Origin: Candidatus Zixiibacteriota bacterium
GTDB lineage: Bacteria; Zixibacteria; MSB-5A5; GN15; FEB-12
Direction: 5' to 3'
Assembly: GCA_024276275.1 (NCBI GenBank)
Contig: JAJRXM010000041.1
Location: forward strand, 1 to 48,585
Length of the DNA: 48,585 bases
Below the pieces are notes generated by a model. That model was not told the DNA's origin and did not search any database. It worked only from the letters and a program-made list of their open reading frames with translations. This document shows positions 1 through 48,585 of the stretch, one piece after another. Numbering within the stretch: the stretch's first letter is position 1; every line of letters begins with the position of its first letter. The position numbers were made by a program, and so were the translations under genes.

Positions 1-600
1 AATGGAATTCTCAGAATAAAACTTGAATGGACAAATGAGGTAGATATAAACAGTTTACCGTATTATAAATATGATTATTTTGATACACCTGCCAAAAAGT
101 TAAATCTATTGAGTGCTGTTCATTCTGAACTTAGTGAAATACATAATGTTTTAGATAAACAGACAACAGAACGAGTAACATTAGAACCTAATCAACAGAT
201 AGAATTTACATTTTCAGCAGATACGATTCCAAGTAATTACAGAAGACTTCTCTATTTTAAATTCAAAGGAAGATATGAAAGTTTAGGGAATAATTCTACT
301 GAACTAAATACAAGTTTACCTAATCAGTTCAGTTTAAAACAAAATTATCCTAACCCATTTAATCCGTCAACGATGTTTGAGTTTGACCTGCCTGTTTCTA
401 CGGATGTTAAGTTTGAGATATTTAATGTTTTAGGACAAAAAGTACAAACACTCATAAATTCAAAAATAGAAGCCGGAACACATAAAATAGAGTGGAATGG
501 TTGGGATAATACAGGGAGTCGAGTTGCTTCAGGTATTTATTTCGCCAAATTCTCAGCCGGAACGTATAAAACAACAAAGAAGATGGTGGTGCTGAAATGA
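1..600 (+). CDS. C-terminal part of a secreted protein with type IX sorting domain
   Basis: The reading frame is open from the first base of the window, so this is the 3' end of a longer gene whose start lies outside. About 199 residues are visible. The last ~90 residues are a type IX secretion (Por) sorting domain: a QNYPNPFNPST motif, a VLGQ turn, a GWDNTGSRVASGIYFAKF strand and a KKMVVLK end. In this family the domain directs export across the outer membrane and is usually removed at the surface. The part before it has no recognisable catalytic motif. A TTG at 109 could be read as a start, but the frame continues upstream without a stop. The stop TGA overlaps the next ATG (ATGA), so the two genes are probably translationally coupled. 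The function of the passenger domain is unknown. Confidence 0.85.
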   Translation, partial: NGILRIKLEWTNEVDINSLPYYKYDYFDTPAKKLNLLSAVHSELSEIHNVLDKQTTERVTLEPNQQIEFTFSADTIPSNYRRLLYFKFKGRYESLGNNSTELNTSLPNQFSLKQNYPNPFNPSTMFEFDLPVSTDVKFEIFNVLGQKVQTLINSKIEAGTHKIEWNGWDNTGSRVASGIYFAKFSAGTYKTTKKMVVLK

Positions 601-1757
601 AAAAAACTGAATTAAAATACTTTGTTATTCTGTTATTAAGTTTAATAATTAAATTAGGGTGTACTTCTCCACCGGTGGAAGACCCTAGTTATTCTATAAT
701 AGAAGATCCAGGAATAATAAGTGATGATTGTTGCTCCGCACATTACACTACAAGTATTTCGGGGAATACTCCTGTTGGCGGTCGTTATTATTGGTCAGCT
801 CTGTTACATAAAGATACTTTGGTGAACTATGGTAATCCTATTTATTTAGAAGAAGGAGAATTTAGTAATATTGACATAGAAATAGTTGTGAGTTATTTGG
901 ATAATATCCCATACGGCGAATATAAAAAGTATATATATTCTTCTGCAAATGAAGAAGATGTTGGTAAGGTAGATTTAAGAGATATTGCAAGTTCTCAAGA
1001 ATTTGTTGTGGTTGCAGATTATACTACTGTAACTTGTGCTGACTGTTGTACCAAAAATCCCAATATCTCAAGGTATAAAACTTGGGCTATTAAAGATATT
1101 GGAAACGCTATTGGTGCTTCAGCAACTATTAAAACAAGATATGGCAAACTTTGTGGAGTAGGATTTCCTGTGGCAGATACTATAAAAGCTCAATCAAATG
1201 TATTCGTCACTATTCAAGCTTCTATAAATCCGAAGGATATAACTACAAATTTCATTCAAATGGGTTATATGCATTTAAGAGAGTTTAGCAGCGTTGATAC
1301 TTTTGTATATGTAGAGTTTTTAGGTTTAGTTAATGGCAATGAATATGTAATATATAAAATAAAAGGATCATCATTTCCAAGTATTGGAACACCAATTCCT
1401 GATTCTAACTATACATATAAAGTAAAATTTAATCCTTCTTCCGGGTCTATTTTTTGTTATCTTGATAACAATCCTGTTATATCCCAAGAAACGTCATGGT
1501 GGATTGGTAAAACAATGCGGTATGCTACTTGGCAAGGCGAAATAGATGGACGTGAAACAGATATGGCAGGCACCATTAACAATAAATGTGAAATAATAGA
1601 TTGTTCTTATATAAAAGATGATTATGTTATTTATAATGCAAGTTTTGATATGAATGATAATATAGGAGTTACCCCTCAGACAGGGAATAGACCAGCAGAG
1701 TGGGGTATCTCTTACGAATTTTCGAATCTAAAAATTTGGGATGTTTTTCCTCTTTAG
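597..1757 (+). CDS. Exported, possibly lipid-anchored protein of unknown function
   Basis: A 386-residue protein. The N-terminus is a basic-hydrophobic leader ending in KLGC (Cys22), a poor lipobox match, so a lipoprotein is possible but not certain. Two cysteine pairs or clusters follow (a CC near residue 45 and CADCC near residue 150). The C-terminal half (TYKVKFNPSSGSIFCYLDNN ... YEFSNLKIWDVFPL) has the beta-rich, regularly spaced aromatic look of a concanavalin/LamG-like domain that measures a ligand or wall polymer, but I cannot name a family. The start ATG overlaps the stop of the preceding sorting-domain gene, so both are probably co-transcribed. It lacks a type IX signal of its own. 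Function unknown. Confidence 0.7.
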   Translation: MKKTELKYFVILLLSLIIKLGCTSPPVEDPSYSIIEDPGIISDDCCSAHYTTSISGNTPVGGRYYWSALLHKDTLVNYGNPIYLEEGEFSNIDIEIVVSYLDNIPYGEYKKYIYSSANEEDVGKVDLRDIASSQEFVVVADYTTVTCADCCTKNPNISRYKTWAIKDIGNAIGASATIKTRYGKLCGVGFPVADTIKAQSNVFVTIQASINPKDITTNFIQMGYMHLREFSSVDTFVYVEFLGLVNGNEYVIYKIKGSSFPSIGTPIPDSNYTYKVKFNPSSGSIFCYLDNNPVISQETSWWIGKTMRYATWQGEIDGRETDMAGTINNKCEIIDCSYIKDDYVIYNASFDMNDNIGVTPQTGNRPAEWGISYEFSNLKIWDVFPL

Positions 1758-1789
1758 ATAAATATATTATAACAAAATGAGGTAAAGTT

Positions 1790-2566
1790 ATGAAAAATAA
1801 ATATTTAGTGATACCGATGTTAATAGCATCAATGATTAGTTTTCCCATAAGAGGAGAAATTAACGCGAATGACACATTAAAAATTCAGACAAAAGAACAA
1901 GCATATTCAACTGCCTTAGAATTAACAGGTTTTAATAAATTTAAAAATACTCAGTTTAATTTAGCCCTTTCTGAACAAAATGTATCATTAGTAAAATTTA
2001 CAGATTCCACAACTCCATTTATTTCGAATGAAATAAATAATAAAAATTCATGGAATATTAAATTTGATACAATCTACTTTGAAACTAACGGGAAAAAATT
2101 TAACTACTTTTCATTTTCAACTGATATCTTCTTAGATGAACAATCAGGAAAATTACTATCAATAATATGTAAATCAGGCAAGGTAAACAATCGCAAAATT
2201 TACAGACTTCCTACTGTCGAAGAATCAGAATTACAGTTACAACACTTTGGAGAAAAATATCACGGACTCCCTGATACTCCCCCCAAAATAAGTTTAAAAG
2301 AAGCTCTTGAAAAATGTAGCGGATATTTAAGTGCTAGAGAAATAATAGTATCTTATGTTTTATATTCTATAAAAACATCAGATACAGTTCCTGTATGGGT
2401 TATCTATTTAAGGGGATACAACCCTATATCTAATAAAGGAAAAGAATATCAAACTACAAACTATCGGTATATTATTGATGCTACTACAGGAGAAATGATA
2501 TTTAATAACAACCTACCATATCCTTTATTAGAAGGTGGCTTTGGTATAGAAAAGAATATAGAATAA
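1790..2566 (+). CDS. Secreted protein of unknown function, PepSY-like ending
   Basis: 258 residues, preceded by a GAGGT ribosome site and ATG 32 bases after the previous stop, so probably the third gene of the same transcript. Residues 1-24 form a signal peptide (MKNKYLVIPMLIASMISFP...). The C-terminal YRYIIDATTGEMIF is the 'value stored with a tag' strand pair seen at the end of PepSY and related propeptide-like domains; the remainder is not recognisable. No enzyme motif is visible. A 15-bp hairpin follows the stop. Function is not inferred. Confidence 0.65.
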   Translation: MKNKYLVIPMLIASMISFPIRGEINANDTLKIQTKEQAYSTALELTGFNKFKNTQFNLALSEQNVSLVKFTDSTTPFISNEINNKNSWNIKFDTIYFETNGKKFNYFSFSTDIFLDEQSGKLLSIICKSGKVNNRKIYRLPTVEESELQLQHFGEKYHGLPDTPPKISLKEALEKCSGYLSAREIIVSYVLYSIKTSDTVPVWVIYLRGYNPISNKGKEYQTTNYRYIIDATTGEMIFNNNLPYPLLEGGFGIEKNIE

Positions 2567-2624
2567 TATCTAATTAAAATTCGTTATTTAAGTATGATAC
2601 TATAAATTTAGCAATTAGAAACTC

Positions 2625-2662
2625 ATACTAAAATAGGGATAAGTTTCTCCCTATTTTAGTAT
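2625..2662. terminator. Perfect 15-bp hairpin between convergent genes
   Basis: ATACTAAAATAGGGA and its exact reverse complement are separated by an 8-base loop. It lies 58 bases after the 1790-2566 stop and 14 bases from the stop of the recombinase remnant on the other strand. The run of Ts is inside the stem rather than after it, so it could end transcripts from either side. Confidence 0.55.
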
Positions 2663-2675
2663 TGTGATAGTTCTA

Positions 2676-2897
2676 CTAAACTCTCATTGCATCCAAAGGA
2701 CTATATTGTTTGAAAGCTTCTTTTAACTTTTCTTCATCAACTAAGTGTACATATCTTTGAGTCATTTGAATAGTAGTATGACCCAATAGTCTTTGAAGTA
2801 AAAATGCTGGCATACCTGACATTGCTCTATGTGATGCCGCACTATGACGTATAAGTTTATTAGAAATATTTAATTCCGAAAATCCAGATAGTAAAAG
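2676..2897 (-). pseudogene. Tyrosine recombinase/integrase, C-terminal remnant
   Basis: Reading the minus strand gives 73 codons that match the catalytic end of phage-integrase family proteins: LIRHSAASH (the R-H box), LLQRLLGHTTIQMTQRY with the second His and the catalytic Tyr, then a short tail and TAG. The residue that is His in the HxxR box is Lys here, which is tolerated in some families. There is no start codon in a sensible place, a stop (TAA at 2898-2900) sits directly upstream, and the N-terminal DNA-binding and core domains are gone. This is therefore a decayed remnant of an integrative element. A conserved block at 3032-3100 lies just upstream of it. Confidence 0.8.
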
Positions 2898-3031
2898 TTA
2901 ATACTTTCGGGATTTTTGATTCATTATTTAATCGACACTTATTCTATAATATATTACTATGTCCACTTTCTCTGTGCCATATTTGTGTCTTTTTACATTC
3001 AAAAACAATCAAAATCCTTCAAAAACAAACT

Positions 3032-3100
3032 CAAACAATCAAAAACCTAACCCTTAGAGTTTCTTAGACTTAAATGCTATTTTGTTGTATTTCAACACCT
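3032..3100 (-). repeat. Conserved mobile-element end, copy A
   Basis: Read on the minus strand, this ~70-bp stretch matches 48318-48385 on the plus strand with an exact 20-base core (GTTAGGTTTTTGATTGTTTG) and a second well-kept stretch (ACAACAAAATA). Here it precedes the integrase remnant. The rest of the 2567-3162 gap holds this block, the remnant, a hairpin and no other gene I can support. Confidence 0.6.
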
Positions 3101-3162
3101 TACCAAATTAAACTAAAAAGACCACAGGGGTTTCGACCTACACGTATCTGGAATAATAAATT

Positions 3163-4425
3163 CTACGTCTTGCGTTCTTTTTTCTTGGCTGCGGGGAATA
3201 AAATGTTGTTGAGTATAAGTCGGTAGCCCGGAGAGTTTTTGTGCAGGCGTAATTCTGTCGGAGGGTCTGAAACCATGTGACGGTAATCTTCGGGATCATG
3301 GCCTGATAAAAAGGTAAAAGTGCCTCTACCTAGATTGCCGTGAATATAACGGACTTCATCAAAATTATCCGGTTGGCCTAAAATTGTAATATGTTTTTTG
3401 AGGTATGATTTCCGCCATGCTGTCGACTGTCCCATGAAACCGTCGACCGTATTTGTATGGCATTGGGTCAGCATTGTCGGAATCGGGTCGAGTTTGGCGG
3501 CAAAATCAAAAAGAAAGAAGTAGTCTTCCTGTTCGACCGGAAAACGAACCTGACGTTCGGGATAAGTGTCTATATCAGAATGACGGTAGAGCATCGGGTT
3601 GGTCGTAATATTAAAATTTTCAAAGGCAAAAGTTTTAGAAAAATCAAGTTTAGTTTCAGCACCCGGGTCTATCGGGTCGTTGTCAAACTCACGGGGAACA
3701 ATGTCTACTCCCTCGGCAGCGAGAGCTATATCCATCGTTTCGGGAGCGGAACACATCGAGAACAAAAAACCGCCACGCCTAACATAGTAATAAATAGTCT
3801 TGGCAACATCGAGCTTCATTTTTGAGACTTTAGTATAGCCGAGTTTAAGTGCCATTGCTTCGTTGGTCTTAACATCGGCCTGATACCAGAGCTGAGTACG
3901 GAATGCTGAATAAAATTTGCCGTACTGTCCGGTGTAATCTTCATGGTGGCTATGCAGCCAATCGTACTCTTCAAGCTGACCGGTAAGTACCTCTTCATCC
4001 CAAATAATCTCATACGGTATTTCAGCATACGCAAGGGCGAGAGTGACAGCATCATCCCATGGTTGATTCGACGGAGGTGAATAAACCGCAATTTTAGGAG
4101 CTTTTTCGAGTTCGACCCGTTCCATATTTTCAACTTCGATAATGCGATAAATATCGGCAATCTCTCCCTCGGTCACTTTTTCATAGGTAACTCCCATCAG
4201 CAGACAACGTTCGGCGGTTTCATTAGAATAGTCTAGTAAGAATGAACCGCTTTTATAGTTGAGTAGCCAGTTGCCTTTTTCACCCTTTTCAAGTGATTGA
4301 AAAACGACACCATACGCTTTCAGATGATCGGTCTGCGAGTTATCCATCGGAATTAAAATCCCGGCAGAAAATACAGAGATTGGAAATAAAAGCAAAAATA
4401 TGAGAGTTATAGTTTTCATTATCAT
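3163..4425 (-). CDS. Conserved secreted protein, FCB-group family (often mislabelled asparagine synthetase B)
   Basis: About 420 residues with a clear signal peptide (MIMKTITLIFLLLFPISVFSA). The frame extends upstream to a TTG at 4443, but the leader fits ATG at 4425 or 4419. Landmarks are GILIPMDNSQTDHLKAYG, NWLLNYKSGSFLL, EKAPKIAVYSPP, WLHSHHEDYTGQYGKFY, GGFLFSMCSAPE, HGNLGRGTFTFLSGHDPEDY and the ending SPGYRLILNNILFPAAKKK. I recognise this pattern from Bacteroidota proteins labelled 'asparagine synthetase B', although it has none of the AsnB glutaminase or synthetase motifs. The middle looks like a class I glutamine-amidotransferase/ThuA-type alpha-beta fold. The true function is unknown. 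It is convergent with nothing and sits downstream of lepA with a 39-base gap, so it may be read through from it. Confidence 0.8.
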   Translation of the reverse strand: MIMKTITLIFLLLFPISVFSAGILIPMDNSQTDHLKAYGVVFQSLEKGEKGNWLLNYKSGSFLLDYSNETAERCLLMGVTYEKVTEGEIADIYRIIEVENMERVELEKAPKIAVYSPPSNQPWDDAVTLALAYAEIPYEIIWDEEVLTGQLEEYDWLHSHHEDYTGQYGKFYSAFRTQLWYQADVKTNEAMALKLGYTKVSKMKLDVAKTIYYYVRRGGFLFSMCSAPETMDIALAAEGVDIVPREFDNDPIDPGAETKLDFSKTFAFENFNITTNPMLYRHSDIDTYPERQVRFPVEQEDYFFLFDFAAKLDPIPTMLTQCHTNTVDGFMGQSTAWRKSYLKKHITILGQPDNFDEVRYIHGNLGRGTFTFLSGHDPEDYRHMVSDPPTELRLHKNSPGYRLILNNILFPAAKKKERKT

Positions 4426-4464
4426 ATTGTACTCATTATACAAAAGATTTGAAAATAAGTTTAG

Positions 4465-6279
4465 TTACTTTTCAATTTGTAGGGCGGCTAAAAATGCTTC
4501 CTGAGGTATTTCAACAGTACCGAATTGTTTCATACGTTTTTTCCCTTTTTTCTGATTCTCAAGAAGTTTCCGTTTACGGGAAATATCACCGCCGTAACAT
4601 TTTGCCGTTACATTTTTACGTAACGCTTTTACTGTCGAACGGCTGATTACTCGGTTGCCGATAGCTGACTGAATAGCTACATCATACATTTGACGTGGAA
4701 TTAGCTTACGAAGTTTTTCGCACATTTGCATTCCCCATCTGTAAGAATGTTCGCGGTGAATAATAACCGAAAGAGCATCAACAGGGTCATTGTTAAGCAA
4801 AACATCAAGTTTTATCATGTCGGAGCGTTTGTAGTACGGCATTCCGTAATCAAATGATGCGTAGCCGCGGGTACAGGATTTGAGTTTATCATAAAAATCA
4901 AAAATTATCTCTGATAACGGAAATGAATAAGAAAGCGATGCCCGTTGTGGTGATAGATACTCAGTAGTTTTATACTCGCCTCGTCGTTCGGTACCAAGCT
5001 TCATTATAGCTCCGATATATTCATCGGGAACGATAATCTGTGCCTCAACATATGGTTCTTCTATATGTCCGATATCGCCAGGTTCAGGCATTTTAGCAGG
5101 ATTATCGACTATTGTTACTTTGTTTTCGTCATATTTGTCAAAGACATGGTATTCTACGTTGGGGACTGTGTTGATAATAGTCTGGTCATGTTCTCTTAAA
5201 AGTCTTTCGGTGATGATTTCCATGTGGAGGAGTCCTAAAAAGCCGACACGGAACCCAAAACCCAGTGCAGTTGATGTTTCAGGTGTGATTGTCAAAGAGG
5301 AGTCGTTTAGTTTTAGTCTTTCCAAAGAATCACGCAGGTCTGAAAATTTTTCGGCAACTGCAGGATATAACCCCGAGAATACCATCGGTTTTACATCAAC
5401 AAAACCACCTATAGGTTCTTTGGTAGGGTTTGCTAAAGTTGTAACAGTATCACCGATTTTTGTATCGGCAACATCTTTTATCGATGCGAAGAAATAGCCG
5501 ACCTCGCCGGCTGTTAATTTTTTCTGAGGAACTTGGTCTAACCTCAGATAACCGACTTCATCGGCATCGTATTCTTTTTGAGTTGAGAGAAACTTAATTT
5601 TATCATTTTTATGTAAAGTGCCGTTGATAATTCTCACTAGAGGCATAGCTCCCCGATAGGAATCAAAAACAGAATCAAACACCATAGCTTGCAAAGGCGC
5701 ATCGGGATCTCCCTGTGGAGCAGGTACAGAAGCTACAATAGCTTCGAGAACATCAGTGATACCCACACCGGTTTTAGCAGAGCATTTGATTACATCCGAA
5801 GGGTCACATCCTAAGAGGTCGACAATTTCTAAAGTAACTCTATCAGGGTCGGCAGCCGGTAAATCAATTTTATTTACAATAGGGATAATTTCTAATTCAT
5901 TTTCCATCGCCAGATAAAGATTGGAAAGAGTCTGGGCTTCAATTCCCTGTGCAGCATCGACAACCAACACTGCACCCTCGCAGGCTGAAAGTGAACGGCT
6001 GACTTCATAGGTGAAATCAACATGACCGGGAGTATCAATTAGGTTAAGCTGGTAAATATTATTATCTTTTGCTTTGTAGTCTAGCCGAATAGCATGTGCT
6101 TTAATCGTAATCCCGCGTTCACGCTCTAAGTCCATAGAATCAAGCACCTGGGATTTCATCTCTCTGTTTGAAAGAGTTTTGGTCTCTTGCAGGAGTCTGT
6201 CGGCAAGGGTTGATTTCCCATGGTCTATATGGGCAATAATAGAAAAATTTCTTATTTTGTTTAATTCAATCACAGGCAA
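4465..6279 (-). CDS. lepA: Elongation factor 4 (LepA), ribosome back-translocase GTPase
   Basis: 604 residues, the usual LepA length. The GTPase motifs are intact: AHIDHGKST (residues 16-24), DTPGHVDF and NKID. The LepA-specific C-terminal domain is present ([55 protein letters not shown]). It acts on stalled or mis-translocated ribosomes in the cytoplasm. The start is TTG at 6279 with AAAGGA five bases upstream; the GTG two codons further in is the alternative. A hairpin terminator separates it from the upstream cdaA gene, so it probably has its own promoter in the 6280-6380 gap. Confidence 0.97.
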
Positions 6280-6385
6280 GCCTGTCCTTTATATTTTATT
6301 AACAACCAACACATGCAGAACCGTTACAGGATTCTTCCCTAGTTTTAATACTACCATAACAATCCGACTCTTTCATATAAAAACG

Positions 6386-6404
6386 CCCGACAATATCTGC
6401 CGGG
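6386..6404 (-). terminator. Intrinsic terminator after folP-cdaA
   Basis: CCCGGCA-GATAT-TGTCGGG on the minus strand makes a 7-bp stem with one G-T pair, followed by CGTTTTTA. It lies 89 bases after the cdaA stop. On the plus strand the same hairpin is followed by eight Ts, so it could work in both directions. Confidence 0.6.
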
Positions 6405-6492
6405 TGAGTATTTTTTTTCGGCTACATAGTATCAAACTAACAGGTGGCAAAGATAGGCAATAATGAGAGATTTGTCAATTTCTACCTTTTGC

Positions 6493-7254
6493 CTATTTCT
6501 TTAAATATTCAGCTAATACATCTTTGAACTCTGTTTTATCAATATCTGTGTATAGAGTGCTATTAAATGCTATTGATATTTTACTGGTCTCCTCGGAAAC
6601 TACTACAATGACAGCATCGGAAAGTTCTGAAACTCCGATTGCCGCTTTGTGTCTCATGCCGTAGAGTTTTCTATATCTCGGATTTGTCGTCAATGGAAGC
6701 GAACAGGCAGCTGCAATAATATAGTCACCTGAGATAATAACGGCACCGTCATGCAATGGCGTATAAGGGGTAAAAAGAGTTATTAACATCTCGGATGACA
6801 ATTCTGCGTTCAGTTCTTTTCCTGATTCGGCATAATTTCTTAGTCCGGTTCTACGTTCAATGACAATCAGTCCACCATAGCGTAGTTCCGACAGACGTTG
6901 TACTGCCCGGTTGACTTCTTCAAGTGACTTTCGTTGTTCCATTGTAACAAATCTTCGGAGAAGCCTGTTTTGACCGAATTGAGCGAGAACTCCACGAAGT
7001 TCCGGTTGGAATACAATAACAATTGCTATGAGCCCGAAAGTTGCTAAGTTTGAAAAGAGCCAAGTCAGCCCTTCTAATTGGAACCAATAGGCTATAAATG
7101 AAACTCCGGCAACTAGCAAAAGTCCGATAATAATTTGAACCGAACGGGTTCCTTTAACTAGTTTGAGTATTTGAAAGATAACAAATGATACAATTAAGAC
7201 ATCTACTATATCTTTTAATCCGAAGCTCATAAAATCTATTTGGAATAAATTCAT
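6493..7254 (-). CDS. cdaA: Diadenylate cyclase CdaA (c-di-AMP synthesis)
   Basis: 253 residues. Three N-terminal membrane segments (residues ~10-85) precede a DisA_N/DAC domain. The catalytic signatures are present: LHDGAVII (the DGA motif) and GMRHKAAIG (the RHR-type motif, here RHK). The enzyme joins two ATP into cyclic di-AMP, which governs potassium and osmotic balance in many bacteria. The start ATG overlaps the folP stop (ATGA), so the two are coupled, an arrangement common in Bacteroidota relatives. An RCK potassium channel is encoded about 9 kb upstream on the same strand, a plausible but unproven target class. Confidence 0.95.
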   Translation of the reverse strand: MNLFQIDFMSFGLKDIVDVLIVSFVIFQILKLVKGTRSVQIIIGLLLVAGVSFIAYWFQLEGLTWLFSNLATFGLIAIVIVFQPELRGVLAQFGQNRLLRRFVTMEQRKSLEEVNRAVQRLSELRYGGLIVIERRTGLRNYAESGKELNAELSSEMLITLFTPYTPLHDGAVIISGDYIIAAACSLPLTTNPRYRKLYGMRHKAAIGVSELSDAVIVVVSEETSKISIAFNSTLYTDIDKTEFKDVLAEYLKK

Positions 7255-8132
7255 TTATACTCCATCACAGCCTGTAAAACTTTTAATGCTTCAACAGTTT
7301 CGGTCACATCGTGTACCCTTATGATATTAGCTCCATTTGCCACAGCAACAACTGCCGAGGCAATTGAACCGCCGATTCTTGCAGATGCGTCTTCGTCGGT
7401 CGGATGAATCATGTTAATAAATGATTTGCGAGAGGTTCCGATTAAAATAGGCAGGTTAAATTGTTTATATTGTTCTAAATCTGCTAATATCTCGAGATTA
7501 TCAGAAAGTCTTTTACCGAAACCGATACCGGGGTCAAGAATCAGTTTTGATTTTTCAACACCTGATGAAACGGCAAATTCGATACGCTCTTTGAAAAATG
7601 AGATTATTTCATCATTTACCGAATTATAAGATGGATTTTCCTGCATATTTTGAGGAGTTCCAAGCATGTGCATAATGACAATCGGTAGATTGTTTTTAGC
7701 AACGACTTTTGCCATATTGGGTGAATTACGGAATGCTGATATATCATTTATCATATCAGCCCCGACATCAACAGCTTTTTGAGCGACCTCTGATTTATAT
7801 GTGTCAACTGAAATAGGGATATCGGTTTGTTTTCGCAGAGCTGAGATTAACGGAATAATCCGTTCAAGTTCATCAGAAACAGAAACAGGGACAGCACCAG
7901 GGCGACTGGATTCACCGCCTATATCAATTATATCGGCACCCTCTGATTCCATTTGTAAAACTCTATCGACAGCATTCTCGATAGAATTATATTGCCCGCC
8001 ATCGGAAAACGAGTCGGGTGTATAATTCAATATACCCATGATAAGCGGTCTGCTTAAGGAAAGCTGAGTCCCGTTTGACGAGGTAATAACCTGTTTGATT
8101 TCTTCTTTTTTCACATAAGTCTGTTTTGGCAT
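7251..8132 (-). CDS. folP: Dihydropteroate synthase
   Basis: 293 residues with a complete TIM-barrel signature: LIMGILNYTPDSFSDGGQY (pterin-binding loop 1), DIGGESSRPGA (loop 2), ISVDTYKSEVA, DMINDISAF, LDPGIGFGKRLSDNLEIL, IGTSRKSFI and IRVHDV near the end. It condenses p-aminobenzoate with the pterin pyrophosphate in folate synthesis and is the sulfonamide target. The ATG start has a GGAAAG ribosome site. The gene overlaps cdaA by four bases. Upstream lies the broken DUF3857 gene. Confidence 0.96.
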   Translation of the reverse strand: MPKQTYVKKEEIKQVITSSNGTQLSLSRPLIMGILNYTPDSFSDGGQYNSIENAVDRVLQMESEGADIIDIGGESSRPGAVPVSVSDELERIIPLISALRKQTDIPISVDTYKSEVAQKAVDVGADMINDISAFRNSPNMAKVVAKNNLPIVIMHMLGTPQNMQENPSYNSVNDEIISFFKERIEFAVSSGVEKSKLILDPGIGFGKRLSDNLEILADLEQYKQFNLPILIGTSRKSFINMIHPTDEDASARIGGSIASAVVAVANGANIIRVHDVTETVEALKVLQAVMEYK

Positions 8133-8227
8133 AATATCTTTCCGAATATAGTAATATATACGAAATTTAAGATATCAATAGCAAGAGTAAAGTTTGAAAG
8201 ATATTGAAGAAAATCAGTCTGAAAAAT

Positions 8228-8551
8228 TTATTGCATATAAAATTTTATATATTTTGAAGTGATTTTTTTTAATCTCTGATAAAACATTTCATATTCTAGA
8301 AATTGATCTGTGTTTGCTTGATAAGTTTTTAATTCTTTAGTGACAATACAGTAAAACAAGTTATCGACTTGATCTGTTGTTGTTGTAAACAGCTGAAACG
8401 AAGTTTCAATAGTGTCCGGTTTAATAAATTGAACAGAATCAATTTGCAGGAAAGTATCAATTTGTATGGAAATGGAATCGACAACTTTGTAGGGATAACT
8501 GTATTTAATAGGATATTTACGGTTTAATGTCTTTACTTTCTGCAGATTTTT
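8228..8551 (-). pseudogene. C-terminal end of interrupted DUF3857 gene (third piece)
   Basis: This is the in-frame continuation of the 8552-9712 frame beyond its TAA at 8552-8554, 107 codons to a TAA at 8228. The translation (KVKTLNRKYPIKYSYPYK ... TTDQVDNLFYCIV) looks like the usual C-terminal domain of DUF3857 proteins, which have 'YPxxFxYP' at this place. It would not be made unless the stop is bypassed or is an error. A T6/A7 pair of runs around the stop could also be explained by two compensating length errors. Confidence 0.6.
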
Positions 8552-9712
8552 TTATCTAAAAAACAGGTAAGGATTTACATACCATTTATTACCTATTTTA
8601 TCAACTTTCTTACTTGTTGATGCTGTAAGATTTATAATAAAAGGTTCTTTGATATCATCGGAATTTTCAAAAGAAAACGACTCTAAGATGAATTGAGATT
8701 CAGCTCTGTTTATATACCCTTCTAAGAGTTCTCTTTTCTCATTCTTAGTTTTATCAATAAACCAATTTCTAAGGCTTCTTCCATAGTTCCCATAAATAAT
8801 TGATTTAGCGGTTATTTGAACTGTTCTATCTGATACAATAAATAATGATGTTTTTCGAATAATTCGATTATCATCCGGTCTGCTTGCCGGGGTTCTTCGC
8901 AAGACTCCCCCATCTTCTGTGATTACCAAAACATCAATATCTTCATCCATAAGAGGAAGTTCACCATACGCACAAGAGTTACAGGTTGGGTCCATCCAAG
9001 TAGTATCATTACCATTAATCGCTACCGTTATAAGATGGTTGAACTCTAAATTAGGAAAATCTCTGTCGAGCCGACCTTTATCACGGGTTAATACTAAAAC
9101 AGGATATGCCTGAATATTTTGATTATTTAAACGAGAGATTAAAAGCGTGGACATATCTTTACAGTCACCAAAAGCTCTTGTTTCAGTAAGAACCGCATCA
9201 TACGGCTGCCATCCACCAACACCTATTTGTATAGCAACATAGCGGATATTTTCAATTACATTGTTATAAACTTCTTCGATTGTAAGTGTATCTTGCAAAG
9301 GGACAGTATTGCCTTTGCCCTTACTAAGTAGATTGTACCATTGTCCAATTCCGTTCCAACTGACCTCTGGCAGTATATATTCACCTAAAGATAATTGTTC
9401 TACTACTAATTTTAGTTGAATTTCTTCACGAGCATCGGCAGGTAGGTATTTAACAGATTCTAATGCGGGAATATTATTTAATACCCATTGGTACGAAGTA
9501 ATTCCATTATATTCGTATAAAATCGGTTGAATGTCAGTTCCGTAGAGTTTTGAATGAATGATAGCAACATCTGTACTATTGACAGTAAACGAAATTGAAT
9601 CAACAGGTATATCTAGTTGAAAAACAGCACCGTTTAAAAAAAACAGACTCGCACATTCTACAGTATATTCGAAATCAATTATATACGGAAACTGTGGAGC
9701 TTCTGCATACAA
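8552..9712 (-). CDS. DUF3857/transglutaminase-like protein, middle piece of interrupted gene
   Basis: 386 codons. It contains the whole transglutaminase-like core: FGDCKDMSTLLISRL with the catalytic Cys (codon ~184), LEFNHLITVAI with the His, and TWMDPTCNS with the Asp. In this family such domains follow an N-terminal DUF3857 beta domain and are exported. The assigned ATG is probably internal: the true N-terminus is in the 9679-10107 frame, and the two frames meet at a run of seven Ts (9776-9782) that needs eight to be continuous. The end is a TAA after which the same frame continues with family-like sequence. It is a paralogue of the intact upstream gene and keeps the triad the intact one has lost. 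Confidence 0.65.
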   Translation of the reverse strand: MYAEAPQFPYIIDFEYTVECASLFFLNGAVFQLDIPVDSISFTVNSTDVAIIHSKLYGTDIQPILYEYNGITSYQWVLNNIPALESVKYLPADAREEIQLKLVVEQLSLGEYILPEVSWNGIGQWYNLLSKGKGNTVPLQDTLTIEEVYNNVIENIRYVAIQIGVGGWQPYDAVLTETRAFGDCKDMSTLLISRLNNQNIQAYPVLVLTRDKGRLDRDFPNLEFNHLITVAINGNDTTWMDPTCNSCAYGELPLMDEDIDVLVITEDGGVLRRTPASRPDDNRIIRKTSLFIVSDRTVQITAKSIIYGNYGRSLRNWFIDKTKNEKRELLEGYINRAESQFILESFSFENSDDIKEPFIINLTASTSKKVDKIGNKWYVNPYLFFR

Positions 9713-10107
9713 ATAATATGTACAGTTATCATCATATCCTCCAAAAGAACCAAATCCACACTGTTTATTAAAATGTTTTTTTCTTTAGAATATAATTCTT
9801 TTCCGTCTGCGGATAAAACTGTCAGTTTTGCTTTTTTTACTTTGGTAGTATTACTTTCAAAAAAAGATACGACATTATAATCTTCACCCAGACTGTTATA
9901 AATTATTTTTTTATAATGAATTGTTCCTACATAAGAACCATCAATAATATCATATTTCCATGTTTTAAAAATATATCTAGCACCTTTATCAGGTATATTC
10001 TCATCAGCAAGAATATATGTACTCGCTAACAAAAAAAGGGATAATAAAACAATGGAATACAGTATAAATTTATTCTGTAGTTTCATATACAAAGGAAATC
10101 TCTTCAT
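9679..10107 (-). CDS. DUF3857 protein, N-terminal piece of interrupted gene
   Basis: The frame begins with a signal peptide, best from the ATG at 10086 (MKLQNKFILYSIVLLSLFLLAST). The GARYIFKTWKYDIIDGSYVG and VVSFFESNTTKVKKAKLTVLSADGKELY stretches are the start of the DUF3857 beta domain. After SKEK the frame drifts into nonsense (NILINSVDL...), while the next frame gives KHFNKQCGFGSFGGYDDN and runs on into the 8552-9712 piece. One extra A in the A7 run would join them. The start overlaps the end of the upstream DUF3857 gene, so it is the second gene of a pair. Confidence 0.6.
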   Translation of the reverse strand: MKRFPLYMKLQNKFILYSIVLLSLFLLASTYILADENIPDKGARYIFKTWKYDIIDGSYVGTIHYKKIIYNSLGEDYNVVSFFESNTTKVKKAKLTVLSADGKELYSKEKNILINSVDLVLLEDMMITVHIICMQKLHSFRI

Positions 10108-12007
10108 TATTTATAGTCGCAAGCTGTTCAAAAACTTTTTTTATACTCTTATAGCTACCGGGGCGCAGTTCCGGTACGAGTACTTCTAGTGTACATGTTA
10201 TTACAATTGTAGAACCATCTAATGTTGATGTTCTGCTTAATCTAATTTTACCTAAGTCATTCACTAGATCATTCGGCAGATATATTTTTTTAGGAGTTTT
10301 TTCCAGGTTGATCCTTACAGTATTCCCCTGATAAGTAAAAGGATAGGTGAAGTCTATCGGGAAAAAACGTTTGTCACTTTTGAACGGATTTTTTTCAAAA
10401 GCAAGAGATACAGGTTTTACAATAAGGTTTTCATCAAGATGTCGTACCAGTTCATCTGTTTCAAAACTACCAGTAACAGTAAAATTGTTTGAATCATCCG
10501 GTGTACAAGTGTATTCGCTTAAAGTCATAGTTTTTCCAACAGGTTTTTTGATAAATTTGTTAACAAACTTTTTTGGTGTCGTATTGTCATATCTGTTTAT
10601 CATTTCAGCAGCATAATAACCGGTCATAACTGATGATGTAGAGCAAACAGCTAGACCTTCGACATTAACATGCATTGTTGTAATGTCGTTGCGTGATGAA
10701 ATTATTGGTTTAATAGTCATGCGGACAAGTTGAGAGTTTTTTCCATCAATTAAAAAACCGCCATCAGTAAGACATTGGGGTTGTAGAATCCCATATAAAG
10801 CATTTCTGTCGGCAACATCTAGAAATTCCCAATTTTCACCTATTTGAACAAATGCGATTATATAATCAAACTGCCTATAGTCAGGATAACCAGGGTCAAA
10901 TTTACCGTTAGAACGTCTAGAGATAAGTACAGGCCAGCTATCTATATCGACGGCACGGTGCATTTGAACCAGTAAGATGTTTTTCCCTTCCTGAGAACCG
11001 ATTTTTTCTGTTAATAAATCAGAAATGTTATCTTGTTTAAAATATCTACCTGTAAATTCATCAGTAGATTTAAAATTTATTTTTATATATTCAAAAATAG
11101 CTTTTGATTTTTCCTCTTTTGTCGGCAAGTCTTTTGTTATCTCTTGGGTAAGTTTTTTAATCTCTTTATCTCTATTACAGTATTTATCAAAATATACTTC
11201 AAAATCATCCGCCTGGTCCTGCCAATTACTAATAATAGGATACACCTCCCCATCAGGATATGTATATGAAATTAATAAAAACTGCAGCGACGCTTTGTAG
11301 TCATTTATTGAACTCATATATGGTTCGTCTTTTACCGGAGGAAGGTTCTCCATGTTCCAGATATAATTTTTAAGTTTTCTTTGTCCACCGCTCTTAGGGT
11401 CCGGTTTGGATTCTATTTTTGGCTTTTTAAACTTTGTAGGAACATTTCGATATAACATGTTAAAAGCAAAGCCCGCGGATAATGAAATTGTAATTTCTGA
11501 ATTTAAAGTATAAATTTCATTTTGAAAATACCAAGTCGGTAAACTCAGATATTTTTTTATTATAGTATATCTATATTCTAAAATTACACCTTCGGAAACA
11601 TTTGGGAACGAAAATGATACTGTAGTCCATTTGTTATGGGTTTTTTCAAAAATCGCATTCTTTTCTACTTTGTGCTTTTTCCCATCAGGTGTAATTGTAT
11701 GTGCTTTCAGATGTTTGAGTTTGTCATTTTTTTCATAATAAACAATAGATTGGTCTCCTACTTCGTCAATGCCTGAATTTCTTAAAACTTTAATACGAAC
11801 ATGACGTTCAATTTTTACATTTTTAAGAGAAACTTTTACAGATTGTTTATCAAATAATATAACAGCAGCAGCTTCGGGATAATCTTCGGGTGCTGATATA
11901 TACCATTCGGTATCATCTATTTTTCCAAATTTTTGAGCTGAAACAGCAGAAACCCCGATAAAAGATAAAAGCAGAAATAGAATTATTAAGTTATTTGATT
12001 TAGTCAT
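10070..12007 (-). CDS. Exported DUF3857 protein with inactive transglutaminase-like domain
   Basis: 645 residues, with a signal peptide (residues 1-24, cleavage after VSA) and a GGGGAG ribosome site before the ATG. The DUF3857 beta domain spans residues ~40-240 (RHVRIKVLRNSGIDEVGDQ, KAHTITPDGKKHKVEKNAIFE, GVILEYRYTI). The transglutaminase-like core follows, but where active members have GDCKD this one has GSQEGK, and where they have the His this one has FDYII; the Asp region (FLDVADRN) remains. It is therefore probably non-catalytic, perhaps a binding or structural module in the periplasm or at the outer membrane. It is directly upstream of a broken paralogue that has the full triad. It follows ftsH but is separated from it by a strong terminator. 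Confidence 0.85.
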   Translation of the reverse strand: MTKSNNLIILFLLLSFIGVSAVSAQKFGKIDDTEWYISAPEDYPEAAAVILFDKQSVKVSLKNVKIERHVRIKVLRNSGIDEVGDQSIVYYEKNDKLKHLKAHTITPDGKKHKVEKNAIFEKTHNKWTTVSFSFPNVSEGVILEYRYTIIKKYLSLPTWYFQNEIYTLNSEITISLSAGFAFNMLYRNVPTKFKKPKIESKPDPKSGGQRKLKNYIWNMENLPPVKDEPYMSSINDYKASLQFLLISYTYPDGEVYPIISNWQDQADDFEVYFDKYCNRDKEIKKLTQEITKDLPTKEEKSKAIFEYIKINFKSTDEFTGRYFKQDNISDLLTEKIGSQEGKNILLVQMHRAVDIDSWPVLISRRSNGKFDPGYPDYRQFDYIIAFVQIGENWEFLDVADRNALYGILQPQCLTDGGFLIDGKNSQLVRMTIKPIISSRNDITTMHVNVEGLAVCSTSSVMTGYYAAEMINRYDNTTPKKFVNKFIKKPVGKTMTLSEYTCTPDDSNNFTVTGSFETDELVRHLDENLIVKPVSLAFEKNPFKSDKRFFPIDFTYPFTYQGNTVRINLEKTPKKIYLPNDLVNDLGKIRLSRTSTLDGSTIVITCTLEVLVPELRPGSYKSIKKVFEQLATINNEEISFVYETTE

Positions 12008-12091
12008 AAATACTCCCCATCAAAGGTTGATATCTCTATTATTTTTATAATAAAAATATATTCATACTAATTGTCAAGCCAGTTACAAAAA

Positions 12092-12119
12092 AAGGCAGTC
12101 CGTCTAGACGGACTGCCTT
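12092..12119 (-). terminator. Strong intrinsic terminator after ftsH
   Basis: AAGGCAGTCCGTC-TA-GACGGACTGCCTT forms a near-perfect inverted repeat of 13 bp per arm, followed on the minus strand by Ts (12087-12091). It is 24 bases from the ftsH stop and isolates it from the DUF3857 gene downstream. Confidence 0.85.
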
Positions 12120-12142
12120 ATACATATATTTGTTTATATTTT

Positions 12143-14089
12143 CTATTCAGGTGTTGGAGCAGGTTTTTCGACCGTTTCCTCTGATCCTGATGAACGGCCG
12201 ATGATTTGATCAACTTCTCGACTGTCGATAATCTCTTTTTCAAGCAGTGCTTCAGAAAGAGCATGCAGTTTGTCAAGGTTTTCTGATAGAATTTTAGTAG
12301 CTGTTATTTCGCCTTGTTCAACAAATGCTTTTACCTCGGAGTCAATCAACTGAGCAGTCGCATCGGAGAAATCTTGGTGTTTTTGAATTTCTCTGCCTAA
12401 AAAAACATGTTCTTCAGTTTTTCCAAAAGTAACCGGTCCGATTTTTTCTGACATACCCCAGTTACAAACCATTTTTCGGGCAAGTTTTGTTGCTCGGTCT
12501 AAATCGTTTCCTGCCCCGGTATCAAGTTGGTTGAAAACTAAAATTTCGGCAATTCGTCCACCCATAAGCATAGCTAACATTGCTTCGAGATATTCTTTTG
12601 AATGGGTATGCCGTTCATCCACAGGAAGCGAATGGGTAACACCCAAAGCCATCCCACGAGGTATAATAGTAACTTTGTGAATAGGGTCTGCTTTTGGTAA
12701 AAACTTTGCGACCAAAGTATGACCTGCTTCATGGTATGCGATAACTTTTTTCTCTTCATCAGAAATCACCATTGATTTCCTGGCAGCACCCATCATTACT
12801 TTATCTTTTGCTTCTTCAAAATCTTCCATATAGACCGCATCTTTATCACCACGAGCGGCAAGGAGTGCGGCTTCATTGACCATGTTTGCTAAATCGGCAC
12901 CGGACATTCCCGGAGTACCTCGAGCAAGAGTTTTTAAGTCAACGTCACCTGCAAGTTTAACTTTTCGGACATGAACTTTTAAAATACCGTTCCGTCCGTT
13001 TAAATCAGGATTACTGACAACGATTTGTCTGTCAAAACGACCCGGTCTGAGTAAGGCAGGGTCTAAAACATCCGGTCTGTTGGTAGCGGCAATAAGGATA
13101 ACACCTTCGTTAGATTCAAATCCATCCATCTCGACAAGTAGTTGGTTGAGGGTCTGTTCTCGTTCGTCGTGTCCACCACCTAAACCGGCACCACGTTGGC
13201 GACCGACCGCATCGATTTCATCAATAAAAATAATACAGGGAGCATTTTTCTTCCCCTGTTCAAATAAATCTCTTACACGTGAGGCACCGACACCGACAAA
13301 CATTTCGACAAAGTCGGAACCCGACATGGAGAAAAACGGAACGCCTGCCTCGCCTGCGATAGCACGGGCTAAAAGTGTTTTACCGGTACCCGGAGGACCT
13401 AATAGTAGGGCTCCTTTCGGTATCTTACCACCGAGTTTTTGGAACTTACCCGGTTCTTTTAAGAATTCTATAATTTCCTGTAGTTCTTCTTTCGCTTCAA
13501 CAGCTCCTGCGACATCTGAGAAAGTTACTTTCGGACGGTCATCAGTAAGAAGTTTAGCTTTGCTTTTTCCGAAGTTAAAGAGACCTTTGGCACCGCCGCC
13601 GCCCTGCATTTGCCTGATAAAAAAGAGCCAAATCAAAATCAGAATAATCCATGGAGCCGCAGCTGCCAGATAAGTAAATAAATTCGGAGATTGATCTTTG
13701 ACAATAATCTTTACACCGGCATTTTCTAATTTCGTTACAATAGAATAATTAAAATCCGGAAAAGGAATACGAGTTGCAAATTTTGAATAAGATGTACCGG
13801 ATTTAGATGATTCAAACAATTTTGCATCTTTGAGGACACCGGTAATATTTCTATCTTCAAATGTTACTTCGGCTATATTGCTGTTTTCAAGTTCAGAATT
13901 AAATTCTGAATATGTAATCTCAACAAAATCTTTATTGAGATCATCAAAAATTGAATAGGCAACAAATGCGATAGCAAAAAGACCGAGCCATAAGATAGCT
14001 GTTTTACCGGAACCTTTAAAACCCGGAAAGTCTTTATTGTCATCTTTTTTGTTCTTATCTTTTTTATTTTTGTCGTTCAAATCTGTCAC
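12143..14089 (-). CDS. ftsH: ATP-dependent zinc metalloprotease FtsH
   Basis: 648 residues. Two membrane segments (~31-47 and ~143-158) flank a periplasmic domain. The AAA+ domain has Walker A GPPGTGKT (231-238), Walker [10 protein letters not shown], the pore motif [11 protein letters not shown] and the second region of homology ([21 protein letters not shown]). The protease has HEAGH (453-457) and the [11 protein letters not shown] region carrying the third zinc ligand. It is membrane-anchored and degrades unassembled membrane proteins and regulators. The N-terminus is a Lys/Asp-rich stretch ([10 protein letters not shown]), common in this group. The order tilS-hpt-ftsH is conserved across many bacteria. 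Confidence 0.98.
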
Positions 14090-14182
14090 ACAAACTCCAC
14101 ATAATTTTTATCTGTTCATTCAATATCTCATGATTATACAATACTTACGTAAATATATTGAAATAATCAGTTGATTATATTT

Positions 14183-14734
14183 TTAATTATCAATAACCTT
14201 GCCTATAAAAGGTAAATTACGATATTTTTGGGTATTATCCAACCCAAAACCTATAATAAATTCATTTCCTATGGTAAATCCTTTATATTTTATATCAAGT
14301 TTCACTTGATGAGACCCCGGTTTATCTATCAATGTAACAAATTCAATAGAAGCAGGTTCCTTTTTACGCAATTCTTTTAAAATAGTTTCCGCGGTTCTAC
14401 CAGAATCAACTACACCCTCAACAATTAAAATATGTCTATTCTGCAAAGAAATAGGTACAGCAGAGACAAAATCAATTTTTTTCTTCTGCTTTTCACCGTC
14501 TTTATATGATGATGCTGAGACGAATTCAATTTCTAAAGGGATATTAACGGCACGAATAAGGTCGGACATAAAGACAAAACAACCTTTTAGTACGCCTATT
14601 ACTATCGGATTTTTTTCTATATAATCTTCCGAAAGTTCAGTTCCTAGCTCGATAATTCGTTCGGATATTACTTTTTTATCTAATAGTAGTTCAAAAGGCT
14701 TCTGGTCGTTCTTATTTTCTTCTTTTAAACTCAA
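14183..14734 (-). CDS. hpt: Hypoxanthine(-guanine) phosphoribosyltransferase
   Basis: 183 residues. The PRPP loop reads LIVEGVVDSGRTAETIL and the ending YRNLPFIGKV is diagnostic of HPRT. It salvages hypoxanthine and guanine to nucleotides. The start is TTG at 14734 inside the end of tilS, with GAGG nine bases upstream; the overlap implies coupling. One oddity: the PRPP motif is normally V-E-D-x-x-D-T-G, and here the second acidic residue is Gly (EGVVDSG). The catalytic Asp remains, so activity is likely, but sugar binding may differ. Confidence 0.93.
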   Translation of the reverse strand: MSLKEENKNDQKPFELLLDKKVISERIIELGTELSEDYIEKNPIVIGVLKGCFVFMSDLIRAVNIPLEIEFVSASSYKDGEKQKKKIDFVSAVPISLQNRHILIVEGVVDSGRTAETILKELRKKEPASIEFVTLIDKPGSHQVKLDIKYKGFTIGNEFIIGFGLDNTQKYRNLPFIGKVIDN

Positions 14735-16094
14735 TTTCTAAAACCTCAGTAGTATTATTATCAACTTTTGCACGTTCATCAATTTCATGCCCAACAACCC
14801 AAAAAAGACCTTTTTGGTCAGTAAGCAAGAGAATTTCGTCACGAAACAAACGATGTATTTTCTTATCAGTAAGATAGTTACCAACCTTTTTGCTCCCTTT
14901 CATTCCGAGAGGTCTAAAACGGTCACCATCTTCTATTGAGCGAATATACAACGGTTCCTCAAGTTTAGCCAAATCAAAACGTCCAATCATACCTTTTTTA
15001 TTGTTCTGAAGTGATTGATTGGTCTTTTTTCTCAAACGGCTTGAGACAATATAGTTTATTTTATTTAGATAGCAACAATCTGTTATACTGTATCTTTGTT
15101 TGATTTTTATTTTTTTTCTCGGATATAAAACAATAGTTTCGTTTGCTAAACACATCTCCAACTTACCGGGAATCGAGATTGACTTTTTACCTGAAATTAT
15201 CGCATTATCTAAACGGTCGACGGTTTCTTTGTCAGGAAAAAGAGTTTCCGGGGCTAAATGCCCTAAAGAGTTTCGCAAAAGTCTCCTGCGAATCCATCTG
15301 TCGCATTTCAAATACAATTCTTTTTTGAGAATTATTTTATTGCCGACAGAAAGAGTTAGAATCTTTTTTGCTTTTTTTTCTACAATCGATTCAAGAAAAT
15401 TTTCCTCCTCGGTAATTGTATCTGATAAGTTTAGAATTGCTTTCTCAACTGATCGGTTCAGGTTTGTTTTTAATAACGGAATCAACTTATTACGGATATA
15501 ATTTCTTTTAAATATACTATCTTTATTAGAAGCATCTTCACAAAACCTCAGGTTTTGTGATTTTAGATACATAAGGATTTCATCTTTAGAAATTGACAAC
15601 ATCGGTCTGATAAAAATATCTCGTTTCGGTCGGATACCTTTGAGCCCTGTTTTCCCTGTACCCCGAAAAATACGAAAAAGGATTGTTTCGACCTGATCGT
15701 TTTGATGATGTCCCAAAGCGATTTTATTATATCCGTATTCGTAGGCAAGAGTCTCAAATAACTCATATCTTTGTTCACGAGCGGTTTCTTCGATTCCTTT
15801 TTTGTTCTTTTTGGCAAGAGAAGCAATATCTATTGATGTAAGATGCAGTTCAATATCTAAGTTATCACAAATTTTTTGGCAGAAGATTTCCTCTTGTTCG
15901 GCTGCTTTTTTACGTAGTTGATGATTGAGATAGACAGCAGAAATAGTAAGATTATATTTTTTACGGAGCCTTGCCAATAGATGTAAAAGCGTAACCGAAT
16001 CGGCCCCACCTGATAATGCAACAAGAATAGAATCATGCTGAGTAATCAGAATATTCTCTTCAGAAAAAGATATGACTTTCTGCAATAAATCCAT
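14712..16094 (-). CDS. tilS: tRNA(Ile)-lysidine synthase
   Basis: 460 residues. The PP-loop ATP site is SGGADSV (residues 29-35), followed by the N-type ATPase core (LGHHQNDQVETILFRIFRGTGKTGLKGI, the TilS signature). The C-terminal TilS domain includes GDRFRPLGMKGSKKVGNYLTDKKI. It attaches lysine to C34 of the AUA-reading tRNA-Ile, changing its decoding and charging. It is the first gene of the tilS-hpt pair, 38 bases downstream of the potassium channel gene, and probably co-transcribed with it. Confidence 0.96.
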   Translation of the reverse strand: MDLLQKVISFSEENILITQHDSILVALSGGADSVTLLHLLARLRKKYNLTISAVYLNHQLRKKAAEQEEIFCQKICDNLDIELHLTSIDIASLAKKNKKGIEETAREQRYELFETLAYEYGYNKIALGHHQNDQVETILFRIFRGTGKTGLKGIRPKRDIFIRPMLSISKDEILMYLKSQNLRFCEDASNKDSIFKRNYIRNKLIPLLKTNLNRSVEKAILNLSDTITEEENFLESIVEKKAKKILTLSVGNKIILKKELYLKCDRWIRRRLLRNSLGHLAPETLFPDKETVDRLDNAIISGKKSISIPGKLEMCLANETIVLYPRKKIKIKQRYSITDCCYLNKINYIVSSRLRKKTNQSLQNNKKGMIGRFDLAKLEEPLYIRSIEDGDRFRPLGMKGSKKVGNYLTDKKIHRLFRDEILLLTDQKGLFWVVGHEIDERAKVDNNTTEVLEIEFKRRK

Positions 16095-16132
16095 GGAAAG
16101 AAGATACTGATTCTAAGAAGAAAAAACGACTA

Positions 16133-17155
16133 TTATATTGTCGGATTAATACATATTTTTGAGATTTGCTCAAGTCCGTCTTCATGACCGATAAGAACCA
16201 GGATATCATCTGCCTCTAAGATAACATCAGGACCAGGTGCAATTATCATATTTTCATTTTGCTTTTTGAGCCCGATAATTGTCACACCAAAATCTTGTTT
16301 TAAATTAGAATCTTTTAAACTTTTCCCCGAAAGGGTCGAGCATTCCGGAATTCTCATTTCTTCAATAGTCAATCCGCTCTCTCCCAATGATGTTGAATGC
16401 ATAAAGTCGACAACATTCGGCCTGAGAGTTGCCATCGCCATACGGGTCCCCCCAAGAACATGAGGAGTTACAACATGATCGGCTCCTGCTCTTTTGAGTT
16501 TTATAACACCTTCATCATAGTCAGCCCGTCCGACTATATGTAACTCTTTATTCATAAAACGAGCGGTTAAAGTCAGATAGACATTTTGGGCTTCATCAGG
16601 CAAAGTAGAAATTAGAGTATTGGCGGATTCGATTCCTGCTTTTCGCAACACATCATCTTCGGTAGCCTCGCCCTGAATAAATAAAACAGAATCTTTGTAA
16701 AGATCAGGAACTGAGTCTATATCTTTTTCGATAACTACAAACGGTACATTTTTTTTCTTGAATTCAATGGCAACCTGTCTGCCGACCCGCCCGTATCCAG
16801 CTATAATATAATGATTTTGCATTTTATTTATCTTTCTTTCCATTTTTTTTCTCCCATACATTTCATTAAACTGCCCCTCCATTACAAGCTGTCCTAAAAT
16901 AGTAACTACAAAGCCTGTGAACATAACCCCAAAAAGGATGAGGAAGATAACAAAAATTTTCCCTTGTGGGTGTAAGGTTGTGACTTCACCAAAACCGACT
17001 GTTGAAAGGGTAATAATTGTCATATAGAGTGCATCAATCGGGTTGTAATCTTCAAGCACTATAAACCCTACCATACCGACAAGAATAATAAATGTAAGAC
17101 AGGCAAAAGCAAGCTGAAGTTTTTGGCCGGTAGTCATTTGACCGTTAGTATTCAT
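16133..17155 (-). CDS. RCK-gated potassium channel
   Basis: 340 residues. Two membrane helices (residues ~12-32 and ~68-92) surround a pore loop with the selectivity filter TLSTVGFGEV. A cytoplasmic TrkA-N/RCK domain follows with the nucleotide-binding signature IIAGYGRVGRQVA (~residues 116-128), and then a TrkA-C domain (residues ~255-335, ending DDILVLIGHEDGL). This is the MthK-like bacterial channel architecture. It could be linked to c-di-AMP made by the CdaA encoded further down, since RCK_C domains are known c-di-AMP targets in other bacteria; this is an inference. Confidence 0.93.
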   Translation of the reverse strand: MNTNGQMTTGQKLQLAFACLTFIILVGMVGFIVLEDYNPIDALYMTIITLSTVGFGEVTTLHPQGKIFVIFLILFGVMFTGFVVTILGQLVMEGQFNEMYGRKKMERKINKMQNHYIIAGYGRVGRQVAIEFKKKNVPFVVIEKDIDSVPDLYKDSVLFIQGEATEDDVLRKAGIESANTLISTLPDEAQNVYLTLTARFMNKELHIVGRADYDEGVIKLKRAGADHVVTPHVLGGTRMAMATLRPNVVDFMHSTSLGESGLTIEEMRIPECSTLSGKSLKDSNLKQDFGVTIIGLKKQNENMIIAPGPDVILEADDILVLIGHEDGLEQISKICINPTI

Positions 17156-17267
17156 AAAATTAATTTATATAATTGCAGGTGTATGTTCTACAAAAACTTT
17201 TATCGAAATTTTAAAATTTACCTAGTTTTAGTTGACCTGTGGTCTGAAATTAAGTAGTAAATACAAA

Positions 17268-17669
17268 ATGTTAGAACAAAAACAAGAAACAAACGGTAAG
17301 AAAATATTTATTAGATATCATCTACCGGTTATTTTATATGCTTCTATTATAATTTTCATATCATCTTTATCAAATTTAAAGACTCCTCAGATACGATTTT
17401 TGGCTTTTGATAAAATAGCTCATTTTTTTGAGTATGCAATTTTTGCTTTTTTGGCTGTTCGTTCATTTTTGCATATTTCTCCTAAACTATCTGAAAAAAA
17501 AGCATTTCTTCTCACATCGCTATTTATTGTCATTTTTGCTATATTTGATGAATATTTTGTGCAAACTCTTTCACGTAGGAACTCCTCTGTGTATGATTTA
17601 ATCGCAGATGTTGTGGGTGCCTTTTTAGTGTTATTGATTTATTGGATTCAAAAAAAAGTAAGTTCTTGA
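17268..17669 (+). CDS. VanZ-like membrane protein
   Basis: About 133 residues from the ATG at 17268; the frame is open back to a TTG at 17232, but that start lacks a ribosome site. Four membrane segments are visible. The VanZ-family features are the early helix (YHLPVILYASIIIFISSLSN), DKIAHFFEYAIFAFLAVRSF and DEYFVQTLSRRNSSVYDLIADVVGAFL, where the Asp/His/Arg residues line the bundle. Functions in this family are poorly known (VanZ itself gives teicoplanin resistance). It is transcribed divergently from the potassium channel gene. Confidence 0.8.
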   Translation: MLEQKQETNGKKIFIRYHLPVILYASIIIFISSLSNLKTPQIRFLAFDKIAHFFEYAIFAFLAVRSFLHISPKLSEKKAFLLTSLFIVIFAIFDEYFVQTLSRRNSSVYDLIADVVGAFLVLLIYWIQKKVSS

Positions 17670-17717
17670 AATGATAATAAACATAGATAGCAGAAGTTGC
17701 TAAACCCCTTTAACAGC

Positions 17718-17745
17718 TTGACTTTTCAGAGTTTTATTTTATATT
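17718..17745 (+). promoter_or_regulatory. Candidate sigma-70-type promoter for the giant surface protein
   Basis: TTGACT, a 16-base spacer and TATATT, 269 bases upstream of the ATG at 18014. The rest of the 17670-18013 gap is AT-rich leader with no gene I can support, so the mRNA would carry a long 5' leader. Confidence 0.4.
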
Positions 17746-18013
17746 AGAACCGGCTTTATACAGGTTATTTTTTGGGGATATAAAGGAATCTGTTTATAGT
17801 CTTGGTCTTACAGAAATTAGCAGAATTACTACAACGAATTGTATCATCAATTAAACGAAAGTAAATTTGAACAAGTTTAATATATATAAAAAAGCAATGC
17901 TTTAGTAAAGATTATCTCAAACACTCGTAAATTGTATACTTTTTGCTGGGAATCAGTTGAATAATAAAATAAATAAACATAACTATAAACTAACAATGGA
18001 TGGGGATTCAAAA

Positions 18014-21000
18014 ATGAAATCCAAATTTTTGGTAACCTTTCTGGCCTGTTTTCTTTTATCTTTTTCATTTGCATCAGGTCAGTCAATTTCTTTAGAATCT
18101 GTAGACGGATTAACTTCTTTAGGGAATTTACAATCTGAAGCAGTAATTACTTTTAATTTACGAGTTACAAATAGTGCTACCATTAACTCGGGTATCACAA
18201 ACGGGTTTTCTATTGCATCACCGGATGGTGCCACCTGGACAACTACTGTCGGGGATACACTTTTCCCTATGAAAACAATGTTTGACGGTGTTTTTGTTAT
18301 TAATACTTTTAGTATTGACGGTGCCGGTGCCGACACACTTGGTTTTGGAGGTGCAAAATTCTTTGGAACCGGGATGCCGGGTAACTTCGACGAAGTTGCT
18401 TACAGTATTACAATAGGTCCTATTCCACTTTCTGATGAAGGGAAAACAATTGTTTTAGATTCGTCTTATTATCCCCCTTCAGGTGTTTGGAAATGGTCAG
18501 GACCGCCTGAACAGTTTCCTTCATGGGATGGACCTCATGTTTTCCAAATCGGCGATGTAGCCGGTAATACTGCTCCGGTGTTAACAGCTATCGGTGCTCA
18601 GTCTGTTGATGAAGGACAACCTCTTGCAATCAATGTTTCAGCAACAGATGCTGACCCAACTGATGTACTGACATTGTCTACTTCAACCCTTCCGACAGGA
18701 GCAGGCTTTACAGATAACGGTGACGGTACCGGTCTCTTAACTTGGACTCCGGGATTTGACCAAGCCGGTTCTTATGATGTTACTTTTTCTGTTACCGATG
18801 GAACCGATTCTGATTCTGAACTTGTAGTTATTACCGTTAATAATACGAATCAAGCTCCTGTTTTGGCTGCCATTGGTGCAAAAGCAGTAGATGAAAATGT
18901 TAATTTGAATTTCACAGTAACAGCAACTGATGCTGACGGTACTACTCCTACATTATCGGCTACAGGATTACCTACAGGTGCAACATTTGTCAGCGGTACA
19001 TTTGACTGGACACCTGACTTTACTCAAGCAGGTTCTTATGATATAACTTTCTCTGCTACCGACGGTATTGATACTGATGAAGAAATTGTTACAATTACTG
19101 TAAATAATATAAACCGTAGCCCATTTATGAGCTCACTTGACGACTATGTTGTTGACGAAGGAGTTAGGCTGACTTTTCCTTTATTAGGTTCTGACCCTGA
19201 CGGAGATAGTATTACTTTCGGTTCAAATGAATTACCTCCAGGAGCAACTATTGTTATTAGTGTTGATTCAATATATTTTGAATGGACTCCTAATTTTAAC
19301 CAAGCCGGGTCTTACAATGTCCTTTTCTTTGTAACTGATGGTACCGACTCTGCTTTTACAACTGCACCTATAGATGTTAACGATATAAACCAAGCTCCTA
19401 TCTTAGCTACAATCGGTCCTAAAGCTGTTACTGCCGGAAGCGAATTAGTCTTCCCTGTTACTGCTACAGACCCTGACGGTACATTCCCTACGCTTGGTGC
19501 TACTCCATTACCGGGTATAGCTACCTTTGTAGATTCCGGAAATGGAAACGGTTACTTATTATGGCAAACTCTTGTAACAGATTCCGGTTCGTATGATGTT
19601 ACTTTCTCGGCATCTGACAATGAATTTACTGATGAAGTAATTGTTACTATTACTGTCGGTGAAGCTCCAAAAATGATTGTTGTATCTGATACTGCCTTCA
19701 GTTTTACATTTACTGACGGTGCCGCAGCAAGTGATACAGCTTTTGTAAACATTACTGAACTCAACGGTGCTGCTATTACTGTTGATGCAGCTGAGTCTTC
19801 ATCGTGGATGGACCTTTCAGGATTTGTACCGACTGTTGTACCGACAACTTTAAAGATTGCGGTCTCAACTGACGGTTCTTTACCGATAGGAACTTATCAG
19901 GACACAGTTGTTATAACTTCTGCCGAGGCTTCAAACAGTAGAACAATTTTTGTTACAATGGATATTACTGAACGTCCAAACACTCCTGCATATATATCTT
20001 CCCCGGCCGATTCTGTATTTTTCACTGATGAATGTACTCCTCTGAATATCAATTTTGTAACAGCCGATGATGAAAGTGACCCTGTTACAATTTCTATGAA
20101 CGGTTTAGTTGAAAATATGACTTTTGTTGACAACGGTGACGGCACCGGAGATTTCGACTTTATACCGAATTTTGCTCAAGCAGGTAACTATCCTCTTGAT
20201 GTAGTTTTATTCGACGGTAGAGATTCAGCCGTGTATCCTATCTCGGTAAACGTAAGCGAATGTGAACCTGGTACTGAAGGTGATACTGTTACTGTTGCTA
20301 CTGTCCCGGCAGTTCCTGGTGCCAGAGTTACTGTGAGTATAGATTATGCCAATCTTTGCGATTTATGGGATGCCAATATATCTCTCGGTTGGAGTTCCGA
20401 ATATATAACTCTTGACTCAGCATCTATTAACAATAGTGAATTTGCTCTCTGGAGTAACACTATTACAATTGACAATGATTCTAACTTTATGGAATTAGAT
20501 GCTCATTGGACAGAAGTTCCTCAAAGTCCAAACTCTGGCAATATGATGAATCTATATTTCTCATTAGAAGTTGGAACACCTGCCGGATTCTATCCGCTTG
20601 ATTTCTATATGGAACCGATGTACAACCGCGACTGCGGTAGTGGACAAGAACAAGTTCGTCCTTTCTTTATACCGGGCGGTATTGTAGTTGATACTTCCGG
20701 AAATTATGTCTGCGGGTATGTTGTTGACCCTGAAGGAAATGCTATACCGGGTGCTACTGTTGAACTATGGGATAACTTCCCGTCAGGTTCTGTACAGGAT
20801 TCTCAAGATGCAAGTGGTACAGGTGTCTTTGCTTTTGATAACTTTACTACTATTCCTTTTGATCTCTATGCTTATCAAGAAGGTTACTACCCTGGTCGTG
20901 TTGAAAATATCAATTTTGCTCAAAGCGGAATTATGATAGTTCTCACACCTATTACTGATATTGTTACTCCGACTAACAGATGGGTTGATTTCTTCTGCGG

Positions 21001-22459
21001 TGATAATTCATTTAGAGGATTCCCTCTTCCTGTCGGCTCTGTTGTAGAAGCATACGACCCAGACGGTATTAAGTGTGGTGAGTTTGTCGTACATACTGCC
21101 GGTGAATATGGATTCATGCATGTATATGGTGATGATGAATTCACAGCTACCGACGAAGGTGCTAATGTAGGTGACCCTATTCGATTCTATGTAAATGGAA
21201 TTGAAGCATTTTCAAGTAGCACTCCTATTTGGACAGAAGATAGAGCTGTTATTGAAGCTTGTCTGAACGTTGAAATTATCACAAGCACAAGATGTCTCTT
21301 AGTTGAAGGTTGGAACTTAGTCAGTTGGTCACTTGATACTCCTGATGATAATATTGTTAATTTCTTCTCAGAGATAGAAGAATGTATTGAAGTTGTGATG
21401 GGCTTTGAACAGGGTGCCTTAACTTACGACCCTACTTTGCCTCAGTTTTCTGATCTCCATACTGTTGATCATCTTTCTGCTTACTGGGTCAAAGTGAGCT
21501 GTAGTGTCGAACTAAGAATCGTAGGAAATATTTTCCCCGTGACTACACCAATCCCTGTTACTGCCGGATGGAACTTAGTCTCTTATCTTCCTGATACTCC
21601 ACTGGCAACAGAAGTTGCTTTAACAACTATCCATGATGATTTAATAGTTGCCTTAGGATACGAAAATGGTACCGGATTAACATATCTCCCAGGTCAAACA
21701 GAGTTTAATGATTTGACTTCAATGAGTTCCTGTTATGGATACTGGGTTAAAGTTAATAATAACGGTACTCTTATTTATCCTGACGGTGGCAGTGATTCTA
21801 TTTCCGCCGGTAAACAGAACTTTGCTCAACTAAGTTCTTCAGCCGGTAGAATTGACGCAACAACATCTTGGATGAATATTTACGCGTATGACTTAAAACT
21901 TGATAATGTTCAGGTTAAAGCCGGTGCTGAAATTAAAGCATTTAATTTAGATGATATTTTGGTCGGTTCTTATCTCATGAAGAAAAACGGTCAATTCGGA
22001 TTTATGCCGATTTATGGTGATGATAACCAAACTGATTATGTTGACGGTATGAAATCAGGCGATGATTTCTATCTCACAATAAACGGTGTAGAAACTTCTG
22101 AGCTATTCACCTGGACAACATCGGGTGATAAGTTAGAAATCAAAGGGTTAAGTGCTAAAACATTAAACGGCTCTTTACCTTCATCATTTGGGTTAAACCA
22201 AAACTATCCAAACCCGTTCAACCCGTCAACAATGATTAGTTTTGAAATGCCGGTTTCCGGTAAAGCCAAAATTGAGATATTTAACCTCCTCGGGCAGTCG
22301 ATAGCGACTCCATTTGACGATGTAGCTACTGCCGGACTGAATTCAGTCATGTGGGACGGTCGAAGCAATGACGGAAAAACTGTTGCTTCGGGTATTTATT
22401 TCTATCGCCTAACTGCCGATAACTATACAGATACAAAGAAAATGACTTTATTGAAATAA
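18014..22459 (+). CDS. Giant multidomain surface protein with type IX sorting domain
   Basis: About 1,480 residues from the ATG at 18014, which has GGGG nine bases upstream and begins a signal peptide (MKSKFLVTFLACFLLSFSFASG); the frame extends back to a TTG at 17957 that adds a charged tail. After an N-terminal beta domain come five ~95-residue cadherin/He_PIG-type Ig repeats (AIGAQSVDEG ... WTPGFDQAGSYDVTF pattern), with one BACON-like repeat between the fourth and fifth. A cohesin/dockerin-like beta domain and a carboxypeptidase-regulatory-like domain (GYVVDPEGNAIPGATVEL) follow. Then come a WVDFFCGD module, two 'GWNLVSW/Y' repeats, a second copy of the module and the type IX signal (NQNYPNPFNPST ... 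KKMTLLK). It is probably a surface adhesin or scaffold. It shares its module and signal with the next gene. Confidence 0.85.
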   Translation: MKSKFLVTFLACFLLSFSFASGQSISLESVDGLTSLGNLQSEAVITFNLRVTNSATINSGITNGFSIASPDGATWTTTVGDTLFPMKTMFDGVFVINTFSIDGAGADTLGFGGAKFFGTGMPGNFDEVAYSITIGPIPLSDEGKTIVLDSSYYPPSGVWKWSGPPEQFPSWDGPHVFQIGDVAGNTAPVLTAIGAQSVDEGQPLAINVSATDADPTDVLTLSTSTLPTGAGFTDNGDGTGLLTWTPGFDQAGSYDVTFSVTDGTDSDSELVVITVNNTNQAPVLAAIGAKAVDENVNLNFTVTATDADGTTPTLSATGLPTGATFVSGTFDWTPDFTQAGSYDITFSATDGIDTDEEIVTITVNNINRSPFMSSLDDYVVDEGVRLTFPLLGSDPDGDSITFGSNELPPGATIVISVDSIYFEWTPNFNQAGSYNVLFFVTDGTDSAFTTAPIDVNDINQAPILATIGPKAVTAGSELVFPVTATDPDGTFPTLGATPLPGIATFVDSGNGNGYLLWQTLVTDSGSYDVTFSASDNEFTDEVIVTITVGEAPKMIVVSDTAFSFTFTDGAAASDTAFVNITELNGAAITVDAAESSSWMDLSGFVPTVVPTTLKIAVSTDGSLPIGTYQDTVVITSAEASNSRTIFVTMDITERPNTPAYISSPADSVFFTDECTPLNINFVTADDESDPVTISMNGLVENMTFVDNGDGTGDFDFIPNFAQAGNYPLDVVLFDGRDSAVYPISVNVSECEPGTEGDTVTVATVPAVPGARVTVSIDYANLCDLWDANISLGWSSEYITLDSASINNSEFALWSNTITIDNDSNFMELDAHWTEVPQSPNSGNMMNLYFSLEVGTPAGFYPLDFYMEPMYNRDCGSGQEQVRPFFIPGGIVVDTSGNYVCGYVVDPEGNAIPGATVELWDNFPSGSVQDSQDASGTGVFAFDNFTTIPFDLYAYQEGYYPGRVENINFAQSGIMIVLTPITDIVTPTNRWVDFFCGDNSFRGFPLPVGSVVEAYDPDGIKCGEFVVHTAGEYGFMHVYGDDEFTATDEGANVGDPIRFYVNGIEAFSSSTPIWTEDRAVIEACLNVEIITSTRCLLVEGWNLVSWSLDTPDDNIVNFFSEIEECIEVVMGFEQGALTYDPTLPQFSDLHTVDHLSAYWVKVSCSVELRIVGNIFPVTTPIPVTAGWNLVSYLPDTPLATEVALTTIHDDLIVALGYENGTGLTYLPGQTEFNDLTSMSSCYGYWVKVNNNGTLIYPDGGSDSISAGKQNFAQLSSSAGRIDATTSWMNIYAYDLKLDNVQVKAGAEIKAFNLDDILVGSYLMKKNGQFGFMPIYGDDNQTDYVDGMKSGDDFYLTINGVETSELFTWTTSGDKLEIKGLSAKTLNGSLPSSFGLNQNYPNPFNPSTMISFEMPVSGKAKIEIFNLLGQSIATPFDDVATAGLNSVMWDGRSNDGKTVASGIYFYRLTADNYTDTKKMTLLK

Positions 22460-22482
22460 AGCGTTCTTAATATAAACGAAGT

Positions 22483-22508
22483 TTCCGACCGGATAATTCC
22501 GGTCGGAA
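22483..22508 (+). other. Perfect 10-bp hairpin between the two sorting-domain genes
   Basis: TTCCGACCGG, loop ATAATT, CCGGTCGGAA. It sits between the stop at 22459 and the ATG at 22525 and is not followed by a T-run, so it is more likely an mRNA-stability or partial-attenuation element than a full terminator. Confidence 0.55.
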
Positions 22509-22524
22509 TAATTAGGTGTAGAAA

Positions 22525-23559
22525 ATGAAGTTACTCAAAAAATTATTATTATGTTGTTCGATTTTAGCTCTGTTTACAAGTTCCCTATTTGCCAACCCTC
22601 AGGCCCCAGAATGGGTTGATTTTTATGGCAATGTTACAGTCAATGGTATTGCTGCTCCTATTGGTACTGTAGTGGAAGCGTATGACCCTGATGGAGTTAT
22701 GTGTGGAAGCTACACCGTATTATCTACTGGTATTTATGGATTTTTACATGCCAATCGTGATGATATTACAACAACAGGTATTGATGAAGGTGCTAACCCC
22801 GGTGACTCGATTACTCTCAAGGTAAATGGTATTGTTGCAACACCAACTGTTGTCTCAGGTGTTCTCACTTGGGGAGCAAACGGTGACCAAAATAATGTTG
22901 ATTTGGCTATTACTGGTCAGACAATTGCATTTACTGCGGTTACTCTTCCGACAGATACTCTTGCCGCTCCCGGTTGGGTTATCGAATTTGTCGTTGGAAT
23001 TCGTAATGATGGTAATGGAACCGATTATTACTATATTGAAGGAGGACGCGATACTTCTGCCTCTCCTGCCTGGGAACCGTTTCAACCACCTGGATATTCA
23101 TACGCAAATCCTGGAGATACAACCTCAATTATTTTGACCATCTCTCTACCGGTTTTTGGCGGTGGTCTTGATACCTCACTAGTCATTCCTTACACAGTCT
23201 TTTCAGTTATTGATACAACTGTTAGGTATACCGATTCTGTATTAATTTATAAATCAATTACAGATATAGGTGACGGAACTTTTGTAACTGTTCCTGATCG
23301 GTTTAATCTGTTCCAAAACTATCCAAACCCTTTTAATCCGACCACAAATATCTCGTTTGCAATAGCACATAGGTCATCAGTTAGAATAGAGATTATAAAT
23401 ATCAACGGTCAGTTAGTTGATATTAAAAACCTGGGTATACTTCCTGCCGGTTCTCATGATATAGAATATGATGCATCCAGATTATCTTCGGGTGTTTATT
23501 TCTATAGAATGACAACGGATAATGGCTCAATTAGCAAAAAAATGGTATTATTGAAATAA
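22525..23559 (+). CDS. Small secreted relative of the giant surface protein, type IX sorting domain
   Basis: 344 residues, with an AGGTG ribosome site and a signal peptide (MKLLKKLLLCCSILALFTSSLFA). Residues ~25-110 repeat the module of the upstream protein: WVDFYGNVTVNG ... VGTVVEAYDPDGVMCGSY ... GIYGFLHANRDD ... DEGANPGDSITLKVNG. The middle (AAPGWVIEFVVGIRNDGNGTDYYYIEG) is an Ig-like domain, and the end is a type IX signal (FQNYPNPFNPTTN ... KKMVLLK). The shared module implies that the two proteins arose by duplication or act together, perhaps as a structural pair at the cell surface. A terminator follows. Confidence 0.85.
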   Translation: MKLLKKLLLCCSILALFTSSLFANPQAPEWVDFYGNVTVNGIAAPIGTVVEAYDPDGVMCGSYTVLSTGIYGFLHANRDDITTTGIDEGANPGDSITLKVNGIVATPTVVSGVLTWGANGDQNNVDLAITGQTIAFTAVTLPTDTLAAPGWVIEFVVGIRNDGNGTDYYYIEGGRDTSASPAWEPFQPPGYSYANPGDTTSIILTISLPVFGGGLDTSLVIPYTVFSVIDTTVRYTDSVLIYKSITDIGDGTFVTVPDRFNLFQNYPNPFNPTTNISFAIAHRSSVRIEIININGQLVDIKNLGILPAGSHDIEYDASRLSSGVYFYRMTTDNGSISKKMVLLK

Positions 23560-23585
23560 TTTACTACCTAAGAGAAAAAAAATAC

Positions 23586-23614
23586 AACCCCGAGAAAATC
23601 GGGGTTTTTTTTTA
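23586..23614 (+). terminator. Intrinsic terminator after the sorting-domain pair
   Basis: AACCCCGA, loop GAAAA, TCGGGGTT, then a run of Ts on the plus strand, 26 bases after the stop. Confidence 0.92.
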
Positions 23615-23683
23615 TTGTCTTTGTGCCGATAATAATTGATATTACGATTAATAGGTAATTGATGTCAACACAAAAGGAATATT

Positions 23684-24670
23684 GTGCCGTTAGAGTTAAA
23701 AGTAATCGGAAAAACCGATAAAGGATTGGTCCGCAAGGGAAATGAAGACTATCTGCATATAGATAACAAAAATCTAATTTTTGCAGTCTGTGACGGTATG
23801 GGTGGACATCAGGCAGGTGAAGTTGCCTCTATGATGACTGCCGAAATGCTCAACGTAACATTTAATCAGTTTAATACTGCCTTACAAAATGACCAAAACT
23901 TATCTATCGGCAAAGCTGTTCCTATTAGCGGTGATATTTTAGTAAAATCAATCAGACTTGCTAATAGAGCAATTTATAACAGAGCTGAAGAAAATTCTGA
24001 ATTACACGGAATGGGTACTACCATAGTTGCATTGGCATTTGAAAGTGACCTTTTATCAATAGCCCATGTAGGCGATAGCCGTGCTTATAGAATAGAAGAT
24101 AAAAAACTTTTTCCTTTAACAACAGATCATTCGTGGGTTGCCGAAATTCAGAAGACACAAAATATTTCTGAAGAAGAGGCATCATCGGTAGTCGGAAAAA
24201 ATGTTATCACCAGAGCATTAGGTGTTCGCGATACTGTTGAAGTTGATTACAGTTTGATAAAAGTACATAAAGGCGATAAGTTTCTCCTTTGTTCTGATGG
24301 GCTTTGCGGATACGCCGATGATGATGAGATATTTGCCTCTGTTGAAACTGCTGACAATAACAACGAAAAAATTGTTGATAATCTTATACGAATGGCTAAT
24401 GACCGAGGCGGTGCCGACAATGTAACTATAATTGTTGTCGAAGTTGTTGATATTGCTGATAGCAATCTTCCGGAAGTAGAAGTATTTACTATTCCGCCGG
24501 AATCTGAAGAACTACTCGCTTCTGAAGATGCCTGGCTTGAGAGGATTAATGAGTTTACATATAATATTAATTCTGAAACTGCCCCTCCACAGAAAAAAAC
24601 AATTGTTCTTATCTTTGCCTTTTTTATAATAGCTGCTGCTGTTGTGATATATTTCGCCTCGATGAAATAG
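23684..24670 (+). CDS. PP2C-family serine/threonine phosphatase with C-terminal membrane anchor
   Basis: 328 residues from a GTG start with AAGGA at good spacing. PP2C metal and catalytic motifs are in order: RKGNEDY (~18-24), VCDGMGGHQAGEVAS (~35-49), GMGTTIVAL, HVGDSRAYR, TTDHSW, CSDGLCGYADDDE and GGADNVTIIVVEV. A membrane helix ends the protein (residues ~303-324, IVLIFAFFIIAAAVVIYF), placing the phosphatase domain in the cytoplasm if the helix is a C-tail anchor. Such enzymes reverse Hanks-type kinases; no kinase gene is in the window. Confidence 0.92.
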   Translation: MPLELKVIGKTDKGLVRKGNEDYLHIDNKNLIFAVCDGMGGHQAGEVASMMTAEMLNVTFNQFNTALQNDQNLSIGKAVPISGDILVKSIRLANRAIYNRAEENSELHGMGTTIVALAFESDLLSIAHVGDSRAYRIEDKKLFPLTTDHSWVAEIQKTQNISEEEASSVVGKNVITRALGVRDTVEVDYSLIKVHKGDKFLLCSDGLCGYADDDEIFASVETADNNNEKIVDNLIRMANDRGGADNVTIIVVEVVDIADSNLPEVEVFTIPPESEELLASEDAWLERINEFTYNINSETAPPQKKTIVLIFAFFIIAAAVVIYFASMK

Positions 24671-24740
24671 TAAATACTATAAAATAGCACCCCCTATGAA
24701 ATAGCTTGCTAATTAGAACTAAAATCTATTCTTTTTTATC

Positions 24741-26672
24741 ATGTTCAAATTTACGAATATCCGCACAAGAGATTATCTAGCCTTATTTTCATTTGCATTT
24801 ATTCTGCGACTTATTTTTTTATACCAATTCCAATCAGTTATAATGTTTGATAACCCGATAGTCGATATGTTGTATCACCATAATTGGGCTTTGGCTATTG
24901 CTAACGGAGAACAGTTTTATGCAGGACCTTTTTTCAGAGCTCCGCTCTACCCGATGTTTTTAGGTTTTGTCTATTGGTTCTTTGGGGAATCTCCTTGGGT
25001 TATCAGAGTTATACAGGTAGTTATCGGCTCTGTCAGTTGTGTGCTGCTTTATGAACTCGGACGAGAGCTTTTCAGTCGTAAAACCGGGATTTTAGCATCT
25101 GTAATCATGGGACTCTACGCTCCACTCATTTTTTTTGATGCACAATTATTGGTTCCAAACTTGGCAATATTTTTAAATTTAACGGCGTTAGTTTTTATTG
25201 TTAGAACACAAACAAAAAATGATTTAACATCTTATCTGTTATCGGGACTTTTTCTTGGTTTGTCTGCTATAACAAGACCGACAATCGGTCTGTTTGCTCT
25301 TTTACTGATTATCTTTTTGGTTTATATCAATAGACAAAAATTAAAAACTGAATTTAAAAAAATCTGTTTAATGATTCTGTGTATCTGCATTCCGATTCTT
25401 CCCATTACAGTTTATAACTATATCCAAAGTTCTGAAGTAACATTGATTGCTGCTTATGGGGGGATAAATTTCTATATCGGAAATTATGACGGTGCCGATG
25501 GTGTTTCGGCGGTTATACCGGGTGTTCGTCCCGATTGGCAAGGAGGCAAAGAAGATACTAAACAAATAGCGGAAAAAACGCTTGGTAGAACACTCACGGA
25601 AGCAGAGCAATCGGATTTTTGGTTTGATTCTGCTATGGATGATATTTACAAAGACCCGCTCAGATGGCTGGGGCTGCTTAGCGATAAGATGATGCTTTTG
25701 ATAAACGGGTTTGAACTCTCTAATAATTTTGATTTTTACTACTTCGCTCATCAGACAACTTTTATGAAATTACTCCTGCATCGTTCGTTTCTGTTTTTTC
25801 CGTTTGGTTTGTTATTCCCTATAGCATGTATAGGACTTTTGTTACTTCCAATATATGAGCCGAAACATAAAATCCTTCTGATTTATATTTTAGCAACGGC
25901 CTTTTCGATAATTCTGTTTTTAGTAACTGCACGATATAGGTTGTATTTGGTTCCACCTCTTATTTTGTTTGCCTCGTATGCAATTATGTATATTAAAGAA
26001 AATTGGAAAGTTATATCAAAACAGAAGATAATTATAAGTGGTAGTTTATTTCTGCTGTTGCTTGCTGTCTGTAATTATGATTTTTATAGCTATTCAAAAA
26101 CAACCGATGCCCACGGGTTGCATACTACGGCGACAATTTATAATCAAAAAGGTAATATGTATAAAGCATCGGAATATTATCAAAAAGCACTTGATGCCGA
26201 CCCGAACCAAGCAGAAACACTCAACGACTATGCTCTTCTGCTTGCATCACAGCAAAAATATAAAAAAGCAGTCAAACTTTTGAACCGTGGTGTCATGTTA
26301 CCCAACAGTAATTTTATGATGGGTTACAATCTTGGATATATTTATTTGCAGATGGATAAACCTGCAAAAGCCAAAGTTTTGTTTCAAAATGTCATAGCTA
26401 AAAACCCGAAATATTTATATGCCTATAATAATCTTGGACTTTCGTATATGTGGCTCGGTCAGCTAGATTCAGCATTAATTATATATCAGAATTTGATAAA
26501 ACAAGACTCGCAATTTTCTGACAGTTATTATAATGTCGGTCTGATTTGGCTTGATAAATCTGTTGCTGATTCGGCCGAATATTATTTGCAGGAATATCTT
26601 CGACATAATCCTGTAAGCCTAAATCAGATAGAAACTTCCGGGCATCTGTTGGATTCACTGAGACAAAGGTAA
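24741..26672 (+). CDS. GT39-type membrane glycosyltransferase with C-terminal TPR repeats
   Basis: 643 residues. The first ~450 contain about ten membrane segments typical of dolichyl-phosphate-mannose/ArnT-type transferases, with an early acidic loop (DNPIVDMLYHHNWALAIANGE, FFRAPLYPMFLGFVYW) resembling their catalytic Asp loop. The last ~190 residues are tetratricopeptide repeats (NQKGNMYKASEYYQKALDADPNQAETLNDYALLL, YNLGYIYLQMDKPAKA, YNNLGLSYMWLGQLDSAL). It may glycosylate exported proteins or lipids, with the TPR part binding a partner. No ribosome site is obvious before the ATG. The substrate is unknown. Confidence 0.82.
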   Translation: MFKFTNIRTRDYLALFSFAFILRLIFLYQFQSVIMFDNPIVDMLYHHNWALAIANGEQFYAGPFFRAPLYPMFLGFVYWFFGESPWVIRVIQVVIGSVSCVLLYELGRELFSRKTGILASVIMGLYAPLIFFDAQLLVPNLAIFLNLTALVFIVRTQTKNDLTSYLLSGLFLGLSAITRPTIGLFALLLIIFLVYINRQKLKTEFKKICLMILCICIPILPITVYNYIQSSEVTLIAAYGGINFYIGNYDGADGVSAVIPGVRPDWQGGKEDTKQIAEKTLGRTLTEAEQSDFWFDSAMDDIYKDPLRWLGLLSDKMMLLINGFELSNNFDFYYFAHQTTFMKLLLHRSFLFFPFGLLFPIACIGLLLLPIYEPKHKILLIYILATAFSIILFLVTARYRLYLVPPLILFASYAIMYIKENWKVISKQKIIISGSLFLLLLAVCNYDFYSYSKTTDAHGLHTTATIYNQKGNMYKASEYYQKALDADPNQAETLNDYALLLASQQKYKKAVKLLNRGVMLPNSNFMMGYNLGYIYLQMDKPAKAKVLFQNVIAKNPKYLYAYNNLGLSYMWLGQLDSALIIYQNLIKQDSQFSDSYYNVGLIWLDKSVADSAEYYLQEYLRHNPVSLNQIETSGHLLDSLRQR

Positions 26673-26687
26673 GGCAGTAAATTTCGC

Positions 26688-26717
26688 TTGACATTTTTTG
26701 TCATACTTTCCTTATTA
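26688..26717 (+). promoter_or_regulatory. Candidate promoter of tRNA-Arg
   Basis: TTGACA, an 18-base spacer and TTATTA (or 17 bases and CTTATT), ending 11 bases before the tRNA. Confidence 0.55.
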
Positions 26718-26728
26718 GAAAACTCAAT

Positions 26729-26802
26729 GCGCCCGTAGATCAATTGGATAGATCGTCTGACTACGGATTAGAAGGTTGGGGGTTCGACTCCTCCCGGGCG
26801 TA
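26729..26802 (+). tRNA. trnR: tRNA-Arg, anticodon ACG
   Basis: Cloverleaf by eye: acceptor GCGCCCG/CGGGCGT (first pair G-U); D-arm GATC...GATC; anticodon stem TCTGA/TTAGA with loop CTACGGA, so the anticodon is ACG (wobble-edited to ICG, reading CGU/CGC/CGA); T-arm GGGGG-TTCGACT-CCTCC. The discriminator is A and CCA is not encoded. A T-run follows directly as terminator. Confidence 0.95.
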
Positions 26803-26903
26803 TTTTTTTATAACTCTTTATTCAAAATATCTCAACAGATGATTTTACTATTGAATAACTCAGCAATTGTCAAAGTATATATAATAAAACAAAGGAAATA
26901 GAT

Positions 26904-27290
26904 ATGTATGGAGCAGATGCTGCAATAGCCGCTAAAAGGAGACAAAAGCAAAGAGAAAAAGAGGAAGAGCAAATGACTAAATACAGCACCGAAGATTTAG
27001 AAGGTTGGGAATTTAAAATAGTGCGGTCGACCATGGGAGCTTTTAAAGATTTAGAAAAAGTACAGGCACTTTGTACTGAGGAAGCAAAATCCGGTTGGGA
27101 AATGATAGAAAAATTTGATAACGGACGGATACGGTTTAAACGCAAAGTGCAAATGCGTTCTCAGGATTCATTATCGGTAATAGACCCATATCGAACATCA
27201 TTTGGGTTAGGCGAAGGTCAGTTAGCCTCGATTGTTATCGGAGTTGTGTTGCTTCTTGTCGGTTTGGTATTTATATTTTCAAAGCTCTAA
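26904..27290 (+). CDS. Small conserved membrane protein of unknown function
   Basis: 128 residues with AAGGA seven bases before the ATG. The N-terminus is a very basic, glutamate-rich helix (AAKRRQKQREKEEEQ), the middle a compact soluble domain (WEFKIVRSTMGAFKDLEKVQ ... GWEMIEKFDNGRIRFKR) resembling DUF4177-like 'WE-x-K' folds, and the end one membrane helix (LASIVIGVVLLLVGLVFIF). No catalytic motif is seen. It stands alone between a tRNA and the efflux operon. Confidence 0.7.
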   Translation: MYGADAAIAAKRRQKQREKEEEQMTKYSTEDLEGWEFKIVRSTMGAFKDLEKVQALCTEEAKSGWEMIEKFDNGRIRFKRKVQMRSQDSLSVIDPYRTSFGLGEGQLASIVIGVVLLLVGLVFIFSKL

Positions 27291-27320
27291 CAGTGTATAA
27301 GAACTCATCTCAAGAAACTT

Positions 27321-27344
27321 AGATTGGACAGGAATGTCCAACCT
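27321..27344. repeat. REP-like hairpin
   Basis: AGATTGGACA-GGAA-TGTCCAACCT folds into a 10-position stem with one mismatch and a GGAA loop. Palindromes of this kind (GGACATTCCTGTCC) are scattered between genes in this group of bacteria. It lies between convergent genes beside a terminator. Confidence 0.45.
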
Positions 27345-27360
27345 ACCGAGTATTAAAAAA

Positions 27361-27383
27361 GTCAGGTCTCGGGGAGACCTGAC
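27361..27383 (-). terminator. Intrinsic terminator of the efflux operon
   Basis: GTCAGGTCTC-ggg-GAGACCTGAC is a perfect 10-bp stem; on the minus strand it is followed by six Ts. It is 40 bases after the RND stop and also lies downstream of the plus-strand small membrane gene. Confidence 0.9.
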
Positions 27384-27422
27384 TTACATTTCTGGACTAC
27401 TTCTTTTTAAATCATAATCTGT

Positions 27423-30101
27423 TTATACTTTTGCTGCCTGTTTTTTCTTAAAAGTAAAGAGTCTTCTGATATCATCAGAAACAACATATAGTGTCGGAAC
27501 CAATGCCAAAGTTATCGGCGTGGCAAACAGAAGTCCGTATCCGAGTGCCATTGCCATAGGACCGATGTATGGGTCAGACCCGCCGATACCGTAAGCAAGC
27601 GGAAGCATCCCCACAACAGTTGTTAATGTCGTAAGAATTACAGCACGCAGTCTATTGGTGGTACCGTCAGCAACTATTGAAAGAATAGTATCATTCGGTC
27701 GTTGTTCTTTTAATCTGTTTATATGTACAACTAAAACTAACGAATCATTTACAATAACTCCAAGCAGACCGATAACACCTAGCATAGCAATAAACCCTAA
27801 CGGTTCGTTATGCAGAGCAAAGGCAATTATAACACCTACAATTCCAAACGGAATAGAAGATATTACTAACAGCGGCTGGGTGATAGAATTAAAGAGAATA
27901 ATCAATAAGTAGAGTATTCCGATAATTGCCAAACCAAAGGCATAGAATAAAGAGTTCATTGATTTTTCAGTTTCTTCGGCTTCACCTCCGATAAACAATC
28001 TGGCACCGTGCCAATCTTTGCCGACATTAAAATGTTCAGCTACATCTGCTGTTGCTTGCATTGATGTAATGCCGTCTTTTTCAAGATCTGCTGTAATAGT
28101 AACTGCCCGTTCTTCATCAAAATGGAAGAAGTTAGAAGGTCCCGGTTGAGTTTCGAGAGTAGCAACATCTTTGAGAGGTATTAATCTGCCTCGGTTATTC
28201 GGAATCAAAAAGTCCTTCAGCATCTCAGGCTCTTTTCTTACTTCTTCTAAGAAAAGTACTCTGAAGTCGACATCTTCATCACCGTATCTAACCGAAGTAA
28301 CAACCTCTCCGTCGTAGGCAATTCTGACATTTTGAGCAATATCGGCAACTGTGAGTCCTAAGCGGGCAAGTTTGTTATAGTCGATATTGATATTTACCTG
28401 TTCTTTACCGGTGCGGTCGTTGCGGACAATATCTTTCACATCCGGCATAGTCCCTAAATATGTTACAATCGAGTCAACAAGTTTTTCTCTCAGGGTATCA
28501 TCGGAAGTTACAACTCTTAGAGTAATCGGTTTTCCAACCGGTGGACCTCCACTTTCGATTGAATAGTTAATAACATCAAACCCTTCAATTTGATTAGTTT
28601 TCTCTCTCATACTTTCGACTATTTCATCAGCCATACGGTCACGATTTGTGTACGGAGTTAAATCAACCGAGATAAACGCCCAGTTTTCATTTTCCCCCGG
28701 TGGAAATCCGCTAACCGGATACGGTTCCTGACTCCCGATACGAGTAACAAAAGATGCGAGTTCTGCAGGCGGAAGTTTTTCCACTATCTTTTCCACTTCT
28801 TTAACTTTTTCCGATGTTGCCTGTAAAGATGCTCCTGTCGGTAGTTCCATTAAGATAAAAAACTTTTCAGCCATTGATGCGGGAAACAGTTCAAACTTCA
28901 CATGATGATAGGCATAATACATCGTTCCGACAAAGAGTGTAAGAGTTGCGATAATAAACAGATACCTTAATCTCAGAACTACGCTGATAAATCTATTAAA
29001 AGGTCCCTCTAAAGAACGGAACCAGCTTTTTTTTATTTTTTTCTTTTTGGTTCTTCCACTAATTAGATGAGCAGGTAAAGCTACAATAGATTCAAACAGA
29101 GATATAAACAAAGCTAAAGTAATAACTAGCGGGATAACAAAAATAAAAGAACCCATAATGCCTGTCATAATAAACATAGGAGCAAAAGCAAGAAAGGTTG
29201 TAAGGATAGTTGTAACAACAGGAGTAAACACTTCGTGCAGACCGTTAACAGCTGCCTCAAGCGGAGCTACACCGTTTTCCAGATGTCTCTGAATATTTTC
29301 GGCAATAATAATTCCGTCATCAACAATAATACCTATAATAATAATCATCGCCGCCATTGATATAGAATCCAGATAGACATCAAACATCGGCATTAAAAAT
29401 ATAGTTCCTAATAGAGTAATCGGAATTCCCATAGCAACCCAAAATGCTGATCGTAAATTAAGAAAAATAGCAAGCATGATTAAAACAAGTACAAGCCCGA
29501 TAAGCCCGTTTGTCTGGACAACATCAAAACGGTTTTGCACAATTCTTGAAAAATCGGATGAAAAGAGAATCTGTACATCATCAGGTAGATACTCAGCTTC
29601 TTCTGCTGCTAATTTTTTAATAGCTTTTACCATTCTTATAACATCAGCAGATTCTTTTTTAGTAACCTGAAAAGAAATTGCAGGAATACCGTTCATGCGG
29701 GATTGTATTCGTTCATCTTCATAGTCATCTTTTATAATAGCTAAATCTTTTACCTTAATAAGCGGACCGTCAAATGATGAGCGTACGATAACATCTCCGA
29801 CTTCCATCGGGTTTTCAAACTGCGCTAAAGTCATAAGATTTTTTTCAGATGTATAAGACTCAAAAGAACCGCCGGTAGCCCTGATATTTCTTTGCTGTAT
29901 AGCAGCAATAATCTCACGAAGTGGAATCTGGTATTTTTCAATTTTTGCCGGATCGACTTGCACTTCTATTTCTCTAGCCAGGTATCCAAAAGAACGTACT
30001 GCCGAAACACCCGAAAGAGCTTCAAGTTTTTTTTCAAATTGCTTGGCATATTTCCGCAATTCGGGATATGGAATATCCCCCGCCAAACCGACTTCGAGCA
30101 C
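27423..30101 (-). CDS. RND efflux transporter, C-terminal part (main body) of interrupted gene
   Basis: 892 codons of an AcrB/MdtB-type pump: porter domains, two blocks of membrane helices and the conserved helix-4 region MAAMIIIIGIIVDDGIIIAENI with the Asp pair. The second half repeats the fold (GFIAMLGVIGLLGVIVNDSLVLVVHINRL). The GTG at 30101 is probably not a true start: the frame continues upstream through a single TAA (30117-30119) into the N-terminal piece, and codons between the two (TGEFAVLEVGLAGD) fit the family. Joined, the protein would be 1,031 codons, normal for the family. The ion coupling and substrate cannot be told. Confidence 0.85.
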   Translation of the reverse strand: MLEVGLAGDIPYPELRKYAKQFEKKLEALSGVSAVRSFGYLAREIEVQVDPAKIEKYQIPLREIIAAIQQRNIRATGGSFESYTSEKNLMTLAQFENPMEVGDVIVRSSFDGPLIKVKDLAIIKDDYEDERIQSRMNGIPAISFQVTKKESADVIRMVKAIKKLAAEEAEYLPDDVQILFSSDFSRIVQNRFDVVQTNGLIGLVLVLIMLAIFLNLRSAFWVAMGIPITLLGTIFLMPMFDVYLDSISMAAMIIIIGIIVDDGIIIAENIQRHLENGVAPLEAAVNGLHEVFTPVVTTILTTFLAFAPMFIMTGIMGSFIFVIPLVITLALFISLFESIVALPAHLISGRTKKKKIKKSWFRSLEGPFNRFISVVLRLRYLFIIATLTLFVGTMYYAYHHVKFELFPASMAEKFFILMELPTGASLQATSEKVKEVEKIVEKLPPAELASFVTRIGSQEPYPVSGFPPGENENWAFISVDLTPYTNRDRMADEIVESMREKTNQIEGFDVINYSIESGGPPVGKPITLRVVTSDDTLREKLVDSIVTYLGTMPDVKDIVRNDRTGKEQVNINIDYNKLARLGLTVADIAQNVRIAYDGEVVTSVRYGDEDVDFRVLFLEEVRKEPEMLKDFLIPNNRGRLIPLKDVATLETQPGPSNFFHFDEERAVTITADLEKDGITSMQATADVAEHFNVGKDWHGARLFIGGEAEETEKSMNSLFYAFGLAIIGILYLLIILFNSITQPLLVISSIPFGIVGVIIAFALHNEPLGFIAMLGVIGLLGVIVNDSLVLVVHINRLKEQRPNDTILSIVADGTTNRLRAVILTTLTTVVGMLPLAYGIGGSDPYIGPMAMALGYGLLFATPITLALVPTLYVVSDDIRRLFTFKKKQAAKV

Positions 30102-30116
30102 CGCAAATTCACCCGT

Positions 30117-30518
30117 TTAAACTTCCATAATATGAGGTGACTCGGATACTTCAACAGGAAAATCGGAAATACGACCGACAGCCTCGCGAACATCGTTCAT
30201 TATGTCATCATGGTCAGAAGAGTTAGGATCTAAAACAATAGTAACAACAGAAATGTTTTCCATAGAAACAGAGAATACTTTTTCTATATTTGAAACAGTT
30301 TTAATTTCATCTTCAATTTTATTGGTAACATTAAGTTCTACATCTTCAGGTGATGCTCCCGTAAAACGAGTTGTAATAACAGCAATGCCATAACTTAAAT
30401 TTGGAAAAATATCTCTTCTGATTTCCATATAGGTAAACAACCCGGCAACAACTGTCATTATTGTTATAAGGTATGCCAGCAAATGATTTCCGGCAAAAAA
30501 TTTAATTATTTTTCTCAT
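30117..30518 (-). CDS. RND efflux transporter, N-terminal part of interrupted gene
   Basis: 133 codons containing the first membrane helix and the start of the porter domain (MRKIIKFFAGNHLLAYLITIMTVVAGLFTYMEIRRDIFPNLSYG ... ASPEDVELNVTNKIEDEI ... VREAVGRISDFP). ATG with GGGAG nine bases upstream. It ends ...SPHIMEV-TAA, and family members continue here without a break, so the stop is premature: CAA to TAA would explain it. It is 18 bases downstream of the TolC-like gene. Confidence 0.85.
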   Translation of the reverse strand: MRKIIKFFAGNHLLAYLITIMTVVAGLFTYMEIRRDIFPNLSYGIAVITTRFTGASPEDVELNVTNKIEDEIKTVSNIEKVFSVSMENISVVTIVLDPNSSDHDDIMNDVREAVGRISDFPVEVSESPHIMEV

Positions 30519-30536
30519 ATCAGTAATCTCCCCTTT

Positions 30537-30938
30537 CTACATTGAGATCAGTTGATCGGTTAAAGAATAGTATTGAATAAGCAGTTTTTGATATAAAACA
30601 GCATTAGCGGCATAGGATAACTTAGCAGCCTGTTCTTCATCACGACTTAAAATTACAAATGTCAGTTGTCCTCTGCCGTTATCATACAGCTTTGATTCTT
30701 CAATTGTTTTCTGTACTGATGTATTTATCTGCTGTATGTTTTTTTTAAGAATCTCATCAAACAAGTTTAGTTGTGTTATAACTTTGGAGAGATTTGAGCT
30801 TAAATTACGTTTTAGATTATCAAGTTGATTTTTAAGATTTTTAACTTTCAAATTTGTTTGTTTTATTTTTGACTCAGAACTCCTTTTGCCTAGTGGAATT
30901 TCAAACTGCAGTCCAATACTGTAATTAGGCTTATCCAA
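30537..30938 (-). CDS. TolC-like outer-membrane channel, C-terminal part of interrupted gene
   Basis: 133 codons from an apparent TTG, but the same frame continues upstream two codons to a TAA (30945-30947) and then the N-terminal piece. It contains the second long coiled-coil arm (SKIKQTNLKVKNLKNQLDNLKRN...) and the beta-barrel strand YSIGLQFEIPLG that TolC-family proteins have at this place. The frame ends TAG at 30537. Confidence 0.8.
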   Translation of the reverse strand: MDKPNYSIGLQFEIPLGKRSSESKIKQTNLKVKNLKNQLDNLKRNLSSNLSKVITQLNLFDEILKKNIQQINTSVQKTIEESKLYDNGRGQLTFVILSRDEEQAAKLSYAANAVLYQKLLIQYYSLTDQLISM

Positions 30939-30944
30939 GACAAT

Positions 30945-31955
30945 TTAATTCAGATAACCTTCTTCACCGTTTAATAGCCCAAGTTGAGTTACTAAATTTA
31001 AAGAGCTTTTATGTTCTTCTGTATACCCTTTCCGAAGATACTGCAATTGTTCGACCTGAGCTCTAATAGTAGATAGTATTCGGGAATGTTCAAGTAGCGA
31101 ATCATTTATCGACTTAAAATCAAGGGCTTCTTTTTTTCCATATAAATCAAACAACGGTTCTGCTTTGTTTAAACTTTTGTTTGAAATAATTTCTGAAAGC
31201 TCCGCTAAAGTTGATTTAATTTCTGATTCAATCAACAATAGGTTCTGTTCTGCTATAGTAACCGCATTTTCAGAACGGATAACATCAACATTATCAATAA
31301 GGTTTGCATCTCTCTTTCTGATATTGTTTTGGAGAAGTTCTTTACTGATTTCTATACGTTCTTCAATAATTTTTTTCTGTTCCAGCAGATAAACCCAATC
31401 AAGATACCGTAATGCGTAAACGGTTATAAAATTTTCCTGCTCTTCAGTTGATACCGTTTCTGTAATATCTATACCAAAGTTTTTAAGTTCATATTGTAAG
31501 CGATTCAGGAATCCGTTTTTGTTTTTTAATAACGGCATTGTATATGAAACAGTTAAAGCGTTTTCATAAAATGTAGAGGGTATCCCATAAATAGGATTTA
31601 TAGTCATGTCCGCACGAGTCGATTGAAAACCCGCCTGAAGAAAACTTCCATTTTTCCAAAAAACTCTCTCGACAGAACCTGAAAACTGGAATGCATCTGT
31701 TTTTTCTGGACCTGCAATTGCTAATGACGGTTCGTCGTGTGAATAAAAAGCTGATGATTTCAATAACCAATCTTCGGCGGTTTGTAAATCTTTTTGATTT
31801 TCTCTGATAATTGCTTTTTCGATACTTCCCTGTTCAAATATCGGATGACTTTTAAGTAACTGTAAGAATTTGTGCATTGTTACAGTTTCAGCACTAATTG
31901 TTCCACTCATGAATACTATCAGAGCTATTACGAGTAATCTAATTTTTGAATTCAA
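30945..31955 (-). CDS. TolC-like outer-membrane channel, N-terminal part of interrupted gene
   Basis: The best start is TTG at 31955, since AAGGAGG sits eight bases upstream of it and it begins a signal peptide (MNSKIRLLVIALIVFMSGTISA); an ATG at 31976 is also in frame. The body shows the first TolC repeat with long amphipathic helices (NFITVYALRYLDWVYLLEQKKIIEERIEIS ...). It stops at TAA in the middle of the fold; the joined gene (30537-31955) would be ~473 codons, a normal length. The start overlaps the tetR end. Confidence 0.8.
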   Translation of the reverse strand: MNSKIRLLVIALIVFMSGTISAETVTMHKFLQLLKSHPIFEQGSIEKAIIRENQKDLQTAEDWLLKSSAFYSHDEPSLAIAGPEKTDAFQFSGSVERVFWKNGSFLQAGFQSTRADMTINPIYGIPSTFYENALTVSYTMPLLKNKNGFLNRLQYELKNFGIDITETVSTEEQENFITVYALRYLDWVYLLEQKKIIEERIEISKELLQNNIRKRDANLIDNVDVIRSENAVTIAEQNLLLIESEIKSTLAELSEIISNKSLNKAEPLFDLYGKKEALDFKSINDSLLEHSRILSTIRAQVEQLQYLRKGYTEEHKSSLNLVTQLGLLNGEEGYLN

Positions 31956-32556
31956 AGAGATACCCTCCTTTGCCATCGGCAGTCATTGTAGGACAATTAT
32001 CAGGATGTAAAGCATCATGAATTACAGCAGCACCTACATCGTAGATTAATTTAACAATATCATCAATATTGCAATGCTTGAGATGATCAACACAGATTAA
32101 AGCACCTAAGCCATGAATAAAAATTGCCATTTTTGTAAGTATTCCCTCACACTCTTCATCTGATAGTTCTGATAGATACGGTTCTTTTGCTAAATCTTTA
32201 CCGAGTTCGTTGTCAAAATCAATTAGAAGCTGCGAATAATCATTTTGTTCCATAAACAGCGAACGGTAAAGCATTTTATGTTCTGTAGCAAAAGTTGTGA
32301 TACCAACACCGACATTTAAGAAATTAATATTGGTATATTTTCGTCTTGCATATTCAAGAACCAAGTCGATTGTTTTTTCTACAACTTCTTTTTCCAGTAA
32401 GTCAATCGATGCATAACTGCTGTATACCGGAGCAGTCGATGACCCAAGCTTAGCGGCAACATTTCGTGCTGTAAGCTGCTTTAATCCTTTCTTTTCAACT
32501 AAAGAAAAGGCAGCCTGCAAAACATCATCTTTTGTAAATGTAGTTTTTGGTGGCAA
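31939..32556 (-). CDS. TetR-family transcriptional regulator
   Basis: 205 residues from TTG at 32556, with AGAGG seven bases upstream. The N-terminal helix-turn-helix is typical: FTKDDVLQAAFSLVEKKGLKQLTARNVAAKLGSSTAPVYSSYASIDLLEKEVV. The C-terminal part is the variable ligand pocket (GILTKMAIFIHGLGALICVD). It is the first gene of the efflux operon and presumably represses it. It also overlaps the start of the tolC-like gene, so repressor and pump are made from one transcript. Confidence 0.92.
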   Translation of the reverse strand: MPPKTTFTKDDVLQAAFSLVEKKGLKQLTARNVAAKLGSSTAPVYSSYASIDLLEKEVVEKTIDLVLEYARRKYTNINFLNVGVGITTFATEHKMLYRSLFMEQNDYSQLLIDFDNELGKDLAKEPYLSELSDEECEGILTKMAIFIHGLGALICVDHLKHCNIDDIVKLIYDVGAAVIHDALHPDNCPTMTADGKGGYLFEFKN

Positions 32557-32613
32557 AATTTACCTCTTTTCTGATATTAAATCAATTTTATATTACGCCT
32601 GTTATATTACATG

Positions 32614-32625
32614 CGTTACATAACG
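32614..32625. promoter_or_regulatory. Candidate TetR operator
   Basis: CGTTA-CA-TAACG is a perfect short inverted repeat about 60 bases upstream of the tetR start, inside a wider TTAC...GTAA frame (32607-32628). The position suits autorepression, but the evidence is only this symmetry. The remaining 32557-32787 gap shows nothing else. Confidence 0.3.
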
Positions 32626-32787
32626 TAAGATATATAATAAAGTTTCGTTTTATTCAAGAATTATTTTATCTTTTTCATAAATAACTTATAACTTGTTGTA
32701 GGGTATTAAAATACGATAACGCTAAGAGACTAATATTTAGAATAATTTGGAGGGAAAATAGGAAACTGAGAAATTAATTGCTGATAT

Positions 32788-32919
32788 TTACATTAAACTT
32801 GATCTCATATTCATGTCGAGATGCATAATCCAAAGAGAAATAAACGAGAATAAAACCATCGCAAACAAGAGTGGTAATTGTGCCACAAAAGATTTTGCCC
32901 CTTTGCCAAACATCTGCTC
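32788..32919 (-). pseudogene. C-terminal tail of the NosR-like Fe-S protein beyond an in-frame stop
   Basis: The 32920-34335 frame continues after TGA (32920-32922) for 43 codons to TAA at 32788. The tail (EQMFGKGAKSFVAQLPLLFAMVLFSFISLWIM ... MNMRSS) is a membrane helix with the ending I expect for this family. The TGA would be CGA with one C-to-T change. Confidence 0.6.
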
Positions 32920-34335
32920 TCAAGCTTTGGCGGCAATTTTAATTCCGATGATATGTCCGATAACAACAAATATTACCTGCAAAATCCAAACAGTTGTATC
33001 CCCCAATAACATAGGATATGTTTGGCCTACTGTTCCAAATAGGTTCCAGCCGAAACCAAAAGGGTCTGATAGTAATGGAAGCACCATCTGGCCCTCCATG
33101 GCAACATGCATACCGTTATGTGCTAAGTGATAGAATAAAGCGATTGGAATTAAACTATATGAGAACCGAACAAAAATTTCTTTAGTAGTTATTTCATTAT
33201 GAGCAATTTTATGAGAGAGAAAACAAAGAAAGATATAGAGTAAAAAAGGTACTAATAGTATTCCTGCCATCCCGACTGAAAAAGAAAACAATGACCCAAG
33301 ACCAAAGAATGTATTCAAAGTAGAAATAATTGAGACACCACCGCTTGTTAAGTCCTCCCATACCGGAGTCATCGACAATCCATGAAATGATGTCAGCGAT
33401 AAGAGTATAACAGCCAATACTGCTTCATCTAAGCGTGGTTTTCTATAATCTAGAATATCTGAAGCAAACGGTCTTATATTGAGAGCGACATTATCTTTTG
33501 GACAGGATTTAAAACATTCGGTACACATGATACAATAAGTATTTTCATTTAGACCGGTAAGGTTTAAACCGGTCGGGCAGGCATAACCGTTGTCGTTTCC
33601 GTTGTAGCAGTCTTTTGATTTACAGCTCAAACATACATCATGGCTCTTGGCACGAATTTCTATCGGTGCGACGTTGGCATACAAGCCTGAAATTCTGCCG
33701 ACTAAACATCCGTAACGGCAAAATGATTTTTTTTCAAAGATAAAGATCGGAAACACAACCAACAAAGTCATTGCTATACCCATAATAGCAGTAGCAAAAG
33801 GGTCAGAGGTTACTTTGTAGCCGAGTTCTAACCAAGTAAGAATTATAAAAAGTCCGATTGCCAAGGTAATATTCCGAGCATATTTCGGCCATTTGAGATT
33901 TAATGAAATAGGGTCTTTGTTCACATTCCAAAACCGTAAACGGCTGACTAACGATGCAATGAAATCCCATGGACAGACAAAACACCATATTTTTCCAAGA
34001 AAGAGAATAGCAAAAATTAACCCGCCCCACCAGATAGTCCAGGTTAAAGCAGGAGCAATGTTTATGAGTTGATTGCCAAAGAGTCCTGCATATAGAATTA
34101 TGACAAAGAGAAGAAAAAGCGGTAATTGAAATGCAAACTGTACCCACCTTTTTTTGATTAACCACTCGATAAATCTGATTTTTGTTAAATCAAATCGGGA
34201 TGTTATTCTTCTGTCGTTTTTTTTAAAGTATAAAAGAAAAGATACAAGCAAGGTGAGACCGATACCGGTAAAGAACATCCAGTCCGGATTTCCGGGCATC
34301 ATGTGTATACCGTCTTTTACTTCGCAACAATCCAT
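32920..34335 (-). CDS. NosR/NapH-type polyferredoxin membrane protein
   Basis: 471 codons before the TGA. At least ten membrane segments, two CxxxCP-type motifs (WCFVCPWDFIASLVSRLRFW and FCRYGCLVGRISGLY) and a ferredoxin domain (CLSCKSKDCYNGNDNGYACPTG, CIMCTECFKSCPKDNVAL). NosR/NapH/CcoG-like proteins pass electrons through the membrane or service metal centres of periplasmic reductases. It is the last gene of the nap-like operon, nine bases after the exported unknown protein. There is no N-terminal FMN domain, so it is not a full NosR. The true C-terminus probably lies beyond the internal TGA. Confidence 0.82.
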   Translation of the reverse strand: MDCCEVKDGIHMMPGNPDWMFFTGIGLTLLVSFLLYFKKNDRRITSRFDLTKIRFIEWLIKKRWVQFAFQLPLFLLFVIILYAGLFGNQLINIAPALTWTIWWGGLIFAILFLGKIWCFVCPWDFIASLVSRLRFWNVNKDPISLNLKWPKYARNITLAIGLFIILTWLELGYKVTSDPFATAIMGIAMTLLVVFPIFIFEKKSFCRYGCLVGRISGLYANVAPIEIRAKSHDVCLSCKSKDCYNGNDNGYACPTGLNLTGLNENTYCIMCTECFKSCPKDNVALNIRPFASDILDYRKPRLDEAVLAVILLSLTSFHGLSMTPVWEDLTSGGVSIISTLNTFFGLGSLFSFSVGMAGILLVPFLLYIFLCFLSHKIAHNEITTKEIFVRFSYSLIPIALFYHLAHNGMHVAMEGQMVLPLLSDPFGFGWNLFGTVGQTYPMLLGDTTVWILQVIFVVIGHIIGIKIAAKA

Positions 34336-34344
34336 TTGAATAAT

Positions 34345-34890
34345 TTACTTTCGTCTTCTTTTTTGTTTCTTTCGAATAACACCGACAACAGCAGCAAAAA
34401 CAATAATACTTGCAACAGAGACAAGAAGATACAGCCAAACATTACTCCTGTTACCAACTTTTAAATCAAATAGGATATTATGTTTTTTTACTGAGTCAGC
34501 AAATGTTACCCGTACAAAATAATCACCGTCATCTTCATACACCCACCCAACTTTATAAATATTAGTCTGGTTTCTATAAGCTGTAAAAGGATGAGAATTA
34601 TTAGGGTCTTCATGTTTCCCAAACACCAAAAACTCAACCGGGTCGGTATAAGGTAAGTCATTAATGGTGTCACGCACATATACGGCTAAATCAAAAGCTG
34701 TATTACCGGGGATTTTATAATAAGTAAACGTAACTTCATAATGAGAGGTATTTTGAATAAATTCGTAGACAGGAGTTTCCGGATAATTATCACGATAACT
34801 ATAATGAGGTATACCTCGAATATGATGACTTTCGACAATCGATGCAAATAGCAAGAGCAGTATAAGTATCAAAAGAGTATTTTTTTTCAT
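34345..34890 (-). CDS. Exported protein of unknown function in the nap-like operon
   Basis: About 181 residues from the ATG at 34890, which follows the napH-like stop directly (TGAAATG) with AAGGT upstream; an in-frame ATG at 34914 would add eight residues that spoil the leader. Residues 1-20 are a signal peptide, then SHHIRGIPHYSY, a His/Tyr-rich start of the mature chain that could bind metal or haem. A beta-sandwich-like domain follows (YEVTFTYYKIPGNTAFDLAVYVRDT ... KVGWVYEDDGDYFVRVTF), then one membrane helix and a basic tail (KKQKRRRK). The layout recalls FixH/YtkA-type periplasmic beta domains, but I do not recognise the family. Operon position suggests a role in assembly or electron flow. 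Confidence 0.7.
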   Translation of the reverse strand: MKKNTLLILILLLLFASIVESHHIRGIPHYSYRDNYPETPVYEFIQNTSHYEVTFTYYKIPGNTAFDLAVYVRDTINDLPYTDPVEFLVFGKHEDPNNSHPFTAYRNQTNIYKVGWVYEDDGDYFVRVTFADSVKKHNILFDLKVGNRSNVWLYLLVSVASIIVFAAVVGVIRKKQKRRRK

Positions 34891-34891
34891 T

Positions 34892-35786
34892 TCAGACCTT
34901 AAACCTAATGACATTTTTTAATGCGTTTCTATTATTATTTTTACAAGCATCAATACACAAAGAACAATTATCACACTCGGGCGGGAATTGACCTTCCGAC
35001 GGATTTAATCCGTACGGACATGCCGGGTTGCAGACTCCACATAAGTCACATTTTGATTCGATTCTTTCGATTCTCCAAATCCGCCATCGTCCTAACAAAG
35101 AGAATAATGCACCACCGGGGCATAAACGTCTACAGAAAAGATGTGGTGAAAAGATAATTTCCCCCAGCCATAAAAAAATGATAAAAATCAAGCCGGAAGT
35201 AATAACCCCAGAAAGTATTAAATGATATATCGCTTCAGTAAAGATTCTGGGAGGATAAATGAGTGTTGTTATCGGGACAGAAATTATTCCCCCCAAGATG
35301 AGCGAAACAATGAGATAAAACAGAGGTGTTTTAACAGGTAAATCAAAATGAAAATACTCGAGACCGAATTTATTGAGAAAAGTTCGTAAACTATTCCCCA
35401 GTTCCGCAAAAAAGGAATAAGGGCAAATCCACGAACAGAAAAATCTTCCGAATAAAAGAATCAAACCGAGAGGGATTAAAATTGATAAAAATAATGTGAG
35501 ATTAAATTCTAATGCTGTAGCAGTTGAGACAACAAATGCCAAAGGGTCAGAAACAGATAACGCGTAAAAGCGAAAACTCCAAAGACCTCCTTCAAAATCA
35601 CCAAGAAAGAGCATCGGTTTATTATCATCTCCGAAAGCATAATCATACATTGTAAGAATAGTTGAATTTTCTATTTCTATTTCAGCACCTATTTGACCTG
35701 CTTTTTTTTTCATATAAGTTGTAGTAAACAAGTGCCACCATTAAAAACAGAACAAGACAACGAGTGAAAATTCTATACTTTTTCAT
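34892..35786 (-). CDS. napH: NapH-like membrane Fe-S protein, frameshifted near its start
   Basis: The C-terminal 270 codons (34892-35701) are continuous: four membrane segments, two cysteine motifs facing the membrane (FFCSWICPYSFFAELG, FCRRLCPGGALFSLLGRW) and a two-cluster ferredoxin (CDLCGVCNPACPYGLNP, CDNCSLCIDACKNNNRN). The natural start is ATG 35786 inside the end of the napG-like gene; it gives MKKYRIFTRCLVLFLMVALV YYNLYE, the expected first helix, but that frame enters a run of nine As (35702-35710) that must be eight to continue. NapH hands quinol electrons to NapG in known nitrate systems. The upstream TTG start in the other frame is artificial. Confidence 0.75.
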
Positions 35787-36384
35787 TCGTCACCTCTGAG
35801 ATTTCTTCAGTATGTATTACACGAATTGCTTGCGGGTAATGTATACATGACTGCTCACACAGTCCGCATCCGACACATTTATCCGTAACAACAGGTTGTT
35901 CCCATGTATCCCCCCAAATAGCAATACCGGTATAAGGACATGCAAACACACAGACTCCACAAACAAAGCCGTTAAAAGAATTGCAAATATTTTTGTCAAC
36001 AACAGCTTTCCCGATTTTCACTTCTTTTAAAATTATATCGGAATCATCGGCTATAGGTACTAAAGCTCCACTTGGACAAGTATTGTTGCATTTCATACAT
36101 AGTATACATCCCTTTTCACGGGGAACAAAATGAGGCGTTCCCGACATAACCGGGTCAAGTGTATCAAAATATTTGATTGTTTCGTTCGGGCAAACCTGAC
36201 CGCAACGACGGCATCTGATACACTTTGATAAAAAATCTGATTCAGCAACTGCTCCCGGAGGTCTAAACGGTGCTGTCTTTCTTTTTGGTAACAACTTTGT
36301 AAAGCTATACCAGCTTCCACCCAAGAGAAGCGACACCGGCACCAAAGAAGCAAATAGCGATTTTATAAATTCTCTTTTATTCAT
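35773..36384 (-). CDS. napG: NapG-like periplasmic ferredoxin with four [4Fe-4S] clusters
   Basis: About 203 residues from ATG 36384; an in-frame GTG at 36408 lies within a hairpin and is unlikely. The leader MNKREFIKSLFASLVPVSLLLGG is Tat-like with Lys-Arg in place of Arg-Arg. Four cysteine sets follow: CIRCRRCGQVCP, CILCMKCNNTCP, CNSFNGFVCGVCVFACP and CVGCGLCEQSC. This is the NapG/MauM pattern. It overlaps the napH-like gene, as NapGH pairs do. In E. coli NapGH oxidises ubiquinol; here it sits after a terminator-like hairpin and may be made in lower amount than the NapA-like enzyme. Confidence 0.85.
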   Translation of the reverse strand: MNKREFIKSLFASLVPVSLLLGGSWYSFTKLLPKRKTAPFRPPGAVAESDFLSKCIRCRRCGQVCPNETIKYFDTLDPVMSGTPHFVPREKGCILCMKCNNTCPSGALVPIADDSDIILKEVKIGKAVVDKNICNSFNGFVCGVCVFACPYTGIAIWGDTWEQPVVTDKCVGCGLCEQSCIHYPQAIRVIHTEEISEVTNEKV

Positions 36385-36394
36385 TTTCACCAAA

Positions 36395-36429
36395 AAAGAA
36401 CTGTCCACCGTTGCGCCGGACAGTTCTTT
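36395..36429 (-). terminator. Hairpin plus T-run inside the operon, between the napA- and napG-like genes
   Basis: AAAGAACTGTCC, an 11-base loop, GGACAGTTCTTT: a perfect 12-bp stem followed on the minus strand by Ts. It is 27 bases after the NapA-like stop. It looks like an intrinsic terminator but the downstream genes are functionally linked, so partial read-through is likely. Confidence 0.75.
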
Positions 36430-36455
36430 ATATATTGTTTAAAAAAAGTTATCGT

Positions 36456-39119
36456 TTATATTTTTTCTATACGGGCAGCCAATTTCTTAAAATCTACCTG
36501 ACCTGAAACCGGATCATACGCTCTGTGCGAAGTAGCATTTACCAACCATTTATTATATTTTGGATCGGCAGAATCGGCTACTGATAGATTCCATGGAGAG
36601 AAAAGATATCCACGAGGTACTTCGTTCCTAGACGGTTTGATTTTGGAGCGTATTCCACCAATTGAAACTCGTGCTTCGTAGTTTCCTCGACTGGTATGAA
36701 TACGGATTTTATCACCGTCGTTAAGTCCGTTAACCTCGGCATCTTTTGGATGCATCTCGACATATTGTTCCGGAACTAATCTCCGAGTTGTAGCACCTCG
36801 AATAGTCTTTGCAGTATGGAAATGTTCATAAACAATTCCCAAACCCAGCCAGAATGGATATTTACCTTTCGGGATAGATTTCCAATGTTGTTTTAAATGT
36901 TTTACATCAGGAAGTTCCGGAGTCAAAGCCATATCGCGAGCTTTTATCAATAGGTCTTCATTATCAACCGCATAGAATCCCGGTACTGTACCTATTTTTT
37001 GCAGCTCTTTTGTAATTGCTTTCCGTTGAGAATAGTCCTGACGACATACTTTGAAATGCATTTTCCCGTCAGTATGTCTGAAAGCACCATACGGTTTATC
37101 TACCCATCCTTCTTGATCCATATATCTTCGAGGTGTACCACCTGCTTTTGCTGATTCATAGTTAGGAGCAGGCCACTGAATTCCACGAAGTCTTCTGAGT
37201 TGGTCGTAGAGACCAATACCGTCACGGTCTCGAACAGCAAGCATTCCGGTTAAGTCGGTGTCAGTTCCTTTAGAACCTTTGACGATTTCTTCAAACACTT
37301 CTTCAGCATCATAGAATTCAGGTCCATCGGGATGGAATCTTTTTTTCTTATAAGGGAAAATTTTCTCACCGTCTAAACCTAATAAGTTAGCCATTAATTT
37401 ACCTTTATCAATCGCCATATCTAAATCAGGAATACAGTTTTCAAGACCCGGAGCCCCTTTACCTACACCGTCAACGACATTAAAGCGTCGTTCAGATGAG
37501 ATATAGGTTCCACCCGGCCATTCGCCCCATGTAAGAGCAGGGAAAATAACATCGGCATATAAGTTATTTGGAGCATGACGATAAATATCCTGGACAACAA
37601 CAAACATTTTCTTTAACGCAGGACGTACAAGATTATTCAAATCAGGTTGATGTACGTGAGTTGTATACATATAGAACATTGCTTTAACATCACCTTTTAA
37701 AGCACGTTCAAACATACCAACCATCATACCCGGATTTTTTTCTTTATTCGTTAAGTCAAGACGGTTTTCAGGCAGCGACCAGACTTCATTAATCCATTTA
37801 CGATGTTTATCATTCTTAAGAGCGATATTAAACGGAAGTCTTCCTGTAAGTCCACCCATCAAACGTTCACCCATAGCATTCGGTTGACCGGTCATAGAGA
37901 AAGGTCCGGCACCGACACGACCAAGGTTTCCTGTTAAGGCATGTAAATTAACAATACTAATTACATTATGCTGTCCATGAATATGCTGATTGTATCCGAT
38001 TCCCCAAAATGTAACAACACCGCCTTTACCTCGTTTTTTTCCTTTCACAGAAGCCTTTGCCCATTTAGCAGCAATAGTTCTTATGAGTTGCGGATCAACT
38101 TGAGTACGATCTTGAACTTGTTCCGGAGAGTATTCAGCTTTCATTACTTTGATATACTCTTCCCATCCCTTAGTATGTTTTTTCAGTAATTCGTAATCAA
38201 TAGCTTCCGGATGGTCTTTTATTATCACATGTGCAATGGCATTTAAAATTGAAATATCACCATTGATATAACGTAAATGATAAGAATTACGAGGATTGAT
38301 TGATTCTAAAGCTTGCACTGTACCGGTACGACGCGGGTCAGAAATAACAGTAGGAATATTGTTTTTCTTTTTGTGATCAGCAATCCTCCAGAAAACAATT
38401 GTATGAGCTGCTCTGGCATTATGTCCCCAATGAGTAATCATATCAGATTCTTCGATATCATCATATGACAACGGAGGTGTATCAGAACCTAATGTAGCAA
38501 AATAAGCCGTTACTGCTGAAGTCATACACATACGAGCATTTGCTTCAATTGAGTTTGAAGTAAAAATACCTTTCATCAGTTTATTTTCAATCCATTGTGC
38601 TTCAACTGTTAGTTGTCCTGAACCATACAGACCGATGGAATTGCCACCATGAGCATCATAAATCGCTTTCATTTTTTCGCCGACAAGTTTTTCAGCTTCT
38701 TCATAAGAAACCTCTTCAAACATATCGTCGTCAAATCCACCCTTGGTTTGTGATTCGTACCCGGTTAATGGATCAGACATATCTTTTCTTACTAACACCT
38801 TTTCTAAGCGATCAACATATGTCGGTTCATCAGCATTGAGACCTTTAATACATTGTACCCCTTTGTTAGTAGGGTGTTGTTTGTCAGGTACCACACCCAA
38901 GATACGACCGTCGGCAGCAGCTTTAATGACAGTACCGCAACCGACACCACAGTACGGACATTGTGCGAGTATACTTTGTGCGACCGGTGACACACCACTA
39001 CCGGTTTCTGCTAAAATTTGTTCCGGAGAAAAAATCGCAGAGCTTAGTCCTATCGCGGCAGCACCGGCGACTGAACCTTTTAAAAAATTTCGTCTATTTA
39101 TAGAGCCTTTATTTCCCAT
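36456..39119 (-). CDS. napA: NapA-type periplasmic molybdopterin oxidoreductase (probable nitrate reductase)
   Basis: 887 residues. Tat leader NRRNFLKGSVAGAAA (Arg9-Arg10). [4Fe-4S] ligands Cys54, Cys57, Cys61 and Cys90, followed by the Lys of CIKG that relays electrons. The segment ANARMCMTSAV places the likely Mo-ligand Cys at 198, exactly as in NapA (HCMASAV), and FATLGSDTPPLSYDDIEESD matches NapA as well. The C-terminal molybdopterin-binding domain is present (EMHPKDAEVNGLNDGDKIRIHTSRG). The nearest known role is periplasmic nitrate reduction; another oxyanion is possible. AAGGAG lies ten bases before the ATG, seven bases after the decahaem stop. No napB, napC or napD neighbours. It is longer than E. 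coli NapA. Confidence 0.85.
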   Translation of the reverse strand: MGNKGSINRRNFLKGSVAGAAAIGLSSAIFSPEQILAETGSGVSPVAQSILAQCPYCGVGCGTVIKAAADGRILGVVPDKQHPTNKGVQCIKGLNADEPTYVDRLEKVLVRKDMSDPLTGYESQTKGGFDDDMFEEVSYEEAEKLVGEKMKAIYDAHGGNSIGLYGSGQLTVEAQWIENKLMKGIFTSNSIEANARMCMTSAVTAYFATLGSDTPPLSYDDIEESDMITHWGHNARAAHTIVFWRIADHKKKNNIPTVISDPRRTGTVQALESINPRNSYHLRYINGDISILNAIAHVIIKDHPEAIDYELLKKHTKGWEEYIKVMKAEYSPEQVQDRTQVDPQLIRTIAAKWAKASVKGKKRGKGGVVTFWGIGYNQHIHGQHNVISIVNLHALTGNLGRVGAGPFSMTGQPNAMGERLMGGLTGRLPFNIALKNDKHRKWINEVWSLPENRLDLTNKEKNPGMMVGMFERALKGDVKAMFYMYTTHVHQPDLNNLVRPALKKMFVVVQDIYRHAPNNLYADVIFPALTWGEWPGGTYISSERRFNVVDGVGKGAPGLENCIPDLDMAIDKGKLMANLLGLDGEKIFPYKKKRFHPDGPEFYDAEEVFEEIVKGSKGTDTDLTGMLAVRDRDGIGLYDQLRRLRGIQWPAPNYESAKAGGTPRRYMDQEGWVDKPYGAFRHTDGKMHFKVCRQDYSQRKAITKELQKIGTVPGFYAVDNEDLLIKARDMALTPELPDVKHLKQHWKSIPKGKYPFWLGLGIVYEHFHTAKTIRGATTRRLVPEQYVEMHPKDAEVNGLNDGDKIRIHTSRGNYEARVSIGGIRSKIKPSRNEVPRGYLFSPWNLSVADSADPKYNKWLVNATSHRAYDPVSGQVDFKKLAARIEKI

Positions 39120-39126
39120 GAGAATG

Positions 39127-41634
39127 TTACTCCTTTCCCATCTTTATATAAGAGATAATATCATTTATTTCTTTTGAACTTAACTCAGTTAATCCTGCGT
39201 TGCCTCGAATCATCGACTGCATCGCGGTTTGATGTCGACCTAACGACATTGTAGCCTGTAGATATCCTACCGGTGCTGCTTTGACAAAAGCCGACCGCAT
39301 CAAGTCAGGAGCAAACGATCCTTTTTGATGACATTGAATACATTGACCTTCGTATAAAATTTTACCGTTTTGCGGAGTACCTACAAGATACTTCTTACCG
39401 ATTTCAGATTTATCTTTATTTCGTAAATAGTGCACAATTGACATTGCAGTATTCATGTCAAGTTCGACAATACCGCCCCGCCCGAACTTTTTCATTTCGG
39501 TACCGTCACGACCGGACATCATCATAGCAACAATGAATCCGTCGGAAACAGATTTCAGGAACCCCTCTTTACCGATACCGGGACCGTTACCTCCGCCACC
39601 TCCGGCACCGTGACATTGAGAACACATATCATTAAATGCTGAACGACCGTTATCAATATCACCGGGGATAGTACTTATACCGGTTAGTTGAGCCGGATTC
39701 TTTTCAAGAGTCCGAATATAACTTACAATATCATTTAATTCATATTTAGATAAATCGGAAGTACCGTTTTGTCCGTGCAGATTACCTTTCATTTGAGTAC
39801 CGGAACGACCATAAGCTGCCATTTTCCAGATATATTCATCAGATGCGTTGGCAAGGAAATCTTTGTTTCCTATAGCAGGACCGTTAAGACCGACACCCTC
39901 CTGCCCATGACATTGAGCACAAGTACGTTCGAACAAATATTTACCGTTAAACTCGGACCCGGTTATTTTTTTCTTACTTGTTCCGGCTATAGAACCCTTA
40001 AATCCACTACGAAGATATGCTGTAATATCACCCAGTGCTTTTTTACCGAGATGATTATACGATGCCATAGCAGTGTTACGACGACCTTTGACAATCGTAT
40101 TGTACAAGAATTTATTATCAGCAAGTGTAAGAAACTCTTTTGAGTTCAACGAAGGTCCGATACCGCCATCTTTGTCATTTCCATGACAAGAGGCACAGTT
40201 ATCATAGAACAATCGTTTTCCATTGTATGCCGAACCGTTTTGTGAAGCGTTTACAAACGAATTGTAACTAACTTTTTTATTACGCCAGCTTTTAATATAT
40301 GCCAATAAATCAGAAAGTTCCTGCTTTGATAAAAAGTTCCAAGCAGGCATTGCCGTACCGGCTCTACCCTCTACAATAGTTTCGTAGAAATGCTGCTCAT
40401 CAAAAAGAGACAACAATTGCGGAGATTTTAAAGTAGGTCCTACTAAGTCCGTTTCATATTCGCCGTCAATACCGTGACAACCGGCACAATTGGCATTAAA
40501 AGAAATATTACCATATTTAGAAACGCCTTTAAGTTTTTTTACTTCTTTATAAGCATAAGGTTTTTTTCGGAGACTTAGTACAAAATCGGAAATTTTAGAA
40601 ATCTCACTTTTAGCAAGTCCACCACCGGAACCCCATGCCGGCATAACCGAAGAACCTGACCCGTCAATAATAGCACTCAAAAAATCATGATCAATAATTG
40701 CTAAAAATTGAGGATTTCCCAAAGCAGGTCCAAGTTTACCAATCTCTGCTAAATTGGTTCCTTTACCGGTTTTTCCATGACATGCCGAACAATATCGTAA
40801 ATAAAGGTCTTTACCGTTTTCTTCAACAAATCCTGAAGCAGCAATCATTCCTTCCGGAACTGAATACTCTTGCAGAGATTTTAAGAACACTGTCAAATCC
40901 ATCGCTTCTTCTTTTGAGAACCCATAGTCTATCATTTGAGAAGAATCAGGTTGAATTTTCGGTTGATATACAGCTTCAAAAATATAAGCAAGATTTACAT
41001 TGCCATTAAACTCTTCTATAAAATGTTCATTATCTTCGTGTGGACGTTTTGCTTTAAAAGATGCCTGACCGATAGTTGTTAATTCCGGACCTAAAGCACC
41101 TCCTCGTCCTTGAACAGTGTGACAACTTTGACAACCGTTTTCAATAAACAAACGTTTACCACGTTGATAAGCACCTGTCATTGTCGGCATTTCAGAACGG
41201 TGACATCTGGCACAGTTGGCTTCTAAAAACGGAGATACTAATACCGGTTCTTCCCAGTGGAAATCTTCCGCATGAGCCATAGCACTTACTAAAGTCGTTG
41301 CTCTGCCTTGTCCGTCATGACAGATAGTACACCCGAACTTGTTCATGTCATGATCGTCAAGATATGTTCCCGGATGTACCGTTAACGGGTTGTCTAATTC
41401 TTTTGTATTAGGATCTGCAATTCCCACATGACAAATTACACACCTATCAATTTTATCAAAGTGAGGTAAAACTAATTGACGGTAATCAACTTTGAAGTCA
41501 TGTCCGTCTTCTTTTACAAATTCAGCATATTGAGCCTGATAATCTCGCCAATCAGTAGTGAGATATTCATTCATAGCTCCATAGACAAGAAAAACTATAA
41601 CAACTATACTGGAATAAAACATTGTTTTCTTCAT
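39127..41634 (-). CDS. Membrane-anchored ten-haem c-type cytochrome built from tandem cytochrome c domains
   Basis: 835 residues. One N-terminal membrane helix (MKKTMFYSSIVVIVFLVYGAMN) then ten CxxCH sites: CVICH, CTICH, CARCH, CQSCH, CSACH, CAGCH, CASCH, CAQCH, CSQCH and CIQCH. The first three are close together like a small multihaem head; the other seven each lie in a class I cytochrome c domain of ~90 residues with a downstream Met (MPAWGSG, MPAWNF, MASYN and others) as probable sixth ligand. Between cytochrome b and NapA in the operon, it most likely replaces cytochrome c1, NapB and NapC at once. It needs a haem maturation system encoded elsewhere. Confidence 0.9.
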   Translation of the reverse strand: MKKTMFYSSIVVIVFLVYGAMNEYLTTDWRDYQAQYAEFVKEDGHDFKVDYRQLVLPHFDKIDRCVICHVGIADPNTKELDNPLTVHPGTYLDDHDMNKFGCTICHDGQGRATTLVSAMAHAEDFHWEEPVLVSPFLEANCARCHRSEMPTMTGAYQRGKRLFIENGCQSCHTVQGRGGALGPELTTIGQASFKAKRPHEDNEHFIEEFNGNVNLAYIFEAVYQPKIQPDSSQMIDYGFSKEEAMDLTVFLKSLQEYSVPEGMIAASGFVEENGKDLYLRYCSACHGKTGKGTNLAEIGKLGPALGNPQFLAIIDHDFLSAIIDGSGSSVMPAWGSGGGLAKSEISKISDFVLSLRKKPYAYKEVKKLKGVSKYGNISFNANCAGCHGIDGEYETDLVGPTLKSPQLLSLFDEQHFYETIVEGRAGTAMPAWNFLSKQELSDLLAYIKSWRNKKVSYNSFVNASQNGSAYNGKRLFYDNCASCHGNDKDGGIGPSLNSKEFLTLADNKFLYNTIVKGRRNTAMASYNHLGKKALGDITAYLRSGFKGSIAGTSKKKITGSEFNGKYLFERTCAQCHGQEGVGLNGPAIGNKDFLANASDEYIWKMAAYGRSGTQMKGNLHGQNGTSDLSKYELNDIVSYIRTLEKNPAQLTGISTIPGDIDNGRSAFNDMCSQCHGAGGGGGNGPGIGKEGFLKSVSDGFIVAMMMSGRDGTEMKKFGRGGIVELDMNTAMSIVHYLRNKDKSEIGKKYLVGTPQNGKILYEGQCIQCHQKGSFAPDLMRSAFVKAAPVGYLQATMSLGRHQTAMQSMIRGNAGLTELSSKEINDIISYIKMGKE

Positions 41635-41643
41635 AATGTATCC

Positions 41644-43212
41644 CTAATGTGCCGGCCAAAGAGACGGCCACCAGTAAAAGTTCCAGTTCGGTCCACGATG
41701 TTGATAGGCAAAATATGTTAATATGACAAAACCGATTATAAAGCAGGTAAAGATAGCCATCGCCCCTAAACGCGTCGAACCGGTCTTATTTAAAATCCTA
41801 AGTGACCACCATACAAAAAGTGATGTAAGCAAAGTTCCCGGATTCACTAAAACTATAATTATCTGGGGTATATGCGGGAACCAATTCCTCAGCCATCCAA
41901 AGTTTACCGTAAAAACAAGAGTCACCAATATGACAATTGCTGAAAAGATAGCTGAGCTTTTAAATACAGATTTTTCACCTTTGTCAGGAAACCATATTCC
42001 CGACTCATTACGTGTTTTATCTAAAAATGGAATAAGCATTAAACCGAGAACCGCTAAACCCGGAATTGCAACACCGCCCATAAAGGCAGAGTAAGAAACT
42101 AATTCCTGAAGCCCTAAAAAGTACCAAGGAGCTTTTGCTGGATTCTCCGGCACAGAAGGATTAGCAGCTTCTTTTAAAGGTGCATCACTGACAAACGACA
42201 AAACTATGAGAATAGCTAAAATTAGAATAAAAATTGCCATTTCATAATTAAATAAGTTTGGCCATGACTGCACTGTCTGTTTTGGTGAGTTTTTAACATT
42301 ATTACTATCCCCTTTCACCAAACACATCAGACCGTATGTTTTGTTTTTTGTCGGGAACGCCATTTCAGCAACTTCGTCAACAGGTGTACCGAGTAACATA
42401 TCTTCAGTAATTACAGACGGTCTTGACATACCTCCGTCTTTTCTGATTCTCCAAAAATGGACTCCAATAAAAGTTGTGAGAATAAGAGGAAGCAAAATAC
42501 AATGCAGGAAATAAAAACGAACTAACGCTTCTTCTCCTACTACATCCGCACCTAAAAGCAGTCGCATCTGCATCCCACCGACATCAAGTATCTTTGTAAT
42601 TCCTAAAGCGTCGGTTACTTCAACAGGTGAACCGGCAATTTGAGCTCCAATTGTAGTAGCCCAATAAGCAAGTTGATCCCATGGAAGCAAATACCCTGTA
42701 AATGACAATCCAAGTGTTACAGCAAATAATACCATTCCTACAACCCAGTTAAATTGGCGAGGATGACGATATGAACCTGTCATAAAGACTCTTATCATGT
42801 GTAGAAAAACAGCTAATACCATAATGTGAGCTCCCCACCTATGGATATTTCGCATTAATCTACCACCCGGCACAGCAAAATGAATATCTTTAATAGAATT
42901 ATAAGCCTCTAAAAGCGAAGGTTTATAATAAATCATCAACAAAATTCCGGTAATAACAAGAATTATAAATGATGCTGCTGATGCGATACCTAGACCGGCT
43001 GTAAATGTCTTTTTAAAATTATACCTATGAGTACGAACTGAATGAATATGTAAAAAGAGATTTGAAAAGACTGATTGTGATGCCGCTCTATTTGAAGATG
43101 GAGGTCCGTGACGAACAGCAGCATCCTTAAACGATTGCGGAAGATGCTTCAGATTGGTTAAAAAGGTGTCCAATCCTGAAGGCTTTTTATCATTCTCAAC
43201 CTGATTAGACAT
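41644..43212 (-). CDS. Cytochrome b of a Rieske/cytochrome b complex (one-piece b)
   Basis: About 522 residues from ATG 43212 with AAGGA eight bases upstream; a TTG 21 bases earlier is less likely. The N-terminal domain has the haem-ligand helices [28 protein letters not shown] and [29 protein letters not shown]. The C-terminal half has [19 protein letters not shown], the PEWY-type quinone-site motif, here with a shortened form. The b6 and subunit IV halves are fused, as in bc1-type proteins. It oxidises quinol and divides electrons between the Rieske centre and the b haems. Its start overlaps the Rieske stop by eight bases. Confidence 0.92.
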
Positions 43213-43666
43213 AAAACTGTTCCTTCTTACCAAAGTCTACTGATTCACCTAAGTTTAATGAAAGTTGCCCTGACGGCAATTTATCTATTTTATACCATTT
43301 AAGAGCTTTAGGTGCAGGGCCACGAACAACTTCACCTAGAGAATCAAATTTGGAACCGTGACAAGGACAATCAAATCCTTTACCTGTCCATTTAGTCACA
43401 CAACCCAGATGAGTACAAATTGTTGAGATAGCAAAAAGACCTTCGGAATCAGAAAACAGAACCACCCTATCTTTTTCAAATACTTTAATTGTGCCATTTG
43501 GATAATCAGTCGGCATACCTAATTTTATCTTTTTAGTTTCTTGGGGAAGTAGTGTCGGCATCGTAAATTTCAATAACGAACCACCCCAAACAGCTAATGA
43601 CCCCCAAAATGTTGCAGGCGCAAATTTTGAAATAAAGCTACGCCGTGAATTTTTCTTCTCTTCCAT
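43205..43666 (-). CDS. Rieske [2Fe-2S] protein
   Basis: About 153 residues from ATG 43666 with AGGTGG upstream; a GTG three codons earlier is also open. Tat-like anchor [20 protein letters not shown]. The two cluster motifs are intact: CTHLGC and CPCHGSKF. It takes an electron from quinol at the cytochrome b site and passes it to the haem protein. It overlaps both neighbours, showing one translational unit with the oxidoreductase and cytochrome b genes. Confidence 0.95.
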
Positions 43667-45503
43667 TATTACCACCTATTTCACAAAAAGTTACTCGTTC
43701 CATTGTTATAGCACCCACCGGACAACGGTCAGCACAACAAGCACAACGAATACATTTAGTTTCATCTTTTATTATTGCTGAATCGTTTTCTGAAAAACCT
43801 GATGCTGATATATCAAAATTATTTTTTATCGCTAATTCTTTAACCGAAACCAATTGCAGACAGAGTTCCGGACAAACATCGGCACAACCTCCGCAAAGAA
43901 CACATACATCTCCGTTAAAAATTGTATTTACAGAACAATCAAGACACCGTGCAGCTTCAGCGATAACATCCATTTGAGTATACCCTAACTCTACAGCCGG
44001 TCTTTTTGATTCTAAACGTTCAGCGACTTCTAATGCAGGTATTTCTTGTCTTTTAATCTCTTCATAAGATGCCTCACGGGCATAATTGTCCAAAACAGTA
44101 TGATCAAGATCGAGTTTAGGAGTTATTTGCAACCCGACAATTTGCTTGGCTATTGTCTGGGCAACTTTTTTACCGTCAGCGACAGCATCGATAACAAGTT
44201 TAGTTCCGTAGGCACAATCACCTGCAAAAAAGATGTTCGGTACATCGGTGGAGCCGTCTTTATTTACAGAGACCAAACCATATTCGTTAAAAGAGAGTCT
44301 ATCAGTTTGAGGATTTATAAATGAAAGGTCTATCTGCTGTCCTATTGCCATCATTATATTGTCACACTCAATTGTGATAATATCATTTTCATCAAAGACC
44401 GGAGCAAACTTTCCTTCGTCGTTCAAAACAGAAAGACATTTCTTAAATTTTATACCTACTAATTTTTCACCGTCAAATAGAATTTCATGAGGTCCTACAG
44501 AATTGATTCGTTTGATTCCTTCTTCTTCACCTTCGATAATTTCTGTTTCATCAGCCATCATCTCTTCAAGTGATTCCAAGCAGCAAAGATGCACTTCTCT
44601 CACACCTTCCATCCGTTTTGCCTGTCTGGAAATATCAAACTGCCCGTATCTCAATGCAGAACGTCCGATATCGTAGGCTACTGACCCTCCGCCAATTACA
44701 ACAATTTTTTCACCTAAAGGAGTATCATTGCCAACGTAAAAATCTCTGAGAAATTCTACTCCTCCGAGAACCTGACTGTGATCAAACCCGGGCATAGGTA
44801 AAGAACGAGATCGTTTTGCACCTACTGCTACAATCACCGCATCAAATTCCTGGGCTAATTGCGAGAATAGTACATCTTTCCCGACAGTAGTATTGACTTT
44901 AAATTCAACACCGAGTTCTTTAATTATTTCGACTTCACGTTGAATAATATCGCGAGGAAGTCTGTAATCAGGAATTCCAACTGCGAGCATTCCACCTGCA
45001 ATCTTTTCGGTTTCAAAAACTGTTGATTTAATTCCATACAGAGCTAAATCATGAGCACATGCCAATCCCGCCGGACCAGAGCCTATTATTGCAACTTTTT
45101 TTAGAGTTTTAGGAAAGTTTTCATCTATTAAAGTCAATTCGTTTACAGATAGGTTTTCACGATTGGCTACATACGAACGGATATTATCAAGTACATGCAA
45201 AACTTGCTCTTTGCTATGTGCTGAATAATACTGTTCTGATGCGAACCTTTTTAATGCTCTAATTGAAACCTGCTTATCAATGTCGCCTCGTCGACAATTT
45301 ACTTCACACGGGGCGGCACAAATACGACCACAGATTGATGCTAACGGATTTGGACCGCGAGCTATCAGATATGCTTCTTCATATTTCCCTTGAGCCAAAG
45401 CCCGCACATATCCACGCGCGTCAGTTCCTACAGGGCAAGCATACTGACATTTGATGAGTTCTTGCCAATACTTTTCATCTGGTACTTCTACAGAATAATT
45501 CAA
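43638..45503 (-). CDS. GltD-type FAD/NAD(P) oxidoreductase with ferredoxin domains
   Basis: 621 residues, the first gene of the operon. N-terminal Fe-S domain ([14 protein letters not shown] at Cys19/23, and [13 protein letters not shown] at Cys58-70), an FAD Rossmann fold ([21 protein letters not shown]), a second nucleotide fold ([22 protein letters not shown]) and two C-terminal 2x[4Fe-4S] ferredoxin sets ([30 protein letters not shown]). Glutamate synthase small-subunit relatives use this arrangement to move electrons between NAD(P)H and Fe-S partners. No large GltB subunit is nearby. Its place ahead of Rieske and cytochrome b suggests NAD(P)H input to, or electron withdrawal from, the quinone pool. 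Confidence 0.88.
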
Positions 45504-45572
45504 TTTGTTATCCTGACAAAGATAGAGTAGATTTAATTAAAATTTATTAATTCATCATTGAATTGCTGACCA

Positions 45573-45578
45573 ATTATA
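45573..45578 (-). promoter_or_regulatory. -10 element of the nap-like operon
   Basis: TATAAT on the minus strand, putting the start site near 45566 and giving a leader of about 62 bases. No good -35 box is at standard spacing; the palindrome at 45601 occupies that place, as expected for an activator-dependent promoter. A second TATAAT at 45588-45593 fits the palindrome geometry less well. Confidence 0.55.
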
Positions 45579-45600
45579 CCATCTTTTATTATAGTTCAAA

Positions 45601-45614
45601 TTGACGTAAGTCAA
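45601..45614. promoter_or_regulatory. Crp/Fnr-family operator, proximal site
   Basis: TTGAC-GTAA-GTCAA, perfect half-sites. Its centre (45607.5) is 41.5 bases upstream of the inferred start, the class II position at which Crp/Fnr proteins touch RNA polymerase. The TTGAC-N4-GTCAA form matches the HcpR type more than classical FNR (TTGAT-N4-ATCAA). Confidence 0.65.
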
Positions 45615-45635
45615 GTGCACCAAAAAAAGATTTAC

Positions 45636-45649
45636 TTGACATAAGTCAA
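45636..45649. promoter_or_regulatory. Crp/Fnr-family operator, distal site
   Basis: TTGAC-ATAA-GTCAA, perfect half-sites, centre 35 bases from the proximal site and 76.5 bases from the inferred start. The outer bases (CTTGAC...GTCAAG) extend the symmetry to 16 bases. Confidence 0.6.
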
Positions 45650-46094
45650 GCTTTTAGAAGTAATGTACCTTTAAAGCACCTTAAGTAGACATTCGTAAAT
45701 TATACGGTCAAATTTCCTATATTATACCTTAAATGTATTTTTCTTCTTTCTTGCAATTTTAATACAATCGAGAGAAGTAGTGATGTATTTAGTAAATTGA
45801 TATTTGAATGAATTTATTTTAGCAGGTTACTCAATTAGTAATCTTCTGTTAAATATGAGATTAATATTTAGGAGATTTAATAACTTTCTATGAAACCGTT
45901 TTAAAGATGACGAAGTGCGGATATGCAGTTGTTACCCGTTTTGTCAGAATTTTTAAGCTGCAAGTCAACTTGCATTTTATAAAACCGAAATAGTCGGTGT
46001 CGATGAGAAGATGCTCCAACCTAAATATTATTAAGTTGTTGAGTTACAGACAGTTATTAGTAAATACGTTAAAATACAATATGTTAACCTTTTC

Positions 46095-47135
46095 TTATTC
46101 TTTCTTTTCATCAGTCTTTTCAGGTTCTTCAATTTCTCTGAGTGGTGACAGAATTTCCAGTAGTCGGTTTTTGTGTCCTTTAATTTCTTTAACAGCAGGA
46201 TACATTAGACCCTGATTGTAATCAATATTGTATTCTTTGATAAAATCACCTGCAAATGCGAGGAATGTTAAGGGTGATTTACGAGTTGTATCTTTGACGG
46301 CATTAGTAATTCTATCTTTAGAAAATTTCATATTGTTTAATGCAATAATTTTTAAACCAGAAAACATTGCAGCTTTGTCAGCTAGTGACCCCGGGACAAC
46401 CTGTTTGATCTTGCCTTCATTTGAGATTGTAAATCCGAGTGAACTATAAAAATCAAGATATTTGTATTTTGTTTCTCTTTTTTTTAGATATTCAGATTTC
46501 TCATTTGTTACAGTAAGTTCATAACCACATTCTCTGAATGTTGACAGGTTTAGTTTAGGTTGTGGTTCTAAAATTCTTTCAGTAATCAATGAATCCCATG
46601 GCAGATTTACAATATCAGTTAAAGAGTTGATAATTTCATCAATCGTCAATGGAGAAGTTAGTGAATCTCGGTGACCATGCCCTGCTAAGGCTGCACAAAA
46701 ATCATTGAGTGATTTTGTGCCTTCTGTTGCATTTCTTATGCGTGCATCAAATTCCATCCAGACATATGCTCCCTCACCGTAATAATCTTGACCACGTCTG
46801 AGGAGTGACCAATTTGCTGAACCGCCTCTTAGGGTATATGCTGCAAGTTCTGTGTCTTTAATAGGTCTCCAGCTACGTCCTTTTTTAAACTGATAGTTGC
46901 CGAAATTATGAATATATGCATCTATTAAATTTTCTGTTTTGACTAATCCGGAACGAGCGGCTAAAACATCTCCAAGATATTCGGTCAGCCCTTCATATAC
47001 CCAGAGTAAATCTGTATTTTTGTCTTCCATATAATCCCGTGTGTTCATTCCAAATGGGCGACGATATTTACCAATCCATGAGTGTACAAATTCATGTGAA
47101 AGGAGGTAGCTAATTCGATTGTCACCGTCTACCAT
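46095..47135 (-). CDS. M61-type aminopeptidase, C-terminal part of frameshifted gene (catalytic and PDZ)
   Basis: 346 codons. The zinc site is SHEFVHSW (HExxH) with the downstream Glu in WVYEGLTEYLGDVLAARSG; this is the M61 glycyl-aminopeptidase family. The C-terminal PDZ domain is visible (YSSLGFTISNEGKIKQVVPGSLADKAAMFSGLKIIALN). The apparent ATG at 47135 is internal: it joins the upstream frame through a run of seven Ts (47135-47141) that needs eight. The protein was presumably exported. Confidence 0.8.
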   Translation of the reverse strand: MVDGDNRISYLLSHEFVHSWIGKYRRPFGMNTRDYMEDKNTDLLWVYEGLTEYLGDVLAARSGLVKTENLIDAYIHNFGNYQFKKGRSWRPIKDTELAAYTLRGGSANWSLLRRGQDYYGEGAYVWMEFDARIRNATEGTKSLNDFCAALAGHGHRDSLTSPLTIDEIINSLTDIVNLPWDSLITERILEPQPKLNLSTFRECGYELTVTNEKSEYLKKRETKYKYLDFYSSLGFTISNEGKIKQVVPGSLADKAAMFSGLKIIALNNMKFSKDRITNAVKDTTRKSPLTFLAFAGDFIKEYNIDYNQGLMYPAVKEIKGHKNRLLEILSPLREIEEPEKTDEKKE

Positions 47136-48013
47136 TTTTTTAAAGAACCGGCACTAACACCATGCAGCGATGAGTTGCGATGTTCTAACCCATTACTTGG
47201 TGCCTCATCGGAAAGATAGAGAAGAAAATGATACTCGTCAAAATGGGTCCGTTGAAATAATAACTCTGTTTCTTTAACAAGGTTTTTCATTGGTAATAAA
47301 GTTGAATCGGGAATATCAAAATCATAACTGTCATGAGCAGCTATATGAAGATAGTAAGTAGCATTTTTGGTTTTGTCTATCTCAATATGTTTCATATTAA
47401 CAGCTGTTATAAGTGGCATATCAATAAATTCTTCTAAACTAATTTTTTTAATAAAAAGAGTGTCACCTTTTTTATCTTTAACAGGAAGTGCGGAGCCATA
47501 ATCCCAACCGGTAGGAAGAATGATTGTGGCAGATACAATAATATCTCGAACAGAAGTTCCTTCGGGATAAAGCAGGAGAGTATTCCAATTGATTATTCCA
47601 AGATTTGCATATCCGAAACAATCAACACCTTTTGAATTTACAGAATTTTGATTACAAATATACGTAAGTGAAATATTGCATTGTTTAGTGTTAGGTTGAG
47701 GATATACATAGAATCGATACACATCTTTCCAGTCACGCTGCCAACGTAATATCTGGTTTTGGTTATCTGTGAATGTGAGACCACCTATATTTTTGATTGG
47801 CCCTTTTGGTCCATGGATTCCGGGAATCCATTTAGGGTAGAGAAATGAAATAGAATCATTCGGTTTAATAGTTGTACTGATTGTAGACTTCAAAAGTTTC
47901 CTTGGTAAGTCGGATGCATCTATTGTAATATTCATTTGGACTTCAGCATTAATTGAAGCAGGTAATAATATAGATGCTATTATTAGCACAGATAATAATT
48001 TGTATTTCATCAT
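47129..48013 (-). CDS. M61-type aminopeptidase, N-terminal part of frameshifted gene
   Basis: 294 codons with a signal peptide (MMKYKLLSVLIIASILLPASINA) and the N-terminal beta domain of M61 peptidases (SFLYPKWIPGIHGPKGPIKNIGGLTF ... WKDVYRFYVYP). It reaches GLEHRNSSLHGVSAGSLKK, the usual approach to the HExxH helix, then runs into W-stop because the A run is one base short. Joined to the next piece it would give a ~640-residue enzyme. Confidence 0.8.
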   Translation of the reverse strand: MMKYKLLSVLIIASILLPASINAEVQMNITIDASDLPRKLLKSTISTTIKPNDSISFLYPKWIPGIHGPKGPIKNIGGLTFTDNQNQILRWQRDWKDVYRFYVYPQPNTKQCNISLTYICNQNSVNSKGVDCFGYANLGIINWNTLLLYPEGTSVRDIIVSATIILPTGWDYGSALPVKDKKGDTLFIKKISLEEFIDMPLITAVNMKHIEIDKTKNATYYLHIAAHDSYDFDIPDSTLLPMKNLVKETELLFQRTHFDEYHFLLYLSDEAPSNGLEHRNSSLHGVSAGSLKKW

Positions 48014-48121
48014 ATATGATTGTCTCCGAGGATTTTAGATTTTATATAATGTACTATATTTATGTCTTACAGTCTAACTATTTATTACTCGGATTGTGTG
48101 TGATTCGTATATTACATGCAA

Positions 48122-48143
48122 CTCCTCCCACAGGAGCTTTTTT
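48122..48143 (+). terminator. Short hairpin with T-run
   Basis: CTCCT-cccac-AGGAG followed by CTTTTTT on the plus strand. No complete plus-strand gene ends here, though 48049 onward begins MYYIYVLQS, the N-terminus of GIY-YIG proteins, so it may be left over from a deleted gene. Confidence 0.4.
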
Positions 48144-48280
48144 ATCGCATAAAAATAAGTTATTACTTTCACCTCAAAATATCAGCACTAAAAATACTAT
48201 CAGATGACCGAGGAGAGTTACAAAGCGAGTGTTCACTCAATCACTAAATCCAAGGTTCGTAATCACCTATCTCTAAAGAA

Positions 48281-48300
48281 TGCCGAAGGGGGGATTTGAA
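48281..48300 (-). other. Fragment resembling a tRNA-Leu 3' end (possible attachment site)
   Basis: On the minus strand this reads TTCAAATCCCCCCTTCGGCA, the T-loop to acceptor end of a leucine tRNA. No tRNA body is attached at higher coordinates, so it is not a gene. Such 3' ends are the usual targets of tyrosine integrases. Confidence 0.5.
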
Positions 48301-48317
48301 AAGCATGTTTTTTACAA

Positions 48318-48385
48318 GTCGTTAAAACACAACAAAATACAACTTAAGCCTAAGAATTATAACGTGTTAGGTTTTTGATTGTTTG
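48318..48385 (+). repeat. Conserved mobile-element end, copy B
   Basis: Matches 3032-3100 (inverted) with the exact 20-base core at 48366-48385. It begins 17 bases after the tRNA-like fragment and precedes the gene at 48462. The block and its neighbours occupy most of the 48014-48461 gap. Confidence 0.6.
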
Positions 48386-48461
48386 TGAAGGTTCCCTCCG
48401 TGCCAATATAAGTGAGACAGAAAGTTGAAACGTGTAAGTAGGGTGGTATGGAGAAAATCAG

Positions 48462-48585
48462 ATGTTACCAGAGTCTGTGAAAAAGAAAGAATTATCAGCT
48501 GTTCGGAGTAGGTTAATAAGCCCAGAAGAACAGGTATTGTCAGCCGGTCAATCGGTTGAGTCAGAAGTTGTACCAACAGCCAAAC
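48462..48585 (+). CDS. Start of a gene cut by the window edge, possibly the element's recombinase
   Basis: ATG with GGAG eight bases upstream (48450-48453), open to the last base, 41 codons. The N-terminus is basic (MLPESVKKKELSAVRSRL) and then acidic and unstructured. No domain is recognisable. Being next to an attachment-like site and a block that elsewhere precedes an integrase remnant, it could encode an integrase or other element gene; this is inference. Confidence 0.5.
   Translation, partial: MLPESVKKKELSAVRSRLISPEEQVLSAGQSVESEVVPTAK

Follow-up and report, generated by a model that had tools for sequence, protein, structure and literature searches.

In Campylobacter jejuni, the quinol-cytochrome c reductase QcrABC has been shown experimentally to drive Nap respiration, in an electrogenic manner (PMC6195509), the nap cluster of Caldithrix abyssi includes Rieske and cytochrome b genes, with the same energetic idea proposed (PMC5317091), and haloarchaeal nar clusters contain Rieske/b genes, nitrate reduction being antimycin-sensitive (work cited in PMC4683180). 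The coupling principle is thus already known; Campylobacter, where it was shown, Caldithrix, where it was proposed, and, as indicated by the work cited in PMC4683180, haloarchaeal Nar leave no support for regarding a proton-motive branch to Nap as new, although an earlier sequence-only reading of the DNA analyzed here held that ordinary Nap lacks it. NAD(P)H formation has been proposed as the role of anammox Rieske/b complexes (Kuste4569-4574 and Kustd1480-1485), and for Kustd1480-1485 the driving reaction is not yet proposed (PMC12954380).

The stretch of DNA that we analyzed (the window; 48,585 nt, contig JAJRXM010000041.1, GCA_024276275.1) comes from a Candidatus Zixiibacteriota bacterium and carries nine tightly packed genes on its minus strand, spanning 32920-45503 (Table 1). 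All nine genes named by the sequence-only reading were found, in the order it gave and on one strand; of the span that it proposed (32788-45503) the upper end holds, but the lower one lies past the last stop codon. The GltD/Rieske and Rieske/cytochrome b genes overlap by 38 and 29 bp, gaps of 9, 7, 47, and 41 bp separate the cytochrome b/decahaem, decahaem/NapA-like, NapA-like/NapG, and NapG/NapH pairs, the NapH and exported-protein genes overlap by 23 bp, and the second polyferredoxin gene follows after a 9-bp gap.

Table 1. Genes of the nine-gene operon and predicted upstream sites, in window coordinates.
Feature	Position	Strand	Basis
GltD/NfnL-type flavoprotein, 621 aa	43638..45503	-	Pfam PF14691, PF07992, Fer4
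Rieske [2Fe-2S] protein	43205..43675	-	PF00355
One-piece cytochrome b (b6 + subunit IV type), 529 aa fused	41644..43233	-	Cytochrome_B
Decahaem cytochrome c, membrane-anchored, 835 aa	39127..41634	-	repeated cytochrome c domains, 10 CxxCH
NapA-like molybdopterin enzyme, 887 aa	36456..39119	-	molybdopterin oxidoreductase family, Tat signal
NapG-like polyferredoxin, Tat-type N-terminus	35773..36408	-	PRK09476 131.6 bits
NapH-like membrane 4Fe-4S protein, two CX3CP motifs	34892..35731	-	PRK09477 96.7 bits
Exported protein	34345..34914	-	alignment of 46-54 homologues; matches no family
Second NapH-like membrane polyferredoxin	32920..34335	-	weak NapH match
Palindrome TTGACGTAAGTCAA, CRP/FNR-family-like operator	45601..45614	strandless	predicted site
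Palindrome TTGACATAAGTCAA, second operator-like site	45636..45649	strandless	predicted site; pair kept in both congeners tested

The sequence-only reading had called for a check of the co-occurrence of these nine families across genomes, a gene order unique to this contig being what would speak against it. The order is clearly not unique: among 36 roomy loci (those with sufficient flanking DNA on both sides), all nine genes occur in fixed order in 26 and in a rearranged order in none, a recurrence that exceeds chance and makes the nine genes a conserved module. Carriers of the block in the same order are labelled as at least eight phyla. In the literature searched (largely by titles and opening lines), we found neither a published description of the cluster in Planctomycetota or Elusimicrobiota nor an assay of any protein from the NapA-like clade, and the module with its divergent NapA-like enzyme appears to be undescribed so far.

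We consider it reasonably probable that the nine genes specify a module dedicated to anaerobic respiration, leading from menaquinol via the Rieske/b complex and the decahaem cytochrome to the NapA-like reductase, probably of nitrate. From the observed gene content, conservation, motifs, and operator-like sites, we infer the electron-transfer steps, quinone species, substrate, and energy coupling as follows. The Rieske/cytochrome b complex would oxidise menaquinol at its Qo site and send one electron from the Rieske cluster to the membrane-anchored decahaem cytochrome and on to the exported NapA-like Mo enzyme, with the cytochrome standing in for NapB/NapC; the periplasmic substrate of the enzyme would most likely be nitrate or another, related nitrogen oxyanion. 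The second electron, travelling via the b haems, would either close a Q-cycle (proton translocation) or reach the GltD-like flavoprotein in the cytoplasm. The near-constant partners of the enzyme (NapG, NapH, the exported protein, and the second polyferredoxin) probably serve electron entry or assembly. Points against this model are the altered NapA signatures, the presence of only a dihaem cytochrome at one locus (L028), the restriction of the operators to the genus, and a potential supply of the enzyme by NapG/NapH without a Rieske complex.

Evidence for the electron donor comes from a sub-clade of NapA-like proteins (Elusimicrobiota and Planctomycetota) that lacks the GltD-Rieske-b-c10 block where the upstream side is visible and has Qrc/alternative complex III (ACIII)-like genes in its place, a predicted functional-equivalent replacement. 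Because of this swap, the Rieske/b and decahaem block is the likely donor, and to this extent the chain from quinol through Rieske/b and haems to the reductase, as claimed by the sequence-only reading, is supported. In a Myxococcota locus (L028), only a short dihaem cytochrome is found upstream. Complete decahaem homologues from Rieske/b loci always have ten CxxCH motifs, down to ~30% identity. NapG and NapH accompany the NapA-like gene in 36/36 roomy loci, even those without Rieske/b, and related GltD-Rieske-b complexes adjoin cbb3-type oxidase genes (L137, L139), as would be expected if NapG/NapH and the second polyferredoxin were the true quinol dehydrogenase and Rieske/b-decahaem were merely co-transcribed and served another acceptor (e.g., an oxidase). 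We regard this as quite improbable, given that, wherever cytochrome b, decahaem, and NapA-like genes all occur, the decahaem gene is directly flanked by the other two and that nitrate respiration of C. jejuni requires napH even though its electrons arrive via Qcr (PMC6195509).

As for the remaining partners, the exported protein has a signal peptide, an Ig-like beta domain (AlphaFold pLDDT 87), a C-terminal membrane helix, and an invariant predicted mature N-terminus, HHxxGxPHY, and shows a weak Foldseek likeness to copper-related CrdA, P19/FetP, a cbb3 H-type subunit, and PmoD. The second polyferredoxin has an extra C-terminal membrane domain with invariant His318, 403, 406, and 410; its fold had no match in the PDB, and, when it and the exported protein were considered as a CcoG/CcoH-like assembly pair, no CcoG match was obtained for it at E 0.001.

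The reductase carries a Tat signal, one 4Fe-4S cluster, the Mo ligand motif Cys198-Met199, and a Nas/Nap-type funnel Arg (ERLMGG, aligning with Nas GREVGG). Its designation as "NapA-type" by the sequence-only reading is valid only at the superfamily level, because it scores far under the cut-offs of the NapA equivalog models (TIGR01706, 318 bits vs. 931; PRK13532, 334 vs. 904). NapA signatures are partly lost (AEMHP to ARAAHT; WTMG to WGIG), in the tree the NapA-like proteins form their own deep clade with a long stem, and, judged by its sequence, the protein is not NapA. A formate dehydrogenase identity was ruled out, as the active-site motif at the Mo ligand is Cys-Met and not the Sec/Cys-His of FDH.

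NapB, NapC, and NapD are absent from the nine-gene operon; to our knowledge, NapC is also missing from Epsilonproteobacteria nap systems. A separate ordinary nap operon, napD-A-G-H-(NapB-like)-(NapF-like), is present in the same genome, so that the sequence-only reading's concern, a Nap set elsewhere serving this enzyme, is half borne out: the set exists, but includes a genuine NapA of its own, which passes TIGR01706 (997.5 bits) and PRK13532 (1037.3). The genome's single NapD adjoins that other napA, a profile search of the genome gave no NapB match over the cut-off (the 128-aa NapB-like protein of the ordinary operon falls just under it), and all PF03264 matches in the genome are on contigs other than that of the nine-gene operon. 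NapD dependence of the NapA-like enzyme was rejected, NapD being present in only 9/47 genomes with NapA-like loci (genomes of uncontrolled completeness).

With a complete set of ordinary nap genes already in the genome, a further nitrate reductase calls for an explanation, and the enzyme could instead reduce another oxyanion or N-oxide (e.g., chlorate, selenate, nitrite) through the same electron chain. The separate long-stemmed clade, the altered funnel residues, and the insertion of a type II DMSO-reductase-family enzyme at the locus of one relative (L083) agree with such a change. We nevertheless hold it to be unlikely in view of the retained Nap/Nas-type Cys-Met and Arg, the nitrogen-oxide genes adjoining some relatives (neighbours of NapA-like loci elsewhere include NosZ, hybrid cluster protein, Rrf2 regulators, and Moco genes), and the operators, which recur before nap and before an octahaem HAO-family gene.

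These operators are TTGAC-N4-GTCAA palindromes, a stricter motif that was picked after seeing matches to the FNR box (TTGAY-N4-ATCAA, up to 2 mismatches) and is the significant one of the two; the FNR box itself is not over-represented in the window (169 matches vs. 178 expected). Two palindromes precede the nine-gene operon (two were reached in 0/100 shuffles), one lies upstream of the true nap operon, and one upstream of the octahaem HAO-family gene, while in ~416 kb of genome examined only two further sites occur, both intragenic. The motif was not found in relatives outside the genus (L020-L024, others). Its presence upstream of three units suggests a shared nitrogen-oxide regulon, common predicted operators indicating co-regulation at most.

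Returning to the donor complex, the Rieske protein has a Tat-type N-terminus (RRSFISKF) and a CTHLGC...CPCHGS motif kept in homologues; together with the four haem-b His of cytochrome b (131/145/244/259), this provides the CTHxGC...CPCHGS-plus-histidine pattern of a bc complex. Among the PDB matches of the Rieske protein, 9rk3 and 9rk4, two Kuenenia Rieske structures, rank second and fourth, and the Qo motif of cytochrome b, conserved across its family, is APWY and not PEWY, as also in anammox SUIV. The anammox parallel drawn by the sequence-only reading is indeed apt: anammox genomes group Rieske, GltD, cytochrome b, SUIV, and multihaem genes. The flavoprotein combines FAD- and nucleotide-binding Rossmann folds with Cys for several [4Fe-4S] clusters (Pyr_redox_2, Fer4_20, and C-terminal 4Fe-4S domains), and 6 N-terminal Cys, 10 C-terminal Cys, and Arg519 are invariant in 33 sequences. 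Arg519 may correspond to Arg511 published for Kuste4570.

These features accommodate a more ambitious reading of the widespread module, in which the Rieske/b complex would bifurcate electrons: the high-potential one would pass through Rieske and decahaem to the new NapA-like enzyme and nitrate (or another oxyanion), driving the low-potential one through the b haems, perhaps also through an additional central haem, to the GltD-like flavoprotein and uphill to NAD(P)+ in place of quinone. Genomes with hydrazine synthase contain a block homologous to GltD-Rieske-b-c, for which this mechanism was proposed and Rieske potentials > +300 mV were measured (PMC12954380), published potentials make it thermodynamically possible, and the GltD iron-sulfur Cys are invariant. 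In addition, cytochrome b His62 and Arg264-Lys265 align with Kuste4571 His43 and Arg247. All three residues are, however, equally conserved in 20/20 Planctomycetota complexes without a GltD neighbour; because of this, the central-haem His and Arg are not diagnostic, and we rejected these residues as an NAD(P)H-coupling signature. Moreover, the NADPH-type RR of GltD is replaced by CLE, and it is just as conceivable that the flavoprotein feeds electrons in or is a partner at the periphery. Bifurcation is thus a tentative and rather doubtful reading, and the NAD(P)H link drawn by the sequence-only reading is no more than a proposal.

If the preferred model of a menaquinol-dependent respiratory module is true, poorly studied bacteria (Zixibacteria, Planctomycetota, Elusimicrobiota, Nitrospirota, Omnitrophota, and others) conserve energy from periplasmic nitrogen-oxyanion reduction via a dedicated Rieske/b or ACIII-like complex, and the reducing enzyme is one overlooked by current NapA models. 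If bifurcation is true, the module would be an oxidant-linked counterpart for anammox-type complexes. In either case, several phyla are offered for testing the proposed NAD(P)H production by certain Rieske/b complexes. The control with 20 GltD-less complexes shows that the proposed central-haem His also occurs outside NAD(P)-linked complexes and so is no specific mark of them.

Among known systems, the haloarchaeal nar enzyme is of the NarGH type. The work cited in PMC4683180 places Rieske/b genes within the nitrate reductase cluster, as here, whereas no decahaem, GltD-like, or NapGH genes are described in what is cited there. The nearest curated models for cytochrome b, ExtP and ExtQ of the Ext selenite/tellurite cluster (NCBIfam), represent two proteins where the present locus has one, and it matches both under their cut-offs. 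C. jejuni shares menaquinol, Rieske/cytochrome b, a c-type cytochrome, and periplasmic Nap with NapG and NapH and no NapC, but has a canonical NapA with NapB and a separate qcr operon with dihaem QcrC, and no decahaem, GltD-like, exported, or second polyferredoxin genes are described there (PMC6195509). Caldithrix abyssi likewise has Rieske and cytochrome b within a nap cluster with NapG and NapH and without NapB/NapC, but uses tetrahaem NapM instead of a decahaem cytochrome, with an octahaem nitrite reductase adjacent (PMC5317091). The anammox complexes differ in their split cytochrome b and subunit IV (a single 529-aa protein here), in their hexa-/octahaem c, with an HAO-like partner in one complex, and in having no NapA-like enzyme or NapGH, but share the clustering of Rieske, a GltD/Nfn-type NAD(P) oxidoreductase, b6-type cytochrome b, and a large multihaem c, as well as the non-diagnostic central-haem His and Arg (PMC12954380).

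Pfam and NCBIfam assignments resolved nine packed genes on the minus strand of the window (45503 to 32920), all present and ordered as the sequence-only reading had claimed. This module is real and widely conserved: within the genus, the operon is whole in one genome and divided between two contigs in another, and scanning a single genome from each species yielded 69 loci, their records labelled as Zixibacteria, Omnitrophota, Nitrospirota, Kiritimatiellota, Planctomycetota, Elusimicrobiota, Myxococcota/Deltaproteobacteria, Latescibacterota, Walliibacteriota, Verrucomicrobiota, Hydrogenedentota and others (labels from metagenome-assembled records, some of which may be misbinned). Co-occurrence of the nine families, proposed earlier as a check, was found across genomes: 26 of the 36 loci with enough flanking DNA on both sides are complete and none of these is rearranged, so the gene order is not unique to this contig. 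Wherever the Rieske/b block is present, complete decahaem homologues have ten CxxCH motifs, no more and no fewer, and homologues retain both the Rieske motif and that of cytochrome b, [15 protein letters not shown]. Planctomycetota versions carry extra NapG copies; in an even sample of that phylum, the NapA-like gene occurs in 13 of 392 genomes. The module is apparently undescribed, as judged from open-access literature, mostly at the level of search listings.

Genes of the operon and individual features of the window and of comparison loci (L-numbers)
Feature	Location	Remark
GltD/Nfn-type flavoprotein	gene 1	4Fe-4S sites at N- and C-terminal ends
Rieske protein	gene 2	
Cytochrome b, one-piece	gene 3	N-terminal half matches ExtP, later part ExtQ
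Multihaem protein, 835 aa	gene 4	ten CxxCH
Molybdopterin enzyme (NapA-like)	gene 5	Tat-exported
NapG	gene 6	
NapH	gene 7	
Exported protein	gene 8	no family in Pfam/NCBIfam
Membrane protein	gene 9	weakly NapH-like (second polyferredoxin)
RND pump subunit	window 27423-30101/30117-30518	apparently split, two ORFs
TolC-like protein	window 30537-30938/30945-31976	apparently split, two ORFs
Two ORFs, possibly M61-type peptidase	window 46095-47135 + 47129-48013	just upstream of operon; possibly one gene in two frames
Type II DMSO-reductase-family alpha + beta pair	L083:12949-17900	between NapA-like and NapG genes
Hybrid cluster protein (hydroxylamine reductase family)	L049:2172-3461; L052:2533-3846	between Rieske and cytochrome b genes
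YHS metal-binding domain	L066:15607-17850 (planctomycete)	fused to second polyferredoxin
Porin-like, then octahaem HAO-family gene	L201:7086-9981	TTGAC-N4-GTCAA site between
Cytochrome b without GltD neighbour	L142:6703-7665	central-haem His conserved (example from L140-L169)
ACIII/Qrc-like genes	L029, L030, L033, L040, L067, L075, L086	in place of Rieske/b block

The split RND and TolC-like ORFs (27423-31976) appear to be frameshifts, pseudogenes or assembly errors.

The "NapA-type reductase" of the earlier reading stands as a molybdopterin enzyme with Nap/Nas-type features (Cys-Met at the Mo ligand and the Arg of ERLMGG, both kept in its clade) and with NapA structures as best PDB matches; judged by sequence, it is not NapA. 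Indeed, it scores 318–334 bits against the ~904–931 demanded by NapA models, other NapA motifs are altered, and in a quick tree that included NapA, Nas and FDH references, and that gave long-branch warnings, window-type proteins group together with full support, set apart by a long stem. Formate dehydrogenase, which has Cys-His, is ruled out by the Cys-Met. A Nap set elsewhere in the genome was found, as an ordinary napD-napA-napG-napH-(NapB-like dihaem)-(NapF-like) operon adjoining Moco genes, but it holds its own real NapA (1037.3 and 997.5 bits, clearing both models; 27% identity to the window protein). NapD occurs in only 9 of 47 genomes carrying NapA-like loci.

The main argument for the Rieske/b-decahaem block as electron donor of this enzyme is its exchange for another quinol-cytochrome oxidoreductase while the rest of the module (NapA-like, NapG, NapH, exported protein, second polyferredoxin) stays together. 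A QrcB/QrcC-like (ActB-type) gene adjoins the module in seven loci (five Elusimicrobiota, two Planctomycetota), with an NrfD-type gene nearby in five; those of the seven that were placed in the NapA-like tree belong to one sub-clade; the GltD-Rieske-b-decahaem block was seen in none, the upstream side of L030 not being visible (its contig begins only ~200 bp before the NapA-like gene). Upstream in a Myxococcota locus (L028) lies only a short dihaem cytochrome. Related GltD-Rieske-b complexes adjoin cbb3-type oxidase genes (L137, L139), which suggests use of this donor block with different terminal acceptors. In Elusimicrobia, an Alginate_exp porin gene lies directly upstream of the NapA-like gene.

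Our guess is that the exported protein and the second polyferredoxin serve in assembly or in metal handling. In the alignments made, the former has an invariant His-His at the start of its predicted mature end (cleavage site inferred), conserved G and PHY, and, by AlphaFold, an Ig-like domain and C-terminal helix with a poorly defined N-terminus; Foldseek resemblances are weak, copper-related proteins being among the best. The latter has an extra C-terminal membrane domain with invariant His residues and no match in PDB.

Two perfect TTGAC-N4-GTCAA palindromes lie 98–146 bp upstream of the operon's first start codon (0.1 expected in the window; two reached by 0 of 100 shuffles), and the pair recurs in both congeners tested. 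A single site stands ahead of the true nap operon, and 349 kb of other sequence of the genome holds only two more, one within a gene and one 98 bp before an octahaem HAO-family gene (PF13447; best PDB match 4qo5). Since the sites thus precede the nine-gene operon, nap and the HAO-family gene, we infer that a CRP/FNR-type protein governs a nitrogen-oxide regulon. Neighbours of relatives elsewhere include NosZ, hybrid cluster protein, hemerythrin, Rrf2 regulators and Moco genes. The same genome encodes two haem-copper oxidases, a qNor-type NO reductase and, on another contig, a second Rieske/cytochrome b pair, so the cell is not limited to the operon's Rieske/b complex.

The anammox parallel drawn earlier is borne out: a GltD-Rieske-b-multihaem block of the same kind occurs in genomes bearing hydrazine synthase, fitting the gene layout published for Kuste4569-4574 and Kustd1480-1485. 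For these anammox complexes, bifurcation that yields NAD(P)H and a His binding a novel central haem b were proposed (PMC12954380). Window His62 and Arg264 align with His43 and Arg247 of the anammox cytochrome b Kuste4571; they are no argument for NAD(P)H coupling, because all 20 planctomycete complexes that lack a GltD neighbour (loci with the His position aligned) keep matching residues, a result that also matters for the published NAD(P)H proposal. Energetically, the step from menaquinol to nitrate leaves room for a Q-cycle complex to power Nap in an electrogenic way. Such a proton-motive branch to Nap, which the earlier reading took to be lacking in ordinary Nap, is not new: it was shown in C. 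jejuni via qcrABC deletion (PMC6195509) and proposed for Caldithrix abyssi, with Rieske/b genes within its nap cluster (PMC5317091). Overall, the module is of a known kind in principle, and its new element is the combination of GltD, decahaem cytochrome and divergent enzyme.
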